Assembly (NCBI RefSeq): GCF_030646165.1
Contig: NZ_JAUTDO010000006.1
Location: 372,001 to 436,000, forward strand
Length of the DNA: 64,000 nucleotides
From: Conexibacter sp. CPCC 206217
GTDB lineage: Bacteria; Actinomycetota; Thermoleophilia; Solirubrobacterales; Solirubrobacteraceae
Direction of reading: 5' to 3'
A program made the position numbers and the translations under genes. The notes below the pieces were generated by a model. That model did no database searches and had not been told where the DNA came from. It worked only from the letters and a program-made list of their open reading frames with translations. Positions 1-64,000 of this stretch are shown piece by piece (positions within the stretch are counted from its first letter, which is position 1; every line of letters starts with the position of its first letter).

Positions 1-261
1 CGCTGCGATGCAGATATGAGGGAATCCTACTATCGCACCCCCGATAATCGTGCGAGGGTTCGCCGACTGACCGATCGGGCGGCGCGATCGTGCGTTGTCG
101 CCGGGCCGGCGGAGGGATCCAGCGACTCAACAGACCGAAAAGGCGCATAACATGAGACGAGTCTGCTGGCCCGAGGCTCGACAGGCATTCAATTCCCGCA
201 ATTCCGAAGAAAGAAGCGCGATGTAAAGCAACTAAATCGTGCAAAGCGATCGCCAGTTCAC

Positions 262-267
262 TAACGT
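262..267 (+). promoter_or_regulatory. candidate -10 box of a leaderless promoter
   Basis: TAACGT lies six bases before the ATG at 274, and there is no Shine-Dalgarno sequence in that gap. This placement would start the mRNA at or next to the A of the ATG, so the transcript would be leaderless. The -35 region is weak. The rest of bases 1-261 is AT-richer than the genes, and I see no gene in it. Confidence 0.35.
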
Positions 268-273
268 ACCTCC

Positions 274-1779
274 ATGGCCACCGTGTCCACCCGCAAGGGT
301 GCTCAAACGAACCCCGTCGCGCTCGCTCCCGCGATCGCCGCGGGGACCGTCTTCGCAGCCTCGGGCGCCGTGCTCGTGCTGGAGATCCTCGCCGTCCGGC
401 TGCTCGCGCCGTACGTCGGGCTGACGCTCGAGACGACGACGTCGATCATCGGCGCCGTGCTCGCGGGGATCGCCGTCGGCGCCGCGCTCGGCGGCTGGGT
501 CTCCGACCGGCAGGACCCGCACCGGCTCGCCGCCGGCCTGCTGATCGGCGGCGGCCTGCTGGCGCTGCTGACGGTCCCGATCGTGCGCGCGCTCGGACCT
601 GGCGCGCGTGGGGGAGGCGACCTGCCCGCGCTCGGCATCACGCTGCTCGCGCTCGTCCCCAGCGCGGCCGTCCTGAGCGCCGTCTCGCCGACGATGGCGC
701 GGATCCAGCTGCATGACCTGCACGCAAGCGGCACGATCGTCGGGCGGCTGTCGGCGTGGGCGACCGCGGGCGCGCTCGTCGGCACGTTCGGCACCGGCTT
801 CGTGCTCGTGCCGCTGCTGTCGGTCAGCACCGCGGTGCTCGCGACCGGCCTGCTGCTGGTGCTCGTCGGGCTGCTGCTGGGCTGGCACACAAGAGCGCTC
901 AGCCGCGGTGCGACGGGCGCTGCGGTCGCGACGGCGGCCGCGCTCGCGCTGCTCGCGGCGACGCGCGACTCGCCGTGCGACACCGAGACGACCTACCACT
1001 GCGCGAGCGTGCTCGTCGACGCGCAGAACCCCAACGGCCGCGAGCTGATGCTCGACGACATCCACCACTCCTACGTCGACCTCGCCAACCCGACGAACCT
1101 CGTGTACGGCTACACGCAGTGGATCGGCCACGCGGTCGACGCGATCTACCCGCGCAACCGGCCGCTCGACGCCGTCTTCGTCGGCGGCGGCGGCTTCACG
1201 CTCCCGCGCTGGCTGGTCGCGACGCGCCCGCAGGGCAACGCGCACGTGTTGGAGGTCGACGGCGAGCTGGTCGACTTCGACAAGCAGCGGCTCGGCCTGA
1301 GAACGTCGCCGCGGCTGACGGCGACGGTCGGCGACGCGCGCATGACGCTGCGTGACGAGCCGGATGCAAGCGCCGACCTGCTGGTGGGCGACGCCTTCGG
1401 CAGCTACGCCGTGCCGTGGCATCTGGCGACGCGCGAGTGGACCGAGGAGATCAAGCGCGTGCTGCGGCCGGACGGCCTGTACGCGCTCAACGTCATAGAC
1501 ATGCTGCCGCTGGACCTGCTGCGGGCGGAGACGGCGACGCTGCTGCCGCTGTTCGAGGACGTCCAGCTGGTGACGATACCCGGCCCCGACACGCTGCCCG
1601 GCGGCGGCAACGCGGTCCTGTTCGCGTCCGACCGCAAGCTGCCGGACGACATAGGCGGGGCGGCCGCGGAGGGCGGCACCGCCTACGACCGCAGAGCGCT
1701 CGTCGAGTGGGCCGCAGGCGCCCAGCAGCTGACCGACGACAACGCGCCGGTGGACCAGCTGCTGAACGCCAGAGCCTGA
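274..1779 (+). CDS. fused membrane / spermidine synthase-like protein
   Basis: 501 aa. The N-terminal half (about residues 15-220) consists of hydrophobic segments typical of the membrane part of 'fused MFS/spermidine synthase' proteins. The C-terminal half has a Rossmann methyltransferase-like fold with a glycine-rich loop (AVFVGGGGFTLPRWLV) and an acidic strand end (VLEVDGELVDF), as in polyamine aminopropyltransferases. Proteins of this architecture are common in bacteria, but their substrate is rarely known, and I do not claim spermidine synthesis. The start is the ATG at 274, which has no Shine-Dalgarno sequence but has a -10-like box just upstream. It is convergent with the YaaH-family gene, with a 28-base gap. 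Confidence 0.75.
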   Translation: MATVSTRKGAQTNPVALAPAIAAGTVFAASGAVLVLEILAVRLLAPYVGLTLETTTSIIGAVLAGIAVGAALGGWVSDRQDPHRLAAGLLIGGGLLALLTVPIVRALGPGARGGGDLPALGITLLALVPSAAVLSAVSPTMARIQLHDLHASGTIVGRLSAWATAGALVGTFGTGFVLVPLLSVSTAVLATGLLLVLVGLLLGWHTRALSRGATGAAVATAAALALLAATRDSPCDTETTYHCASVLVDAQNPNGRELMLDDIHHSYVDLANPTNLVYGYTQWIGHAVDAIYPRNRPLDAVFVGGGGFTLPRWLVATRPQGNAHVLEVDGELVDFDKQRLGLRTSPRLTATVGDARMTLRDEPDASADLLVGDAFGSYAVPWHLATREWTEEIKRVLRPDGLYALNVIDMLPLDLLRAETATLLPLFEDVQLVTIPGPDTLPGGGNAVLFASDRKLPDDIGGAAAEGGTAYDRRALVEWAAGAQQLTDDNAPVDQLLNARA

Positions 1780-1807
1780 CGGCCCGCGAACGACGCGACG
1801 CGACGAC

Positions 1808-2458
1808 CTACTTCACCAGCGGCGGCCCGAGCGGGTACGACTTCCCGCCGCCTGCCGCCGAGGCGGCGCTGAGGAACAGGTAGACGCCGAGCGCGGCGAA
1901 CACGAGCGTGACCCAGCCCGCAGCCTTCGTGAGCGTCTCGCTGGTGTTGAGCGTGCCGAAGATCAGCAGCACGAGCGCCAGCACGACGAGCGCGACGACG
2001 GCGGTGAAGGCGACCGGCAGGCGGACCGTCGCCAGCGCCAGCGCGGCCATGATCACCGCCCAGCTGATCAGGAACAGCGCGACGGTGTGCTGGACATCAG
2101 CCGGCGGGACCGGGAACCAGCCGTGCGTGAGGCTCGCGATCAGCACGGTGTAGCTGAGCCAGAAGCCGGCGAACAGCCCGAAGATCGTCGCCACCATCGT
2201 CTGGCCCAGCGACGCCGCCCAGACCGTCGAGAGCAGCAGGCCGAGGCCGGTCATCGCGAAGATGATCGGCAGCGCGCTGCCCTGCGCCGCCGGCGAGACG
2301 TAGCCGACGAGCGCGAGCCCGAGCGCTATCGAGCCGACCGCGAACGCCGGCAGGCCGAGTACGGCGGGGTCGCCCGGCGGCGCCTCGGCCTGGGTCGCGG
2401 CGGGTTGGGCGGGTGCGGTCGCCGCAGGGGCGGTCGTCTCTGCGTGTACTGCAGACAT
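1808..2458 (-). CDS. GPR1/FUN34/YaaH family acetate transporter
   Basis: 216 aa with about six membrane helices, the usual size for this family of acetate/succinate channels or symporters (SatP/YaaH). A GDPAVLGLPAF stretch before helix 1 matches the family NPAxLGL signature, with D in place of N. A strong AGGAGGAGGAG ribosome site precedes the ATG. The gene is last in the monooxygenase operon, 31 bases after the chaperonin gene. Its position suggests import or export of acetate or a similar short acid made from the oxidised alkane. That role is inference; the family assignment is firm. Confidence 0.85.
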   Translation of the reverse strand: MSAVHAETTAPAATAPAQPAATQAEAPPGDPAVLGLPAFAVGSIALGLALVGYVSPAAQGSALPIIFAMTGLGLLLSTVWAASLGQTMVATIFGLFAGFWLSYTVLIASLTHGWFPVPPADVQHTVALFLISWAVIMAALALATVRLPVAFTAVVALVVLALVLLIFGTLNTSETLTKAAGWVTLVFAALGVYLFLSAASAAGGGKSYPLGPPLVK

Positions 2459-2489
2459 CTCTCCTCCTCCTGTTGGTGTCGGACTCGGG

Positions 2490-5194
<2,705 letters not shown>

Positions 5195-5276
5195 GCCGCC
5201 ACCTCCCGTGTCTGCTGGGACGCGCGAGCGAGCCCTTGGGCGAGTTCGCGCCCGGCATGCGAGCGCTCTGCGCGAG

Positions 5277-6023
5277 TCATGCCGCCACCCCTTCCTCGGT
5301 CGGGTCTTCGACGCCGTAGCGGACCTGCAGCAGCGAGCGGCAGATGCCGCCGTTGCTCTCCAGGCTGAGGCTCACCAGCCGCGCGCGCCGCAGCCACGGG
5401 CTGAGCTGCTCGGGCGGGATCGGGGCCCCGTCCTCGCCGGCCACCAGCGCCGGCGCGTCGGCGTCGCACGACAGCCCCAGCTCGCGCCGCAGCTGCACGC
5501 AGCGGTGCGCGTCCGGCGTGTCGGGCAGGTCGCCGACGCGCGCGGCGACGACCTGCTCGGGCGCGGTGCCGGCCGCCAGGAGCGCCTGTGCGACGCGCCC
5601 CTGACGGGCCAGCAGCGCCTTGCGCTGGAACAGCTCTCGCAGCGCCTCCAAGTCGGCCGGGCCGTCGCTCTCGCCTGGGAACGCGTCCTCGAAGCCGCCG
5701 CCGCGCCCGACGGCGGCGTTGATCTCCTCACCGGTGTAGTGGTCGCGCAGCACGACGCTGATCGCCTGAGCCGCCGGCACGCCGCGACGCAGCGCGTCGC
5801 GGGCGTCGGCGGCCATCAGGAAGGCGAAGTTCGGCGCGCACTGCGGTGTCGGCAGGCGCAGGCGCACCGCGACGTCCCCGTCCGCCGACACGTCGCACGC
5901 GTCGACGAAACCGAGCGTCGTGATCGGCTCGTCCAGCTCCGGGTCGTAGACCGTCGCCAGCGCCGCCAGCGCCTGTGCCCGTAACGGAATCCGAGGCCTT
6001 TGGCCGTGGGATTTCGCGGTCAC
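5277..6023 (-). CDS. DUF59/MIP18-type iron-sulfur assembly protein
   Basis: 248 aa. The N-terminal 90 residues form a DUF59 domain with the signature DPELDEPITTLGFV (28-40) and a conserved cysteine (Cys62, PTPQC). The remaining 150 residues are not recognised. DUF59 proteins (SufT, PaaD, MIP18) help mature iron-sulfur or other metal proteins. A copy inside prm-type operons suggests metal-centre assembly in the hydroxylase or reductase, which is inference. It starts with GTG and overlaps the stop of the amidohydrolase gene (GTGA), so the two are probably translationally coupled. Confidence 0.75.
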   Translation of the reverse strand: MTAKSHGQRPRIPLRAQALAALATVYDPELDEPITTLGFVDACDVSADGDVAVRLRLPTPQCAPNFAFLMAADARDALRRGVPAAQAISVVLRDHYTGEEINAAVGRGGGFEDAFPGESDGPADLEALRELFQRKALLARQGRVAQALLAAGTAPEQVVAARVGDLPDTPDAHRCVQLRRELGLSCDADAPALVAGEDGAPIPPEQLSPWLRRARLVSLSLESNGGICRSLLQVRYGVEDPTEEGVAA

Positions 6024-7072
6024 GCGCGTCCCTCCACCAGCTGTGCGTCATCGCGCGCGGCCGGCGTGCCGGCCTCGTCGGGAAGCCGGAACTCGGCCGG
6101 CACCTCGACGTCGTACAGCTTGGCCGCGTTGAGGCCGAGCACCTTCTTCTTCGCCGCCGTCGTCCAGCGCGGGTAGTCGGAGAACGTGTCGTCGGGGTAG
6201 TCCCAGTCGACCAGTCCCTCGACCTGCCATCTCGGCTCCCAGATGCCGTAGTCGGAGCCGAACAGCATCTTGTCCTCGCCGACCCAGAACAGCAGCTCGC
6301 CCATCACCTTCGCGAAGAAGCGCGGGCGCGCGTACATCAGCCCGCCGACGACGACCGAGAGGCCTGCGTAGACGTTGGGCTCCTGCGTCGCCATGAAGCA
6401 GAAGTCCTCGATCCGCGGCAACCCGACATGCTCCACGACGAAGTTGAGGTCCGGGTAGCTGGTCGCGGCGAAGTCGACGTCTCTGACGTCGAAGGCGTCC
6501 TTGTCCAGCGGCCAGATCGTCGGGCCCTTGTGTATGTGGATGTTCTTGATCCCGAGCTCCTGGCACAGCTCCAGGAACGGCACCGCCTCGGGATCTCTCA
6601 GCGTCCAGCCGCGCGAGCTGCCGAGCCACTCGGCCGTGTACAGCTTCACGCCCTTGAGCCCGTAGCGGGCGTGGTCGGCGCGCAGCTGCTGGAGACCCGC
6701 CTCGCCTTCGCGCGGGTCCCAGCGGCCGTTGACGCGCAGTCTGCCGGGGAAGCGCTCCAACAGCGACGCGTTCTGCTCGATCGCGTTGAAGCCCTTCTCG
6801 TACCACTGCTTCAGGTAGGTCGACTGGAAGATGCCCATGTCGACGTGGCCGTCCTGGAAGACGTCCTTCTCGAAGTCGTCCTCGCTGTACTTCTGGAAGT
6901 GCTCGATCGACCAGTGCGTCGCGGGCGGGCCGAGCGACTGGTAGGCATGGAAGCACTCGATCCAGCCCTTCGCATACTGCTCCTGCCCCTTGACCCAGTT
7001 CGCGGGGCTGGCGTCCCAGAAGTGCAGATGGCTGTCGAGGACGAAGTACTTCTCGCCGTCCTTCTCGTACAT
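6020..7072 (-). CDS. amidohydrolase (TIM-barrel, amidohydro_2 type)
   Basis: 350 aa metal-dependent hydrolase of the amidohydrolase_2 superfamily. HLHFWD near the N-terminus gives the His-x-His pair, HIHKGP and VEHVGLPRI supply middle histidines, and LFGSDYGIW holds the C-terminal Asp. A gene of this family occurs in the same place in many propane/acetone monooxygenase operons, where its reaction is not established to my knowledge. It lies 22 bases after the coupling-protein gene. It may hydrolyse or decarboxylate a downstream intermediate, but no substrate can be assigned. Confidence 0.8.
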   Translation of the reverse strand: MYEKDGEKYFVLDSHLHFWDASPANWVKGQEQYAKGWIECFHAYQSLGPPATHWSIEHFQKYSEDDFEKDVFQDGHVDMGIFQSTYLKQWYEKGFNAIEQNASLLERFPGRLRVNGRWDPREGEAGLQQLRADHARYGLKGVKLYTAEWLGSSRGWTLRDPEAVPFLELCQELGIKNIHIHKGPTIWPLDKDAFDVRDVDFAATSYPDLNFVVEHVGLPRIEDFCFMATQEPNVYAGLSVVVGGLMYARPRFFAKVMGELLFWVGEDKMLFGSDYGIWEPRWQVEGLVDWDYPDDTFSDYPRWTTAAKKKVLGLNAAKLYDVEVPAEFRLPDEAGTPAARDDAQLVEGRA

Positions 7073-7094
7073 GGGTATCTCCCTCTCGGCGCGG

Positions 7095-7442
7095 CTATTC
7101 GACCGGCGTGAGGTCGAAGCCGATGTACTCGGCGGCGTCCTCCGGGTTGGCGAACAGCAGCACGCGGTCGTCGAGGACCACCATGCGCCCGTAGTGGGTC
7201 GACATGATCTCCTCGAAGTCGTCCTGGCCGAAGTCGGCCCAGCCGAGCGCCTCGGCGATCTCGGCGAAGTCGAAGTCGATCTTGTTGACGCCGTCGAGCC
7301 GGATCATCGACGGCAGCTCGACGACCTCGACGTCGCCCTTCTCCTGCATCAGCTGGGCGACGACGTGGCCCACCTGGTTGTTCATCAGCGTCACGCCGGC
7401 CTTGTTGGACGAGCTGCGATCGGCTGCGAATTGAGCACTCAT
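7095..7442 (-). CDS. prmD: monooxygenase coupling (regulatory) protein
   Basis: 115 aa MmoB/DmpM-family effector of soluble diiron monooxygenases. Such proteins bind the hydroxylase and gate oxygen activation. Core motifs include [21 protein letters not shown], and [13 protein letters not shown] followed by [13 protein letters not shown] longer open frame runs upstream, but the ATG at 7442 overlaps the prmC stop (ATGA), gives the family's usual length, and is the right start. Order A-B-C-D matches the Rhodococcus and Mycobacterium prm/mim operons. Confidence 0.92.
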
Positions 7443-8551
7443 GCCTGCACCTCCGCGGGCGCTTCGAGACGGATGTCCTCCAACAGGTCCGCCAGCCGCT
7501 GGCGCGAGCGCGCGAGCGAGTCGTCGAACCTCACCAGCTTCTCCGCCGGCTGCGACCAGATCGGCTGCAGCTGGCGGGCCGCCTCGAGGCTGCGCGGCAC
7601 CCACTCCGCCAGCCACGCCTGCATCAGCTCGCGGTTGACGGCGCCGTGCGTCTCGTCGTCGGCGAGCATGCGGAAGAGGGCGCGCGCGCCGCGCTGCTCT
7701 CTGGCGCAGTCGGCCTCGCCGGTGCCCATGATCGTCGGCGTGACGAAGTCGCCCTGCGGCGCGGCGGCGTGCATCACGAAGCCGCTGCGGAACAGCTCGC
7801 CGACGAGCGGCTCGAACACGACCGCGGTCGCGAAGAACGCCTCCGCCCAGTCGCGCACCCCGGTCAGCCGCTCGACGTTCTCGCGCGTCGCCTGCCAGAT
7901 CGGGTCCGACTGCCACGTCTGCACGTGCGCCGAGCCGTCGAAGCCCTCGACCTGCTCGCTGACCTCGAGGTTGTAGAGCACGAGGTCCTGCGCGAAGCGC
8001 AGCTTGTGCGCCGCGGCGACCGACAGCGCGTTGTTGATCATGTTCGTCGGTCCGTCGCGCTGCGCGGACGTGTACACGTGCATCCCGATGCCGTGCTCGG
8101 CGTGGGCCCACGCGCCGACGTGGCGCTCGACGATTCTCGCCCAGCTGCGGCTCCAGCCGCGATAGGCATCGGCGGCTCTGGCGTTGACGAGCGACGCCTG
8201 GACTTGGCGCACCGTGTCCGCACCGTTGCGGAAGATCGTCTGCTCCCACTCCTCGTTGGGATCGAGGAAGGCATGCCAGTTGGACGACTTCAACGCCGTC
8301 CACTCATGCGGATACCCCATCGATCCGTCCGCGAAGCCGTAGATCCAGCCCTGTGACAGGTGCCGCGCCGGGTCCGGCTGGACGTCGACCGTGACGTCCT
8401 CGTAGACGCTCGCGCGGCGTCTGGCGGGGGTGAAGTAGTTGTACGAGCGGCTGCGCGACGAAGGGAACTCCAGCGCGCCGGCCTCCGCGTCGGTGAAGAC
8501 CGGCTTGGGGACGTTGCGCTCCTTCACCGCCGGTTCTGTGTCCTCAGCCAT
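7439..8551 (-). CDS. prmC: propane monooxygenase hydroxylase small (beta) subunit
   Basis: 370 aa, the expected size for the non-catalytic beta subunit of group 5/6 soluble diiron monooxygenases. It has the ferritin-like helical pattern, with recognisable stretches such as [11 protein letters not shown]-like [27 protein letters not shown] and RYVxxW-like [11 protein letters not shown]. It pairs with PrmA in the alpha2beta2 hydroxylase. It ends in a four-base overlap with prmD and starts 33 bases after the reductase gene, so subunits are made in a fixed ratio. I have no substrate evidence beyond family. Confidence 0.9.
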
Positions 8552-8584
8552 CGGGGATCTCCTCTCACTCGTGACGCGGGGACG

Positions 8585-9619
8585 TCAGTCCGCGCTGGTG
8601 GTGAACTTGTCGAAGTAGATGTGCGATTCGGCGGTGCCGCGTCTCATCAGCAGCGCGATCGCCGCGTCGACCATCGGCGGCGGGCCGCAGAGGTAGGCGT
8701 CGACGTCGGCCAGATCGCCCTCGAGGCGGTCGACGACGTCGGTGATGAGGCCCTTCTCGCCGCCCCAGCCGTTCGTGTCGGCGTTGGAGAGCGCCGGCAC
8801 GAAGCGGAAGTCGGGCAGCTTGGCGGCCAGCTCTTGCAGCTCGCCGAGGTGGAACAGGTCCTCCTCGCCGCGCGCGCCGTAGTAGTAGACGGCCGGCCGC
8901 TCGCAGTTCTTCTCGACCATCGAGCGCAGCAGCGACAGGACCGGCGCCATGCCGGCCCCGCCGCCGATGAAGACCAGCCGCCGCGGCGAGCTGTCGCGCA
9001 GCGTGAAGACGCCGTAGGGCCCCGTCACCTGCAACTCGTCGCCGACGGAGATCGAGCCGTCGCTCAGCAGCCCGGAGAAGCGGCCGCCGGGGTACAGCTT
9101 GATCATGAACTCCAGCTCGTCGCCGGCGGCGCAGGTGTTCGCCATCGAGAACGAGCGGTGCTCCTGCGGATGGCCGGGGATCGAGATGTCGACGTACTGA
9201 CCCGCGTGGAACGCCATCGACTCGCCCGGCGCCAGCTTCAGCACCAGGCGCCGGATGTCGCTGGTCAATTCCTCGATCGCCTCGACGCGGGCGCTGAGCA
9301 CCTGGAGCGGGACCCCGGAGCGCAGCACCTCCTCGTCGAAGTTGATCAGCTCGATCTCGAGGTCGGTGAGGGCATGCGCCCGGCACAGCAGCGTGTAGCC
9401 CTCCTGCTCCTCGTAGTCGGGCAGCGCGAACGTCGAGTAGCGATCGAGGTCGACCTCGCCGTCGAGCAGGAACGACTTGCACGCCGCGCACTGCCCTTCC
9501 TTGCAGCCGTGCATCAGCATCAGGCCCTGTCTGAAGGCGGCGTCGAGGATCGTCTCGTCCTCGTCGACCTCCATCTCGATGCCGACCGGCTCGAGGCGAA
9601 CGGTGTGCTTTTCGCCCAT
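8585..9619 (-). CDS. prmB: monooxygenase reductase (FAD / 2Fe-2S)
   Basis: 344 aa electron-transfer component. The N-terminal plant-type ferredoxin domain carries Cys39, Cys44, Cys47 and Cys79 for a 2Fe-2S cluster. The FAD-binding motif is RSFSMAN (155-161). The NAD(P)H domain has GGGAGMAP (about 217-224) and ends with the typical CGPPPMVDAA. It passes electrons from NADH through FAD and the cluster to the diiron hydroxylase. It lies 13 bases after prmA, in the usual A-B order. Confidence 0.93.
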   Translation of the reverse strand: MGEKHTVRLEPVGIEMEVDEDETILDAAFRQGLMLMHGCKEGQCAACKSFLLDGEVDLDRYSTFALPDYEEQEGYTLLCRAHALTDLEIELINFDEEVLRSGVPLQVLSARVEAIEELTSDIRRLVLKLAPGESMAFHAGQYVDISIPGHPQEHRSFSMANTCAAGDELEFMIKLYPGGRFSGLLSDGSISVGDELQVTGPYGVFTLRDSSPRRLVFIGGGAGMAPVLSLLRSMVEKNCERPAVYYYGARGEEDLFHLGELQELAAKLPDFRFVPALSNADTNGWGGEKGLITDVVDRLEGDLADVDAYLCGPPPMVDAAIALLMRRGTAESHIYFDKFTTSAD

Positions 9620-9632
9620 GACGCCTGCCTGC

Positions 9633-11282
9633 CTACGCCGTCGCCGGGGCCGGTCTGCCGGCGGGGCCGCCGGCCTTGTACGCCGCGACGTGCGCCTCGC
9701 GCTCCTCCGGCGTCATCTCGTTCAGCAGCACGTTCGGGCTCTGCAGCGTGTTGCCGCGCAGGTCCGACAGTCTCCACATCTTCTTCGGGTCGAGGTCGAG
9801 GTGCGGCTGCGGGACCAGCGTCTCGCCGTCGTCGCGCACGTAGCCGAGGTCCTTCACGACCTCCGCGACGTCGACGCCGTGGTAGAGCGTCTCCCACTCG
9901 CGCTTGCCGGTCAGTCTGCCCATCGCCGGCGTCGGGCGGCCCTCGTACTCGGGCCGGAACGCGACGGCGTCGGTCCAGTGACAGGTCTCCGAGCAGTACG
10001 TGCGGACCTGACCGTCGACCTCGTCGACGACCATGTCCTCGCGGATCAGGCACGGCACCATGCACGACCAGCAGCGGTGCGGGTACTGGTAGTCGACGTC
10101 CTCGAACGCGATCGGGTTGTGGCCGTTCTTTCTCGACAGGTCGGCGTAGTTCTCCCACCACTTGCCGTATCTGTCGTACCAGCCCGGGTACTTGTGCTCG
10201 AACCACTCGAAGTCTCTGTCGTCCATCGCGTCGATGCGCCAGTAGTTGAACGGCCAGCCGGTCGCGAAGAACTGCGCGACCTCGTGGACGTAGCCTCTGT
10301 TCCAGATGCGGTCCCACGACGCCTCGACGAGGTCGTGCGGGATCTCGAGGCCGTACTTCTCCAGCGGCACGAGGTAGGAGCGGTAGTAGTCGTCGTAGAT
10401 CCAGCGGCGCCACGACTCGGCGTAGCTGTCGCGCTCCAGGCGGCGGTCCTTCGTGCCGTACTCGATGAAGGTGCCGATCGCGGCGTCGACGACGGCGTGG
10501 TTGTTCCACCAGGCGTAGCGCAGGTCGCGCTCCAGCAGGGCGCGGTTGCGCTCGTCGGCGAGCGCCATCAGGATGATCGAGTAGCCGTTGGAGATGTGGC
10601 GCGACTCGTCGGACTGGACCGAGTGGAAGACGGTCGGCAGCAGGTAGTCGCCGTTGGCGGCGGCCTCGCCCGGCATCGCGACGAAGAGGACGTTGGTGAA
10701 GGCCGTCTCGGCGACGATCGTCAAGTAGATGTTGGCGGCGGTGATCGCGTCACCGGTGATGAAGCCCTCGCCGAACTGGCGGCCGATCGTGCCCGCGTAG
10801 CAGTTGGAGAACGCCTTCTCGGAGATGTCGAACCCGGCGGGGTCGATGTAGTGGTTCATGTAGAGGCGCTTGAGGTTCATCTGGATCGTCGAGTGACGAA
10901 CCTCGTCGATCATCTGGATCGCCAGCCCGTTGTGGACCTCGGGGTTGGGGACCGCGTTGATCGCCAGCGGCATCGCCCGCGCCGCGGAGATCTCCGGAAA
11001 CGGGATGATCGACAGGAACAGCTTCTGCCACTCCATCCAGCGCTGCTGCACCTGGCGGAACATGTTGCCGCGGATGGCGCCGTCCATCGCGCCGAAGACG
11101 CGGTTGTCCTTCTCCTCCTCCATCGGGAAGTAGGAGCGCAGGACCTGCTTCAGCGGGTCCTTCTTCGGCGCCTTCTCGAACGTGTAGTCGGTCGGGTACT
11201 TGTCGACCGGCTCGACGAACGTCGGATCCCAGGAGAGCTCCTGGATCTTCTGGTGGGCCTTCGTGATGCTCGCCCGACTCAT
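9633..11282 (-). CDS. prmA: propane monooxygenase hydroxylase large (alpha) subunit
   Basis: 549 aa catalytic subunit. The six diiron ligands are visible: Glu97 (PFPEISAAR), Glu127 and His130 (DEVRH), Glu192 (VAETAFTN), Glu226 and His229 (DESRH). A C-terminal zinc-binding-like CWSCMVPC...YCSETCHW region is also typical. Length and ligand spacing fit PrmA/MimA, which hydroxylate propane, acetone or phenol; the real substrate is unknown. A perfect AGAAGGAGGT ribosome site precedes the ATG. It is the first gene of the operon and follows iclR by 62 bases. Confidence 0.93.
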
Positions 11283-11318
11283 GGTGAGACCTCCTTCTCC
11301 GAATTACGCGGCACTTCG

Positions 11319-11348
11319 ACGTTATGTGTGGCGGCTGTGGTCATTCAA
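11319..11348 (-). promoter_or_regulatory. candidate prm operon promoter
   Basis: On the minus strand TTGAAT (11348-11343) and TAACGT (11324-11319) are separated by 18 bases, 36 bases before prmA. The -35 overlaps the stop codon of the upstream iclR gene. It would allow the operon to be transcribed independently of iclR. Confidence 0.45.
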
Positions 11349-12172
11349 GAACGCCCCGCGAATTCCGAGATCGTTGGAACCGGCGCCCCCGACAGCGCCG
11401 CCGTGGCGGCGCTCGCGACGGCGCCGACCTCGCGCTCCAGCAGCTCGCGCTCGGCTTCGAAGCAGTGCGTCGTCATCGAGATGCCCAGCACCGCGACGGC
11501 CTGGCGGCGCGCGTTGAAGACCGGTGCCGCGATGCAGCAGAAGTCGTCGCCGAACTCCTCGCGGTCGGAGGCGACGCCGCGGCGGCGGACCTCGTCCAGT
11601 TCGGCCAGCAGCACGTCCGGGTCGACGATCGTGTGCGGGGTGAAGGCGGTCAGGCCCTCGTCGAGGTAGCTCTCGACCTGCTCGCGGTCCTGCAGCGCCA
11701 GCACGACCTTGCCGAGCGCCAGCGCGTGCGCGTTGCCGCGGATCTCGCCGTCGAGGCCCGGCAGCCTGCGGATCCCCTGGCGCCCGCGCACGAGCGGGAT
11801 CACGATCCGCCCCTCCTGACCGGCCGCGACGTACGCCCGCTTGCGCGTGCGCGCGAAGAGCCTGTCGAGCACGTCGGCGAAGCCGCTCAGCGGCTGCGGC
11901 GCGGCCGCCTCGGAGGCGCCCAGCTCCAGCGCGTCGCGCGTGAGGCGGTAGACGCCGCGGTCGGCGTGAACCGCGAAGCCCTCCGCGCAGAGGCTGTCGA
12001 GCAGGTTGTAGGCGGTCGAGACGCTCTTGCCGAGTGCCCGCGCGGCCTCGTCGGCGCGCAGCCCGTGCTCGCTGCGGCCCAGCAGCGCGAGCAGTTGCAG
12101 CACGGCGCGTGCCGTGCTGAGCCCGCGCGCTCGCGGCGCGATTGCGCCCGTGGTCGTGGCGTGCGCGTCGAT
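11345..12172 (-). CDS. IclR-family transcriptional regulator
   Basis: IclR regulator with an N-terminal winged helix (GLSTARAVLQLLALL through GKSVSTAYNLLDSL) and a C-terminal ligand domain (QEGRIVIPLVRG, FCCIAAPVFNARRQAVAVLGIS). The first ATG/GTG is the GTG at 12103, but it would cut the first DNA-binding helix. Coding similarity continues upstream in frame. A strong GAGGAGAGGG site sits six bases before an in-frame ATC at 12172-12170, with no ATG, GTG or TTG available, so I place the start there tentatively. It lies upstream of prmA on the same strand and probably controls the operon. Confidence 0.78.
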   Translation of the reverse strand: MDAHATTTGAIAPRARGLSTARAVLQLLALLGRSEHGLRADEAARALGKSVSTAYNLLDSLCAEGFAVHADRGVYRLTRDALELGASEAAAPQPLSGFADVLDRLFARTRKRAYVAAGQEGRIVIPLVRGRQGIRRLPGLDGEIRGNAHALALGKVVLALQDREQVESYLDEGLTAFTPHTIVDPDVLLAELDEVRRRGVASDREEFGDDFCCIAAPVFNARRQAVAVLGISMTTHCFEAERELLEREVGAVASAATAALSGAPVPTISEFAGRS

Positions 12173-12249
12173 CGTCGTCCCTCTCCTCGAACTGCCCCTG
12201 CCGGCGGATGCCGGCAGATTCAGTCGATCAGGGCGGCGTTACAAGGCCG

Positions 12250-13842
12250 TTACAGCGACGGCGGCGGCAGCTGAGTGGTCTGTCTGAGCGCCTCGCGCAG
12301 CGCGTGCGTGCGGGCGGCGGCGAAGCTGCGGCGCGGATCCTCCGCATCCAGGTGCGACAGCAGTCGCGACCACGCCAGCAGGTCGTCGGTGCCGGAGGCG
12401 CACTGCACCCACGACCACAGCGCCTCAGCGTCGTCGGAGCTGATCACCGCGTGGCGCAGCCAGCCGTCCAGCTCGTCACGTTCGCGCGCGACGCCCGGCG
12501 CCTCGGAGTCCGGCAGCAGCGGGCCCGTGTACGCCCGCGCCGCGGCGCGCACGTCGCTGGCGCGCAGCAGCGCGCGGACGCGCTCGGCGTCGCTGCTGAC
12601 GGCGGGGGAGAGGCGGTAGCGGTAGCCGTCGAGCGCATCGCCGAGCAGCTTGCGCAGGCGCGACATCTCGACGCGGATCGCGCCCGGGTGGCCATCGTCG
12701 CCGTAGAGGTCGGCGCACAGCACCTCGGCGCTGGCGCCACGCGGGCGGACCGTCAGCAGCGCCAGCAGCTCGGCGTGGCGGCGGCGCAGCGGGACGGCTC
12801 TGCCGTCGACGACCGCGCGCGGCTGCTCCGGGCCCAGCAGCGAGAGCTGAAGTTCGCTGACGTGCGGCGTCGCGGTCGCGCGCGCCGAGGTGTCCGCGCG
12901 CGCGACGACGTAGGCGTCGTCGCCGACCGGCTCGGCGATCGCCTGCACGCCGGAGGGCAGCGTCAGCGCACCGCCGCCGCTCGGGATCACCAGTCGCCGC
13001 GCGGGATCCCAGTGCTCGGGATGGCCGATCAGGACGCGGCCGGACTCGGTCACCAGCGCGCGCCGCACCGCGCCGGGGTCGAGCCGCTCGCCGTGGCGGG
13101 TGCGCAGCAGGTCGTCGCGCTCCAGCAGCGCCAGCCGCAGGAACCCCTCGACCGCGCGCGCGGTCGCGACGACGACCGAGAGGCTGTGCGGATGCACGCC
13201 GGTGAAGTCGCCGGTCAGGTCGATCACGCCGATCACGCTGCCGTTCTCGGGCTCGCGCACGGGCGCGGCGGAGCAGGTCCAGCGCTGCACCGGCTCGGTG
13301 AAGTGCTCTGCGGCGAAGACCTGCACGGCGTGGCCGGCGGCGATCGCGGTGCCGACGGCGTTGGTGCCGGCGCCCGCCTCGCTCCACAGCGCGCCCTCGA
13401 CGAAGTTCATCATGTCGGCGGCGCGCCCGCGCGTGTACGTGCTGCCCTCGACGCTCAGCAGGACGCCGTCCGCGTCGCTGACGACCATCAGGTGGTCGGC
13501 CTCGCCCGCGGCCTCCGACAGGCACTCGCGGATGATCGGCGCGGCGGCGGCGAGCGGGTGGCCGCGCCACAGCGAGCGGGCGTCGGAGAGGTCGGCGACC
13601 GACGGCGCGCTGTGACGGCCGCTGGGGTCGACGCCGGCGTCGCGCGAGCGCCGCCACGAGTCGGCGATCGGCAGCCGCACGTGGATCGACTCGGTGCCGT
13701 CGGTCGTGTCCGCACCGGCGAGGCCGTCGTCGGCCTGCGAGGACGGCTGCGCGACGAAGTCCTCCCACGCGTCGCGCAGTTCGCGCGCGCGTTTGGCTGG
13801 GACCGTCGCGGCGTCGACGGCAAGCCACGGATTCGCGGTCAC
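12250..13842 (-). CDS. GAF-domain regulator with C-terminal winged helix
   Basis: 530 aa. Residues 56-72 (LPIADSWRRSRDAGVDP) and the GAF region (about 95-230, with GAGTNAVGTAIAAGHAVQVFAAEH) are those of AcoR/MimR-type activators. The AAA+ sigma-54 domain is missing. Instead residues about 325-420 form an OmpR/SARP-like winged helix (VPLRRRHAELLALL, IRVEMSRLRKLLGD, YRYRL). This looks like an activator adapted to sigma-70-type RNA polymerase. It sits next to the prm operon on the same strand, so it is a good candidate for its effector-responsive activator. GTG start with a GGAG site. Confidence 0.72.
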   Translation of the reverse strand: MTANPWLAVDAATVPAKRARELRDAWEDFVAQPSSQADDGLAGADTTDGTESIHVRLPIADSWRRSRDAGVDPSGRHSAPSVADLSDARSLWRGHPLAAAAPIIRECLSEAAGEADHLMVVSDADGVLLSVEGSTYTRGRAADMMNFVEGALWSEAGAGTNAVGTAIAAGHAVQVFAAEHFTEPVQRWTCSAAPVREPENGSVIGVIDLTGDFTGVHPHSLSVVVATARAVEGFLRLALLERDDLLRTRHGERLDPGAVRRALVTESGRVLIGHPEHWDPARRLVIPSGGGALTLPSGVQAIAEPVGDDAYVVARADTSARATATPHVSELQLSLLGPEQPRAVVDGRAVPLRRRHAELLALLTVRPRGASAEVLCADLYGDDGHPGAIRVEMSRLRKLLGDALDGYRYRLSPAVSSDAERVRALLRASDVRAAARAYTGPLLPDSEAPGVARERDELDGWLRHAVISSDDAEALWSWVQCASGTDDLLAWSRLLSHLDAEDPRRSFAAARTHALREALRQTTQLPPPSL

Positions 13843-14165
13843 GTGACTCCGGCCGTCGCGGGACGACAGAGCGCAGCAGCGGTCACGTCCTGGCGAGACA
13901 GCGTCATCCGGGGATCCCTCTCCTCGCTCCTCGACCCCGCTGCGCCGCGCCTGAGCGGTCAGCGATGGTCGCTGAAACGACTCTAGCGCGTAACCCGCGT
14001 GTCGCGAAAGGGCTCGACGTCGGTCACTCCGTCGTCCGGTATGAGGCGAGCATGAGCCGCGCGGCGTGCGAGCGCCCGCGCTCGGCCGGCGTTCAGGCGT
14101 TGAACGCCGAAGGGGCCGTCCGGGCCCTTGGCCGGCGCTGCCGACCTCCGCAAGATGGAGGCTTC
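13843..14165. other. divergent intergenic region
   Basis: 323 bases between the minus-strand GAF regulator and the plus-strand secreted-protein gene. I see no convincing open frame. It contains the first copy of the composite palindrome element (14091-14131) described separately. Confidence 0.6.
14091..14131 (+). promoter_or_regulatory. composite palindrome element, copy 1
   Basis: GTTCAGGCGTTGAAC (14091-14105), embedded in a perfect 8-bp inverted repeat GGCGTTCA/TGAACGCC, is followed about 30 bases centre-to-centre by GGGCCCTTGG (14122-14131). Copies 2 and 3 lie before the pel-like operon and the deacetylase gene. It may be a regulator operator, an alternative-sigma promoter, or both. Confidence 0.55.
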
Positions 14166-15170
14166 GTGGTGCGACGAACGAGACCGGTCATGGCGCACGC
14201 GGCGGTCATGCTGCTGACGTGCGCGGCGGCGGGAGCAGCGATGCCGGTGGTCGCGGGGGCGGCCGATGCTCTGCCGCCTGCTGCCGCGAGGGCGGCCGAC
14301 GCTGTGCCGCCTGCTGCCGCGACGGCCGCCGAGTCACCGCCGTCGCTGCCCGGGCCGCCGCCCGGCGCCGGCGCCGGCTTTCCGCTGCCGCCGTCGGCGG
14401 GCGCCGTCCCGCTCGCTCCGGCGCCCGGTGCATCGACCGCGATCCCCGCGCCCGCGGGCCCGGCACTTGTGGACGGCGGTGCGCAGGTCACCGCCGCCGG
14501 CCGGCTCACGCTGCGTGTCGCGTGCGGCGCGAGCGGACGGGCGAGCCTGAGCGTCGCCGCGCTGCGCTCGGTGACGCTGGCGCGCGCGGCGTACGGCTGC
14601 CACGGCGGCCGCGCCGCGGTGCGGCTGCGGATCGACAGCGCCGACGCGAGACGGCTCGCGCCGATCAGTCCCGCGCTCGGGCGCGTGACGCTGCGCCAGG
14701 GCGCCACGACGGCGCGGTTGTCGGTCGCGCTCGCCGCAGCCGGCCGCTCGTGGTCGCCGGGGTTCTGGAGCGACGGCGGCCTGCAATGCGCCTCGCCAGG
14801 CCCGGCGCAGGCGTATCTGGTGGCGCCGAACTTCACGGTGACGCCGTCGACCTCGATCGCCGTGCGGCCATGGGTCGCCTCGTACACCGCCGACGGCGGC
14901 TGGCGCTGGCTCGGCCTGCGGGGGCGCGACGCCAGCCGCTGGCTGGAACTGATCGCGACCCCGGCCGGCGTCGCGCAATGGCTGCAGCCCGCCGGTGCGC
15001 TGAACCCGTGGACGTGGGGGCCGATCGACGTGCCCGGCGGCGCGCGGTCATATGCGCTGGGCGTCTTCGAGGTGATCTACTGGTACGGCGGCCGGCCGAC
15101 CTACGTGTGGCGTTACGCGCGTTCGTTCGTCGCGGCTCAGCCGACCGGCTCCTACTGCGTGTACGGCTGA
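14166..15170 (+). CDS. secreted protein of unknown function
   Basis: About 334 aa. The start is the GTG at 14166 (or the next codon) after GGAGG. A short basic segment and a hydrophobic stretch (AHAAVMLLTCAAAGAAMPVVAGA) form a signal peptide. Next comes a 90-residue Ala/Pro-rich linker, then a beta-rich region (AGRLTLRVACGASGRASLSV). The C-terminal 160 residues are rich in Trp and Tyr (FWSDGGLQCASPG, WTWGPIDVPGGARSYALGVFEVIYWYGG, ending in SYCVYG), which suggests a carbohydrate- or wall-binding fold. I do not recognise the family. It shares the upstream element with the exopolysaccharide genes, so it may belong to that system. Confidence 0.6.
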   Translation: MVRRTRPVMAHAAVMLLTCAAAGAAMPVVAGAADALPPAAARAADAVPPAAATAAESPPSLPGPPPGAGAGFPLPPSAGAVPLAPAPGASTAIPAPAGPALVDGGAQVTAAGRLTLRVACGASGRASLSVAALRSVTLARAAYGCHGGRAAVRLRIDSADARRLAPISPALGRVTLRQGATTARLSVALAAAGRSWSPGFWSDGGLQCASPGPAQAYLVAPNFTVTPSTSIAVRPWVASYTADGGWRWLGLRGRDASRWLELIATPAGVAQWLQPAGALNPWTWGPIDVPGGARSYALGVFEVIYWYGGRPTYVWRYARSFVAAQPTGSYCVYG

Positions 15171-15243
15171 GCGGCGGGCGCCTCGAGCGGGCCGCGCGAT
15201 GCCGGGTGGGCGGCGGTCGGACGTGCCGCGTGGGCCGCGGCCG

Positions 15244-15888
15244 TCAGACGAGCTCCTCGCGGACCGCGTGCACCGCCGCCTGGATGCGGTTGGCGACGTG
15301 CAGCTTGGTGAGGATGCTCGAGATGTGGTTCTTGACCGTGTGCGGGCTGATGAACAGCTGCGCGGCGATCGCCGCGTTGTCCTTGCCGTCGGCGACCAGG
15401 CGCAGGACGTCGTGCTCGCGCGGCGACAGCGGGTCGTCGTCGTGCGGGGGGTGCGGCCGGCCGTTGCTGCGGATCCGCCCGAGCACGGTGGCCGCCACGC
15501 GCGGGGAGAGCATCGCCTCGCCCGCCGCGACCGCGCGCACGCCGGCGACGATCGTCTCGATCGCGGCGTCCTTCAGCAGATAGCCGCGGCTGCCGGCGAG
15601 CAATGCGTCGGTCAGGTCGTCCTCCGCCGCCGAGACGGTCAGCACGAGCGCCGCGGTCGCCGGCGCGCAGGCGGCGATCTGGCGGATCGTCTCTATCCCC
15701 GTGCCATCCGGCAGGTCGAGGTCGACGACCGCGACGTCGGGCGCGTAGCGCTGCACCAGCCTCACGCCGCCGGCGACCGTCGGCGCGTCGCCCGCGACGG
15801 CGATGTCGTGCGCCGTCAGCAGCTCGCGCAGCCCGGCGCGGAAGATCGTGTGGTCGTCGACCAACACGACGGTGATCGCGTCAGTCAT
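15244..15888 (-). CDS. NarL/FixJ-family response regulator
   Basis: 214 aa. The receiver has an intact acidic pair (LVDDH), phospho-acceptor Asp (VVDLDLPDG) and Lys (LLKDAA). The C-terminal LuxR-type helix-turn-helix is LSPREHDVLRLVADGKDNAAIAAQLFISPHTVKNHISSILTKL. The start is the ATG at 15888, because a longer frame adds only non-homologous residues. It is third in the kinase-regulator-regulator set, divergent from the pel-like operon, and a natural candidate to bind the nearby palindrome elements, since LuxR-type domains bind inverted repeats. Confidence 0.9.
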   Translation of the reverse strand: MTDAITVVLVDDHTIFRAGLRELLTAHDIAVAGDAPTVAGGVRLVQRYAPDVAVVDLDLPDGTGIETIRQIAACAPATAALVLTVSAAEDDLTDALLAGSRGYLLKDAAIETIVAGVRAVAAGEAMLSPRVAATVLGRIRSNGRPHPPHDDDPLSPREHDVLRLVADGKDNAAIAAQLFISPHTVKNHISSILTKLHVANRIQAAVHAVREELV

Positions 15889-15942
15889 CGGTTGTCGCCA
15901 CCGCCTCGCGGGTCGCTCGCAGCGGTCGTCACGGCGCACGCC

Positions 15943-16593
15943 TCACGTCGCCATCGCATGGCTTGTCAGCCGCAGCGCCGCGTCGCGATCGCTGGCGCCG
16001 AGGCGGCGGACGCTGGTCGAGAGGTGGCGGCGGACCGTCACCGGCGAGACGCCGAGCTGCTGCGCGATCTGCTTCGTCGAGAGGCCGCGGCGCAGCAGCT
16101 CCAGCGATGCGGACTCGCGCGGCGACAGCGTCACGACGGCGCCGTCGGAGAGCCGCACGCGCCGCGCGCCGCCGCGCGTCTGCAGTTCCTCGACGACGCG
16201 CGCCACGAGCGTCCGCGACAGCGGCGCCTCGCCGCGCGCGGCGCCGCGGACGGCGCGCGCGAGCGGAGCCGGGGCGATGTCCTTCAGCAGGTAGCCGACC
16301 GCGCCGGCGCGCAACGCCGCCAGCAGCTCGTCGTCGGAGTGTCTGGCCGCGAGCAGCACGATCCGCGCGCGCGGGCAGCGGGCCGAGATCTCGGCGACGG
16401 TCGAGATCGCGCCGCCCGGCAGGCCGGCGTCGAGCAGGCAGACGTCGATCGCGTGGTGCTGCGCGGCGACGGTCGCGCCGCGCGCGTCGACGGCCTCGGC
16501 GACGACCGCGAGGCCGTCGTGCTCGAGCGCGATCCGCAGCCCCAGCCGCGTGACCGGCTGACCGTCCGCCAGCAGCACGCGCGGCTGGTCCAT
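15943..16593 (-). CDS. NarL-family response regulator with altered receiver
   Basis: 216 aa. The receiver domain has the phospho-acceptor Asp (VCLLDAGLPGG) and Lys (YLLKDIAP), but the usual Asp-Asp metal pair reads LLADGQP, so one acidic residue is Gly. The LuxR-type helix-turn-helix is LSPRESASLELLRRGLSTKQIAQQLGVSPVTVRRHL. The ATG overlaps the kinase stop (TGATG), so kinase and regulator are probably translationally coupled. The weakened pocket suggests reduced or phosphorylation-independent activity, which is inference. Confidence 0.87.
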   Translation of the reverse strand: MDQPRVLLADGQPVTRLGLRIALEHDGLAVVAEAVDARGATVAAQHHAIDVCLLDAGLPGGAISTVAEISARCPRARIVLLAARHSDDELLAALRAGAVGYLLKDIAPAPLARAVRGAARGEAPLSRTLVARVVEELQTRGGARRVRLSDGAVVTLSPRESASLELLRRGLSTKQIAQQLGVSPVTVRRHLSTSVRRLGASDRDAALRLTSHAMAT

Positions 16594-17372
16594 CAGGGCA
16601 GCACCACCGCGACTTCGGTGCCCTCGCCAGGCCGCGCGCTGACGCGGAAGCTGCCGCCGAGCAGCTCGGCGCGCTCGCGCATCGAGACGAGTCCCCAGCC
16701 GCGCGGGGCGGGAGCGCCGACCGGCGGCGCGAACCCGCGTCCGTCGTCGGCGACGCTCAACGACAGCCCGCCGGCGCACGTGCGCAGGCAGACGCGGACG
16801 CGCTCGGCGGTGCCGTGCTCGACGGCGTTGGCGAGCGCCTGGCCGAGGATCCGCAGGACGGCGGTTCGCCGCGCGCGGTCGCTCGCGGCGGCGCCGGCCA
16901 GCTCCAGCCGCAGCTCGACCGCGACGCCGAAGCGCGCCGTGAACGACGCGACCGCCTGCTCCACCAGCGTCCCGAGCGGCACGTCGGACGGCGCGCGCAG
17001 CGTGTCGATCGTCAGCCGCGCCTCGATCAGCGCCCGTCGCGACGCCGCCCGCAGCTCCCGCACGAGGTCGGGATCGGGCGCCGCGCCGTCGAGGCGCTGC
17101 AGCTGCGCGGCGATGAACGCCAGCTCCTGCGCGAGGCCGTCGTGCACGTCGCGCGCGATCGCGCGCCGCTGCTCGGCCAGCGCGGCGGACCGCCGCTCGC
17201 GCTCCCGTCGTGCGGTCTTCGCCGCGCCGCGTTCGCGCCGTGCGGTCTTCGCCACCGCGTCCTGTGGTCGCGGTCTTGGCTTCGCGCGCCTGACCTGGGC
17301 CCGTCGGCCGTCCTGGAAGCGATCCTTCGGAGAGCATCGTGCCCGACCGGCGAGCACTCTTCGTGCCATCAC
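16593..17372 (-). CDS. sensor-less HisKA_3 histidine kinase
   Basis: 259 aa. The dimerisation/phosphotransfer helix has the NarX-type H-box IARDVHDGLAQELAFI, and the ATPase domain has NAVEHG, DDGRGF and GWGLVSMRERAELLGG. There is no transmembrane or recognised sensor domain. The first 65 residues are a basic low-complexity stretch with a 10-residue repeat (AKTARRERG-like), encoded by a degenerate 30-bp tandem repeat near 17195-17255. The GTG at 17372 is followed directly by ATG. It is presumably cytoplasmic and coupled to the two response regulators downstream. The input signal is unknown. Confidence 0.8.
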   Translation of the reverse strand: MMARRVLAGRARCSPKDRFQDGRRAQVRRAKPRPRPQDAVAKTARRERGAAKTARRERERRSAALAEQRRAIARDVHDGLAQELAFIAAQLQRLDGAAPDPDLVRELRAASRRALIEARLTIDTLRAPSDVPLGTLVEQAVASFTARFGVAVELRLELAGAAASDRARRTAVLRILGQALANAVEHGTAERVRVCLRTCAGGLSLSVADDGRGFAPPVGAPAPRGWGLVSMRERAELLGGSFRVSARPGEGTEVAVVLP

Positions 17373-17540
17373 TCGCGGTCTCCTTCAACCTCTGCCATGA
17401 GGAATTTCGGACGACCGTACCGCATCGACGGTCCCGAAACCGGTGGGAGGGGCGATCGAAACGCGATCCATACCTTTCGGGTGAAGATGGCGCGTGCGAA
17501 CTCGCCGGATCGGGCGCTTCGCGCGACGTGCGGACGCGTC

Positions 17541-17583
17541 GTTCAGCGCTTGAACACCAGATGGGACAGGCGGCCCATTGGGG
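17541..17583 (+). promoter_or_regulatory. composite palindrome element, copy 2
   Basis: GTTCAGCGCTTGAAC (17541-17555), then 18 bases, then CCCATT within GGCGGCCCATTGGGG (17569-17583). It sits between the divergent kinase gene and the coiled-coil/PelF-like operon. The 13-base block GCGGCCCATTGGG is identical in copy 3. Confidence 0.6.
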
Positions 17584-17662
17584 TTTCTCCGAGGACCCTC
17601 GACACTGGTTCCCGTTCGATGACGGACTTCATCGAGGTCGTCCCCCGGAGGTGACGGGCACC

Positions 17663-18076
17663 ATGCAGGCCAGGACGGTAGATGCGAGCAGGGGCGCAAC
17701 CCCGGACGACGCTCGCACACCCGCCCCGGGTCGCGTCGGTCGCCGCGCGAAGGCCGGCGGCTGGCTGCGCGGGGCGACCGCGGGCGCCGACGAGCGCGAT
17801 GGCGCCTCGCACGTCGAGCAGCTGGAGGCGGAGCTGGCGCTGCTGCGCGAGGAGAACGCGCGGCTGAAGATCCGCGCCGCACGCGAACCGGAGCGGCCGT
17901 GGGACGAACGCGTGCGCGACCGCGTCGTCCCGCGCGCGACCCATTCCGACGGCCCGGGCGACGACGTCTGGGAGCTGGTGACCGAGTGCCGGCTGCTGCG
18001 CACTGCGCTCGTCGATGCGTGCCGCGACCTCGAGGTGGCACTGCAAAGGGTCGACGGGTGCCTCCCAGCATCTTGA
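17663..18076 (+). CDS. small coiled-coil protein upstream of pelF-like gene
   Basis: 137 aa, unrecognised. The first 45 residues are polar. A coiled coil (HVEQLEAELALLREENARLKIRA, about 55-77) follows, and a second helical, possibly coiled, part (WELVTECRLLRTALVDACRDLEVALQRV) ends the protein. The start is the ATG at 17663, eight bases after GGAGGTGA. It overlaps the glycosyltransferase gene by 19 bases, so the two are cotranscribed. No signal peptide or membrane helix is present. It may act as an adaptor for the synthase complex, but this is a guess from position. Confidence 0.65.
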   Translation: MQARTVDASRGATPDDARTPAPGRVGRRAKAGGWLRGATAGADERDGASHVEQLEAELALLREENARLKIRAAREPERPWDERVRDRVVPRATHSDGPGDDVWELVTECRLLRTALVDACRDLEVALQRVDGCLPAS

Positions 18077-19557
18077 TGACGACCGAAGGCACCTACCCGT
18101 TCGCCGTGGGCGGGGTCAGTTCCTGGTGCCATGTCGTGGTCGGCGGCCTGCCCGAGTTCACGTGGCGGATCCTTCCCATCCACGCGGGCGGCCGCCGGCC
18201 CGTCCAGCTCTACGAGCTGGCACCGAACGCCGCGCTGGCCGGCCGGATCGACGTCTGGTCCGAGCAATTGCCGCGGCGGCGCCGGACGTCCGGGCTGCGC
18301 CGCGAGGTGCGGCCCGGGCTGCCGGGCGACCTCGCACGCGCGCTGATCGGCTGGCGCGGCGACCAGCGCGCGCTCGTCGAGGGGCTCGTCTGGGCGCGCG
18401 CCCATCCCGACGCGCTGCGCCCGACGTTCCGCTCGATCGAGGCCTGGGAGCAGTTCGTCGCCGAGCTGCAGCTGGTCGTCGCCGAGCGCCATCCGGACGC
18501 CGCGCCGGCGCCCGAGCTCGACGCCGTCGACGCGGCGATGCTGTACCAGCGGCTGTACTGGATCGCCCGCACCGCGGCCGTCGCGACGCCGCCCTGCGAC
18601 GTGCTGCACGTGACCGCGGCCGGCTGGGCCGCGCTGCCGGCGCTCGTCGACCGGCACCTGCGCGGGACGCCGCTGCTGCTGACCGAGCACGGCGTCTACG
18701 TGCGCGAGGCGTATCTGGCCGCCGCACGCGCAGACGCCTCCGCCGGCGAGCGCTTCCTCGCGACGCGGCTGGCGCGCGGGCTCAGCCTCGCCGCGTACGC
18801 CGCCGCCGACGTGATCGCCCCGGTGACCGAGGCGAACGCGGCGTGGGAGGTCGGTCTCGGGGTCGACCCGGCGAAGATCTGCGTGATCCACAACGGGATC
18901 CCCGCGCCGCTCGGCTCGATCGCGCCGCCCGGCGGGTTGAAGGTCGTCTCGATCGGCCGCATCGACCCGCTCAAGGACGTCCAGACGATGCTGCACGTTG
19001 CGGTCGAGGTGTGCGAGCGGGTCCCGCAGGCGCGGTTCGAATACTGGGGCCCGGCGACGCGTGGCCAGGAGGCCTATGCGCGCGCCTGCGAGCAGCTGCG
19101 CCAACAGCTCGGCCTCGGCGACCGCTTCCGCTTCATGGGGTCGACGCAGACGCCCGACGAGGTCCTGCGCGACGCCGACGTGGTGCTGCTGACGAGCATC
19201 TCCGAGGGGATGCCGATGGCGATCCTGGAGGCGATGGCGCAGGGGCGCGCGGTCGTCGCGACCGGTGTCGGCGGCGTCCCGGACGTGCTGCGCGGCTGCG
19301 GTGTCGTCGTCCCCTCCGGCGACGTCGACGGTCTCGCCAGCGGCGTCACGACGCTGCTGCGCGACCCGCAGTTCGCGGCTCAGCTCGGCCAGCGCGCGTT
19401 CGACCGCGTCTGCGAGCGCTATACGCAGTCGCTCTGCCTGGCGCGCTACCGCGAGCTGCTGGGTCAGCTGAGCGCCGCGCCGCGCGCCGAGCAGTCGCCG
19501 GCCTCCGCGCGTGAGCCGGTCGAGGAGCTGCGCGCGGCGCTCTGCGAGGTCGCCTGA
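18058..19557 (+). CDS. pelF: PelF-like GT4 glycosyltransferase
   Basis: 499 aa, close to the 507 aa of Pseudomonas PelF. The N-terminus PSILMTTEGTYPFAVGGVSSWCHVVVGGLPEFTW has the PelF hallmark EGTYP..GGVSSW. The C-terminal GT-B domain has GRIDPLKDV and the E-x7-E region SEGMPMAILEAMAQGRAVVATGVGGVPD. PelF uses UDP-GalNAc to build the Pel polysaccharide in the cytoplasm. The GTG at 18058 keeps the first beta-strand intact; the ATG at 18076 would remove part of it. The gene is followed without gap by the membrane-protein gene. Symbol by homology; the product sugar is not proven here. Confidence 0.85.
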   Translation: MPPSILMTTEGTYPFAVGGVSSWCHVVVGGLPEFTWRILPIHAGGRRPVQLYELAPNAALAGRIDVWSEQLPRRRRTSGLRREVRPGLPGDLARALIGWRGDQRALVEGLVWARAHPDALRPTFRSIEAWEQFVAELQLVVAERHPDAAPAPELDAVDAAMLYQRLYWIARTAAVATPPCDVLHVTAAGWAALPALVDRHLRGTPLLLTEHGVYVREAYLAAARADASAGERFLATRLARGLSLAAYAAADVIAPVTEANAAWEVGLGVDPAKICVIHNGIPAPLGSIAPPGGLKVVSIGRIDPLKDVQTMLHVAVEVCERVPQARFEYWGPATRGQEAYARACEQLRQQLGLGDRFRFMGSTQTPDEVLRDADVVLLTSISEGMPMAILEAMAQGRAVVATGVGGVPDVLRGCGVVVPSGDVDGLASGVTTLLRDPQFAAQLGQRAFDRVCERYTQSLCLARYRELLGQLSAAPRAEQSPASAREPVEELRAALCEVA

Positions 19558-20874
19558 ATGAGCGTCGGCGACGTGGGCGCGGACGGGGCCGGCGCGGTCA
19601 TCCACGCACGCCTGGGACGGCCGCCGCAGGACGTGCTGGAGGCCGCGGTCGTGTTGGAGGCGTGGGGCGGCATGACGGCCGAGTCCGCGCTGCGGATCGG
19701 GCCGCGCGTGCTGCTGCCGGCGCTGCGCTGCACCGATCCGCGCCGGTGGCAGCCGGTCGACCGCGAAGGCCGCAGGGCCGTCGTCGCCGAGGGCGTCGCG
19801 CTGCTGGCGGCGATCCTCGCGATCGCGGTCTGGGCCGGGCCGCTGAGCGCCGCGCTCGGCGACACCACGTTCGAGCGCGCGCTGCGGCTGGCATTGCCGA
19901 TCACGCTGGCGCTGCAGTGGACGATCCGCAGCCGCTACCTCAGCCGCCGCGCCGGCCTCGCCTGCCTGGCGGAGAACCGCGTCGGCCTCACGCTCGCGCT
20001 CGTCGCGCTGGCGGCCTGCGTCGCGGCCGTGCCCGACGGCGGCCCGATCGCCGCGATGCTCGTCGCGATCTGGGGCGGCGGGACGGTCCTGACGCGGCGC
20101 GGCTGGGGACTGCTCTACGGCGGGCTGCTGGCCGTCGAGGCGCTGTGGCTCGTGCTCGGGCTGCCGGCGCTGGCGTCGCTCGTCGTGCTGACGGTCGTGA
20201 CGCTGGCGACGGTCGTGTACGCGGTCGTGAGCGCGCACGAGACGGCGGTCATGCCGCCGGGACGGCTGACGCGGGCGCTGGCCGCCGGCGTCATCGGCGG
20301 GCTGCTCGGCTGCCTGCTGGTCGGCGACCCGAGCCTCGGCTGGGGAATCCACGGGACCTTCCCGGCGCTGACGCTGGTGCCGTCGGTCGTCGGCAGCTTC
20401 TGGGGCGGCTACCACCTGTGGCAGTTCCACGAGGAGATCCCGCGCGGGCTGCGCGGCGTCGAGCTGTCGCGCGCGAGCGCCTCGATGGTGCGCGGGCCGG
20501 CGACGGAGATCGTCCTGCAGGCGCTGGTGCGGCTGATCGGGATCACCGTCGCGCTGTCGCTGGTGGTGCTGCTGATCTCGCGCTGGACCTCCGGCACCGA
20601 CGCGCCGAGCCTGTTCGTCGCGTTCGGTCTCGCCGCGCTCGTCTGCATGTTCGTCAGCCTGCTGGAGTCGCTCGGCTACGACCGCTGGGCGCTGCTGTGC
20701 GCCGGCGCGAGCGTGGCGGTCGAGCTGCTCGTCAGCCACTGGCTCGGCGCGCCGGTCGCGGGCGCCGGGCTGATCGCGGGAGGGACGGTCGGCACGCTGC
20801 TCGCGCTCGCGCCGCTCGTCGGCCTGCTGCGCTTTCCGGGGCGGGTGCTGGCGACGGCGCTGTGGATTCAGTGA
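19558..20874 (+). CDS. 12-TM membrane protein, probable PelG-like exporter
   Basis: 438 aa (Pseudomonas PelG is 456 aa). After about 80 soluble residues there are roughly twelve hydrophobic segments, including VALLAAILAIAVWAG, LASLVVLTVVTLATVVYAVV and IGITVALSLVVLLI. Conspicuous motifs are LVPSVVGSFWGGYHLWQFHEEIPRGL and SLLESLGYDRWALL. PelG-type proteins are thought to move the Pel chain across the inner membrane. Size, topology and direct linkage to the PelF-like gene (stop immediately followed by ATG) support the same job. Primary-sequence recognition is only moderate, so another flippase family is possible. Confidence 0.65.
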   Translation: MSVGDVGADGAGAVIHARLGRPPQDVLEAAVVLEAWGGMTAESALRIGPRVLLPALRCTDPRRWQPVDREGRRAVVAEGVALLAAILAIAVWAGPLSAALGDTTFERALRLALPITLALQWTIRSRYLSRRAGLACLAENRVGLTLALVALAACVAAVPDGGPIAAMLVAIWGGGTVLTRRGWGLLYGGLLAVEALWLVLGLPALASLVVLTVVTLATVVYAVVSAHETAVMPPGRLTRALAAGVIGGLLGCLLVGDPSLGWGIHGTFPALTLVPSVVGSFWGGYHLWQFHEEIPRGLRGVELSRASASMVRGPATEIVLQALVRLIGITVALSLVVLLISRWTSGTDAPSLFVAFGLAALVCMFVSLLESLGYDRWALLCAGASVAVELLVSHWLGAPVAGAGLIAGGTVGTLLALAPLVGLLRFPGRVLATALWIQ

Positions 20875-20886
20875 CGCCGCGCCCGC

Positions 20887-21693
20887 TCAGCAGGCGTCGC
20901 GCCACGCGCCGAGCCCCATCCGCTTGCGGATCGCGCTGATCCCGAGTCGCTTCGCCGGCTCGCAGAAGCGCTCGCGCGGCAGCGCGTACTCGGCGTCGAA
21001 GACCGCCTTGCCGGCGCGCAGGAACGGCCGTGCGCGCCCGCACTCGCGGTACTGGAAGCACTGCTCCAGGACGGCGAAGTCGAAGCTCGGCTGCAGCGCC
21101 CGCGCCTGTTCGAGATCGTTCTTGAGCGCGACCGCGAGCCCGTGCGCGTGCGCGGTCTGCGCGAGCCAGCGGTTGAAGCGCAGCTGGTCGCGCGCGGTCA
21201 GCGGGAAGCCGCTGTCGTTGGCGTAGCCGTCGACGTTGTCGGGCTCGACCGCGTCGAAGCCCTTGCGCGCGCACATCGCGATGCGGTCGCGCAGGACCGG
21301 CGCCAGCGCGCGCAGGCGACGCACGTCGAGCCAGCGCTCGCCGGGCCAGCCGTTGTCGGCTCCGAGCGTCGCGGCGGGGAAGCGGTCGCGGTCGGGCCGC
21401 CAGTTCTCCCACGCCCCGGCGCTGAAGTAGCAGACGACGTAGCGCCCGTCGCGGTGCAGCCGCGCGACCGCGGCGGCGCTCGTGTCGAACCCGTCGACGT
21501 CGTAGACGCGCGCGGGGACAGAGGCGTCGAGGCGGCCGTCGAGCTGCCACTGCCAGGAGGCGTGGGGCGGCGGGCGCTGGATGCGCGCGGCGACGTCGGC
21601 GACCGGCTGCGGGGCAGCGGGCGCGGCCGGCTGCGTGCGCGGCGGGATCAAGATCGCCGCGACCACCGCCAGCGCCAGCGGCAGAATCGTCAC
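20887..21693 (-). CDS. secreted GH114-family endo-alpha-1,4-polygalactosaminidase
   Basis: 268 aa. The N-terminus TILPLALAVVAAILIPP is a signal peptide or membrane anchor, followed by a Pro/Ala linker and a complete GH114 domain: WQWQLDG, YDVDGFD, CYFSAGAWENWRPD, GFDAVEPDNVDGY (Asp152 region) and FAVLEQCFQY (Glu210). GH114 enzymes such as fungal Ega3 cut alpha-1,4-linked (acetyl)galactosamine. The GTG start overlaps the stop of the other GH114 gene (GTGA). It is convergent with the PelG-like gene. It probably trims or releases the exopolysaccharide. Confidence 0.85.
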   Translation of the reverse strand: MTILPLALAVVAAILIPPRTQPAAPAAPQPVADVAARIQRPPPHASWQWQLDGRLDASVPARVYDVDGFDTSAAAVARLHRDGRYVVCYFSAGAWENWRPDRDRFPAATLGADNGWPGERWLDVRRLRALAPVLRDRIAMCARKGFDAVEPDNVDGYANDSGFPLTARDQLRFNRWLAQTAHAHGLAVALKNDLEQARALQPSFDFAVLEQCFQYRECGRARPFLRAGKAVFDAEYALPRERFCEPAKRLGISAIRKRMGLGAWRDAC

Positions 21694-22502
21694 ACGACGC
21701 TCCGGGCCGGTTCGGCGAGGTGGGGAGGACGGTCCAGTTCCAGCACGCTCACCGCCGGGTGGAAGCCTTCCTGCAGCGAGCGCCGGACAGCGTCGGCGGC
21801 GCCCGCGGAGCCGGGCTCGGCGTAGTCGAGCGTGAAGACCGGGAGGCCGCGCGCGTGCAGCCGGCGCAGGCCGCGCAGCAGCTGCTCCGTCTCCGCCGGC
21901 GGCGAGCGGCGATAACCGTCCTCCCAGCGCCAGAAGACGTCCTCGTGGGCGACCGCGTCGATCGGCAGCCGCTCGTCGACCGCGAGCCCGTTCTGCGCGA
22001 CGAGCAGCAGTTCCGGCGCGGCCTCGCGCAGGCCGCGGACCAGCGCGACGAGCGCGTCGGCGAGCGGCGGATGGTCCTCGGCGACGTCGAGGTTGTCGAG
22101 GTAGAGGCCGTCGAAGCCGCGCGCGCTCAGCGTGATCGCCTGCTCGGTCATCAGCTCGCGCCAGCCGCGCTCGCGCACGTCCGCGTAGCGCTCGCCGGGC
22201 CAGTCGTCGACCGCGCCGATCGTCCACGCGTCCGGGACCTGGCTCGCATACGGCCGCCACGCCTCGACGGTCCCGAGCGACAGATATCCCAGCACCAGCG
22301 CGTGCCGCTGCAGCGGCGGCAGCAGCTTCGCGACGCGGAGCTGGTCGCGAGCCGACTCGCCGACGCCGTCGAGCACGATCAGCTCGTAGCCGGACAGGTC
22401 GCAGCGGGCCGGGTCGCAGCCGAACGCCGGCGCCCAGCGGTGGGCGGTTCGCAGCGCGACGCGACGGCGCGCGAGCGCTGCCAGTCGGTCCTTCGTGCTC
22501 AT
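21690..22502 (-). CDS. GH114-like protein without signal peptide
   Basis: 270 aa. The endo-alpha-1,4-polygalactosaminidase-like TIM barrel has LGYLSLGTVEAWRPYASQ, DDWPGERYADVR, GFDGLYLDNLDVAED (Asp136) and AHEDVFWRW (Glu187). The best start is the ATG at 22502, seven bases after GAGGAG, and no secretion signal follows it. It may act in the cytoplasm on an intermediate, have become a binding protein, or leave by another route. It is first in a two-gene minus-strand operon and divergent from the deacetylase gene. Confidence 0.78.
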   Translation of the reverse strand: MSTKDRLAALARRRVALRTAHRWAPAFGCDPARCDLSGYELIVLDGVGESARDQLRVAKLLPPLQRHALVLGYLSLGTVEAWRPYASQVPDAWTIGAVDDWPGERYADVRERGWRELMTEQAITLSARGFDGLYLDNLDVAEDHPPLADALVALVRGLREAAPELLLVAQNGLAVDERLPIDAVAHEDVFWRWEDGYRRSPPAETEQLLRGLRRLHARGLPVFTLDYAEPGSAGAADAVRRSLQEGFHPAVSVLELDRPPHLAEPARSVV

Positions 22503-22551
22503 CGCAGACTCCTCGGCGGAGAGAAGTGTCACCGTAACACAGAGAAGGGGC

Positions 22552-22594
22552 GTTCAATCAATTGAACGCTCAATGCGCCGCGCGGCCCATTGGG
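22552..22594 (+). promoter_or_regulatory. composite palindrome element, copy 3
   Basis: GTTCAATCAATTGAAC (22552-22567), extended to a 9-bp perfect inverted repeat GCGTTCAAT/ATTGAACGC with a 2-base centre, then 18 bases to CCCATT in GCGGCCCATTGGG (22582-22594). The two-base centre is too short for an RNA loop, which favours a DNA-protein site. It lies between the divergent GH114 operon and the deacetylase gene, and could serve both. Confidence 0.6.
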
Positions 22595-22652
22595 CGGCGC
22601 GACCCGATCGTTGAGACTCCATTCGGTTCCCCATCGAAGGAGCGCAGGGACC

Positions 22653-25346
22653 ATGCGGAGGATGATGCTCGCCCTCGCGATGACCGTCATGACGATCACC
22701 GGCACGCTCTCACTCACGGCACCCGCGAGCGCGGAACCCGCGCAGCGCATCCAGCTGAAGGTGCTGCTGCTGGGCGCGACCGGCAGCGAGCCCTCCTTCG
22801 AGGCATGGCAGGCGCAGTTGCGGCGTGAGGGCGTCCCGTTCGACGCGCTGATCGCCAGACCCGGCCACGCGCCGATCACCGCCGCGACGCTGTCGACGAC
22901 GCTGCCGGACGGCACGCTCGTCGCAAAGTACGAGGCGGTCGTCGTCGCGACCGGGGGACTGCTGACCTGCGAGGCGACGCCGTGCGCGTCGGCGCTGTCG
23001 GCCGCGGAGTGGGCCGCGCTGCAGACGTTCGAGCGGACCTTCCACATCCGCCAGCTGACCGCCTACGCCTTCCCCGGCGCCGACTTCGGCCTCGATCCGC
23101 CGGCCGCGTCGGGGCCGCTCGACGGCACCGTCGCGAACCTCACCAGCGCCGGCCTGCAGGCGTTCCCGTACCTCAGAGGGCCGGTCACGATCGCCACCGG
23201 CACGTACGGCTACCAGGCCGCGCCGGCCATGGGGGCGAACTTCCAGACGTTGCTCGCCGGTCCCGGCGGCTCCGCGCTCGTCGGCGTCGTGACGCACGCG
23301 GACGGACGCGAGGAGATGGTCCAGACGTTCGACGGCAACCAGTACCAGCTGCACTCGTGGCTGCTGCGTCACGGGCAGCTGGAGTGGGTCACCCGCGGCA
23401 CCTATCTCGGCCTCCAGCGCAACTACCTCGAACTGCAGGTCGACGACATCTTCCTGCCCGACGACGCATGGGATCCCGTTAGACACGTGACCAACTACGA
23501 CCCGGCCGCCGCAATCCGCATGACGCCGGCCGACGTGACGTTCCTGTCGAACTGGTCGAGCACGACCGGCATCCGCCTGGACATGGTCTACAACGGCGGC
23601 GGCAGCGTCGCCGAGCAGCTGGCCAACGGCAGCGACCCGCTGCTGCCCGCCTTCCAGGCCGTCAAGTCGCAGTTCGAATGGATCAACCACACCTACGACC
23701 ATCCGAACCTCGACTGCTCGACGAGATCGTTCATCGCGAGACAGATCGCTGACAACGTCGCCTGGGCGCAGGCCAACGGCTTCGCCGTCGACGGCGGCGA
23801 GCTGGTGACCGGCGAGCACTCCGGCCTCGCGAACCTCGTGCCCGGCAACCCCGGCACGATCGACCCGCCCGGGATCGACGACGCCGACCCGGCGGCGACC
23901 GGCGGCACGCTCCCGGCCGGCAGCTACGACTACAGCGTCACCGCGACGACCGCCAACGGCGAGAGCATCGGCTCGATCGCGACCGCGGCGACGACCGGCG
24001 CGACCGGCTCGGTGACGGTCAGCTGGGAGGCGATCTGCCACGCGTCCACGTACAAGGTCTACCGCCGCGTCTCGCCGGCCGGCGCGTGGGCGCTGATCGG
24101 CGCGGTCGCGCAGCCGGCGACGGCGTTCACCGACAGCGGACCGGTCGGGCTGTCGTTCAGAGACACCGGCGCGGCCGGCAGCGCCGCCGCGCCGCCGGCC
24201 TCCAACGGCGCGCGCATCAACCCGTACGCGCAGAACCCGAACTTCGCCGGCGCGCTCTCCGACGCGGGCGTCCGGGCGGTCGCCACCGACGCTTCCAAGC
24301 CCTACCCGCAGAATCCGGCGAGCACGGGCGGCGCGCAGTGGCCGGCGGGCGCGTCGTTCCTCGACGGCCCGGCGCGCACGGTCCCGCGCTACCCGACCAA
24401 CGTCTACTACAACGTCGCGACCCAGGCGCAGTTGCTGGACGAGTTCAACTACCTCTACAACCCGCCGGCGCTCGGCGGCATCTGCGTCGACACGGCGACG
24501 ACGACCTGCCAGACGCAGCCGTCGACATGGGCGGACGTGGTCGCGGGCGAGTCGCAGCGGATCTTCGGCCACGTGATGGGCAACGACCCGCGGCCGCACT
24601 ACTTCCACCAGACCAACATCGCGCAGACGCAGGCGGCCGGCGGCGGGGTCCTCTTCCCGATCCTCGACGCCGTGCTCGCCGACTACACCGCCGCGTTCGC
24701 CCCCAACGCCCCGATCGTCCAGCTCGGCCACGCCGAGATCGCGGACCTGATCGGGCGCCAGGACGCGTGGGCGGCCGCCGGCGCGGGGCCCGTCAGCGGC
24801 TACGTCCAGGGCGCGCAGGTGACGATCGTCAACGCCGGCGCGTCGGGCGTCGCGCTGCCGCTGAGCGGGACCGAGGTGGGCGAGCTGTACGGCGGCACGC
24901 GCTCCGGCTGGGGCGTCGCGCCGCCCGGCACCAGCACGCACGTCGCGACGACGCCGTGGCCGGGCGCCCCCGTGACCCCGCCCGTGACGCCGCCGGTCAC
25001 ACCGCCCGTGACACCGCCCGTCACCCCGCCGACGACGCCGCCGCAGACCAGACCGGTCGACCACATCGACGATCCGCCGGTCGGCCCCGGGCCGGTGCTG
25101 ACGCCGCCCGTGACGGCGCCGCAGAGAGCGGGCGCCACGCCGCCGGCGAGCAGAAGAGCCGCTGCGAGAAGAAGAGCGAAGAGAGCGAAGAAGTGCGTCA
25201 AGGTGAAGCGCCGCAAGACGGTCCGCGGCCCGCACGGGACCAAGCGCCGCGTCGTCGCGGTCGTGCGCAAGGTCTGCCGCCCGCGCGCGCACAGACCGCT
25301 TGGCGGGAGACGGCCGGCGGCGAGACACCGGCGGGGGCGCTCCTAA
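22653..25346 (+). CDS. secreted Agd3/CE18-like polysaccharide deacetylase
   Basis: 897 aa. Signal peptide 1-28. Residues 35-250 form an N-terminal module. The catalytic region shows LQVDDIFLPDD (Asp264-Asp265), the metal-binding HxxxH in WINHTYDHPNL (His346, His350), TGEHSGL (386-392) and YFHQTN (651-655), as in the GalNAc-polymer deacetylase Agd3 and the PelA deacetylase. A fibronectin III-like segment (about 403-500) interrupts it. The C-terminus is a VTPP-repeat linker and a very basic tail with two Cys. It probably deacetylates the exopolysaccharide outside the cell, and the cationic tail may bind the wall. It overlaps the convergent sulfatase gene by four bases. Confidence 0.8.
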   Translation: MRRMMLALAMTVMTITGTLSLTAPASAEPAQRIQLKVLLLGATGSEPSFEAWQAQLRREGVPFDALIARPGHAPITAATLSTTLPDGTLVAKYEAVVVATGGLLTCEATPCASALSAAEWAALQTFERTFHIRQLTAYAFPGADFGLDPPAASGPLDGTVANLTSAGLQAFPYLRGPVTIATGTYGYQAAPAMGANFQTLLAGPGGSALVGVVTHADGREEMVQTFDGNQYQLHSWLLRHGQLEWVTRGTYLGLQRNYLELQVDDIFLPDDAWDPVRHVTNYDPAAAIRMTPADVTFLSNWSSTTGIRLDMVYNGGGSVAEQLANGSDPLLPAFQAVKSQFEWINHTYDHPNLDCSTRSFIARQIADNVAWAQANGFAVDGGELVTGEHSGLANLVPGNPGTIDPPGIDDADPAATGGTLPAGSYDYSVTATTANGESIGSIATAATTGATGSVTVSWEAICHASTYKVYRRVSPAGAWALIGAVAQPATAFTDSGPVGLSFRDTGAAGSAAAPPASNGARINPYAQNPNFAGALSDAGVRAVATDASKPYPQNPASTGGAQWPAGASFLDGPARTVPRYPTNVYYNVATQAQLLDEFNYLYNPPALGGICVDTATTTCQTQPSTWADVVAGESQRIFGHVMGNDPRPHYFHQTNIAQTQAAGGGVLFPILDAVLADYTAAFAPNAPIVQLGHAEIADLIGRQDAWAAAGAGPVSGYVQGAQVTIVNAGASGVALPLSGTEVGELYGGTRSGWGVAPPGTSTHVATTPWPGAPVTPPVTPPVTPPVTPPVTPPTTPPQTRPVDHIDDPPVGPGPVLTPPVTAPQRAGATPPASRRAAARRRAKRAKKCVKVKRRKTVRGPHGTKRRVVAVVRKVCRPRAHRPLGGRRPAARHRRGRS
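24972..25043 (+). repeat. 12-bp in-frame repeat coding VTPP linker
   Basis: Six tandem 12-base units encode VTPP five times and then TTPP. They form a proline/threonine linker between the deacetylase body and the basic C-terminal tail, typical of cell-wall-spanning linkers. Confidence 0.85.
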
Positions 25347-27178
25347 CGGGTCACGAGCGGGAAGTCCGGCGTGAATGCGTCGAGCAGCGACATCAGCTCG
25401 CCGAGCGCCTCGGGGCGGCCGTCGATCGCGATCTCGGTCGGCGGGTCGACGCCCGCGACGCCGGCCGCGACCAGCAGGAGCGCGACGAACGCGGCGTGCG
25501 TCAGCGTCACGGTCACGTCCGCGTCGGGATCGAGCCGGCCGCGCACGTGCGTCAGCGCGCCGTTGCGCATCCGCAGCACGTAGCGCTCGTCGCGGTCGGT
25601 GAAGTGCCAGTTGACGGTGAGTCGTCTGTCCGCCGCGCGCGGCCCGTCGAGCCGCACGCCGAGGAAGTCGAACACCATCGTCACGGGCATCTGCGCGACG
25701 AAGCTCGCCGGCACCAGCGGCGCGGCCGGTCGGACGCCGTGGCGCAGCTCGTGCGCGCCGCTGAGGTAGAAGTCGCGCCACGGCGCGGACTCGGCCTGAA
25801 AGCCGAGCCGTTCCAGCACGTCGGCCTGCAGTTCGCGCGCCTCGGCGTTGTCGGGCTCGGCGAAGACGACGTCGTTGACGACCTGGGCGACCCAGCGCAG
25901 CTCACCCGCCGCGAGGTCTTCGCGGGCGCGCGCGAGGACGGCCGCGGCGCCGCCCATGTACGCCACCGTGCGCTTGGCCCGCTCCACCTGCGGCAGCGGG
26001 TGCAGGTGCGCCGGGTTGCCGTCGAACCAGCCGAGGTAGCGCTGATAGACCCCCTTCACGTTGTGGCTGACGGTGCCGTAGAAGCCGGCGGTGAACGCCT
26101 CCGTGCGCAGCGCCGGCGGCAGCTGCACCAGCTCCGCGCACTCGTCCATCGTGTGGCCGCGGTTGGCGAGCCGCAGCGTCTCGTCGTGCAGGTAGCGGTA
26201 GAGGTCGCGCTGGAGCGAAAGGAAGTGCTCGACCTCGTTCGCGCCCCAGCGCGGCCAGTGGTGGCCGGCGAAGACGACGTCGGTCGCGCCGCCGAAGCGC
26301 TCCAGCGCCGTGTCGATCGCCCCACTCCAGGCGAGCGCGTCGCGCACCTGCGCGCCGCGCAGCGTGTAGAGGTTGTGCAGCGTGCAGGTGCAGTTCTCCG
26401 CGATGCAGAGCGCGCGCAGCTGGGGGAGGTGGAAGTGCAGCTCGGCCGGTGCCTCGCTGTCGGGCGCGAGCTGGAAGACGAAGCGCAGGCCGTCGATCGT
26501 CAGCTCCGCGCCGTCCTGCGTCACCAGCTCGTTCGGCGCGACGAGGCCGGGCAGGCCGTGCGGGATGCCCTTGCCGAGGCCGGCGTCGACGTGGCCGCGC
26601 GGGCCGCGCGGCAGCAGCGAGCCGTACATGTAGTCGGCGCGCCGCGCCATCGCGTTGCCGGCCAGCACGTTCTCGCTGATCGCGGCCTCGAGGAAGCCGT
26701 CGGGAGCGATCACGCGCACGCGGCCGGCGGCGGCGTCCTCGGCGGACACGACGCCCGGCGCGCCGCCGAAGTGGTCGACGTGCGAGTGCGTGTAGATCAC
26801 CGCGACGACGGGCCGCGCGCCGAGCGTGGCGTCGGCGAGCGCGAGCGCCGCGCGCGCGGTCTCCGGCACCGTCAGCGGGTCGACGACGATCCAGCCCGTG
26901 TCGCCCGCGATCAGCGTCATGTTCGCGAGGTCGTAGCCGCGCACCTGGTGGATCCGCTCGGCGACCTCGAACAGCCCGTGCAGCTGGTTGCGCTGCGCCT
27001 GGCGCCAGAGGCCGGGGTGGACGGTGGCAGGCGGCGTGTCGCCGTCGAGGAACGCGTAGTCGTCGGCGTCCCACACGGCGGTCCCGTCGTCCGCCCGGAT
27101 CGCCAGCTCCGGCTCGCTCGCGACGAGCCCTCTGCGGGCGAGCGCGAACTCGTCGGTCCCCTCGTCACCCTCGCTCAT
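25343..27178 (-). CDS. alkylsulfatase-type metallo-beta-lactamase hydrolase
   Basis: 611 aa. The metallo-beta-lactamase core has the zinc motif THSHVDHFGG (His131, His133, Asp135, His136), AENCTCTLHNLY and AGHHWPRWG. A dimerisation region follows, and an SCP2-like C-terminal domain (about 490-605) binds hydrophobic tails. This is the layout of SdsA1/BDS1 alkylsulfatases, which cleave alkyl sulfate esters. Unlike SdsA1 it has no signal peptide, so it probably acts in the cytoplasm. Its 3' end overlaps the deacetylase gene tail-to-tail. Confidence 0.83.
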   Translation of the reverse strand: MSEGDEGTDEFALARRGLVASEPELAIRADDGTAVWDADDYAFLDGDTPPATVHPGLWRQAQRNQLHGLFEVAERIHQVRGYDLANMTLIAGDTGWIVVDPLTVPETARAALALADATLGARPVVAVIYTHSHVDHFGGAPGVVSAEDAAAGRVRVIAPDGFLEAAISENVLAGNAMARRADYMYGSLLPRGPRGHVDAGLGKGIPHGLPGLVAPNELVTQDGAELTIDGLRFVFQLAPDSEAPAELHFHLPQLRALCIAENCTCTLHNLYTLRGAQVRDALAWSGAIDTALERFGGATDVVFAGHHWPRWGANEVEHFLSLQRDLYRYLHDETLRLANRGHTMDECAELVQLPPALRTEAFTAGFYGTVSHNVKGVYQRYLGWFDGNPAHLHPLPQVERAKRTVAYMGGAAAVLARAREDLAAGELRWVAQVVNDVVFAEPDNAEARELQADVLERLGFQAESAPWRDFYLSGAHELRHGVRPAAPLVPASFVAQMPVTMVFDFLGVRLDGPRAADRRLTVNWHFTDRDERYVLRMRNGALTHVRGRLDPDADVTVTLTHAAFVALLLVAAGVAGVDPPTEIAIDGRPEALGELMSLLDAFTPDFPLVTR

Positions 27179-27247
27179 CCGCGGGACCCTACTGTTGGCG
27201 CACTGCAGACAACGCAGTTCGCCTTCTTGTCCAGACGGACACCACCG

Positions 27248-27263
27248 CGGGGCGAAAGCCCCG
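27248..27263 (+). terminator. GNRA-loop hairpin
   Basis: CGGGGC-GAAA-GCCCCG followed by TTTA. It is a compact terminator-like hairpin just before the truncated chitinase remnant. The T-run is short, and the gene it would serve is not clear. Confidence 0.4.
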
Positions 27264-27282
27264 TTTACTGTGTCGGCCGAAG

Positions 27283-27801
27283 GCGATCGCGCGGCTGCAG
27301 GGGGCCGGTCGTGCGGCCGGCAGACCGGTGAAGGTCTCCTTCACGCTGCCGGTGATGCCGTACGGCCTCACGCCGGACGGCCTCGGCGTGCTGAGATCGG
27401 CGATCGCCAACGGCGTCGTCAACGTGATGGCGATGGACTACTTCGACCCGTCGCTGGACGTCGCCGGCCACATGGGCGACCTCGCGATCGAGGCCGCGAC
27501 CAGCACGCACGACCAGCTCGCCGCCCTCTACCCCTACCGCACCGACGCGCAGCTGTGGGCGATGGTCGGCGTCACGCCGATGCTTGGGATCAACGACAAC
27601 CCGGCGGAGATCTTCACCATCGCCGACGCCCGCAAGCTCGCCGACTTCGCCGCCCGCAAGGGCCTCGGCCGGCTCGCGACCTGGTCGGCCAACCGCGACG
27701 CGCCGTGCCCGACCCCGACGACCGTGACGGGCAACACCTGCAGCGGCGTCGTCGGCGCACCGTGGGCGTTCGCAAACGCGTTCAGCTCCGGCAACCGCTG
27801 A
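27283..27801 (+). pseudogene. remnant of a GH18 chitinase, C-terminal part
   Basis: From about 27283 the frame reads AIARLQGAGR, then KVSFTLPVMPYGLTPDG, VNVMAMDYFDPSLD, AIEAATSTHDQLAALYP, WAMVGVTPMLGINDN and LATWSANRDAPCP. This is the second half of a bacterial GH18 chitinase. The N-terminal half, with the DxxDxDxE catalytic motif, is absent, and the sequence before 27283 is unrelated. A GTG at 27328 could start a 157-aa piece, but it would be inactive. I read it as a decayed gene left by a deletion. Confidence 0.7.
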
Positions 27802-27854
27802 CCTGAAAGGTGGTGGTCCGCCATCCGGCGGGCCGCCACGCGGCAGGGGTCTGG

Positions 27855-27883
27855 TTGTCCTCCGGGCGCGATCCAGGTAATGA
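27855..27883 (+). promoter_or_regulatory. candidate leaderless promoter of LacI gene 1
   Basis: TTGTCC (27855-27860), a 17-base spacer and TAATGA (27878-27883), seven bases before the ATG at 27891. No Shine-Dalgarno sequence lies in between, so the transcript may be leaderless. Confidence 0.45.
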
Positions 27884-27890
27884 TCTGCGG

Positions 27891-29165
27891 ATGCCAAGAG
27901 ACCGGTCACGGACGCCGGAGCCCCGCACGGCCCCGGTCACGTTGCGAGAGGTCGCGGCCGAGGCCGGGGTCCATACGGGCACCGCCTCGCGCGCGCTGAA
28001 CGACAGCACGCGCGGTTTCGTCAACGCCGCGACGGCCGAGCGCGTGATGCGCGCCGCGGCGCGGCTGGGATATCGGCCCAACTCGATCGCGCGCGGGCTG
28101 AAGACGAACCGCTCCTACATCGTCGGCGTCGTCGTCCCGGATCTGCGCAATCCGCTCTTCCCGCCGATCGCGCGCGGGATCGAGGAGCGGCTGGAGCCGG
28201 GCGGCTACACGGCGCTGCTGGCGAACACCGACAACGATCCCGAGCACGAGCGCACCAGCTTCGAGGCGCTGCAGGCGCGCCAGGTCGACGGCTACATCAC
28301 CGCGACCGCGCGGCGTGACCATCCGCTGCTGCGCGAGATCGCGCGCGGCTGGCCGCTGGTGCTCGTCAACCGCGTCGTCGACGGTCACGACATCTCCGCC
28401 GTCGTCGCCGACGATCGCGACGGGATGCGCCAGGCGGTCGAGCACCTGCGCGAGCTCGGCCACACGCGGATCGCCCACGTCGGCGGTTCGGCCGAGATCT
28501 CGACCGGCACCGAGCGGCTCGGCGGCTACGAGGACGCGATGGCGGCGGCCGGTCTCCCGGTCGACCCGGCGCTGGTCGCGATCGGCGGGATGTACGCGGA
28601 AGCGGAGGGCGCGCGGATGACCCGCCAGTTGCTCGGCGCGGGCGTCCGGTTCACCGCGATCGCGGCCGGCAACGACCTGATCGCGCTCGGCGCGATCGAC
28701 GCGCTGCGCGAGGCCGGCCTGCGCGTGCCGGAGGACGTCTCGGTCGTCGGCTTCAACGACATGGCCTGGAGCGAGCGCTTCTCGCCGCCGCTGACGACGG
28801 TCCGCGTCCCGCATCACGAGCTGGGCATGGAGGCGGGCTCGCTGCTGCTGGAGCGGCTCGCGAACCCGTCGGCGCCGAGCCGCGAGATCGTGCTGCCGGT
28901 GAGACTGATCGTGCGCGGCTCGACGGCGCCGGTGCCCGTTGCGAGAGTGAGCGGCGCGCGAGCGAGCGCCGCGAGAGCGGCCAGACGATCCACCGCGAGA
29001 GCGGCCAGACGCGCGAGAGCGGCCAGATCGACGCCGGCCGCGAATGGCGCCAGCGCCGCGAGAGCGGCCGCACCGACTGGCGCGAGATCCGCGCGCGCCG
29101 CCGCCAGACCCGTCAGACGCACCTCCGGCTCCAGACGCCGGAACCCCGCGGCCGGCACGCCTTGA
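27891..29165 (+). CDS. LacI-family regulator 1 with Ala/Arg-rich tail
   Basis: 424 aa. The DNA-binding head is VTLREVAAEAGVHTGTASRALN with hinge GLKTNRSYIVGVVVPDLRNPLF. The effector domain is normal to about residue 345 (VVGFNDMAWSERFSPPLTTVRVP, LPVRLIVRGST). The last 80 residues are almost entirely Ala, Arg and Ser, and are encoded by short repeats; such a tail is unusual for LacI proteins. It lies directly upstream of genes carrying TGCAAACGATTGC-type operators and is a likely master regulator of them, perhaps together with the second LacI at 55.3 kb. Confidence 0.88.
   Translation: MPRDRSRTPEPRTAPVTLREVAAEAGVHTGTASRALNDSTRGFVNAATAERVMRAAARLGYRPNSIARGLKTNRSYIVGVVVPDLRNPLFPPIARGIEERLEPGGYTALLANTDNDPEHERTSFEALQARQVDGYITATARRDHPLLREIARGWPLVLVNRVVDGHDISAVVADDRDGMRQAVEHLRELGHTRIAHVGGSAEISTGTERLGGYEDAMAAAGLPVDPALVAIGGMYAEAEGARMTRQLLGAGVRFTAIAAGNDLIALGAIDALREAGLRVPEDVSVVGFNDMAWSERFSPPLTTVRVPHHELGMEAGSLLLERLANPSAPSREIVLPVRLIVRGSTAPVPVARVSGARASAARAARRSTARAARRARAARSTPAANGASAARAAAPTGARSARAAARPVRRTSGSRRRNPAAGTP
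28971..29069 (+). repeat. in-frame direct repeats in LacI tail
   Basis: GCGAGAGCGGCCAGA occurs at 28971, 28995 and 29013, with a shortened copy at 29058. All spacings (24, 18 and 45) are multiples of three, so each copy encodes an ARAAR-like unit of the tail. This points to slippage or duplication under frame selection. Confidence 0.75.
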
Positions 29166-29191
29166 CATCTGCTCGCCCCTGCGGCTAGCCT
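29162..29191 (+). promoter_or_regulatory. promoter of the EamA/hydrolase/molybdo-enzyme operon
   Basis: TTGACA (29162-29167), 18-base spacer, TAGCCT (29186-29191). It overlaps the stop codon of LacI gene 1 and lies just upstream of two LacI-type operators. Confidence 0.7.
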
Positions 29192-29205
29192 TGGCCGCAC
29201 GCGAC

Positions 29206-29242
29206 CGCAATCGTTTGCACGATCGTCCCTGCAAACGATTGT
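29206..29242 (+). promoter_or_regulatory. tandem LacI-type operators
   Basis: GCAATCGTTTGC (29207-29218) and GCAAACGATTGT (29231-29242), with centres 24 bases apart. They are near-palindromes of the LacI/GalR type with a central CG, and lie where RNA polymerase would clear the promoter, so repression is expected. Confidence 0.75.
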
Positions 29243-29276
29243 CACCGAGACCGAGACCGAGCCCGAGGGAGAGTGC

Positions 29277-29324
29277 ATGCGAGGACCAGACGTGCTGCAG
29301 CGCCTCTGCGTGGCGCGGGGATGA
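29277..29324 (+). CDS. 15-codon leader ORF
   Basis: MRGPDVLQRLCVARG, started by the ATG at 29277 behind GAGGGAGAG and stopped by a TGA that overlaps the ATG of the EamA gene (ATGA). The arrangement suggests translational coupling of the transporter, whose own start lacks a good ribosome site. Alternatively the GTG at 29273 could extend the EamA protein by 16 residues. Confidence 0.4.
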   Translation: MRGPDVLQRLCVARG

Positions 29325-30199
29325 GCGGAGCCGTCCTGGCCGCCGCCTCGGGAGTGGGATTCGGCGTCTTTCAGAGCATCAACGTGCGCGCGCTGCGCGA
29401 AGGCGAGGATCCCTACGCGTCCACCTTCGTGCAGGTCGTCGTCGCCGCGCTGCTGCTGGCCGTGATCGCGCTCGCAACCGGCGACGTGGCCGGCGTCTTC
29501 GACGCGCCGCTGTGGGCGCTGGGCTACTTCACGCTGTCGGGGATCCTGCACTTCCTCGCCGGCTGGTCGCTGCTGAACCTCAGCCAGCAGCGGATCGGCG
29601 CGGCGCGCACGAGCCCGCTGCTGACGACCGCACCGGTCTTCGGCGCGTTCGTCGCGTTCGTGACGATCGGCCAGCTGCCGAGCGGGATCGCGCTCGTCGC
29701 GATGGGGCTGATGTGCGCCGGCGCCTACGTCGTCGCCTCGCGCGGCGGGATCGCGACGGTCGCGCCCGCCGACGCCGTCGCGGGACTCGGCTGCGCGCTG
29801 ATGTGGTCGATCAGCCCGATCTTCATCGCGCGCGGCCTGGAGGGCTACGACTCGCCGCTCGCCGGCCTCGTCGTCGGCCTCGCGATCACGGTGCTGGCGT
29901 ACGCGGCGCTGTACGCGATCTGGAGAGGACGGTCGCAGGCCCGCCGCACGATCGTCTCCTCGATCACGAACCTGAAGCTGCTGGCCGGCGCGCTCGTCGG
30001 CCTGTCGACATGGTGGCGATGGGCGGCGCTCGACGATGCGACCGTCGGCGCCGTGCTCGCGCTCAACCTGCTGTCCGTCCCGATCGTGCTGCTGCTCGCG
30101 CCGATCCTCGCCGGCCGCGCGAAGGAGCGCGTCACGGCAGGGTTGTGGGCGGGTGCCGGCCTGGTCGTGGCGGGAGCACTCCTCCTGGTGACCACATGA
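29321..30199 (+). CDS. EamA/DMT-family transporter
   Basis: 292 aa with ten hydrophobic helices in two EamA repeats (GVGFGVFQSINVRAL first helix; second repeat from AGLGCALMWSISPIFIARG). Members export or import metabolites such as amino acids or sugars. The ATG at 29321 is preferred because the upstream GTG adds a non-hydrophobic Arg-rich segment. It overlaps the following hydrolase gene (ATGA). It is first in a LacI-box operon, so it probably moves the pathway substrate or a product. Confidence 0.82.
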   Translation: MSGAVLAAASGVGFGVFQSINVRALREGEDPYASTFVQVVVAALLLAVIALATGDVAGVFDAPLWALGYFTLSGILHFLAGWSLLNLSQQRIGAARTSPLLTTAPVFGAFVAFVTIGQLPSGIALVAMGLMCAGAYVVASRGGIATVAPADAVAGLGCALMWSISPIFIARGLEGYDSPLAGLVVGLAITVLAYAALYAIWRGRSQARRTIVSSITNLKLLAGALVGLSTWWRWAALDDATVGAVLALNLLSVPIVLLLAPILAGRAKERVTAGLWAGAGLVVAGALLLVTT

Positions 30200-31203
30200 C
30201 ACGCACGATCGACACCCACGCCCACGTGATCGTCCCCGGCCTGGTGCGCGACGCGGCGCCGCAGGAGACGTGGCGGCCGCACGTCTACCGCGAGCCCGAC
30301 CGCTTCGACCAGACCGTCGAGATGGGCGGGCGCGAGATCCGCTCGTCCGTGCGCGAGTGGGTCGCGGTCGACCGCATCCTCGCCGACCAGGACCGTGCCG
30401 GCACCGACGTGGTGACGCTGTCGCCGCTCGTCTCGCTGCTGTACGGCGACGCCGACGCGGCCGACGCGCTGGCGCGCTGCCGGATCCAGAACGACGGGAT
30501 CGAGGCGATGGTCACCGCCCACCCCGACCGCATCGCCGGCCTCGGCGCGGTGCCGCTGCAGGACCCCGCGCTGGCCGCCGCGGAGCTGCGCGAACTGATG
30601 GGCCGCGGCGTGCTGCGCGGCGTCGAGATCGCCGCCAGCGTGCGCGGGACCTACCTCGGCGACGACTGCTTCGAGCCGTTCTGGGCGGCGGCCGAGGAGA
30701 CCGGCGCGCTCGTCTTCATCCACCCGACGACGCGCGGCTTCGACGACCCCGTCTTCACCGAGCACTACCTCTGGAACGCCGTCGGCAACCCGCTGGAGAC
30801 GACGATCACCGCCGCCCATCTGGTCCTGACCGGCACGATCGAGCGCCACCCGGGGCTGCGGATCCTGCTCGCCCACGGCGGCGGCACGATCCTCGCGCTG
30901 CGCGGCCGGCTGCGCCACGCGCACAGCTTCCAGCCGCAGGCGCGCTCACGCCTTCGCGAGGACCCGGAGGCCTCGCTGCGCCGCTTCTACTACGACAGCG
31001 TCGTGCACGACGCGGGCCTGCTGAGAGCGCTCGTCGAGACGGTCGGCGCCGACCGCGTGATGCTCGGCTCCGACCACCCGTTCGACATGGGCGACCTGCG
31101 CCCCGCTGACACGGTCCGCGCGGCGGGCCTCGACCCGCGCGACGAAGCGCTCGTGCTGGAGGGCAACGCCGCGGCGCTGCTCGGATTGGAGCTGACCGCA
31201 TGA
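30196..31203 (+). CDS. metal-dependent hydrolase/decarboxylase, ACMSD-like amidohydrolase
   Basis: 335 aa amidohydrolase_2 protein. The N-terminal metal motif is IDTHAHVIVPG. Middle histidines lie in FIHPTTRG and LAHGGGTI, and the C-terminal Asp is in MLGSDHPFDMGD. The layout is that of aminocarboxymuconate-semialdehyde decarboxylase and related ring-cleavage-product decarboxylases or hydrolases. ATGA overlaps join it to the transporter before and the FAD oxidoreductase after. The substrate is unknown; a cleaved aromatic or heterocyclic acid is plausible. Confidence 0.8.
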   Translation: MTRTIDTHAHVIVPGLVRDAAPQETWRPHVYREPDRFDQTVEMGGREIRSSVREWVAVDRILADQDRAGTDVVTLSPLVSLLYGDADAADALARCRIQNDGIEAMVTAHPDRIAGLGAVPLQDPALAAAELRELMGRGVLRGVEIAASVRGTYLGDDCFEPFWAAAEETGALVFIHPTTRGFDDPVFTEHYLWNAVGNPLETTITAAHLVLTGTIERHPGLRILLAHGGGTILALRGRLRHAHSFQPQARSRLREDPEASLRRFYYDSVVHDAGLLRALVETVGADRVMLGSDHPFDMGDLRPADTVRAAGLDPRDEALVLEGNAAALLGLELTA

Positions 31204-32789
31204 GCACGACCACCACCGACGTCGTCGTCGCGGGCGCCGGCCACAACAGCCTCATCACCGCCGCCTACCTGGCGGCGTCCGGGCGCGAGGTGGTCGTGCT
31301 GGACTCGCGGGCGATCCCCGGCGGCGGCGCGGCCAGCGAGGAGCTGATGGCGCCGGGCTTCCTGCTCGACTCGTGCTCCACGGGCCACACGCTGATCCAG
31401 AGCAACCCCCTGCTGGTCGACGACGAGCTCGGCTTGAGATCGCGCTACGGGCTGGAGTACCTGACGCCGGACCCGTTCGCCCACGTCGCGTTCCCCGACG
31501 GGCAGCAGCTGACGGCGTGGATGGATGTCGAGCGCACGTGCGCGGAGATCGCCCGCTACTCGGCCGCCGATGCCGCGACCTACCGTCGTATGCTGGGCGA
31601 ATGGGACGAAGTCAAGGACATCTTCGGCGCCGCCAGTTGGACCCCGGTCGGCTTCGGTCCCTCGCTGGAGCAGCGCCTGCGCGAGCATCCGCGCGGCTCG
31701 ATCTGGCTCAAGCGCCGGGTGATGTCGGCGTGGGACGTGATCAAGCGCGAGTACGAGAGCAGACACGTGCAGTCGTTCATGCTCTGGCAGGCGTACCAGA
31801 CGCTCGTGCCGATCGACGCACCCGGCACCGGCCCGCTCGCCTACTCGATCGTCGCCGGGCGCCAGGCGCGCAGTTGGTCGATCCCCCGCGGCGGCTCCGG
31901 CCAGCTGACTGACGCGCTCGTGCGCAGCATCGAGGACAACGGCGGCAACGTCCTGTGCGGGCGTCGCGTCGCGCGGCTCGTGCTCGAGGACGGCCGCTGC
32001 GCCGGCGTCGAGACCGAGGCCGGCGACCGCTACCTGGCGCGCCAGGCGGTCGTCTCGACGATCCACCTCAAGCACCTCGTCGAGATGGCTCCGGCCGACG
32101 CGTGGCCGGAGGAGTTCCGCTACGGCGTCGAGACGTTCGACGTCGGCGTCTCGTGCATGGCGGTGCAGCTGGCGACCAATGCGCCGCCGGTCTTTCGCGG
32201 GTTCGACGGACCGCGCACGGCTGTGTCCGCCGGCCTCGCCGGCTGGCCGCAGCAGCTGATCGACGACTCGCGCACGCTGCGCGACGGCGGCTTCGTCGAG
32301 GACCCCGCGTGGGTGCTGGTCGCGACGCCGACGCTGATCGATCCCTCGCGCGCGCCCGAGGGCCACCACACGGTGAAGTTCCTCGCGGCGCAGTCGTACG
32401 GCTTCGAGGAGCGCAAGGAGGCGATCGCGGACCGCCTGCTGGATCGGCTCGAGGCAGTCACCGACGGCTTCGGCGGCGACGCGGTCCTGGAGCGGCTCGT
32501 GAAGGCGCCGGAGGACATCGAGCGCGCCAACGAGCACATGATCCGCGGCACCTTCCACGGCGGCGACCGCAGCATCGCGCAGAGCGGCGGCCTGCGCCCG
32601 ATGCCCGGCTGGGCGCAGCACCGGATGCCGCTGCCCGGCCTCTACCAGACCGGCGGCAACACCCACCCGGGCGGCTCGATCACCGGCGGCCCCGGCCGCA
32701 ACGCCGCGACCGTCCTGCTGCAGGACCTCGGCACGTCGATCGAGGAGGTGGTGGCCGATGGGCGTCGCGCGCGTGCGGGAGGCAGTTGA
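31200..32789 (+). CDS. CrtI-like FAD-dependent oxidoreductase
   Basis: 529 aa. The Rossmann FAD motif is DVVVAGAGHNSLITAAYLAASGREVVVLDS. A second phytoene-desaturase-type region (IPRGGSGQLTDALVRSIEDNGGNVLCGRRV) and the C-terminal FAD contact (GLYQTGGNTHPGGSITGGPGRNAA) are present. Actinobacterial members outside carotenoid clusters oxidise varied substrates. There are no other carotenoid genes here, so pigment synthesis is unlikely and a catabolic oxidation is more probable. It starts inside the hydrolase stop (ATGA) and overlaps the molybdoenzyme gene by 32 bases. Confidence 0.8.
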   Translation: MSTTTTDVVVAGAGHNSLITAAYLAASGREVVVLDSRAIPGGGAASEELMAPGFLLDSCSTGHTLIQSNPLLVDDELGLRSRYGLEYLTPDPFAHVAFPDGQQLTAWMDVERTCAEIARYSAADAATYRRMLGEWDEVKDIFGAASWTPVGFGPSLEQRLREHPRGSIWLKRRVMSAWDVIKREYESRHVQSFMLWQAYQTLVPIDAPGTGPLAYSIVAGRQARSWSIPRGGSGQLTDALVRSIEDNGGNVLCGRRVARLVLEDGRCAGVETEAGDRYLARQAVVSTIHLKHLVEMAPADAWPEEFRYGVETFDVGVSCMAVQLATNAPPVFRGFDGPRTAVSAGLAGWPQQLIDDSRTLRDGGFVEDPAWVLVATPTLIDPSRAPEGHHTVKFLAAQSYGFEERKEAIADRLLDRLEAVTDGFGGDAVLERLVKAPEDIERANEHMIRGTFHGGDRSIAQSGGLRPMPGWAQHRMPLPGLYQTGGNTHPGGSITGGPGRNAATVLLQDLGTSIEEVVADGRRARAGGS

Positions 32790-35025
32790 GGACCACCACC
32801 ACGTCGACCCCGACGCCAAGCCCGGCGTCGGCGTCGCGATGCGGCGGCGCGAGGACGCGCGGATCCTGCGCGGGCAGGGCCGCTACGTCGATGACATCGA
32901 GCGGCCAGGTCAGCTGCACGCGGCGTTCGTGCGCAGCTCCTACGCGCGTGCGCGGATCGTCTCGATCGCGGCGCCCGAGGAGGCCGACGGCGTCGTCGCG
33001 ATCCTGACCGCGGAGGACCTCGGCGCGCGCGTGCGGCCGAGCAACGTGGGCAGAGCGCCCGGCGTGACGATCCCCGACGGCGTCGGCCATCCCGTGCTGG
33101 CCCCCGGCGAGGTTCGCTACGTCGGGCAGCCGCTCGCGCTCGTCGTCGCAGCCACGCGCGCGCTCGCCGAGGACGCGGCGGAGCGGGTCGCGGTCGAGTA
33201 CGAACCGCTCGATCCGGTCGTGGACGCGCGCACCGCGCCCGAGATGCTGCTGCGGATCTCGAAGTCCGGCGGCGACGTGGACGGCGTCTTCGCCGCCGCC
33301 GAGCACGTCGTCGAGGGCAGCTACAAGCTGCCGCGGACGATCGCCGCGCCGATGGAGACGCGCGGCGGGATCGCCGAGTACGACGCGGGCGACGACCAGC
33401 TGACGGTGTGGGTCTCCGCGCAGGACCCGCACCGCCCGCGCGGCCAGCTGTCGCACATCCTCGGCCGCCCCGACGACACGATCCGCGTGATCGTGCCGGA
33501 CGTCGGCGGCGCGTTCGGCAGCAAGGGCGCGGTGCCGGCCGAGGTCGCCGCGATCTGCGTCGCCGCGATGCAGCTGGGGCGCCCGGTCAAGTGGGTCGAG
33601 GACCGGCTCGAGAACTTCCAGGCCGCCTACCAGGGGCGCGGGATGGAGGCGGACGTCGCGCTGGCGTTCGACGCCGACGCGCGCCTGCTCGCGATCCGCA
33701 CGTCGATCTTCGCCGACGTGGGCGCCTACCTCTACACGAACTCGCCGACGCCGGGGCAGACGGCGGCGCTGCTGATGTGCGGCGTCTACGACGTCTCGAC
33801 CGCGTCGGTCGAGCTGTACGGCGCCCGCACCGACAAGACGCCGACCGGGCCGCTGCGCGGCGCCGGGCGCCCGGAGGCGGCGTACTTCCTGGAGGCGGCG
33901 ATGGACGCCGCGGCGCTGCGGCTCGGGATCGACCGCGTCGAGCTGCGGCGGCGCAACCTCGTGAGCAGCTTCCCGCACAAGACACCGCTGGGATTCACGT
34001 ACGACTCCGGCGACTACGACAGGCTGCTCGACGTCGCTCTGGACCTGCTCGACGATGCGCCTGCGGGCGACGATCGGTACGTCGTCGGACAGGCGGTCGC
34101 GATGTACGTCGAGCGCGCCGGCGGGCAGTGGGAGAGTGCCGACGTGTCGGTCGAGCCGAGCGGGCGCGTGGTCGTGCGCAGCGGCTCCTCGCCGCACGGC
34201 CAGGGCCACGAGACGACCTTCGCGCAGATCGTCGCCGAGCGTCTCGGGATCGCGATGGACGACGTCGTCCTGCGCTTCGGCGACAGCGCCGTCGTCCCGC
34301 GCGGCGTCGGGACGTTCGCGAGCCGCTCCGCCGCGATGGGCGGCTCCGCGATCGTGAAGGCGCTGGAACGGATCGTCGCGCAGGCGCGGCCGTTGGCGGC
34401 ATTGTTGTCGGACGCCGATCTGGACGATGTGGTGTGGGAGACGGGGCGGTTCGTCGTGGGCGACCGCACCGTCACGCTCCGCGAGGTCGCGAGACTCGCC
34501 TACACGCCGACGAGGCTCCCGCCCGGCACCGACGTCGGCCTGCACGCGTCCGCGCGCTTCCATTCGCCGCAGGTGTTCGGCTCCGGCGCGTACGGGGCGA
34601 CCGTGCGGATCGACCGCGAGACCGGGATCCTGGAGATCGTCCAGCTCGTCGGCGTCGACGACGGCGGCGTCGTGATCAACCCGCTGCTCGCGCACGGGCA
34701 GGTGATCGGCGGGATCGCGCATGCGATCGGCGGCCTGCTGGTCGAAGAGGCCGTCCACGACGAGGCCGGCCAGTTGCGGACCGCTTCGTTCGCCGACTAC
34801 AGCCTGCCGACGGCGGCCGAGATGCCGCGCGTGTCGATCGGGGTGGTCGAGACGCCCTCGCCGCACAACCCGCTCGGCGCGAAGGGCCTCGGCGAGGGCG
34901 GCACGATCGGGACGCTTCCGGCCGTCGCCAACGCCGTCGCCGACGCGCTCGGCGGCCGCCACGTCGACCCGCCTTACACCGCAGACAAGTTGTGGCTTGC
35001 ACTTCAGGAGATGGCGCAGAGATGA
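32758..35025 (+). CDS. molybdenum hydroxylase large subunit (CoxL/XdhB type)
   Basis: 755 aa. The N-terminal domain begins RREDARILRGQGRYVDDI, and the molybdopterin domains include GGAFGSKG, GPLRGAGRPEAAYF, SSPHGQGHETTFAQI and the C-terminal GAKGLGEGGTIG with the base Glu. PLRGAGR resembles the form-II/xanthine-dehydrogenase type rather than the CO-dehydrogenase active-site loop with its catalytic Cys. Such enzymes hydroxylate N-heteroaromatic rings, aldehydes or purines with water. It is followed by CoxG, FAD and iron-sulfur genes, giving a complete enzyme. Confidence 0.88.
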   Translation: MGVARVREAVEDHHHVDPDAKPGVGVAMRRREDARILRGQGRYVDDIERPGQLHAAFVRSSYARARIVSIAAPEEADGVVAILTAEDLGARVRPSNVGRAPGVTIPDGVGHPVLAPGEVRYVGQPLALVVAATRALAEDAAERVAVEYEPLDPVVDARTAPEMLLRISKSGGDVDGVFAAAEHVVEGSYKLPRTIAAPMETRGGIAEYDAGDDQLTVWVSAQDPHRPRGQLSHILGRPDDTIRVIVPDVGGAFGSKGAVPAEVAAICVAAMQLGRPVKWVEDRLENFQAAYQGRGMEADVALAFDADARLLAIRTSIFADVGAYLYTNSPTPGQTAALLMCGVYDVSTASVELYGARTDKTPTGPLRGAGRPEAAYFLEAAMDAAALRLGIDRVELRRRNLVSSFPHKTPLGFTYDSGDYDRLLDVALDLLDDAPAGDDRYVVGQAVAMYVERAGGQWESADVSVEPSGRVVVRSGSSPHGQGHETTFAQIVAERLGIAMDDVVLRFGDSAVVPRGVGTFASRSAAMGGSAIVKALERIVAQARPLAALLSDADLDDVVWETGRFVVGDRTVTLREVARLAYTPTRLPPGTDVGLHASARFHSPQVFGSGAYGATVRIDRETGILEIVQLVGVDDGGVVINPLLAHGQVIGGIAHAIGGLLVEEAVHDEAGQLRTASFADYSLPTAAEMPRVSIGVVETPSPHNPLGAKGLGEGGTIGTLPAVANAVADALGGRHVDPPYTADKLWLALQEMAQR

Positions 35026-35744
35026 AGATCACGAACGAGTTCGACGTCAGCGTCCCGCTCGCGCAGACGTGGACGACGATGCTCGACGTCCCGCGCGTGG
35101 CGCGCGCGCTGCCGGGCGCGAAGATCGATCCGGAGAGCGACGGCGGCGTCTACCGCGGCACGATGAAGATCAAGCTCGGCCCCGTCACGACGGAGTACGC
35201 CGGCACCGCCAGAATCGAGGACGTCGACGACGACGACCACATCGCCCGCTTCCGCGTCGAGGGCCGCGAGGCGAAGGGCCAGGGAGCCGCGGCCGCGGCG
35301 ATCTCCCTGCGTCTGAGCGATGCCGGCGGCGCGACCCACGTCGTGGTCGTGACCGACATGCAGGTGACCGGCCGCCAGGCTCAGTTCGGCCGCGGCCTGA
35401 TGGAAGAGGTGGCAGGAGCGATCCTGGCCGACTTCGCGGTGCGGTTGGAGCGGGAGCTGCGGGGCGGGGGAGGCGAACCCAACCTGAACGGTGCAGGTGC
35501 TCCGTCACCCCGCTTCGACGACGCCGACGAGGCGCTCGACGTCAGCTCCGCGGTTCGCGGTCCGCTTCTCCAACGAGCGGCTTTGATCGGCGGCGGAACC
35601 CTCGTCGGGATCGTCTTGGGAGTGATCATCGGAGCACTCCTCCGACGCAGACCCACTCCGACTCCGCCCCCGTGGGGGCCGTACCCCGGCTGGCCGCCGT
35701 ACCTGCCGCCCGGCGGGCCGCCGCAGGGAGCGGGGCCGGCGTGA
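35022..35744 (+). CDS. coxG: CoxG-family SRPBCC protein with membrane anchor
   Basis: 240 aa. The SRPBCC/CoxG domain (1-150) starts MKITNEFDVSVPLAQTWTTMLDVPRVARALPGA and has the family stretch GAAAAAISLRL. A C-terminal helix (RAALIGGGTLVGIVLGVIIGALL) and a Pro-rich tail follow. CoxG proteins help dock molybdenum hydroxylases to the membrane, or quinones to them. It overlaps both neighbours (ATGA before, GTGA after), so it is made with the enzyme subunits. A membrane-held electron route is inferred. Confidence 0.83.
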   Translation: MKITNEFDVSVPLAQTWTTMLDVPRVARALPGAKIDPESDGGVYRGTMKIKLGPVTTEYAGTARIEDVDDDDHIARFRVEGREAKGQGAAAAAISLRLSDAGGATHVVVVTDMQVTGRQAQFGRGLMEEVAGAILADFAVRLERELRGGGGEPNLNGAGAPSPRFDDADEALDVSSAVRGPLLQRAALIGGGTLVGIVLGVIIGALLRRRPTPTPPPWGPYPGWPPYLPPGGPPQGAGPA

Positions 35745-36541
35745 AGCCCGCCGCGTTCGACTACGCGGCACCGCGCACGCTCGACGAGGCGCTGGCGCTG
35801 CTCGACGGCGACGACGACGCGAAGGCGATCGCGGGCGGGCAGAGCCTCGTGCCGGTGATGAACTTCCGTCTCGCGACCCCCGCGCGGCTGGTCGACCTCA
35901 ACGGCATCGCGGAATTGACGTACCTGCGCCGCCGCGACGGCGCGCTGCGGATCGGTGCGCTGACGCGGCACGCGACGCTGGAGCACTCCGAGCTGGTCGC
36001 GCGCGCCGCGCCGCTGCTGCGCCAGGCGGTCAAGCACGTCGGCCACCCGGCGATCCGCACGCGCGGCACGATCGGCGGGTCCTGCTCGCACGCCGACCCG
36101 ACCGCCGAGCTGCCGGTCGCGCTGACCGCGCTCGACGCCCGCTTCCACCTGCGCTCCCGCACGGGCGAGCGCGTCCTCGAAGCGAGCGACTTCTTCGTCT
36201 CGCAGCTGACGACGGCGCTGGAGGAGGGCGAGCTGGTGGTCGAGATCGAGATCCCGCCGCTCCCGCCCGGCGCCCGCACCGCCTTCGAGGAGTACGCCCG
36301 CACCCACGGTGACTGGGCGATCTGCGGAGCGGCGGTCGTGGTGGCGCCGGAGCACGCCGCCATCGCCCTGCTCGGCGCCGGCCCGACCCCGCGCCGCGCC
36401 TCCGCGGCAGAGGCCGCGCTGCTCGCCGGCGCCTCCGCCGCCGAGGCTGCCGCGCTCGCCGGCGCGTTGCTGGCCGACCCGTGGAAGCGATCGCTGACGA
36501 CGTCGCTCGTACGCGACGCGCTGCAGGAGGCCGGAGCATGA
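35741..36541 (+). CDS. molybdenum hydroxylase FAD subunit (CoxM type)
   Basis: 266 aa. The FAD-binding motif is AIAGGQSLVPVMNFRLATPARLVDLN, and the second is GTIGGSCSHADPTAELPVAL. It carries electrons from the iron-sulfur subunit to the acceptor. Its size is slightly below the usual 280-290 aa. The start is the GTG at 35741 overlapping the coxG stop. It ends at ATGA, which starts a 14-codon ORF leading into the iron-sulfur subunit gene. Confidence 0.87.
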   Translation: MKPAAFDYAAPRTLDEALALLDGDDDAKAIAGGQSLVPVMNFRLATPARLVDLNGIAELTYLRRRDGALRIGALTRHATLEHSELVARAAPLLRQAVKHVGHPAIRTRGTIGGSCSHADPTAELPVALTALDARFHLRSRTGERVLEASDFFVSQLTTALEEGELVVEIEIPPLPPGARTAFEEYARTHGDWAICGAAVVVAPEHAAIALLGAGPTPRRASAAEAALLAGASAAEAAALAGALLADPWKRSLTTSLVRDALQEAGA

Positions 36542-36582
36542 TCGCCTCCCCCGTCGCCGCTCACCAGGAGGCTCAGGCATGA
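36538..36582 (+). CDS. 14-codon bridging ORF
   Basis: MIASPVAAHQEAQA. Its ATG overlaps the FAD-subunit stop and its TGA overlaps the ATG of the iron-sulfur subunit. The CAGGAGG ribosome site of the next gene lies inside it. It may only keep ribosomes engaged between two cistrons. Confidence 0.3.
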   Translation: MIASPVAAHQEAQA

Positions 36583-37073
36583 GAATCGCCGTCGAGGTCA
36601 ACGGGACGGTGCACGTCGCCGACGTCGAGCCGCGGATGCTGCTGTCGGACTTCCTGCGACACGAGCTGGGGCTGACGGGGACGCACGTCGGCTGCGAGCA
36701 CGGCGTCTGCGGGGCTTGCACGATCCAGGTCGACGGCGCGCCGACGCGCGCCTGCCTGATGTTCGCCGTCCAGGCCGCGGGTCGCTCGATCCGCACCGTC
36801 GAGGCGCTCGCCGACGCGGACGGCACGCTCAATCCACTCCAACGAGCGTTCCACGAGCACCACGCGCTGCAGTGCGGCTTCTGCACGGCAGGCTTCCTGA
36901 TGACGCTGGAGCCGTTCGTCCGCGACCACCCGGACGCGAGCGAGCACGAGATCCGCGCGGAGGTGGCCGGCAACCTCTGCCGCTGCACCGGCTACGAGGG
37001 CATCGTCGCGGCCGTCAGACAGGCCGCCGCCGAGCGCGTCGCCGACCTCAGCTCCGTCGTCGATCCGGCGTAA
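36579..37073 (+). CDS. molybdenum hydroxylase 2Fe-2S subunit (CoxS type)
   Basis: 164 aa with two 2Fe-2S clusters. The ferredoxin-type motif is GCEHGVCGACTIQVDG...C, and the second is CGFCTAGFLM...CRCTGYEGIV. Length and motif spacing are standard. It is the last gene of the operon and is followed by a long terminator hairpin. Confidence 0.92.
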   Translation: MRIAVEVNGTVHVADVEPRMLLSDFLRHELGLTGTHVGCEHGVCGACTIQVDGAPTRACLMFAVQAAGRSIRTVEALADADGTLNPLQRAFHEHHALQCGFCTAGFLMTLEPFVRDHPDASEHEIRAEVAGNLCRCTGYEGIVAAVRQAAAERVADLSSVVDPA

Positions 37074-37077
37074 AACG

Positions 37078-37130
37078 CCGAGGAGCGGTCGTTTACTGGT
37101 CTCACAGACCAGTAAACGACCGCTCCTCGG
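37078..37130. terminator. 25-bp perfect stem, bidirectional terminator
   Basis: Arms 37078-37102 and 37106-37130 are fully complementary around a CAC loop. It lies between the convergent iron-sulfur subunit gene and the M24 hydrolase gene, so it can end transcription from both sides. There is no strong T-run on either side. Confidence 0.8.
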
Positions 37131-37170
37131 GCGGGCGCGCGCTCGGGCGAGCGCCGCGCCCGGTTCATGG

Positions 37171-38568
37171 CTAGATGAGCGACGACGCGCCGGGGTCGGC
37201 GACGTGGCCGTTGCCCGTTCCATTCGACGCGCTGGTGGGGATCCGCGGGTAGGCCAGGCCGGCCTCGTGGTCGAGGATCGTGTTGCGGTCCGATGTCACC
37301 TCTCGTTCCATCGGCAGGGCGCCGCCGGTGGTGTACATCGGGCGCCCGGCGACGAGCAGGTCCTCGGCCGGGAAGCGCGTGATGACCTCGCAGCCGGTCG
37401 CGGTCACGACCAGCTCCTCCTCGATCCGCGCGGCCGACCAGCCGTCGGTCGACGGCCAGAAGGTCTCCAGCGCGAAGACCATGCCCTCCTGGATCACCTC
37501 GGGGTGGTCGAGCGAGACGAGACGGCTGAAGACCGGCTTCTCCCAGATCGTCAGGCCGATGCCGTGGCCGAACTGCAGCGCGAACGCGTCCTCCTCGTTG
37601 GCGAAGCCGAACTCCTGCGCCTTCGGCCAGACGGATGCGACGTCGGCGGTCGTGGCGCCCGGTCTGATCAGCGCGATCGCGGCGTCGAGCAGGTAACGAC
37701 AGCGCTTGTAGGCGTCGATCAGCGCACGCGAGGCGCCGCCGACCGCGAACGTGCGGTAGTAGCACGTGCGGTAGCCGTTGTAGCTGTGCAGGATGTCGAA
37801 GTAGGCGGGGTCGCCGGGGCGCATCGCGCGGTCGGAGAAGACGTGCGGGTGCGGGTTGCAGCGCTCGCCGGAGATCGCGTTGACGCCCTCGACGAACTCC
37901 GAGCCGGCCTCGTAGAGGACCTTGTTGGCGAGCGCGACGGCGTCGCTCTCGCGGAAACCCGGGCGCATCGCCTGATAGAGATGGTCGTAGGCCATGTCGA
38001 CCATCGAGCAGGCCTGGTTCAGCAGCAGGATCTCGTCCTGCGTCTTGATCATGCGCGCCTCCTGCATGACCTGCTGACCGTCGACGACCTGCACACCGGC
38101 CTTCTGCAGCGCGAACAGCACCTCCGGCTCGACCGCGTCGATGCCGACGGGCTCGCCCAGCAGGTCGTGCTCGGCCAGTTCGGCGCGGATCTTCTCGGCG
38201 ACGGCCTCGGCGCGGCCGGACTGGGGCGACATCGCCCCGCGCATCGTCGAGATGCCAGCGCGCGAGCGGCCTTCACCGAGCCACGGGTTGTGCAGCTGGT
38301 GATGACGGGCGGCCGAGCCGAAGTCCCACATGACCGGCTTCTCGTTGCGCGGCAGCAGGCAGAAACGCGCCAGCTTGTCCTGCGCCCACGTGCCGATGTG
38401 CGTCGCGGTGATGTACCGGACGTTGTTCATGTCGAAGCACAGCAGCGCACCGAGCGACGACTCGTCGAGGATCTTTCTGACGCGTGCGAGACGCTCGTCG
38501 CGGAGTCGGTCGAAGCGGATCCGCTCCTCCCAGTCGACGCCTTGCACGCCATAGCTGTGGATGCTCAT
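37171..38568 (-). CDS. M24-family (creatinase/DddP-like) hydrolase
   Basis: 465 aa 'pita-bread' enzyme. The N-terminal creatinase domain (LGALLCFDMNNVRYITAT) precedes the catalytic domain. Metal positions read Asp in AYFDILHSYNG, Cys where the second Asp is expected (RTCYYRTF), His in FGHGIGL, Glu in FALETF and Glu in ARIEEE. One ligand is thus replaced. Creatinase and DMSP lyase DddP belong to this fold, so the reaction need not be peptide cleavage. The ATG at 38568 follows GGGAGAG; the longer frame is not supported. A LacI-type operator lies just upstream. Confidence 0.82.
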   Translation of the reverse strand: MSIHSYGVQGVDWEERIRFDRLRDERLARVRKILDESSLGALLCFDMNNVRYITATHIGTWAQDKLARFCLLPRNEKPVMWDFGSAARHHQLHNPWLGEGRSRAGISTMRGAMSPQSGRAEAVAEKIRAELAEHDLLGEPVGIDAVEPEVLFALQKAGVQVVDGQQVMQEARMIKTQDEILLLNQACSMVDMAYDHLYQAMRPGFRESDAVALANKVLYEAGSEFVEGVNAISGERCNPHPHVFSDRAMRPGDPAYFDILHSYNGYRTCYYRTFAVGGASRALIDAYKRCRYLLDAAIALIRPGATTADVASVWPKAQEFGFANEEDAFALQFGHGIGLTIWEKPVFSRLVSLDHPEVIQEGMVFALETFWPSTDGWSAARIEEELVVTATGCEVITRFPAEDLLVAGRPMYTTGGALPMEREVTSDRNTILDHEAGLAYPRIPTSASNGTGNGHVADPGASSLI

Positions 38569-38589
38569 GCCGAGGCTCTCCCATTGGTT

Positions 38590-38601
38590 GCAAACGATTG
38601 C
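38590..38601 (-). promoter_or_regulatory. LacI-type operator before the M24 gene
   Basis: GCAAACGATTGC, about 21 bases upstream of the M24 ATG, with a possible -10 box (TAGGGT, complement of 38604-38609) beside it. Confidence 0.72.
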
Positions 38602-38648
38602 ACACCCTACCACGGACGGCTTCATACCGGGCGAATACTGACGCGATC

Positions 38649-38678
38649 TTGACGAGAGCGAACGGGCCTGTGTAGCCT
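38649..38678 (+). promoter_or_regulatory. promoter of the dehydrogenase gene
   Basis: TTGACG (38649-38654), 18-base spacer, TAGCCT (38673-38678). The same -10 hexamer and spacing occur before the EamA operon. Confidence 0.68.
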
Positions 38679-38680
38679 GT

Positions 38681-38694
38681 TGCAAACGTTTGCA
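38681..38694 (+). promoter_or_regulatory. perfect LacI-type operator
   Basis: TGCAAACGTTTGCA is an exact palindrome placed at the expected transcription start, so a bound repressor would block initiation. Confidence 0.78.
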
Positions 38695-38720
38695 GAAACA
38701 TCGGAGATAGGAAGGTGTCC

Positions 38721-39677
38721 ATGGCATCTGTCGATAGCTCGCTGAGGCTCGGTTGGGCTGGCGCGGGCCGGATGGGGTCGGCGCTGATCACGCGGCTGCT
38801 CAACGCGGGATACGACGTGACCGTCTACAACCGCACGCGCTCTAAGGCCGAGCCGCTGGCGGCGCTGGGCGCGACGCTCGTCGACACGCCTGCCGAGCTG
38901 GGCTCCTGCGACGTCGTCTTCACGATGGTCGCCGGGACGAGAGACATCATGGAGGTCGTGCTCGGCCCGCAGGGGATCCTCTCCGGCGAGCGCAAGCCGA
39001 GCCTGATCGTCGACAGCACGACGGTCTCGCCGGCCGCCGGCGAGGCAGTTCGCGCCGGGGCCGCCGAGTTGGGCGTCGGGATGCTGGCGGCGCCGGTCTC
39101 CGGCAACCCGAAGGTCGTCGAGACCGGCAACCTGACGGTCTGCGTCTCCGGGCCCGAGGATGCGTGGGAGCAGGCGAAGCCGATGCTGGAGATCTTCGGC
39201 AAGGGCGTCACGTACGTCGGCGAGGGCGAGCGCGCCCGCCTCGTGAAGGTCTGCCACAACCTGATGCTCGGCGTCGTCTCGCAGTGCCTGGCCGAGATCA
39301 CGGTGCTGGCCGAGAAGGGCGGCGTCTCGCGCGCCGACTTCCTCGACTTCCTCAACGACAGCGTCATGGGCTCGGTTTTCACGCGCTACAAGACGCCGGC
39401 GTACGTGAACCTCGATTACACGCCGACGTTCACCCCGGCGCTGCTGCTGAAGGACTTCCACCTCGGCTTCGAGGCCGCCCAGTCGCTCGGCGTCCCGATG
39501 CCGGTCGCCGCGACGACCCAGGAGGTCGTCCAGCAGCTGATCGGCCACGGCTACACCGACGTCGACTTCGCCGCCCTCCTGACCCTCCAGGCCCGCACCT
39601 CCGGCTACGAGATCGAGTCCGAGGGCGCCGACGTCACCGACGGCCTCGAGCCCCCGGTGCCGGTCGCGGCAAGCTGA
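38721..39677 (+). CDS. 3-hydroxyisobutyrate dehydrogenase-like NAD(P) enzyme
   Basis: 318 aa beta-hydroxyacid dehydrogenase. The NAD motif is GWAGAGRMGSALITRLLNAGYDVTVYNRT, the substrate motif is LAAPVSGNPKV, and the catalytic Lys is in VKVCHNLML. The family oxidises 3-hydroxyacids such as 3-hydroxyisobutyrate, tartronate semialdehyde (as reductase) or 2-(hydroxymethyl)glutarate, the last from nicotinate breakdown. The ATG at 38721 is correctly spaced from AGGAAGG; the GTG at 38715 overlaps that site. It is monocistronic, under its own LacI-box promoter and followed by a terminator. Confidence 0.86.
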   Translation: MASVDSSLRLGWAGAGRMGSALITRLLNAGYDVTVYNRTRSKAEPLAALGATLVDTPAELGSCDVVFTMVAGTRDIMEVVLGPQGILSGERKPSLIVDSTTVSPAAGEAVRAGAAELGVGMLAAPVSGNPKVVETGNLTVCVSGPEDAWEQAKPMLEIFGKGVTYVGEGERARLVKVCHNLMLGVVSQCLAEITVLAEKGGVSRADFLDFLNDSVMGSVFTRYKTPAYVNLDYTPTFTPALLLKDFHLGFEAAQSLGVPMPVAATTQEVVQQLIGHGYTDVDFAALLTLQARTSGYEIESEGADVTDGLEPPVPVAAS

Positions 39678-39706
39678 ATCAGTCGTACTGACATATGAAC
39701 TGACCG

Positions 39707-39732
39707 AGGGCCGCGACGAACGTCGCGGCCCT
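39707..39732 (+). terminator. intrinsic terminator
   Basis: An 11-bp GC stem (arms 39707-39717 and 39722-39732) with a GAAC loop is followed by TTCGTCGT, 30 bases after the dehydrogenase stop. Confidence 0.75.
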
Positions 39733-39743
39733 TTCGTCGTCGG

Positions 39744-39800
39744 CCCAGAGGACCGAAGGATCACTACCGCTCAGCGACAGCAATCCTTCGGTCCTCTGGG
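39744..39800. repeat. 18-bp inverted repeat between convergent genes
   Basis: Perfect arms 39744-39761 and 39783-39800 (CCCAGAGGACCGAAGGAT and its complement) flank 21 bases that include a small GCTCAGC hairpin. It is probably the terminator of the minus-strand E2 gene, but the long loop is unusual. Confidence 0.65.
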
Positions 39801-39821
39801 TTTCGGGCTCGGGCGGCGGCC

Positions 39822-41117
39822 TCAGAGCATGAACGCCAGCGGCTGTTCGAGCAGGTCGCGCAGGCGGGCGAGGAAGCGGGCGCCGTCGGCTCCGTAGATG
39901 ATGCGGTGGTCGCAGGCGAGCGTGAGGGTCACCATCGGGCGGGCGACGACGTCGTCGTCGGGGCCGACCACGACCGCGCGCTTGGCGAGCGAGCCGACGG
40001 CGAGGATCGCGGCCTGCGGCTCGTTCACGACGGCGGTGAAGCTGTCGATGTCGAACATGCCGAGGTTGGAGACCGTGAACGTGCCGCCGTCCAGCTCGGC
40101 AGGGCTGATCTTGCCCTCGCGGACCTTCCCCGCCAGCGCGCGGGTCGTGCGCGCGATCTCGCCGAGCGAGGCGCGGTCGGCGTCGTAGACCGTCGGCACC
40201 AGCAGCGCGCCCTCGGTCGCGACCGCGACGCCGACGTTGACGCGGCCGTGGTTGACGAACGCGCCGTCCTCGAAGCCGCCGTTCACGAGCGGGTGCTCGC
40301 GCAGCGCCAGCGCCGACGCCTTCACGACGATGTCGTTGTACGACGGCAGCGGATCGGCACCGAGCGTGCGCAACTGCTCGCGCAGCTCGATGCAGGCGCT
40401 CATGTCGACGTCGACGCGCAGCTCGAACTCCGGCACGTTCGTGCGCGACTCGACCATCCGCCGCGCGATCGTCGCCTGCGTGCGCGTGAGCGGCTGCGGT
40501 GCGCCGGTGTCGCGGGCGTCGTCACGGGAGACGGGGGAGGGCGTCGCAGGTGCAGCGGTGGGGGCGGGGGCCTCGATCTGCTCGGTTGCCGCGCGCTCCA
40601 CATCCGCTCGCACGACTCGCCCTGACGGACCGGTCCCGACGAGCCCCGCCAGGTCGATGCCGAGATCGGCGGCGACACGACGGGCGAGGGGAGAGGCCGC
40701 GACGCGACCGTCGCCGACGATCGGGGCCGCTGCGGCGAGTGCGGCGGGCGCCACGACTCCGTTGCCCGCCGCGCTCGCGGCTGTCGCAGGTGGCGTGCCT
40801 GCGGCCGCAGCCGCCAACGGCGTCGGCTCACCCGCGCCGGACGCGGAGACGGACGCAGCAGCCGCTTCCGCCGCCTCACCCGCCACCCCGACGATCGCGA
40901 TCGTCTCGCCGAGCGCCGCGACGCTGCCGGCGGCGGCGACGATGCGCAGCAGGACGCCGTCGGCGTCGGCCTCGTGCGTCACCGTCGCCTTGTCGGTCTC
41001 GATCTCCACGAGCGGCTGGCCCTTGCTGACCTGCTCGCCCTCGGCGACGAGCCACTCCACGACGGTGGCCTCCTCCATCGCGTCCGACAGGCGCGGCATC
41101 AAGATCTCGACCGACAT
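39822..41117 (-). CDS. 2-oxoacid dehydrogenase E2 (dihydrolipoamide acyltransferase)
   Basis: 431 aa. One lipoyl domain (1-78; lipoyl-Lys in EIETDKATV) is followed by an Ala/Pro linker, a peripheral-subunit-binding domain (ASPLARRVAADLGIDLAGLVGTGPSGRVVRADV) and the acyltransferase core ending DHRIIYGADGARFL, the variant seen in some pyruvate/acetoin E2 enzymes. It is divergent from the E1 alpha/beta genes, and both promoters share a region with two LacI-type operators. No E3 gene is present in the window, so a housekeeping lipoamide dehydrogenase is presumably used. Confidence 0.9.
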   Translation of the reverse strand: MSVEILMPRLSDAMEEATVVEWLVAEGEQVSKGQPLVEIETDKATVTHEADADGVLLRIVAAAGSVAALGETIAIVGVAGEAAEAAAASVSASGAGEPTPLAAAAAGTPPATAASAAGNGVVAPAALAAAAPIVGDGRVAASPLARRVAADLGIDLAGLVGTGPSGRVVRADVERAATEQIEAPAPTAAPATPSPVSRDDARDTGAPQPLTRTQATIARRMVESRTNVPEFELRVDVDMSACIELREQLRTLGADPLPSYNDIVVKASALALREHPLVNGGFEDGAFVNHGRVNVGVAVATEGALLVPTVYDADRASLGEIARTTRALAGKVREGKISPAELDGGTFTVSNLGMFDIDSFTAVVNEPQAAILAVGSLAKRAVVVGPDDDVVARPMVTLTLACDHRIIYGADGARFLARLRDLLEQPLAFML

Positions 41118-41182
41118 GCAGTCCGTCCTCCTCGGGTGGGGCGTCCGGGCGGCTCATCCGCACGAACTCCACGGTGGCCCGG

Positions 41183-41212
41183 TTGCAGAGATGCAAACGA
41201 TTGCGATATGGT
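41183..41212 (+). promoter_or_regulatory. candidate promoter of the E1/aldehyde dehydrogenase operon
   Basis: TTGCAG (41183-41188), 18-base spacer, TATGGT (41207-41212). A LacI-type operator occupies the spacer. Confidence 0.5.
41193..41204 (+). promoter_or_regulatory. LacI-type operator (E2/E1 divergent region, left)
   Basis: GCAAACGATTGC, between the -35 and -10 boxes of the rightward promoter. It can also affect the leftward E2 gene. Confidence 0.72.
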
Positions 41213-41249
41213 TTCTACCACACCGCAGTGGCCTGTTGCCACCTGTGGC

Positions 41250-41261
41250 GCAATCGTTTGT
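41250..41261 (+). promoter_or_regulatory. LacI-type operator (E2/E1 divergent region, right)
   Basis: GCAATCGTTTGT, 57 bases centre-to-centre from the left operator, between the promoter and the E1 alpha start. The pair could support looping. Confidence 0.7.
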
Positions 41262-41283
41262 GCACACCCGGGAGGAGTCACTC

Positions 41284-42261
41284 GTGGCGAAGGCCAACAC
41301 TGCCGCGGCGCCGGACGCGGTCCGTCCGTACCTCGCGTCGTATGGACGGATGCAGCTGATCCGTCTGTTCGAGGAGGAGATGCACCGCCTCTATCTGAGA
41401 GGCGATCTGCACGGCACGACCCACCTGACGATCGGGCAGGAGGCGATCCCGACCGGGATCTGCCAGGCGCTGCGTCCCGACGACTACATCGCCGGCACCT
41501 ACCGCGGTCACGGTCACGCGCTCGCCAAGGGCAGCGAGACCGAGGGCATGGTCGCCGAGATGATCGGCCGCGTCACCGGCACCTGCGGCGGCCGCTCCGG
41601 CTCGATGAACGTGATCGACAAGGAGAAGGGCGTCGTCGGCTGCTACGGCATCGTCGGCGGCTCGATCGCCGCCGCCACCGGCGCCGCGCTCAGCGGCAAG
41701 CAGCAGGACCGTGTCGCGGTCGCCTTCTTCGGCGACGGCGCGACCAATCAGGCGTACTTCTTCGAGTGCATGAACTTCGCCAAGATCCTCAACCTGCCGT
41801 TGGTCCTCGTCTGCGAGAACAACTGGTACGGCGAGTGGACGCCGCTGGAGAAGTCGACCGCCGGCGCCGACATCGCCAAGCGCGCCGAGCCGTTCGGGAT
41901 CCCGAACGCGAAGGTCGACGGTAACGACCTCTACGCCGTCGTCGAGGCCGCCAGGGAAGCCGTCGACCGCGCCCGCTCCGGCGGCGGGCCGACGTTGTTG
42001 GAGTGCCAGACCTACCGCCACTTCGGCCACTCGAAGTCCGACCCGGCGAAGTACCGCCCCGAGGGCGAGCTGGAAAAGTGGAGAGAGCGCGACCCGCTGA
42101 TCGTCGCGCGCCAGCGGCTGCTCGACGAGGGCGTCTCCGAGCAGGAGCTCGACGCCGTCGAGGCCGCCACCCGCGCGGAGCTGGAGCAGGCCGTCGCGGC
42201 CGCGCTCGCCGCGCCGTACCCCGATCCCGCCATCGAGCTCACGGAGTTCGCACCCGCATGA
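41284..42261 (+). CDS. 2-oxoacid/acetoin dehydrogenase E1 alpha
   Basis: 325 aa thiamine-diphosphate enzyme subunit of AcoA/PdhA type. The ThDP-Mg motif is FGDGATNQAYFFECMNFAKILNLPLVLVCENN. The phosphorylation-loop-like region is YRHFGHSKSDPAKYR, and the N-terminus is GTTHLTIGQEAIPTGI. The GTG at 41284 lies eight bases after GGAGGAG. It decarboxylates a 2-oxoacid (or acetoin) and passes the acyl group to E2. ATGA overlap with E1 beta. Pyruvate, acetoin and branched-chain substrates cannot be told apart from sequence alone. Confidence 0.9.
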   Translation: MAKANTAAAPDAVRPYLASYGRMQLIRLFEEEMHRLYLRGDLHGTTHLTIGQEAIPTGICQALRPDDYIAGTYRGHGHALAKGSETEGMVAEMIGRVTGTCGGRSGSMNVIDKEKGVVGCYGIVGGSIAAATGAALSGKQQDRVAVAFFGDGATNQAYFFECMNFAKILNLPLVLVCENNWYGEWTPLEKSTAGADIAKRAEPFGIPNAKVDGNDLYAVVEAAREAVDRARSGGGPTLLECQTYRHFGHSKSDPAKYRPEGELEKWRERDPLIVARQRLLDEGVSEQELDAVEAATRAELEQAVAAALAAPYPDPAIELTEFAPA

Positions 42262-43241
42262 CCAGACCGCTCGAGTTCCGCACCGCGATCCGCGACGCCA
42301 TCGCGGAGGAGATGGAGCGCGACGACTCCGTCATCCTGTTCGGCGAGGACGTCGTCCCCGGCGGCGTCTTCAACGTCACGCCCGGCCTGCACGAGCGCTT
42401 CGGCGACGCGCGCGTCTTCGACACCCCGATCTCCGAGCTGGCGATGTCCGGCGCCGCCTACGGCGCGGCCGTCACGGGCCTGCGCCCGATCGTCGAGATC
42501 ATGTACGGCGACTTCATGGCGCTGCCGATGGACTCGCTCGTCAACCAGGCCGCGAAGTACTGGTTCATCTCCAACGAGCAGGGCACCGTCCCGCTCGTCG
42601 TGCGCAGCGCCGTCGGCGCCGGCGGCCGCTTCGGCGCGATCCACTCGCAGAACCACGGCCCGTGGTTTCAGAGCGTGCCGGGCATCAAGATCGCGATGCC
42701 GTCCTCGCCCGCCGAGGCGAAGGGGCTGATGAAGGCCGCGATCCGCGACCCCAACCCGGTCATCTTCCTGGAGCACAAGCGGCTCTACTCGATCAAGGGC
42801 GACGCGCCCGCCGACGGCGAGGTCATCGAGCTCGGCAAGGCCGGGATCCCGCGCGGCGGCGACGACCTCACGATCGTCTCGATCGGCAAGGGCGTGCAGG
42901 ATGCGCTTGCCGCCGCCGAGACGCTGGCGCAAGCCGGCGTCAGCGTCGAGGTCGTCGACCTGCGCACGCTGCGCCCGCTCGACGTCGACACCGTGCTGCA
43001 GTCGGTCGCCAAGACGCACCGCCTGCTGGCGGTCGACGAGGGACCGCGCACGGGCGGCTGGGCGACCGGCCTGCTGGGCGCGATCGCCGAGGCCGGCCTG
43101 CACGAGCTGGACGACGTCTGGGTCGTCGCGCCCGGCGAGGTCGCGGTGCCGTACAGCCCACCGCTGGAGGACAACCTGCTGCCGAGCGCGAGCACGATCG
43201 TCGAATCGGTCCACCAGCGTCTCGGCGCGGGCGTGGCGTAA
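42258..43241 (+). CDS. 2-oxoacid/acetoin dehydrogenase E1 beta
   Basis: 327 aa transketolase-type beta subunit: FGEDVVPGGVFNVTPGL, DTPISELAMSGAAYGAAVTGLRPIVEIMYGDF, HSQNHGPWFQSVPGIKIAMPSSPAEAKGL and LLAVDEGPRTGGW. Size and motifs match AcoB/PdhB. It pairs with the upstream alpha subunit, with which it overlaps by four bases, and is followed after two bases by the aldehyde dehydrogenase gene. Confidence 0.9.
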   Translation: MTRPLEFRTAIRDAIAEEMERDDSVILFGEDVVPGGVFNVTPGLHERFGDARVFDTPISELAMSGAAYGAAVTGLRPIVEIMYGDFMALPMDSLVNQAAKYWFISNEQGTVPLVVRSAVGAGGRFGAIHSQNHGPWFQSVPGIKIAMPSSPAEAKGLMKAAIRDPNPVIFLEHKRLYSIKGDAPADGEVIELGKAGIPRGGDDLTIVSIGKGVQDALAAAETLAQAGVSVEVVDLRTLRPLDVDTVLQSVAKTHRLLAVDEGPRTGGWATGLLGAIAEAGLHELDDVWVVAPGEVAVPYSPPLEDNLLPSASTIVESVHQRLGAGVA

Positions 43242-43243
43242 CG

Positions 43244-44722
43244 ATGGCCGCGACGACGATCCACCCCGACAAGGACGCGCTGCTGCAGCGCGTCCCGACC
43301 GGCCTCTACATCGCCGGCGAGTGGCGCGCGGCGACCGGCGGCAGGACGCTCGGCGTCGAGGATCCGGCGACCGGCGAGACGCTCGCCGAGATCGCCGACG
43401 CGACGCCTGAGGACGCGGTCGCGGCGCTCGACGCCGCCTGCGCCGTGCAGGAGCAGTGGGCGCAGCACCCGCCGCGTGAGCGCGGCGAGATCCTGCGGCG
43501 CGCGTTCGAGGAGCTGATCGACCGCTCCGAGGAGCTGTCGCTGCTGATGACGCTGGAGATGGGCAAGCCGCTCTCCGAAGCGCGCGGCGAGATCGCCTAC
43601 GCCGCCGAGTACTTCCGCTGGTTCAGCGAGGAGGCGGTGCGGATCGACGGCCGTTACGCGACCGCGCCCGACGGCAGATCGAGACTGCTCGTGATGAAGC
43701 AGCCGGTCGGCCCGTGCCTGCTGATCACGCCGTGGAACTTCCCGATGGCGATGGGTACGCGCAAGATCGGCCCGGCGATCGCGGCCGGCTGCACGATGGT
43801 GATGAAGCCGGCGAAGCAGACGCCGCTGTCGACGTTCGCGCTCGCCGACATCCTCGAGCGCGCCGGCCTGCCGGCGGGCGTGCTGAACGTGATCGCGAGC
43901 AGCAGCGCGTCGAGCATCATCACGCCGCTGATCACCGACGCGCGCATGCGCAAGGTCTCCTTCACCGGCTCGACCGAGATCGGCCGCCTGCTCGTCAAGC
44001 AGGGGGCGGAGCAGCTGCTGCGCTCGTCGATGGAGCTGGGCGGCAACGCTCCGTTCGTCGTCTTCGAGGACGCCGACCTCGACAAGGCCGTCGAGGGCGC
44101 GATGCTGGCGAAGATGCGCAACGGCGGCGAGGCCTGCACCGCGGCAAACCGCTTCTTCGTGCACGACAGCGTCGCGGACGAATTCACCAAGCGGCTTGCC
44201 GAGCGGATGGGTGACCTCAAGGTCGGCCACGGCGCCGCCGACGGGACGCAGGTCGGCCCGCTGATCGACGGCACCGAGCGCGCGAAGGTCGCCGCGCTCG
44301 TCGACGACGCGCGAGAGCGCGGCGCCGAGGTGCTGACGGGCGGCGCGCCGGTCGACGGTCCCGGCTACTTCTACGCCCCGACGGTGCTGAGGTCGGTCCC
44401 GCTCGGCGCGCGTGTGCTGGAGGAGGAGATCTTCGGCCCGGTCGCGCCGGTGCAGACGTTCACCGACGAGGACGACGTCGTGGCGCGTGCGAACGCAACG
44501 GAGTACGGTCTCGTCGCGTATGTGTTCACGCGCGATCTCGACCGTGCACTGCGCGTCGGTGCACACCTGGAGACCGGCATGCTCGGCATCAACCAGGGCA
44601 TCGTCTCCAACCCCGCGGCGCCGTTCGGCGGCGTCAAGCACTCCGGCTTCGGCCGCGAGGGCGGGCGCGAGGGGATCGACGAGTACCTCGCGACGAAGTA
44701 CTTCGCGATCGCGAACGGTTAG
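43244..44722 (+). CDS. NAD(P) aldehyde dehydrogenase (succinate-semialdehyde type)
   Basis: 492 aa ALDH. Motifs are ITPWNFPMAMGTRKIGPAIAAGCTMVMKPA, FTGSTEIGRLL, SMELGGNAPFVVF, the catalytic Cys in NGGEACTAANRF and EEIFGPVAP. Overall pattern is closest to GabD/succinate-semialdehyde dehydrogenase, which would fit entry of a C4 semialdehyde into the TCA cycle. Family-level assignment is firm; the substrate is inferred. It belongs to the E1 operon and is followed by the MFS gene after 17 bases. Confidence 0.88.
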   Translation: MAATTIHPDKDALLQRVPTGLYIAGEWRAATGGRTLGVEDPATGETLAEIADATPEDAVAALDAACAVQEQWAQHPPRERGEILRRAFEELIDRSEELSLLMTLEMGKPLSEARGEIAYAAEYFRWFSEEAVRIDGRYATAPDGRSRLLVMKQPVGPCLLITPWNFPMAMGTRKIGPAIAAGCTMVMKPAKQTPLSTFALADILERAGLPAGVLNVIASSSASSIITPLITDARMRKVSFTGSTEIGRLLVKQGAEQLLRSSMELGGNAPFVVFEDADLDKAVEGAMLAKMRNGGEACTAANRFFVHDSVADEFTKRLAERMGDLKVGHGAADGTQVGPLIDGTERAKVAALVDDARERGAEVLTGGAPVDGPGYFYAPTVLRSVPLGARVLEEEIFGPVAPVQTFTDEDDVVARANATEYGLVAYVFTRDLDRALRVGAHLETGMLGINQGIVSNPAAPFGGVKHSGFGREGGREGIDEYLATKYFAIANG

Positions 44723-44739
44723 CTAGCGGGCAGGTCCGG

Positions 44740-46008
44740 ATGGGCGCGCTTGGCAAGGGCGCGGCGTGGTCACCCCTGCGCCATCGTGCCTTCCGGATCG
44801 TCTGGCTGACGTTCCTGGCCGTCCAGATCGCGAACTGGGCGGAGACGGTCGGCGCCGTCGAGGTGATCTCCGAGCAGTCGTCCTCGACGCTGCTGCTGGC
44901 GCTCGTGCAGACCGCCTCGACGCTGCCGGCGGTGCTGTTCGCGCTGCCGGCCGGCGTCGCCGCCGACATGGTCGACCGCCGCCGCCTCGTGATCGTCCTG
45001 ATCGCGCTGACGGCGTTCGCGATGGCGGTGCTGAGCGGGCTCGTCGCGGGCGACATGGCGTCGCCGGCGGTGGTGCTGGGCCTGACGTTCGCGATGGGCG
45101 CGACGATCGCGATCGCGATCCCGACCTTCGCCGCGCTGATCCAGGACCTCGTGCCGCGCGCCGACATCGCCAACGCGGTCGCGCTGAACGGGATCTCGAT
45201 CAACCTCGCGCGCGTCGTCGGCCCGGCGCTCGCGGGCGGGATCCTGGCGCTGGTCGGCGCGGGCGTGCTGTTCGCGCTGCTGGCGGCGGCGCTGAGCGCG
45301 ATGGCGATCACGCTGCTGACGGCGCCGCGCTCGACGACCCCGCCGCCCGGCAAGGGCGAGCGGATCGGCGACGCGCTGAAGGTCGGGCTGCGCTTCGCGC
45401 GCTCCTCGCGCGAGCTGCAGGTCTGCCTCGTGCGTGGCTTCCTGTTCGTGCTGCCCGCGAGCGCGATGTGGGCGGTGCTGCCGGCCGTCGCGGTCGACAG
45501 CCTGCACCTCGACGCGGCCGCGTTCGGCGGGATCCTCGGTGCGCTCGGCGTCGGCGCGGTGCTCGGCGCGCAGGTGCTGCCGCACGTGCGCGCCCGCTTC
45601 GGGCTGGAGCCGCTGATCCTCTGCGGCAGCGTCTACGCCGCCGTCAACCTGCTCGTGCTCGGGCTCGTGCACGTGACCGCGATCGTGGTCGTCTCGCTCG
45701 TGCTGACGGGCGTCGCCTGGATGGCCGTCGTCTCGTCGCTGCAGACGGCGGCGCAGCTGGCGGCGCGCACGAGAGTGCGCGGGCGGGCGCTGTCGATCTA
45801 CCAGCTCGTCTTCCAGGGCGGGATGTCGGGCGGCAGCGCGATCTGGGGCGTCGTGGCGCAGATGGCGGGGTTGCGCCCCGCGCTGCTGGTCGCGGCCTGC
45901 GGCCTGCTCGCGACGCTGCTGGCGCGCCACCGCTGGCCGCTGGCGCACGCGGCCGAGGTGATCACGGTCGGCCGCGCGGCGCCGGCCGGGGACGCGGCCG
46001 CGAAGTGA
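44740..46008 (+). CDS. MFS transporter (EntS-like, MFS_3)
   Basis: 422 aa with twelve hydrophobic segments. The start MGALGKGAAWSPLRHRAFRIVWLTFLAVQIANWAETV is typical of the MFS_3/DUF894 group, which includes the enterobactin exporter EntS. The motif between helices 2 and 3 is AGVAADMVDRRRLV. Group members are mostly exporters, so it may expel a toxic substrate or intermediate. It is cotranscribed with the oxoacid and aldehyde dehydrogenases and overlaps the TSUP gene (GTGA). Confidence 0.83.
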   Translation: MGALGKGAAWSPLRHRAFRIVWLTFLAVQIANWAETVGAVEVISEQSSSTLLLALVQTASTLPAVLFALPAGVAADMVDRRRLVIVLIALTAFAMAVLSGLVAGDMASPAVVLGLTFAMGATIAIAIPTFAALIQDLVPRADIANAVALNGISINLARVVGPALAGGILALVGAGVLFALLAAALSAMAITLLTAPRSTTPPPGKGERIGDALKVGLRFARSSRELQVCLVRGFLFVLPASAMWAVLPAVAVDSLHLDAAAFGGILGALGVGAVLGAQVLPHVRARFGLEPLILCGSVYAAVNLLVLGLVHVTAIVVVSLVLTGVAWMAVVSSLQTAAQLAARTRVRGRALSIYQLVFQGGMSGGSAIWGVVAQMAGLRPALLVAACGLLATLLARHRWPLAHAAEVITVGRAAPAGDAAAK

Positions 46009-46760
46009 CGCTGCTGGAGGCGATCGCGGTGCTGCTGGCCGGGGTCGCGGCGGGGACGGTCAACGCCGTCGTCGGCAGCGGCACGCTCGTGACGTTCCCG
46101 GTCCTGCTGGCGGTCGGCTTCGCGCCGGTGACGGCGAACGTCTCGAACACGGTCGGGCTCGTGCCGGGGTCGCTGTCGGCCGTCTGGGGCTATCGCAAGG
46201 AGCTCGCCGGCCAGCGCAGGCGGATGGTCCGCTACGGGCTCGCGTCGCTGCTGGGCGGGTCGATCGGCGCGGCGCTGCTGTTCGCGCTGCCGGAGTCGGC
46301 GTTCGAGGCGATCGTGCCGGTGATGATCGCGATAGCGCTGCTGCTGGTGATCTTCCAGCCGCGGATCGCGCGCTGGCTGGCCGCGCGCAGGCCTGCGCAC
46401 GCTTCGCCCGACGGCGGCACGGGATCGGCCGTGCTGACGGTCGGTTCGGGCGTCTACGGCGGCTACTTCGGCGCGGGGCAGGGGATCCTGCTGATCGCGA
46501 TCCTCGGGCTCACGCTCGACGACGAGCTGCACCGCGTCGTGGCGCTGAAGAACGTCTGCGCGGGGCTCGTCAACCTGATCGCCGGGATCGTCTTCATCCT
46601 GGTCGCGGACGTCGACTGGCGGGTGGTCGCGTTGATCGCCGTCGGCTCGACGGCGGGCGGTCTGCTGGGCGCGCGGATCGGCCGCCGCCTGCCGGCGCCA
46701 GCTTTGCGCGTCGTGATCGTGCTGGTGGGGATCGCGGCTATGCTGCAACTGCTGACGTGA
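46005..46760 (+). CDS. TauE/SafE (TSUP) family membrane transporter
   Basis: 251 aa with about eight membrane helices: GTVNAVVGSGTLVTFPVLLAVGFAPVTANVSNTVGLVPGS in the first TSUP repeat, and YGGYFGAGQGILLIAILGL in the second. The family moves anions such as sulfite, sulfoacetate or other organic acids. The GTG start overlaps the MFS stop. It is last in the operon. Together with the MFS gene it suggests ion or acid export linked to catabolism. Confidence 0.83.
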   Translation: MTLLEAIAVLLAGVAAGTVNAVVGSGTLVTFPVLLAVGFAPVTANVSNTVGLVPGSLSAVWGYRKELAGQRRRMVRYGLASLLGGSIGAALLFALPESAFEAIVPVMIAIALLLVIFQPRIARWLAARRPAHASPDGGTGSAVLTVGSGVYGGYFGAGQGILLIAILGLTLDDELHRVVALKNVCAGLVNLIAGIVFILVADVDWRVVALIAVGSTAGGLLGARIGRRLPAPALRVVIVLVGIAAMLQLLT

Positions 46761-46840
46761 GGCGCTGTTCAGACCCCTTTCCGGGGAGACTGCGGCGCCC
46801 GTCGGCGCGGTCGCGAGGAGTGTCTTTATGAGCCGTTCGC

Positions 46841-46870
46841 TTGACTGCGCTCCCTCGCTCCCTGTATAAG
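46841..46870 (+). promoter_or_regulatory. promoter of the ABC-transporter operon
   Basis: TTGACT (46841-46846), 18-base spacer, TATAAG (46865-46870), directly before the first LacI-type operator. It is the strongest consensus promoter I see in the window. Confidence 0.75.
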
Positions 46871-46871
46871 T

Positions 46872-46917
46872 GCAAACGATTGTGGCGGCGCTCGACCGGA
46901 GCACTGCAAACGATTGC
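46872..46917 (+). promoter_or_regulatory. two LacI-type operators
   Basis: GCAAACGATTGT (46872-46883) and GCAAACGATTGC (46906-46917), 34 bases apart centre-to-centre, between the promoter and the ABC ATPase gene. The first covers the expected transcription start. Confidence 0.78.
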
Positions 46918-46940
46918 TTAGGAGAGAGTGGAGCCATTCG

Positions 46941-47810
46941 ATGCTCAAACGAGCTGTGGCAGAAGAGCTGACGGGTGATGCGGTCGATGGCGCCCGCGAC
47001 GACATGACCGACGCACCGTTGATCGCGGCGCATCACGTGACCGCGAGCTACGACAACAAGCGCGCGGGTACGCGCCTGACGGCGTTGCGCGACGTCTCGC
47101 TGGAGATCAGAAGGGGCGAGTTCATCGCGATCGTCGGACCGTCCGGCTGTGGCAAGACGACGTTCATCAACATGATCGCCGGCTTCGTCAAGCCGATGGA
47201 GGGCGAGGTGCTCGTCCGCGGCCTGCCGGTCAAGGGGCCCGGCTCCGACCGCGCGATGGTGTTCCAGGACTACGCGCTGCTGCCGTGGCGCACGGTCGAG
47301 CGCAACGTCATGTTCGCGCTGGAGAACCACCGCGGCGGTGACAAGGAGCACAACAAGCGCCGCGTCGCGGAGACGATCGGGCTGGTCGGCCTGACCGGCT
47401 TCGAGAACTCGTATCCGTACGAGCTGTCGGGCGGCATGCGCCAGCGCGTCGGGATCGCTCGCGCACTCGCGTGCGATCCCGAGATCCTGCTGATGGACGA
47501 GCCGTTCGGCGCCGTCGACGCGATGACGCGCGAGGCGATGCAGGCCGAGCTGGAGGCGATCATCGGCAAGACCGGGCAGACCGTCGTCTTCATCACGCAC
47601 TCGATCGACGAGGCGATCACGCTTGCCGATCGCGTCGTCGTCGTGTCGAGTCGTCCGGGCAGGATCCGCGAGGTGATCGACGTCGACCTCCCGCGCTCGC
47701 GGTTCGAGGACGAGGTCAAGCTGATGCCCCGCTTCTCGGAGCTGCGTGAGCATCTCTGGAACCTGTTCAGAGCCGAGGCGCTCGGCGCCAAGAGCGAGGA
47801 GGCCGCCTGA
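46941..47810 (+). CDS. ABC transporter ATPase (NitT/TauT family)
   Basis: 289 aa. Walker A is GPSGCGKTT, the Q-loop is FQDYALLPWRTVERN, the signature is LSGGMRQR, Walker B is LLMDEPFGAVD and the H-loop is ITHSIDEA. The pattern is that of SsuB/TauB/NrtD ATPases for sulfonate, taurine, nitrate or pyrimidine-precursor uptake. The ATG at 46941 is preferred to the upstream ATG at 46914, which overlaps the second operator. TGATG overlap with the permease gene. Confidence 0.9.
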   Translation: MLKRAVAEELTGDAVDGARDDMTDAPLIAAHHVTASYDNKRAGTRLTALRDVSLEIRRGEFIAIVGPSGCGKTTFINMIAGFVKPMEGEVLVRGLPVKGPGSDRAMVFQDYALLPWRTVERNVMFALENHRGGDKEHNKRRVAETIGLVGLTGFENSYPYELSGGMRQRVGIARALACDPEILLMDEPFGAVDAMTREAMQAELEAIIGKTGQTVVFITHSIDEAITLADRVVVVSSRPGRIREVIDVDLPRSRFEDEVKLMPRFSELREHLWNLFRAEALGAKSEEAA

Positions 47811-48649
47811 TGCCCGCCACGACCGCGATCCCCAGATCGCAGCAGAGCGCGATCGAGAGAATCGAGATCTCGCTCGGCACGCGCATCATGCGCTACAAGA
47901 CGGTCTACATCACGATCGTCAACCTCGCGTGCTTCTTCGTCCTGTGGCAGCTGATCGCCAAGGCCGAGATCGTCAACCCGCTGTTCCTGCCGTCGGCGAC
48001 CGAGACCTTCGACGCGCTCTGGACCGGCTTCAGCGACGGGGTCATCTGGCCGGAGCTGAAGCACTCGCTCATCAACTTCCTCGTCGGCATGGCGATATCG
48101 ATCGCCATCGGCGTGCCCGTCGGCCTGCTGATGGGCGTCAGCAGAGTCGTCGACACCGTCCTCAGCCCCTACGTGTGGGCGATGACGGCGCTGCCGCGCG
48201 TCGCCCTGATCCCCCTGCTGCTGCTGATCCTCGGCTTCGGCAACACGATGCAGCTCGTGATCATCGTGCTGTCGGCCGTCTTCCCGATCATCATCAACTG
48301 CATGGCCGGCGTGAAGACCGTCGAGCCGTCGCTGCTGCGCGCCGGTCGCACCTTCGGCGCAAGTCAGCCGCAGATGTACCTCAAGATCATCCTGCCGTTC
48401 ACGCTGCCCTTCGTCATCTCCGGCATCAACCAGGGCATCGCCCGCGGCCTCGTCGGCATGCTCATCGGTGAGCTGCTCGGCGGCGGCGGCGAGGGCCTCG
48501 GCTACCTGCTGGACAGATCGGCGGATCAGTTCAATTCGGGGCTGCTGTACGGCACGCTGCTGCTGCTCGCAGTGATGTCCGTCGGGCTGGTGCAGTTCAT
48601 GCGCTGGCTCGAACGTCGCGTCGCGCCCTGGCGTGAAGTCGCCCGGTGA
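47810..48649 (+). CDS. ABC transporter permease (NitT/TauT family)
   Basis: 279 aa, about six membrane helices. The EAA-type cytoplasmic loop is AGRTFGASQPQMYLKIILPFTLPFVISGINQGIARGL. It forms the membrane channel with the ATPase encoded just before it. N-terminal residues 1-30 are cytoplasmic. The substrate is not predictable from the permease. Confidence 0.9.
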   Translation: MPATTAIPRSQQSAIERIEISLGTRIMRYKTVYITIVNLACFFVLWQLIAKAEIVNPLFLPSATETFDALWTGFSDGVIWPELKHSLINFLVGMAISIAIGVPVGLLMGVSRVVDTVLSPYVWAMTALPRVALIPLLLLILGFGNTMQLVIIVLSAVFPIIINCMAGVKTVEPSLLRAGRTFGASQPQMYLKIILPFTLPFVISGINQGIARGLVGMLIGELLGGGGEGLGYLLDRSADQFNSGLLYGTLLLLAVMSVGLVQFMRWLERRVAPWREVAR

Positions 48650-48692
48650 AGTACGTCGTTCCATCGTTTCAACCGAAGGAATGGGAGAGAGA

Positions 48693-49802
48693 ATGCTGAA
48701 GACCTGGAAGGCGCTCGTCGCTGCCCTCCTGCTGCCGTTGATGGCCGTCGCGCTGATCGCGTGCGGGAGCAGCTCCGACGACGATTCGTCGTCGGCATCG
48801 ACCGCGGCGGACACCACCGCTGCCGCCGAGACGCCCGCTGCGAGAGCTGACGGCATCGACGTCGCGAAGGTGAAGAAGGACCTCACCGTCGGCGTCGACA
48901 ACCCGTACTACCTTTTCCACGAAGACATAATCATCGCCCAGGAGAAGGGTTACTTCAGAGAGTACGGAATCGACAACGTCAGAATCGTCGAGACCGAGAA
49001 CCCGCTGCCCCCGCTGATCGGCGGCTCGCTGGACTTCATGCTCTACGACACGGACACGACGATGGCGGCCGCGGCCAAGTCCGGCACGACGCTGCCGTAT
49101 CTGGCGGTCTACCTCGGCGGCGAGGCGAACATCCTCGGCGTCGGCAAGGACATCAAGACCCCCGAGGACCTCAAGGGCAAGACGATCACGGGCGGTCAGT
49201 TCGACTCCCGCAACGACTTCCTGATCAGACAGCTGCTGAGAGAGAACGGCATCGACCCGGACAAGGACGTCAAGATCGTCTCCACCGGCGGCCAGTCCAA
49301 CGAGCGCCTGCAGGCGGTCATCGCCGGCACGGTCGACGGCGCCAGCCTCCAGCTGCGTCACCGCAAGCTGCTCGAGGACGAGGGCGGCCAGTTCCTGTTC
49401 GAGAGAACCGACAGAGTCCCGCAGGTCGGCTGGTCCGCCTCGCCGGACATGGCGAAGGATCCCGACACGATGGCCGCGTTCCTCGCCGCGACGCTGAGAG
49501 CGCGCCAGTTCATCACCGACCAGGCGAACAAGGACGAGGTCCTCTCGATCATCAGAGACAAGGGCTTCGACCTGCCGGCCGACTACATCGCGGCGTACCC
49601 GGACGAGAACAACACCGAGTACCACGTCGTCGACGGCGGCTTCGACCCGGCCGACATGGACAGATTCGTCGATCAGCAGATCGAGCTCAGAATCATCCCG
49701 GCGGGTACGGACTGGCGCGACATGGTCGACCTCGAGCCGCTCTGGACCGCCCAGAGAGAGCTCGGCATCCCGCTCAACCCGGACCCCGCGAGCGTGAGAT
49801 GA
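48693..49802 (+). CDS. ABC substrate-binding lipoprotein (NitT/TauT family)
   Basis: 369 aa. The lipoprotein signal (ALLLPLMAVALIACGSS) has a lipobox Cys, then a Ser/Asp/Thr linker and an NMT1/SsuA-like fold (LTVGVDNPYYLFHEDIIIAQEKGYFREYGID, LIGGSLDFMLYDTDTTMAAA, ITGGQFDSRNDFLIRQLLRENGIDPDKDVKIV). The start is the ATG at 48693 after GGGAGAGAG. Thirteen of its nineteen arginines are AGA. It binds the transported solute outside the membrane. The TGA overlaps the next ATG. SsuA-type binders also take up thiamine precursors, nitrate and aromatic acids. Confidence 0.9.
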   Translation: MLKTWKALVAALLLPLMAVALIACGSSSDDDSSSASTAADTTAAAETPAARADGIDVAKVKKDLTVGVDNPYYLFHEDIIIAQEKGYFREYGIDNVRIVETENPLPPLIGGSLDFMLYDTDTTMAAAAKSGTTLPYLAVYLGGEANILGVGKDIKTPEDLKGKTITGGQFDSRNDFLIRQLLRENGIDPDKDVKIVSTGGQSNERLQAVIAGTVDGASLQLRHRKLLEDEGGQFLFERTDRVPQVGWSASPDMAKDPDTMAAFLAATLRARQFITDQANKDEVLSIIRDKGFDLPADYIAAYPDENNTEYHVVDGGFDPADMDRFVDQQIELRIIPAGTDWRDMVDLEPLWTAQRELGIPLNPDPASVR

Positions 49803-50986
49803 CACACGGGACGGCGAGTGCCCGTGGCCTGAAGCTGCTTGCCCACCATGACCTCGGCGGCTGCGGCGACGGGATGCAGGTCCAGCGCGAAGGCGATGCG
49901 CTCTATGTCGGTCACACGGGCACCAGCCGGGCCGGCACGTCGATTCTCGACGTGTCGGACCCGGGCCGTCCCAGGCTGGTGACGCAGTGGCCAGCTCCCT
50001 CGAACGCCCACGCCCACAAGGTGCAGGTGGCCGACGGGCTGCTGCTGACCAACCACGAGTCGTACCCGATGGGCCGCCCGCCGCAGGAGCCGTTCCGCGG
50101 CGGGCTGGCGATCTACAGCCTCGACGACCCGTTCGACCCTCAGCAGATCGGCTTCTGGGACGCGGGCGGGCGCGGGGTGCACCGGATCGTCTGGACGGGC
50201 GGCCGCTACGCCCACATGTCCGCGCGACCGGACGGCTTCAACGACCGCATCTGGGTCGTCGTCGACCTGATCGACCCGGCCAATCCGGTCGAGGCCGCGC
50301 GCTGGTGGTGGCCCGGGCAGAACGTCGGCGCCGGCGAGCAGCCGACGTGGCCGGAGGGCGAGCGCTACGCGGCGCATCACGCGCTGCTGGACGGCGACCT
50401 CGCCTACCTCGGCTACGACGACGCCAACATGGTCGTGCTCGACGTCTCCGACATGACGCAGCCCAGGCAGGTCGAGCACGTCGTCTGGGGCGGCGGCTCG
50501 ACCCATACCTGCATGCCGCTGCCGGGCCGCAGACTCGTCGTCGTCACCGACGAGCAGCAGACCGACGGCCCGCACGCGCCGCAGCGCGACATCCACCTGA
50601 TCGACGTCGCGCAGCGGGGCGCCGCGAGGGTGCTCGGCACGCTCCCGCGCCCCGACGCGTCGTTCGACGCACAGCCGATGCGCTTCGGTCCGCACAACTT
50701 CCACGAGAACCGCGTCGGCTCCTACCGCAGCGAGCGGCTCGTGTTCGCGACCTGGTTCAACGCCGGCGTGCGCGTCTACGACCTCGCCGACCCGGCGAAC
50801 CCGGTCGAGGTGGCGCACTGGGTCTCCGACCCGCCCGAGGGCCAGGCCGCCCCGGCGAGCAACGACCTGTGGGTCGATCATCAGGGACTGATCTGGGTGA
50901 CCGACCGCCACAGCGGCGGGCTCTGCGTGCTGGAGCCCGACGACGAGCTGGCCGCACTGATGCGCGCAGCCGCGCTGCCGGCGTAG
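49799..50986 (+). CDS. LVIVD-repeat beta-propeller protein
   Basis: 395 aa. Repeated strands such as GTSILDVSDPGRPRLV, NMVVLDVSDMTQPRQVEH, IHLIDVAQRG and VRVYDLADPANPVEVAHW are LVIVD-type propeller blades, distantly like selenium-binding protein. Conserved His residues (NAHAHKVQ, GRGVHRIVW, AAHHALL, STHTC, GPHNFHEN) sit at blade edges and could bind a metal. No signal peptide. The reaction, if any, is unknown. It is coupled by ATGA to the binding-protein gene, so it should act on the imported compound. Confidence 0.75.
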   Translation: MTHGTASARGLKLLAHHDLGGCGDGMQVQREGDALYVGHTGTSRAGTSILDVSDPGRPRLVTQWPAPSNAHAHKVQVADGLLLTNHESYPMGRPPQEPFRGGLAIYSLDDPFDPQQIGFWDAGGRGVHRIVWTGGRYAHMSARPDGFNDRIWVVVDLIDPANPVEAARWWWPGQNVGAGEQPTWPEGERYAAHHALLDGDLAYLGYDDANMVVLDVSDMTQPRQVEHVVWGGGSTHTCMPLPGRRLVVVTDEQQTDGPHAPQRDIHLIDVAQRGAARVLGTLPRPDASFDAQPMRFGPHNFHENRVGSYRSERLVFATWFNAGVRVYDLADPANPVEVAHWVSDPPEGQAAPASNDLWVDHQGLIWVTDRHSGGLCVLEPDDELAALMRAAALPA

Positions 50987-51023
50987 CCCGACCCGACGAC
51001 AACTCGAGAGGAGGTGGTCGACG

Positions 51024-52082
51024 ATGCCCGACGCACGCGTCCAGGCCGCGATCGACAACTGGGGTCCCCGTTTCATCACGAACGGGGTCGACTACAACGT
51101 GTTCGTGCGCACGACGCGCGGACTCGAGCACTGGGAGGACTGGCTCGACGCCTGGTCCGGCGCCGCCGAGGTCCACCTCGAGATCGCCGCGCAGGCCGAG
51201 GCCGCCGGCCACGCGCTGACCGCCGGCGAGGCGTACGTCTCGGCCGCGACCTGCTTTCACTTCGCGAAGTTCGTGTGGGTCGTCGACGCCGAGAAGAACC
51301 GTGCCACGACGCGCCGCGCGATCGACGCGCTCGCGCGCGCCCACCGGCTGCTGGACCCGACCGCCGAGCGCTTGGAGGTCCCGTTCGAGGGCACGACGCT
51401 GGCCGCCAACCTGCGCCACCCCACCGGCGTGCAGCGCGCGCCGCTCGTCGTGCTGATCCCGGGCCTGGACTCGACCAAGGAGGAGTTCTTCGGCTGGGAG
51501 AACGTCTTTCTGCAGCGCGGCATCGCGACGCTCTCGTTCGACGGGCCGGGCCAGGGGGAGAGCGGGTTCGAGCTGCCGATCCGCCACGACTACGACGTCC
51601 CCGTCGGCGCGCTGCTGGACCACGTCGCCGACCGCACCGACCTCGACCACGACCGCATCGGCGCCGTCGGCGTCTCGATGGGCGGCTACTACGCGCCGCG
51701 CGCGGCCGCGTTCGAGAAGCGCATCAAGGCGGTCGCCGGCATCAGCGGCCCGTACACGATGGGCTCCAACTGGGACGACCTGCCGAACGTCACGCGCGAG
51801 ACGCTGATGCACCACACGCACGCGGCGGACCACGACGAGGCGCGCGAGCGGACGCTGAAGCTCGACCTGACCGGCGTCGCGGAGCTGATCGACCAGCCGT
51901 CGCTGATCCTCACCGGCAAGCTCGACCGGCTCATACCGTGGGAGCAGACGAAGCGGATCGCCGACGAGGCGCAGGACTCGACCTGGGTCCTGTTCGACGA
52001 CGGCACCCACGTCTGCAACAACGTGCCGTACAAGTACCGCAACCTCGTCGGCGACTGGACGCAGGAGCAGCTGGGCCGATGA
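51024..52082 (+). CDS. alpha/beta hydrolase, pseudooxynicotine-hydrolase/FrsA-like
   Basis: 352 aa. A 120-residue helical N-terminal part precedes the alpha/beta-hydrolase core: LIPGLDSTKEEFFGWENVFLQRGIATLSFDGPGQGES, the nucleophile elbow GVSMGGYY, Asp in LTGKLDRLIP and His in DGTHVCNN. This is the layout of 2,6-dihydroxypseudooxynicotine hydrolase, a C-C bond hydrolase of nicotine breakdown, and of the DUF1100/FrsA family. AGAGGAGGTGG ribosome site. ATGA overlap with the next gene. The substrate is inferred only to be a carbonyl compound. Confidence 0.8.
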   Translation: MPDARVQAAIDNWGPRFITNGVDYNVFVRTTRGLEHWEDWLDAWSGAAEVHLEIAAQAEAAGHALTAGEAYVSAATCFHFAKFVWVVDAEKNRATTRRAIDALARAHRLLDPTAERLEVPFEGTTLAANLRHPTGVQRAPLVVLIPGLDSTKEEFFGWENVFLQRGIATLSFDGPGQGESGFELPIRHDYDVPVGALLDHVADRTDLDHDRIGAVGVSMGGYYAPRAAAFEKRIKAVAGISGPYTMGSNWDDLPNVTRETLMHHTHAADHDEARERTLKLDLTGVAELIDQPSLILTGKLDRLIPWEQTKRIADEAQDSTWVLFDDGTHVCNNVPYKYRNLVGDWTQEQLGR

Positions 52083-53113
52083 CGTTCCCCGGGGTGGCGA
52101 TCGTCGGGACCGGCAGATGGGGCGAGCGGATCGCCGCGGCGGCGCAGCGCGCCGGCATGCCGCTGGTCACCTGCTTCAGTCGCGACGAGGCGCGGCGCGC
52201 GGCGTTCGCGGAGCGCTTCGGCTGCGCGCCCGCCCCGTCGCTGGAGGCGGCGCTGGAGCATCCGGAGGTGCGCGGCGTGCTGTTGGTCTCGCCCAACGAC
52301 GTGCACGAGGAGCAGACGCTGCTGTGCGCGCAGCGCGGCCTGCACGTGTTCGTCGAGAAGCCGATCGCCGACACCGTCGCGGCCGGCGAGCGGATGCGCG
52401 ACGCCTGCTTGGCGGCCGGCGTGACGCTGATGGTCGGGCATTCGTTCCGGCGCTTGGGCGCGGCGCGGCGCGTCGGCGAGCTGATCGCGGAGGGCGCGCT
52501 CGGGCAGGTCGTGCTGGCGGAGGCGAACCTGTCGCTGCCGGGCGCCTTCCCGCCCAGCGCCTGGCGCGCGCACCGCGCCCGCAACCCGGGCGGGCCGCTG
52601 ATGCAGCTCGGCATCCACCACGTCGACACGCTCGCCTCGTGGCTCGGCGCGCCGGTCGGCTCCAGCGGCGCTTTCAAGCACCTCGCAGCGAACGCCGACA
52701 TCGACGACGTCGGCGTCGTGACGGTCGAGTACGCGGGCGGCGCGCTCGCGTCCGTGACGGGCTCGTACGTCTCGCCGAAGACGTTCTCGCTGCGCCTGTT
52801 CGGGACCGAGGCCGTGCTCGACTACCACGCCGACTTCTCGATCTGGCCCGACGCCGAGCTGATGGACGCGGTCACGACGCTGACGCTCGGCGGCGCGCCG
52901 GTCGAGTTCGCCGAGCGCGACATGCTCGCCGACGAGCTGACCGAGTTCGCCCGTTGCATCGCGGACGGCGTCGCGCCGGAGACCGATGCCGAGGTCGGCA
53001 TCGCCGCGCTGCGAACGATCCGCGAGGCGGTCGATTCCGCGGCCTGCGGCCTTGAATCGATTGGAAGAACTCGCCCAGGGGCTCCTTCTTCCATCCAGGA
53101 GATCAACCGATGA
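52079..53113 (+). CDS. Gfo/Idh/MocA-family oxidoreductase
   Basis: 344 aa. The Rossmann motif is VAIVGTGRWGERIAAAAQRAG, and the family motif is VFVEKPIADTVAAGERM. A substrate-side segment MQLGIHHVDTLASWLG follows. Members oxidise or reduce sugars, inositols and other carbonyls with NAD(P). It is coupled by four-base overlaps to the hydrolase before and the M24 gene after. The specific substrate is unknown. Confidence 0.85.
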   Translation: MTFPGVAIVGTGRWGERIAAAAQRAGMPLVTCFSRDEARRAAFAERFGCAPAPSLEAALEHPEVRGVLLVSPNDVHEEQTLLCAQRGLHVFVEKPIADTVAAGERMRDACLAAGVTLMVGHSFRRLGAARRVGELIAEGALGQVVLAEANLSLPGAFPPSAWRAHRARNPGGPLMQLGIHHVDTLASWLGAPVGSSGAFKHLAANADIDDVGVVTVEYAGGALASVTGSYVSPKTFSLRLFGTEAVLDYHADFSIWPDAELMDAVTTLTLGGAPVEFAERDMLADELTEFARCIADGVAPETDAEVGIAALRTIREAVDSAACGLESIGRTRPGAPSSIQEINR

Positions 53114-54258
53114 CCGATGACCTCTACCCGCGCTTCTCCGACGCGGAGATCGAGGCGCGCCGCGACGCGCTGACGGACGTGATGCGCGCGCAGGGGATCG
53201 ACCACGTGCTCGTCTACGGTGCCAACCGCTTCGGCTCCGCGGTGCCGTGGCTGACGCGCTGGCCGGTCACGCGCGAGGCGCTCGTCGTCTTCACGCCCGG
53301 CGCGCGCGACCTGCTGCTGGTCGACTTCTACAACCACGTCCCGAACGCGCGCCGGATCGCGACGGCGGCGACGGTGGAGGGCGCGGCGCCGTCCGGGATC
53401 GCGCGCGCGGTCGACGAGCTGCGCCGGCGCGGTGCGGCCGGCAAGCGGATCGGCGTGATCGGGCCGCTCGGGTTCCGCGCGTGCGGACGGCTCGCAGAGC
53501 TGGCCGGGGAGGTCGTCGACCTCGGCGGCGCGTACACGAAGCTGCGGCTGCGCAAGTCGGCCGAGGAGCTGGAGTGGATCCGGCGCGGCTGCGCGCTGAC
53601 CGACCTCGCCGTCGAGGCGCTGGCAGATGGCGCGCGGCCGGGCGTCGACGAGCTGCAGCTCGGCAACATGGTCGAGCGCGCGTACGTCGGCGAGGGCGGC
53701 ACGACCCACATCCACTACTTCGCCGCGACCTCGATGGATTCGCCGGAGATGGGCGTTCCGGCGCAGTGGCCGACGACGCGCGTGCTGCAGGCCGGCGACG
53801 CGCTGACGTGCGAGATCAGCGCCTCGTGGTGGGACCATCCCGGCCAGGTGCTGCGCACGTTCGCCGTCGGCGCCGAGCCGAGCGCGCAGTTCGCCGAGCT
53901 GCACGCGGTCGCGGACGCGGCGTTCGACGCGGTCGTCGCGATTCTGAGACCGGGCACGACCGCGGCCGACGTCGTCGCCGCCGCGCGCGTCATCGAGGAC
54001 GCCGGCTACACGACGCGCGACGACCTGATGCACGGCTTCGTCGGCGGCTACCTGCCGCCGGTGCTCGGCAGCGACAGCCGTCAGCTGGAGCCGATACCGG
54101 ACTTCACGTTCGAGGCCGGCATGACGGTCGTCGTCCAGCCGAACGTCTGCACGCTCGACGAGCGCGCGGGCGTGCAGACCGGCGAGCTGCTGCACATCAC
54201 CGGCGACGGCGTGGAGCGGCTGCACGCCGTCGAGCGCGGGCTGGTGCGGGTCGGTTAG
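53110..54258 (+). CDS. M24-family hydrolase with degenerate metal site
   Basis: 382 aa creatinase/prolidase-fold protein. The expected five ligands Asp-Asp-His-Glu-Glu align with Glu (LTCEISAS), Gln (HPGQVLRTF), His (LMHGFVGG), Gln (VVVQPNV) and Gly next to a Glu (VQTGELLHIT). Binuclear metal binding is therefore unlikely, as in creatinase, which hydrolyses a C-N bond without metal. It probably cleaves an amidine, amide or similar bond in the pathway. Last gene of the ABC operon, convergent with the alpha/beta-hydrolase gene. Confidence 0.8.
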   Translation: MTDDLYPRFSDAEIEARRDALTDVMRAQGIDHVLVYGANRFGSAVPWLTRWPVTREALVVFTPGARDLLLVDFYNHVPNARRIATAATVEGAAPSGIARAVDELRRRGAAGKRIGVIGPLGFRACGRLAELAGEVVDLGGAYTKLRLRKSAEELEWIRRGCALTDLAVEALADGARPGVDELQLGNMVERAYVGEGGTTHIHYFAATSMDSPEMGVPAQWPTTRVLQAGDALTCEISASWWDHPGQVLRTFAVGAEPSAQFAELHAVADAAFDAVVAILRPGTTAADVVAAARVIEDAGYTTRDDLMHGFVGGYLPPVLGSDSRQLEPIPDFTFEAGMTVVVQPNVCTLDERAGVQTGELLHITGDGVERLHAVERGLVRVG

Positions 54259-55187
54259 CGCAGGAGCTGCTCCCCCAGGAACGCGATCACGCGGTCGGCG
54301 GTCGCGACCGTGACGGCGTCGGGGAAGTAGCCGCCGGCCTCGCGGCGGGGGCCGAACTGGTACGCGTGGTCGGGGTGGTCGAAGCTCGTCCACTCGACCC
54401 GCTTGCCGGCGCGCTGCAGCAGCTCGAACGCCTTGCGGAAGACGCCCTGCAGGTGGTCGTCGTCACGGCCGATCACGAGGATCGGCAGGTCGTCGGGGAT
54501 CCGCGCGATCCGCTCCAGCGCGCGCTCGAGGTCGATCTCCTCGTCGCCGACCTCGCGGCGGTACTGCAGCTCCGCCTCGATCCGCGCGTCCGGGTACTTC
54601 AGCCCGAGCAGCTCGATCACGGCGGGCTCGGTCGGCACGAGCGCCGCGGGCGTCGCGCCGAGCGCGGAGGTCGCCCCGGCGGCAGGCCCGCCGCCGAGCG
54701 CGGAGGTCGCCTTCAGCTGGATCTCGCCGCCGTGGCTGACGCCGAAGAACGCGACCCGCTGCGGGTCGATGTCCGGCAGCTCGACGACGCGGCGGAAGAT
54801 CGCGACGACGTCGTCATGGTCGAGCGTGTGGTGGGTCTCGGGCCGCCCGTACGCGCCCTCGTCCTCGCAGCGCCCCTCGGCGACGGCGATCGCGAAGCCG
54901 GCCTCGACGAGCCGGTCGAGCAGGTAGGACTGCTCGTTGAGCTGGTCGCTCAGATACGGCAATCCGAGCCCGCCGGAGCCGGGGTGCAGGCAGATCACGG
55001 TCGGATGCGGCCCCTCGCCGGCGGGGCGCTTGAACAGAAACGGGACATACAGCCCGTCGTCGGTGAAGACCAGCTGCAGCTCCGCGCCGGTCGCCGCATG
55101 CGGCACGCTCGCGTCGAGCGGCCCGCGCACCGGCTCGCCGGGATGATGGACGTAACCGGCTCGCGGCGCGACGTTCGACGTGCTCAA
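54255..55187 (-). CDS. alpha/beta hydrolase (dienelactone/acyl-peptide hydrolase type)
   Basis: 310 aa. Core motifs are PTVICLHPGSGGLGLPYLSDQLNEQSYLLDRLVEAGFAIAV, nucleophile elbow GVSHGGEI, Asp region VIGRDDDHLQG and His in DHPDHAYQF. The start is TTG at 55187, six bases after GAGGAG; frames further upstream run through the operator. An imperfect internal repeat (TSALGGGPAAGA-TSALGATPAALV) lies near the lid. It has its own LacI-box promoter. It probably hydrolyses an ester or lactone intermediate. Confidence 0.78.
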   Translation of the reverse strand: MSTSNVAPRAGYVHHPGEPVRGPLDASVPHAATGAELQLVFTDDGLYVPFLFKRPAGEGPHPTVICLHPGSGGLGLPYLSDQLNEQSYLLDRLVEAGFAIAVAEGRCEDEGAYGRPETHHTLDHDDVVAIFRRVVELPDIDPQRVAFFGVSHGGEIQLKATSALGGGPAAGATSALGATPAALVPTEPAVIELLGLKYPDARIEAELQYRREVGDEEIDLERALERIARIPDDLPILVIGRDDDHLQGVFRKAFELLQRAGKRVEWTSFDHPDHAYQFGPRREAGGYFPDAVTVATADRVIAFLGEQLLR

Positions 55188-55200
55188 GATCTGCTCCTCT

Positions 55201-55212
55201 GCAATCGTTTGC
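55201..55212 (-). promoter_or_regulatory. LacI-type operator before the alpha/beta hydrolase
   Basis: GCAATCGTTTGC, immediately upstream of the ribosome site of the hydrolase gene. Confidence 0.75.
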
Positions 55213-55215
55213 CAA

Positions 55216-55244
55216 ACCCTACGGCGGCGCGGCGCCGGGGTCAA
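55216..55244 (-). promoter_or_regulatory. promoter of the alpha/beta hydrolase gene
   Basis: On the minus strand TTGACC (55244-55239), 17-base spacer, TAGGGT (55221-55216). The operator follows directly. Confidence 0.65.
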
Positions 55245-55322
55245 CGGCGGTGGTCTCGGTCGAGCACCGACACCTTCGGCACCGCAGCGGTTCGGAACGT
55301 GCCGGTGCTCGGGTGAGCGGTG

Positions 55323-56393
55323 CTAACGAGCGGGCGCGGTGGAGGCGCGGACGATCAGGCGGGTGGGGAGGAGGACGCGGGGCGGGGCGTCGGCGTCGGC
55401 GGTGTCCGCGCGGCCCGCGGGCGCCGCGCCGCCGCTTGCGTCCGCGCCGCCGCCCCCGTCGATCCGCTCCAGCAGCAACCGCGCGGCCGCGGCGCCAATC
55501 TCGTCCTGCGGGATCGCAACCGTCGTGAGCGGCGGGTCGACGCGATCGACCAGCGGCATGTCGTTGTGCCCCGTGACCGACACGTCCTCGGGGCATCGCA
55601 CCCCTGCCCGCCGCAGCGCCGCGATCACGCCCAAGGCGATCATGTCGTTACCGGCGACGATCGCGGTGAACGCGCGCCCCGGCAGCCGCTCCGCCGCCCG
55701 CTCCCCCGCAGCGGTCGTGAACGCATCCCCATGGACCACGAGCGATTCGACAAGCGGGAGCGAGGCGGAGACCAACGCGGCTCGGAACGCCTCCAGACGG
55801 GTCATCGTCGTTGACAGGTCCAACGGCCCGGTCACGTGCGCGATCCGCTGGTGGCCGAGCGCGACGAGGTGGGCGACCGCGGCGGCGGTGCCGGCGGCGT
55901 CGTCGGCGGCGACGAAGGGGAGGCCGCCGCCGTCGATCTCGCGGGTCACCAGGACCGCGGGCAGTTCGGCGCCGAGCAGGTCGCTGACGGTCGGGCTGGT
56001 GCGGGCGGCGGTGGCGACGATCAGGCCCTCGCAGCGGCGCGCGCGCAGCTCGGCGACGTGGACCGCCTCGCGCTCGGGGTCGTTGTCGGTGTCGGCCAGG
56101 AGGCAGGCGAGCCCCGCGCTCCACAGCACGCGCTCGATGCCGCGCACGATCGGGGGCAGGACGGGGTTCGCGAGGTCCGGCACGACGACGCCGACGACGC
56201 CGGAGCGGCGCGTGCGCAGGCTGCGCGCGGTCGGGTCGGGCACGTAGCCCAGTTCGCGCGCCGCCGCACGCACGCGCTCGGCCGTCGCGGCGGTGACGCG
56301 ACCCGGCAGCGCGGGGTTCAAGGCGCGCGAGGCGGTTGCCTGATGCACGCCCGCGCGCGTGGCGACGTCACGAAGGGTCGGTCGCCGCGGCAT
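55323..56393 (-). CDS. LacI-family regulator 2
   Basis: 356 aa. Head: PTLRDVATRAGVHQATASRALNP, with hinge RSLRTRRSGVVGVVVPDLANPVLPPIVRGIER. Effector domain: VSVTGHNDMPLVDRVDPPLTTVAIPQDEIG. Its recognition helix (HQATASRALN) is close to that of LacI 1 (HTGTASRALN), so the two may recognise similar operators. It starts just after the CMD-family gene on the same strand. A TACGAT box six bases before the ATG, with no Shine-Dalgarno sequence, suggests a leaderless message. Confidence 0.9.
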   Translation of the reverse strand: MPRRPTLRDVATRAGVHQATASRALNPALPGRVTAATAERVRAAARELGYVPDPTARSLRTRRSGVVGVVVPDLANPVLPPIVRGIERVLWSAGLACLLADTDNDPEREAVHVAELRARRCEGLIVATAARTSPTVSDLLGAELPAVLVTREIDGGGLPFVAADDAAGTAAAVAHLVALGHQRIAHVTGPLDLSTTMTRLEAFRAALVSASLPLVESLVVHGDAFTTAAGERAAERLPGRAFTAIVAGNDMIALGVIAALRRAGVRCPEDVSVTGHNDMPLVDRVDPPLTTVAIPQDEIGAAAARLLLERIDGGGGADASGGAAPAGRADTADADAPPRVLLPTRLIVRASTAPAR

Positions 56394-56409
56394 CAGCGGA
56401 TCGTAGGGG

Positions 56410-57036
56410 CTACGCCTTCGCCCAGTACTCCTCCGATGCCTTGCTCGCCGCCAGTCTCTCGGCGTCCTCGAAGCCGGGGGCCATCGAGGCGCGGGTGCCG
56501 GGCATCACCTGGTGGTGGTCGATGTTGAGCAGGCGCAGCCAGCTCTGCTGGCCCAGCGTCAGGCCGATCATGCAACCCAGCTCGACCAGTTCGGGCTCGC
56601 TGAACTGCCCGTGCAGGCGCTCCCAGAAGGCGTCGTCGGTGTCGAGTCTCCAGGCGATCGCCTCGGCGTAGGCGAGCGCGGCCTTCTCGCGCGCGTCGAA
56701 GCGGTCGGAGCTCTCGAAGTTCAGCAGCTCGTCGTACTTGCCCTCGACGAGGCCGGCGGCGGCGCCCTGCTCCGAACGCTGGTTGCCGCAGTACTCGCAC
56801 TTGACCGTTCTGGAGATGTAGACGCGCGCCAGCTCCTTGACCGAGTGGTCCAGGACGCCGTCGCGGAAGAGGTCGCGCCAGCTGTCGGCGAAGGACCAGA
56901 ACGCCGCCGGGACGTGCGCGCGGATCGCGGAGCTCTCCGGTCGCGGCGTGCCCTCGCGCGCGCAGCGCTCCATCTCGGCCTGCATCTCGGCGGTCATGTC
57001 GTCGTACGGGACGTAGCTGATCCGTTGCGTGCCCAT
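56410..57036 (-). CDS. carboxymuconolactone decarboxylase/AhpD-family protein
   Basis: 208 aa. The AhpD-like core has VKELARVYISRTVKCEYCGNQRSEQ, with the redox CxxC at CEYC, and FSEPELVELGCMIGLTLGQQSWLRLL. Members are alkylhydroperoxidases or gamma-carboxymuconolactone decarboxylases. The CxxC favours a peroxidase or thiol role over the decarboxylase. The ATG at 57036 follows AGGAGAGAG. It is under an 18-bp palindromic operator related to the LacI boxes. Confidence 0.83.
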   Translation of the reverse strand: MGTQRISYVPYDDMTAEMQAEMERCAREGTPRPESSAIRAHVPAAFWSFADSWRDLFRDGVLDHSVKELARVYISRTVKCEYCGNQRSEQGAAAGLVEGKYDELLNFESSDRFDAREKAALAYAEAIAWRLDTDDAFWERLHGQFSEPELVELGCMIGLTLGQQSWLRLLNIDHHQVMPGTRASMAPGFEDAERLAASKASEEYWAKA

Positions 57037-57084
57037 GCTCTCTCCTGATGCGCGGGTGGGTGCTGTGCGGTTGGCGACGCGCTG

Positions 57085-57102
57085 GTGGCAATCGATTGCC
57101 AC
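57085..57102 (-). promoter_or_regulatory. 18-bp palindromic LacI-like operator
   Basis: GTGGCAATCGATTGCCAC is an exact palindrome. Its GCAATCG half matches the other operators, but the second half is ATTGC instead of TTTGC. It lies about 50 bases before the CMD-family gene. Confidence 0.72.
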
Positions 57103-57114
57103 GTGCGTGGCGCG

Positions 57115-57143
57115 AGGCTAGTGCGCGCCGGTCGCCGCGTCAA
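57115..57143 (-). promoter_or_regulatory. promoter of the CMD-family gene
   Basis: On the minus strand TTGACG (57143-57138), 17-base spacer, TAGCCT (57120-57115), the same type as the other LacI-box promoters. Confidence 0.65.
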
Positions 57144-57273
57144 GGCCCGTAGCGCACCGTCACCAGCGACTCAATGCAGATGACGAGGCGCGCGGTCTCG
57201 ACGGCGGCCGGGTGGCGAGCGCCACGCGCGACCTGCTCATCGTGCCCGCCTCGCAAGAGCGCGGCACGCGCCG

Positions 57274-58092
57274 TTAGGCGCGGGCCGCGCCCGCGCCCGC
57301 GGTGACGCGTGGCCGCTGGCTCCACGCGAACCACGCCAGTCCAGCGAGGCACAGCACGACGGCGACGAAGAAGTTGAGCCGCAGGCCGAAGACGTGGTGC
57401 GCAGGGTCGGTCCGCAGCAGTTCCTCGCCGATGCGGCCGAGCGAGTAGCCGGCGACGTAGAGCGCGAACAGGCCGGGCGGTCGGATCCGCGCGCGCCGGC
57501 CGAGCCAGACGAGGAAGCCCGCGAGCGTCAGGTTCCAGATCAGCTCGTAGAGGAAGGTCGGTTGGAAGGTCGTGTCGTCGGCGTAGCGCGCCGGCCGGTG
57601 CTCAGGGTCGATCCGCAGGCCCCACGGCAGGCTCGTCGGCCCGCCGAACAGCTCCTGGTTGAACCAGTTGCCGATCCGCCCGATCGCCTGCGCGACCAGC
57701 AGCGCGGGCGCGGCGGCGTCCATGAACAGCGCCACGTCCGCTCTGCGGTGACGCAGCACGAGCACGCCCGCGAGCGAGCCGAGCGCGATCCCGCCCCAGA
57801 TCCCGAGGCCGCCGTCCCAGACTGCGAACGGCCCCCACCAGTGGTCGGGGACCTCGTCCCAGCTGGTCGCGAGGAAGTACAGCCGCCCGCCGATCAGCCC
57901 CGCCGGGAAGCCCCACAGCGCGACCTCCTGCACGAGCGCCCGCCGGCCGCCGACGCGCTCCCAGCGGCGCGACGTGATCGCGATCGCGGCCAGCAGCGCG
58001 ACGACGTAGGCGAGGCCGTAGGCGTGGAAGAAGAACGGCCCGATGCCGAAGCCGTTCTCCGCGGGGCTCGGGATCGAGGCGAGCGGCGGCAA
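57274..58092 (-). CDS. lgt: prolipoprotein diacylglyceryl transferase
   Basis: 272 aa, about seven membrane helices. The Lgt signature is AQAIGRIGNWFNQELFGGPTSLPWGL, with YGLAYVVALL early and GYSLGRIGEELLRTDPAHH late. It attaches diacylglycerol to the lipobox Cys of lipoproteins such as the two binding proteins in this window. TTG start three bases after the zinc-binding-protein stop, so it is cotranscribed with that gene and perhaps metal-regulated. There may be another lgt elsewhere in the genome. Confidence 0.93.
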   Translation of the reverse strand: MPPLASIPSPAENGFGIGPFFFHAYGLAYVVALLAAIAITSRRWERVGGRRALVQEVALWGFPAGLIGGRLYFLATSWDEVPDHWWGPFAVWDGGLGIWGGIALGSLAGVLVLRHRRADVALFMDAAAPALLVAQAIGRIGNWFNQELFGGPTSLPWGLRIDPEHRPARYADDTTFQPTFLYELIWNLTLAGFLVWLGRRARIRPPGLFALYVAGYSLGRIGEELLRTDPAHHVFGLRLNFFVAVVLCLAGLAWFAWSQRPRVTAGAGAARA

Positions 58093-58095
58093 CCG

Positions 58096-59109
58096 TCAGA
58101 TCCCCGCGATCGTGCAGCCCCGTCTGCCGCCGGTGAAGCCGCGCAGCATCGCGTCGGCGTTCGCCTGCTCCATCGTCAGGTAGGTCGCGCCGGGCGAGTC
58201 CTGCGGGCCGAGCGTGTCGCCGTAGAGCGTGTGGTCGGCGCTCGCGCCGGACTCCTGCGCGATCGCGCGCGCGAGCTTCGGGTTGACCGACGACTCGGGG
58301 AAGACCGCTCTGACGCCCTCGGCTCTGATCGTCTGCACGAGTCTCGCGACGTCGCCGGCGGAGGCCTGCGCCTGCGTCGTCTGGGAGGGGATCACGGCAC
58401 CGATCACCTGTACGTCATAGCGCTTGGCGAAGTAGTTGAAGGCGTCGTGGTCGGTCACGAGCTTGCGCTGCGCGGCCGGCACGGCGGCGAAGCACTTTCT
58501 GATGCCCGCGTCGAGCGCCTGGACCTTGGCGAGGTAGGCGGCGGCGTTGGCGTCGTAGGTCGCTCTGGCGGCCGGGTCGGCGCTGCTGAGCGCGTCGCGG
58601 ATGACCGGGATCGCGGCCTCGACGTTGGCCGGGTCGTGCCACCAGTGCGGGTCGTATCTGGACGCCTCGGGCCCGGACGTCTCGCCGGGCACTCTGTCGA
58701 CGGCGCTGTCGGCGAGCGTCACGACCGTGGGGTCGCCACCGGACTGCGTGACGACGTCCGCCATCCAGTGGTCGAGGTTGTCGCCACTCTCGAAGACGAC
58801 CTTCGCCCCGGCCGTCTCGGTCACGTCCTGCGGTCGCGGCTCGTAGTCGTGCGGGTCGCTGTTGGGCTGCAGGATCTGCGTCACGTCGGCCGCGTCGCCG
58901 CCGATCTGGCGCACGATGTCGCCGAGTTGCGTCGTGGTCGCGACGACGGCGATCGGGTCGGCGCTGCTCGCGGCGGTCGTCGCGCTGTCCGCGGTGGCGC
59001 TCGACGCGCCCGTGGCGGCGCTCGTGGCGGCGTTGTCGTCGGAGCTGCCGCAGGCGCTCAGCGCGAGTGTCGTGACGAGGGCAGGGAGGAGGAGAAGGCG
59101 TCGGTCCAT
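58096..59109 (-). CDS. zinc/manganese-type ABC substrate-binding lipoprotein
   Basis: 337 aa cluster A-I (ZnuA/TroA) metal-binding protein. Lipobox LALSACGSS, low-complexity linker, then metal-ligand motifs DPHDYEPRP, DPHWWHDPANV, TDHDAFNYF and FPESSVNPKLARAIAQESG. No His-rich loop. The permease and ATPase genes are not adjacent. A Zur-like palindrome precedes it. It presumably captures Zn or Mn and is cotranscribed with lgt, which would lipidate it. Confidence 0.88.
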   Translation of the reverse strand: MDRRLLLLPALVTTLALSACGSSDDNAATSAATGASSATADSATTAASSADPIAVVATTTQLGDIVRQIGGDAADVTQILQPNSDPHDYEPRPQDVTETAGAKVVFESGDNLDHWMADVVTQSGGDPTVVTLADSAVDRVPGETSGPEASRYDPHWWHDPANVEAAIPVIRDALSSADPAARATYDANAAAYLAKVQALDAGIRKCFAAVPAAQRKLVTDHDAFNYFAKRYDVQVIGAVIPSQTTQAQASAGDVARLVQTIRAEGVRAVFPESSVNPKLARAIAQESGASADHTLYGDTLGPQDSPGATYLTMEQANADAMLRGFTGGRRGCTIAGI

Positions 59110-59122
59110 GACCGCAGCCTAG

Positions 59123-59143
59123 CAATAATGAGATTCAGTATTG
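59123..59143 (-). promoter_or_regulatory. Zur/Fur-like palindromic box
   Basis: CAATAATGAGATTCAGTATTG, an imperfect AT-rich palindrome (AATA-TGA/TCA-TATT) in very GC-rich surroundings, 14 bases before the metal-binding-protein start. Zur boxes of this general form regulate zinc uptake genes. Confidence 0.55.
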
Positions 59144-59198
59144 CGAAGGTCGGGCTTGGGTCCGCCGCACGCCCGCGGTGCCGGCGCGCGACGACGCC

Positions 59199-59234
59199 GG
59201 CCCGCCGACCGGGGAGGGATCCGGTCGGCGGGCC
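59199..59234 (-). terminator. terminator hairpin after chemoreceptor gene
   Basis: A perfect 14-bp GC stem (59199-59212 with 59221-59234) and an 8-base loop, 37 bases past the chemoreceptor stop. There is no clear T-run. Confidence 0.65.
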
Positions 59235-59270
59235 GTGGGTGCGCCGGGGTTTGGGGGCGGGGTCCGAGGA

Positions 59271-61358
59271 CTACGTCTGCGCGCTCAGCGTGAACTGGCC
59301 GACGAGCCGCTCCAGCTCCTCGGCGGTCTTCGCCAGCTCCTGTGCGGAGGCGGCGATCTCCTGTGTGGAGGCCGAGGTCTGCTGCGTCGAGGCGGCGACC
59401 TGCTCGGTCGCGGCCGAGGACTGCTGCGCGACGGCGGCGACCTCGGTCATGTTCGCCTGCATGCGGCTGGCGCGCTCGGAGATCTCGCCGGTCGCGACTG
59501 CGATCTGGCTGACGCGATCGCTCATGTCCTCGACCGACGTGCCGATCTGCAGGAACGAGGTGCGCGCCTGCTCGACCGTCGCGACGCCGTCGTGCGTGCG
59601 CTGCGCGCCGCTCTCGACGACCTCGACGGCGCGGCCAGTCTCGGTCTGGATCTCTGTGATCAGCGTCGAGATCGAGCGCGCGGCCTGCTGCGACTCCTCG
59701 GCGAGCTTGCGGACCTCCTCGGCGACGACGGCGAAGCCGCGGCCCTGCTCGCCGGCGCGGGCGGCCTCGATCGCGGCGTTCAGCGCCAGCAGGTTCGTCT
59801 GCTCCGCGATGCCGGTGATGGTCGAGACGATCCCGCCGATCTGGCCGGACTTCGCACCCAGCTCGCGGATCGTCTCGGTCACCTGCATGGAGGACGACTG
59901 CACGGCCTGCATCGCCTCGGTCGCCTCGGCGATCGTGGCGGCGCCCTCCTCGGCGGCGCCGCGCGCGTGCTCGGCGGCCTGCGCGGTCTGCTCCGCGTTC
60001 TCGGCGGCGGTGCGGGTCGCGTCGACGACCTCGCTCGTCAGGTCGCGCGCGTCGCCGACGGTGCGCACCTGGCGCTCGGCGCCCGCGGCGACCTCGCCGA
60101 CGGAGGAGGCGATCTCGCCGACGGCGCGGCCGGACTCCTCCGAGGTCGACGCCATCTGCTGCGAGGCGGCGGCGACGGCCTGCGTCTCCTGCGCGATCTG
60201 GCGCAGCATCGCGGCGACCTTGTCGCGCATCCCGTTGTAGCCGTCGACGGAGTTGTGCGTCGTCGCGAGCATCTCGTTGAAGATCTCCGCGAGACGGCCC
60301 AGCTTGGCCTCCCCCTCGGCCGTCAGCGGCTGCGTGTCGGCGCTCGCGTCGAGCGTCAGGTCGCCGCGCGCGACGGCCGCCAGCCCGGCTTCCAGCTCGA
60401 CCAGGTCACGGCCGCGCAGCGACTCCATCCGCTCGACCAGCGCCTCGAGGCTCGACTGGTCGCCGAGCGCGTCGCGCAGCTGCGTCGCCATCTCCAGGAA
60501 GGCGTTGCCGAGCACGTCTCTGTCGGACTTCGGCCGGACCCTGACGGCGAGGTCGCCGGCGGCGATCCGGCGCGCGGCGGTCGCGGTCTCGTCGAGGTAG
60601 CCGATCATCTCCCTGAACGCCTCGCCGGTCTCGCCGATCTCGTCGCGCGATCTGATCTCGACGCGCTGCTCGATGTCGCCCTGCGAGATCCCGCGCGCGG
60701 CGGTCAGCATCTGCTTCAGCCCGCCGGCGATCTTGCGTGCCAGCAGCAGCGCGATCGCGATCCCGATGATCGTCGCCGCGATCAGCAGCGCGATGATCGT
60801 CGTGCGCGCGGTTCTCACGGTCGAATCGGCGCTGTTCGCCTGCGCGGCGGAGAGCGAGTAGCGGTGGTCCTTGAGGTCGGCGAGCGCGGTCTTGACGCCT
60901 TCCCAGGCGTCGTTGGCGGCACCGGTCGTGAGGACGCCGAGGCCCTCTCTGTAGTCGCCGGCCTGCGCGAGTCTGGCGTACTCTCTCGACGTGTCGACGT
61001 ACTGTCTCCAGGCCGCGTCGAGTCTGTCCAGGTTCGCGATGTCGGCCGCGTCGAGACGGGGCGCTCTGGCGATCAGGTCCTGCGACAGTCTCAGGTCCTC
61101 GAGGTCGCCGGACTGGCCGTCGTCGGGCAGGCCGATCGCGGCGCTGCCGACGTAGCGGACCTGATCCTTGCGGTATTCGCTGATCGCGAGGTGGATGTCA
61201 CCGGCGGATCTGACGCTGGGAACGGTTGCGTCGGCGAACGTGTCCGTGACGTTCCGCATCGAGCCGAGCTTGGTGACGGCAACGATCCCGACGGCGAGCA
61301 TCAGCGCGACGATGGTGAGGAAGCCGGCGAGCAGCTTCGTCTTCACGGTGAAACGCAC
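59271..61358 (-). CDS. methyl-accepting chemotaxis protein
   Basis: 695 aa. Helix 1 (about 8-28), an extracellular four-helix-bundle-like sensor domain (30-185), helix 2 (187-207) and a HAMP domain (208-265) with a second HAMP-like region follow. The signalling tip is [38 protein letters not shown]. Long Ala/Glu/Gln-rich methylation helices surround it. GTG start behind GAGGAG. The ligand is unknown. No che or flagellar genes are in the window, so it may feed chemotaxis or a pilus system elsewhere. Confidence 0.92.
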
Positions 61359-61511
61359 CGTTGTCTCCTCTAAGCAGTAGTGGGGAAGGGCGAGTCGCCG
61401 GTTGGGGCCGGACCGGCGTCGCCTCTGCTCGGAGTGATCGGTCAGGAGTGACGTTTCTTAATTCTCCTCTCGGTGGTCGGACCGACCTGGCACGCCGCCG
61501 CGGCCTGCCGT

Positions 61512-62681
61512 CTAGCGCCCCGGCCAGCTCCCCGCTTTTCGGTACGTCTGGACGACCGCTGCGACCCCGGCGCCCGTCGGCTGCGGGCCGCCGAAGTCCG
61601 CCAGCGCGGCCTCGAGCGCCGCGATGCCGGCGACGACGTCGGCCGCGCTGACGCTGCCGAGGTGACCGACCCGCAGCACGTCGGCGCTCAGCGGTCCCTG
61701 GCCGGCGGCGACGACGACGCCGTAGCGCGTCTCCAGATGCGCCGCGAGCGCGCTCGGATCGACGCCGGGCGGCGCTCTCACCGCCGTCACGACGACCCCC
61801 GCGTCGATGTTCTCGCCGAACGGCTCCAAGCCCAGCGCCGCGACCCCCGCCTTGACCGCCGCGGCGTTGAGCCGGTGCAGCGCGAAGACCGCGTCGAGGC
61901 CCTGTTCGCGCAGCCCGCGCAGCGCCGCCGCGAGCCCCTCGATCACCGAGATCGCCGGCGTATACGGGCTCTCCGGGGTGCCCGGTCTGGCCCAGCGGCG
62001 GTACTCGCTGAAGTCCCAGTAGTACGGCGCCGGCGGCAGCTCGCCGTGACGTGCCCAGGCGCGGGCGCCGACGGCTACGAACGACACGCCCGGCGTCGCC
62101 CCGAGCGCCTTCTGCGACGCGCCGACGACGAGGTCGAGCGCGAGCCTGTCGGTGCCGATCGGCAGCGCGCCCGCGGCCGAGACGGCGTCGACCATCAGCA
62201 GCGGCGCCGACGGCGCCGCCGTCACGACGGGCGCGATCGCGGCGAGGTCGTTGACGACGCTGGTCGACGTCTCGGAATGCTGCAGCACGACGCCGCGCGC
62301 GTCCGGCGTGCGCGCCAGGCAGGCCGCCACGTCGTCGGCGCGGACGGCCTCGCCCCAGCGGTAGTCGAGCCGCTCGACTACGAGCCCGGCGCGCGTCGCG
62401 ATCGTCACGACGCGCTCGCCGAAGAAGCCGTTGACGCAGACGACGATCCGCTCGCCCGGCGCGAAGCAGTTGACGATCGCCGCCTCCAGCGCGCCGGTCC
62501 CCGAGGCGGTGTACAGCAGCACCTCGTTGCTGGTCTCCAGCAGCCACTGCAACCCCTCGGTGACCTCGCTCAGCAGCAGCTGGAAGGCGCGCCCGCGGTG
62601 GAACACGGGGTGGCGGCCCTGCGCCTCCAGCACCGCCGCGGGGACGGGCGTCGGACCGGGAGTCAGCCAGGTCTGCGCCAT
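61512..62681 (-). CDS. class V aminotransferase (alanine-glyoxylate type)
   Basis: 389 aa PLP enzyme. N-terminus TWLTPGPTPVPAAVLEAQGRHPVFHRG, GTGALEAAIVNCFAPGE, ETSTSVVNDL, Asp in MVDAVSAAGALP and the PLP Lys in GASQKALGATPG. The pattern is that of serine/alanine-glyoxylate or 2-aminoethylphosphonate-type aminotransferases. The ATG at 62681 starts two bases after the ornithine-cyclodeaminase-family gene; the longer open frame upstream is not homologous. It is third in an operon with that gene and an M24 peptidase. Confidence 0.87.
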   Translation of the reverse strand: MAQTWLTPGPTPVPAAVLEAQGRHPVFHRGRAFQLLLSEVTEGLQWLLETSNEVLLYTASGTGALEAAIVNCFAPGERIVVCVNGFFGERVVTIATRAGLVVERLDYRWGEAVRADDVAACLARTPDARGVVLQHSETSTSVVNDLAAIAPVVTAAPSAPLLMVDAVSAAGALPIGTDRLALDLVVGASQKALGATPGVSFVAVGARAWARHGELPPAPYYWDFSEYRRWARPGTPESPYTPAISVIEGLAAALRGLREQGLDAVFALHRLNAAAVKAGVAALGLEPFGENIDAGVVVTAVRAPPGVDPSALAAHLETRYGVVVAAGQGPLSADVLRVGHLGSVSAADVVAGIAALEAALADFGGPQPTGAGVAAVVQTYRKAGSWPGR

Positions 62682-62683
62682 CG

Positions 62684-63685
62684 CTACTCCAGCACCTCGC
62701 GCGCGCCGAGGTCGGCCAGCACGCCGATCCCCTCGCGCTCGGCCGCCCGCCACACGTGCACGGCGCAGACGATGTCCTGGATCGCGACGCCGGAGGAGTC
62801 GAACAGCGTGATCTCGTCGTCGTCGCGACGGCCGACCGTCCCGTCGAGGACCGCGCCGAGGTCCGGCCCGAGATCGTCCGCGGTGACGGTCCCGGCCTCC
62901 AGCGCGACCGCGAACTTGCCGTCGTGCAGCGTCTCCTCGCGGCCGTCGCCGATCACGCGGCAGGCGGCCAGCAGGTCGCTCTCCAGCTCGGTTCTGATGC
63001 CGATCGCGTTGACGTGCTGGCCGGGCTCCAGGTGCTCGCGCCGGACGACCGGCACGGGCGAGTTGGTCGCCGTCACGACGATCTCGGCGCCGGCGGTCGC
63101 CTCCGCAGTCGTCGCGACCGCGTTCGCGTCGATCCCGAGCTGCTCGCGCACGCGCTGCGCGAACGCCTCGCGCCGCACCGGCGAGCGCGACGTCACGCGG
63201 ACCGACTCCAGCGCCGGGAAGCGCGCCTTGTGCGCGAGCACCGCGTACCACGCCAGCGCGCCGGTCCCGACCATCCCGAGCGAGCGCGTCGCGCCCGGCC
63301 GCGCGAGCGCCTCCGTCGCGACCGCGGCGCCGGCCGCCGTGCGCACCGCGGTGATGTAGACCGAGTCCATGATCGCCAGCGGGGTGCCGTCCTCGTCGTC
63401 GAACAGCAGCAGCAACGAGCCGAGGTTCCTGCCGGGCGGATTCTTCGGGAAGCGCGCCAGCACCTTCACGCCGAGGCCGCCGGAGGAGCCGTCCCAGCCG
63501 GCCAGCAGCTTCAGCCAGCCGCGCTGCTCGCCGGGCAGCCGCAGCCACGCGCTCGGCGCGGCCTGCGTGAGGCCGCGCCCGAGCGCGAGGAACGCGTCGC
63601 GCTGCAGGTCGATCGCCGCCTCGACGCTGAGCAGGTGGCGGACGTCGGGCATCCCCAGTATGCGCGTCAGCACGGTGTCGCTCAT
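62684..63685 (-). CDS. ornithine cyclodeaminase/mu-crystallin family protein
   Basis: 333 aa. NAD-fold motif SLGMVGTGALAWYAVLA, substrate region GVKVLARFPKNPPGRNLGSLLLLFDDEDGTPLAIMDSVYITAVRTAAGAAVATE and NAIGIRTELESDL. The family includes ornithine cyclodeaminase, alanine dehydrogenase, ketimine reductase and EutC of ectoine use. Pairing with an M24 peptidase (ATGA overlap at 63682-63685) recalls the eutD-eutC arrangement, but that is only a suggestion. Confidence 0.87.
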   Translation of the reverse strand: MSDTVLTRILGMPDVRHLLSVEAAIDLQRDAFLALGRGLTQAAPSAWLRLPGEQRGWLKLLAGWDGSSGGLGVKVLARFPKNPPGRNLGSLLLLFDDEDGTPLAIMDSVYITAVRTAAGAAVATEALARPGATRSLGMVGTGALAWYAVLAHKARFPALESVRVTSRSPVRREAFAQRVREQLGIDANAVATTAEATAGAEIVVTATNSPVPVVRREHLEPGQHVNAIGIRTELESDLLAACRVIGDGREETLHDGKFAVALEAGTVTADDLGPDLGAVLDGTVGRRDDDEITLFDSSGVAIQDIVCAVHVWRAAEREGIGVLADLGAREVLE

Positions 63686-64000
63686 GCGCCCATCACGTAG
63701 AGGCCGGGATCGGGCTCGGAGAGGACCTCGCAGCCGTCCGCGGTGATCAGCACGTCCTCCTCGGAGCCGTAGGTCATGCCGCCCTCGGGCAGGTACGCCT
63801 CGCACGACAGGACCATGCCGGGCAGCAGCACGTCGTCGCTGTCGAGGCGCACGAACGGCGGCTCGCTGGAGGCGATCCCGAGGCCGTGGCAGAGGTGCAT
63901 GTACGGCGGGCCGAGGTAGTTGCCGATCTTCTCGTCGCCGTACCCCAGCTCGTGGTAGAGCCGGACCATGTGCTCCATCACGGCTCTGAACGACTCGCCG
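63682..64000 (-). CDS. M24-family peptidase, partial (5' end outside window)
   Basis: C-terminal 105 or so residues only; the frame runs off the window end. Metal-ligand motifs are intact here: His in LCHGLGIASSEPP, Glu in MVLSCEAYLPEGG and Glu in YGSEEDVLIT. It therefore looks like a true metallo-aminopeptidase/ectoine-hydrolase-type enzyme, unlike the two other M24 proteins in the window. It overlaps the ornithine-cyclodeaminase-family gene by four bases. Confidence 0.85.
   Translation of the reverse strand, partial: GESFRAVMEHMVRLYHELGYGDEKIGNYLGPPYMHLCHGLGIASSEPPFVRLDSDDVLLPGMVLSCEAYLPEGGMTYGSEEDVLITADGCEVLSEPDPGLYVMGA

Follow-up and report, generated by a model that had tools for sequence, protein, structure and literature searches.

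Bacteria and moulds build biofilms with cationic polymers such as Pel and galactosaminogalactan (GAG), whose synthases polymerise and export the chain by means that are not yet settled. The fungal GAG cluster consists of uge3, sph3, gtb3, ega3 and agd3. Of its products, Gtb3 has been termed a putative transmembrane glycosyltransferase (PMC4817252), and the Gram-positive Pel operon has been given as pelDEADAFG (Whitfield et al. 2020, PMC7112168). Bacterial agd3 operons encode a CE18 deacetylase, a cytoplasmic glycosyltransferase (GT), a multi-spanning membrane protein and at least one GH114 hydrolase, with Spherulin-4 in some Actinobacteria (Bamford et al. 2020, PMC7229062); going by the sections of that paper drawn on here, the kind of locus described below is already published in outline.

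We analysed a 64,000-nucleotide window from the soil actinobacterium Conexibacter sp. CPCC 206217 and found genes whose products probably synthesise a sticky cationic sugar polymer like that of moulds such as Aspergillus, export it, remove its acetyl groups and trim it. We consider it likely that this is a bacterial GAG-type exopolysaccharide locus, operating by the mechanism proposed below. Ten proteins encoded between 14091 and 27178 were scanned against Pfam and NCBIfam models, and the following features were delineated:

14190–15170, +, secreted protein of a family without a model (homology in relatives)
15244–15888, -, NarL-type response regulator (PF00072 + PF00196)
15943–16593, -, second NarL-type response regulator (PF00072 + PF00196)
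16593–17372, -, histidine kinase with HisKA_3 and HATPase domains (Pfam; start uncertain)
17663–18076, +, small coiled-coil-like protein (by eye; homologues in relatives)
18076–19557, +, PelF-family GT4 glycosyltransferase of the CE18-linked group, proposed polymerase (PF11997, NF038011, tree)
19558–20874, +, 12-helix MOP/MATE-fold membrane protein of 438 aa with an N-terminal helical region, proposed exporter (AlphaFold2, profiles)
20887–21693, -, GH114, Ega3-like endo-alpha-1,4-galactosaminidase (PF03537, 6oj1)
21690–22502, -, GH191/GH166-like galactosaminidase homologue (PF03537, 9ep5)
22653–25346, +, secreted Agd3-type CE18 de-N-acetylase with CBM87 (PF25115, PF25116, 6nwz)
22758–23387, +, CBM87 domain of the deacetylase (PF25116)
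23838–24215, +, insertion of ~125 aa inside the CE18 domain, approximate (alignments)
24963–25343, +, proline-rich linker and very basic tail of the deacetylase (composition)

The small gene at 17663–18076, the kinase and two response regulators (15244–17372, - strand) and the 14190–15170 family were missing from the list of the first-pass annotation of this DNA. The secreted protein at 14190–15170 matched no Pfam or NCBIfam model at E 0.01, has a homologue in 7 of 15 related loci and yields a beta-rich predicted model of low confidence (pLDDT 58.6). Beyond HisKA_3 and HATPase, the Pfam scan found no further domain in the kinase.

The first-pass claim of an Agd3/PelA-type deacetylase with Asp-Asp, HxxxH and HQTN motifs was borne out. 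The 918-aa open reading frame ending at 25346, with a likely start at 22653, matches PF25115 (Agd3_CE, 47 bits in two separate stretches) and PF25116 (CBM87_Agd3, 36 bits), both above the cut-off, and aligns with the Agd3 structure 6nwz (E 4e-11). By these profiles and this alignment the protein is predicted to have the CE18 fold; a 22.6–25.3 kb product lacking a CE18/NodB-like fold, one of three outcomes that the first-pass annotation named as refuting it, was not what we observed. Across 18 aligned deacetylases, the window protein included, D261, D262, H343, H347, R576, H649 and N652 are invariant and Q650 nearly so. The 6nwz alignment shows motifs CM1–CM3, although its stretches over CM2 and CM3 score low; CM4 was assigned from the HQTN-like motif, not from the Agd3 alignment. 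The ~125-aa insertion is missing from Agd3 in the 6nwz alignment and from 4 of the 18 sequences; the tail, about the last 80 residues, contains 30 K/R and no D/E.

Two adjacent genes had been described as encoding GH114 proteins. Both products match PF03537 above the cut-off and possess the catalytic Asp and Glu, but only that of 20887–21693, which has an N-terminal hydrophobic signal or anchor, is closely Ega3-like (E 5e-50 against 6oj1). The second, from a gene whose end overlaps the start of the GH114 gene, is closer to 9ep5 (E 1e-17) than to PelA/GH166 (6e-12) or Ega3 (2e-7). We take 9ep5, one structure of the GH191 paper, to be Env-GH191, by elimination. A cytoplasmic location for the GH191-like protein is likely and apparently new, and fits poorly with a simple surface-trimming scheme, which we count against our main reading. 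Set beside the GH191 family as presented in the excerpted text of PMC12054363, the protein has 9ep5 as its nearest solved structure and differs in that no signal peptide was seen, by eye and by hydropathy, in any of the three genomes of the genus examined.

Related genomes allowed the linkage of these genes to be assessed. Within the order, PelF was present in 14/14 genomes with CE18 and in 3/218 other genomes. The first-pass annotation named unlinked genes in relatives as a refuting outcome; CE18, GT and exporter genes lie within ~3 kb in all 15 related loci, with GH114 also linked in 10 of them, and because CE18 and PelF occur together in every one, the linkage is more than chance. Of the 218 genomes of the order that lack CE18, 72 also have GH114, whose presence by itself therefore says little. 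In relatives the locus also has an Sph3-like GH135 (Spherulin4) gene and one of the epimerase family, and with these two the fungal GAG gene set is complete. PF12138 was matched in 7 of 17 genomes searched, the gene being linked in relatives, and Sph3 gave no PF12138 match in the Conexibacter genome itself. Because the epimerase profile covers short-chain dehydrogenases in general, an 'epimerase-like' match does not prove a UDP-sugar epimerase; no Uge3-type epimerase was found among the ten proteins scanned, and the genome carries galE at another site.

The GT, exporter and CE18 enzyme could conceivably make or modify another aminosugar polymer or a wall glycan, with the hydrolases consuming environmental GAG or Pel. 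Such a division of labour would suit both the abundance of GH114 in the order without a synthase and the long basic tail on CE18. It is at odds with the close linkage in all 15 loci, GH114 included in 10, and with the GAG set completed by GH135 and epimerase-family genes in relatives, and we consider it very unlikely.

More widely, a sample of 396 genomes from the phylum contained six with a PF25115 match, among them the Conexibacter genome analysed here, and one cassette of this kind, carried by a Kocuria plasmid, is flanked on both sides by transposase genes. A broader CE18 scan kept 80 loci, and in 18 of them the GT profile matched nothing in the DNA covered; several of these are short or contig-cut, but L066, L073, L084, L085, L087, L096 and L114 span ~22 kb, so CE18 does occur without a nearby PelF-family GT, as it does in a 22 kb plasmid region of Burkholderia stagnalis. 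These GT-less CE18 loci, the GH114 genes of genomes without CE18, the missing Sph3 and the layout of the window, in which the GH pair and CE18 gene are not collinear with the GT genes, were all counted against the GAG-type reading.

At the family level, the product of 18076–19557 is PelF-like, as had been claimed, scoring 113 bits with PF11997 (cut-off 23.3) and 157 bits with the PelF equivalog model NF038011 (cut-off 100). The latter match speaks for a divergent Gram-positive Pel system, with polymer and machinery as in pelDEADAFG, in which PelG, PelD and PelE would have diverged past recognition and CE18 would take the place of PelA. In line with this are two other actinobacterial genomes with real PelF and PelG plus CE18, a combination not present in the window, and a PelD search that gave no match in 19 genomes, its controls likewise staying silent. 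The GT phylogeny (84 rows, with 13 loci fetched twice excluded) points the other way: a 100/99 branch separates the PelG-linked PelF proteins from the window GT and other CE18-linked GTs; because the tree was midpoint-rooted for drawing, this branch marks a split and does not prove a clade. Eleven long branches were flagged, and joins of tandem GT copies were marked unsure. The tree group labelled Atype_CE18 includes two Gram-negative loci, L067 and L071, whose GT falls with canonical PelF and lies ~8 kb from CE18. The third refuting outcome named in the first-pass annotation, a GT that does not group with PelF, thus half applies, the protein belonging to the same family but to a separate group.

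The gene directly 3' of the GT had been read as encoding a 12-TM, PelG-sized protein. Its position stands, and the AlphaFold2 model shows 12 long helices after a ~60-residue N-terminal region in a MOP/MATE fold, that of PelG's superfamily, which is compatible with divergent Pel; the fold is also that of the lipid-linked flippases MurJ and WzxE, as a different aminosugar polymer or a wall glycan would allow. By sequence, the protein is not PelG: it matched no Pfam or NCBIfam model, PelG (PF16933) included, in none of the order's 14 genomes with CE18 did the membrane gene match PelG (E 0.01), and its family profile did not match a profile of eight PelG sequences (E 0.5). Identity with PelG was rejected on these grounds and only the superfamily fold retained. 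Within the wider exporter family a single member, L045, matches PelG below threshold (E 1.6e-4), which favours divergent Pel; the profile results, like the GT branch, go against it, and we regard it as unlikely. Neither hmmsearch nor the narrow profile A3 (E 0.11) showed homology between the Solirubrobacterales-type membrane protein (profile A5, 14 sequences) and that of Streptomyces-like loci, but the broader 17-sequence profile A7 connected the two (E 1.8e-8, 95%; E 1.2e-6 without three tandem-GT loci). Reversed profiles gave E 0.11 to 0.4, the lowest P in 30 block shuffles was 0.048, and the N-terminal motif alone was not significant (P 0.087). An exporter family common to CE18 loci of two phyla is apparently new, its gene being labelled 'hypothetical protein' in all five annotated plasmid records examined; the exporter role is proposed from the predicted fold and gene position.

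The small gene at 17663–18076, whose stop overlaps the GT start (ATGA), has a homologue, in varying positions, in 14 of 15 related loci, a count in which 9 are in the profile itself and 1 more is a near-copy. The profile was built from ten of the genes that it detects, the window gene included; independent finds are L028, L033, L035, L036 and L090. Homologues from two relatives had no Pfam match. This coiled-coil-like gene, kept in this locus subtype, is apparently new.

Given that the window GT groups with CE18-linked GTs, that the genes form a linked set and that relatives add GH135 and an epimerase-family gene, we favour a bacterial GAG-type locus over a Pel locus with fungal enzymes. The hybrid Pel/GAG framing of the first-pass annotation is poorly supported, the set behaving as one conserved locus; its suggestion that an alpha-1,4 GalNAc/GalN polymer is made, deacetylated and trimmed survives without that framing, an alpha-1,4-GalNAc-rich polymer, exported and deacetylated, being the best reading of the gene set. 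What the analysis itself establishes is the identity of the genes, the conservation of active sites, the linkage and a predicted fold for the exporter; for the substrate, transport direction, subunit roles, GH191 location and regulation, we infer the following scheme. The GT, on the assumption that PelF-family enzymes use UDP-GalNAc, would polymerise this sugar, perhaps with UDP-Gal, the supply coming from GalE encoded elsewhere. The MOP-fold protein would move the chain across the membrane, aided by the small cytoplasmic partner, which may stand in place of Pel's PelD/PelE. Outside, the CE18 enzyme, possibly held at the wall by its basic tail, would strip acetyl groups to leave a cationic, adhesive polymer, and GH114 would cut deacetylated stretches, trimming or releasing it. 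The GH191-like enzyme, which appears to stay in the cytoplasm, might clear stalled chains, and the kinase and two response regulators probably control transcription.

A broader proposal, possible but rather doubtful, is that CE18-linked PelF works with its own exporter family, a MOP branch distinct from PelG in Actinomycetota and Deinococcota, and that in Solirubrobacterales and near relatives the coiled-coil subunit replaces PelD/PelE, giving a three-part, c-di-GMP-independent, two-component-controlled GAG-like synthase; the fungal GAG cluster could then plausibly have come from cassettes of this kind. With its separate exporter family, such a system would offer another model of how synthesis, export and deacetylation are coupled, and its membrane and coiled-coil-like partners would be leads for tracing the bacterial origin of the fungal cluster.

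Compared with the Gram-positive Pel operon as outlined in PMC7112168, the window likewise has a PelF-family GT followed by a MOP-superfamily exporter, and both have an extracellular deacetylase with an Agd3-like three-domain build, going by the excerpted text of PMC13254593; it differs in its exporter, which is not PelG by sequence, in its CE18 deacetylase and in the separate grouping of its GT. With the fungal cluster the locus shares Agd3- and Ega3-type enzymes, and relatives add the Spherulin4/GH135 and epimerase-family genes, although the window has no local Sph3 or epimerase; its synthase, a GT with a separate MOP-fold protein, is set apart from Gtb3 by description only, in the terms of the PMC4817252 excerpt. 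With the agd3 operons as described in PMC7229062, the window shares CE18 with CBM87, a linked cytoplasmic GT, a multi-spanning membrane protein and a linked Ega3-type GH114. The text of section 13 of that paper assigns the membrane protein no family, and neither two-component genes nor a GH191-like enzyme nor a coiled-coil partner figures in it.

The genes that bear on the argument are these:

14190-15170, secreted protein
17663-18076, small gene, overlapping the start of the next by ATGA
18076-19557 (+), PelF-family glycosyltransferase (GT)
19558-20874 (+), membrane protein, proposed exporter
20887-21693, GH114 hydrolase
21690-22502 (-), GH191-like protein
22653-25346, CE18 (Agd3-type) deacetylase

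The first-pass annotation had proposed a PelF-like GT followed by a PelG-sized membrane protein. The GT is borne out by profile search, its product exceeding the cut-offs of both PF11997 and the PelF equivalog model. For the membrane protein, the position directly after the GT gene stands, but the product had no Pfam or NCBIfam match at E 0.01.

The survey of related genomes, suggested as a check on the shared gene set, upheld the linkage. Of 232 genomes of the order Solirubrobacterales, 14 have CE18 at E 0.001, 10 of these exceeding the family cut-off, and a PF11997 match occurs in 17 genomes, which include those 14; GH114 was commoner than CE18, occurring in 85 genomes, 13 of the 14 among them. 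We fetched 15 CE18 loci from 13 genomes other than that of the window (L037 and L038 are near-copies), and GT and membrane gene lay beside CE18 in all 15, with CE18 and GT frames at most about 3 kb apart; the membrane gene is cut by a contig end in L030, L034 and L042, the L034 match covering 35 residues only. GH114 is present in 10 of these loci, homologues of the secreted protein and of response regulators in 7 each, and a GH191-like gene in 2.

In a midpoint-rooted maximum-likelihood tree of 84 GT domains, with long branches flagged, a split supported at 100/99 separates 8 PelG-linked PelF, 2 GTs of Gram-negative CE18 loci and 3 small tandem copies from 68 CE18-locus GTs and 3 large tandem copies, and the 18 GTs paired with the window-type membrane protein form a single group (100/100). 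The tandem copies come from L043, L044 and L045 (genomes G111, G172 and G084), where a large membrane protein from the wider exporter family accompanies two PelF-family GTs, one shorter than the other; these genomes gave no CE18 match in the search of the order, and G111 carries two Spherulin4 genes. Separately, two actinobacterial loci (L133 and L134, genomes G272 and G242) encode canonical PelF and PelG (PF16933 at 470 and 459 bits); a CE18 frame comes next and a Spherulin4 gene lies close by, an arrangement that is a true Pel/GAG (galactosaminogalactan) combination.

The claim of an Agd3/PelA-type deacetylase was confirmed: the product carries CBM87 and Agd3_CE domains, aligns to Agd3 (6nwz), and keeps D261/D262, H343/H347, R576 and H649 (counted from 22662) invariant in all 18 aligned sequences, window included. 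These residues putatively correspond to Agd3 D377/D378, H510/H514, R613 and H668, the first three motifs through the 6nwz alignment, in which two later stretches score low, and the last by motif alone; their roles are taken from PMC7229062. An insertion of ~125 residues after the TGEHSG motif occurs in 14 of the 18 sequences and is absent from Agd3 by the 6nwz alignment. The CE18 protein of Conexibacter arvalis DSM 23288 reaches 73% identity over its best-matching segment. L033, L034 and L035 each contain a pair of CE18 genes, the longer with the inserted domain, the shorter lacking it. The gene of an alkyl sulfatase-type metallo-beta-lactamase protein at 25343-27178 (-) and the CE18 gene overlap at their ends.

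Of the two GH114 proteins initially proposed, the 20887-21693 product holds: it aligns to the fungal GH114 Ega3 (6oj1) at E 5e-50, keeps the Asp of PDN and the Glu of EQC, and has a strong hydrophobic stretch at its N-terminus. The 21690-22502 product, despite scoring above cut-off for PF03537, is nearest in structure matches to 9ep5, then PelA, then TM1410. GH191 dates from 2025, when a paper whose structures include 9ep5 and 9ep6 (PMC12054363) set it up as a family of endo-galactosaminidases separate from GH114, GH135 and GH166; by elimination, 9ep5 would be that paper's Env-GH191. By eye and hydropathy, no signal peptide was seen in this protein or its two same-genus relatives (3/3 genomes), and the protein, adjoining the synthase, is a putative cytoplasmic galactosaminidase. 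On plasmids of Deinococcus and Thermus, too, CE18 loci contain GH191-like proteins, with low scores of 42 to 60 bits.

The small gene is coiled-coil-like by eye, and two of its relatives matched no Pfam family. A profile built from 10 such genes, searched against frames of at least 50 aa in L028-L151 except four, matched 14 of the 15 order loci, the window and an Acidimicrobiia locus (L090), and, second fetches of matched loci aside, none of the others searched. Nine of the 14 are profile members and one a near-copy, so that L028, L033, L035, L036 and L090 are the independent matches; the sole order locus without it, L034, has a contig ending inside the membrane gene. From locus to locus the small gene stands before the GT, behind the membrane gene or ahead of CE18, and this shifting placement argues against its being an artefact of overlapping frames.

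Divergent from the synthase genes lie those of a histidine kinase and of two NarL-type regulators. Elsewhere in the 5.94 Mb genome, contig C12 encodes GalE (377 bits, cut-off 262); Sph3 (Spherulin4/GH135) was found neither in this genome nor in three more that were searched from the genus. PelD, matched in 0 of 19 genomes and in no control, may be present. Also in the window, at 2490-11282 (-), genes on one strand encode a Phenol_Hydrox protein, the large subunit of a di-iron monooxygenase type, together with an alcohol dehydrogenase, an amidohydrolase and a cpn60 chaperonin.

Pfam searches of the relatives L029 and L039 put a Spherulin4/GH135 gene directly after the membrane gene in both, and in L039 an epimerase/dehydratase-family gene lies further on. 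A wider CE18 scan of the genome_contigs collection gave at least 569 confirmed stretches, of which 80 named loci were kept, 13 of them order loci already fetched. Among the matches listed for the DNA of each fetched region, a GT of this profile occurs in 62 of the 80, GH114 and Spherulin4 in 40 each, an epimerase-like gene in 39 and all four together in 26; without those 13, the counts among the matches listed are 49, 34, 35, 35 and 22 of 67. A Kocuria rosea plasmid typed as mobilizable (L139) carries a five-gene cassette, CE18-PelF-membrane protein-Spherulin4-GH114, flanked by two transposase genes of the same protein accession, and similar sets lie on plasmids of Streptomyces californicus, two Deinococcus species and Thermus brockianus. 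On a Burkholderia stagnalis plasmid, CE18 has no neighbours of these kinds among 16 listed features. Two points slightly temper the probable reading as a GAG-type locus: the small-gene count leans on genes that went into its own profile, and CE18 also occurs where no GT does.

We drew on PMC7229062, PMC7112168, PMC7112194, PMC12054363, PMC4817252, PMC11356417 and PMC13254593. In the open-licence literature consulted beyond PMC7229062, whose figures and supplements may hold parts of one, we found no detailed account of such a bacterial CE18 locus. Of the 35 bacterial species in the tree of Bamford et al. 2020 (PMC7229062), 30 carry agd3 within or close to operons for carbohydrate-active enzymes, and every operon identified contains a GT together with a membrane protein of the multi-spanning kind. 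The gene sets of the relatives and plasmids agree with these operons, and this kind of locus is therefore already known.
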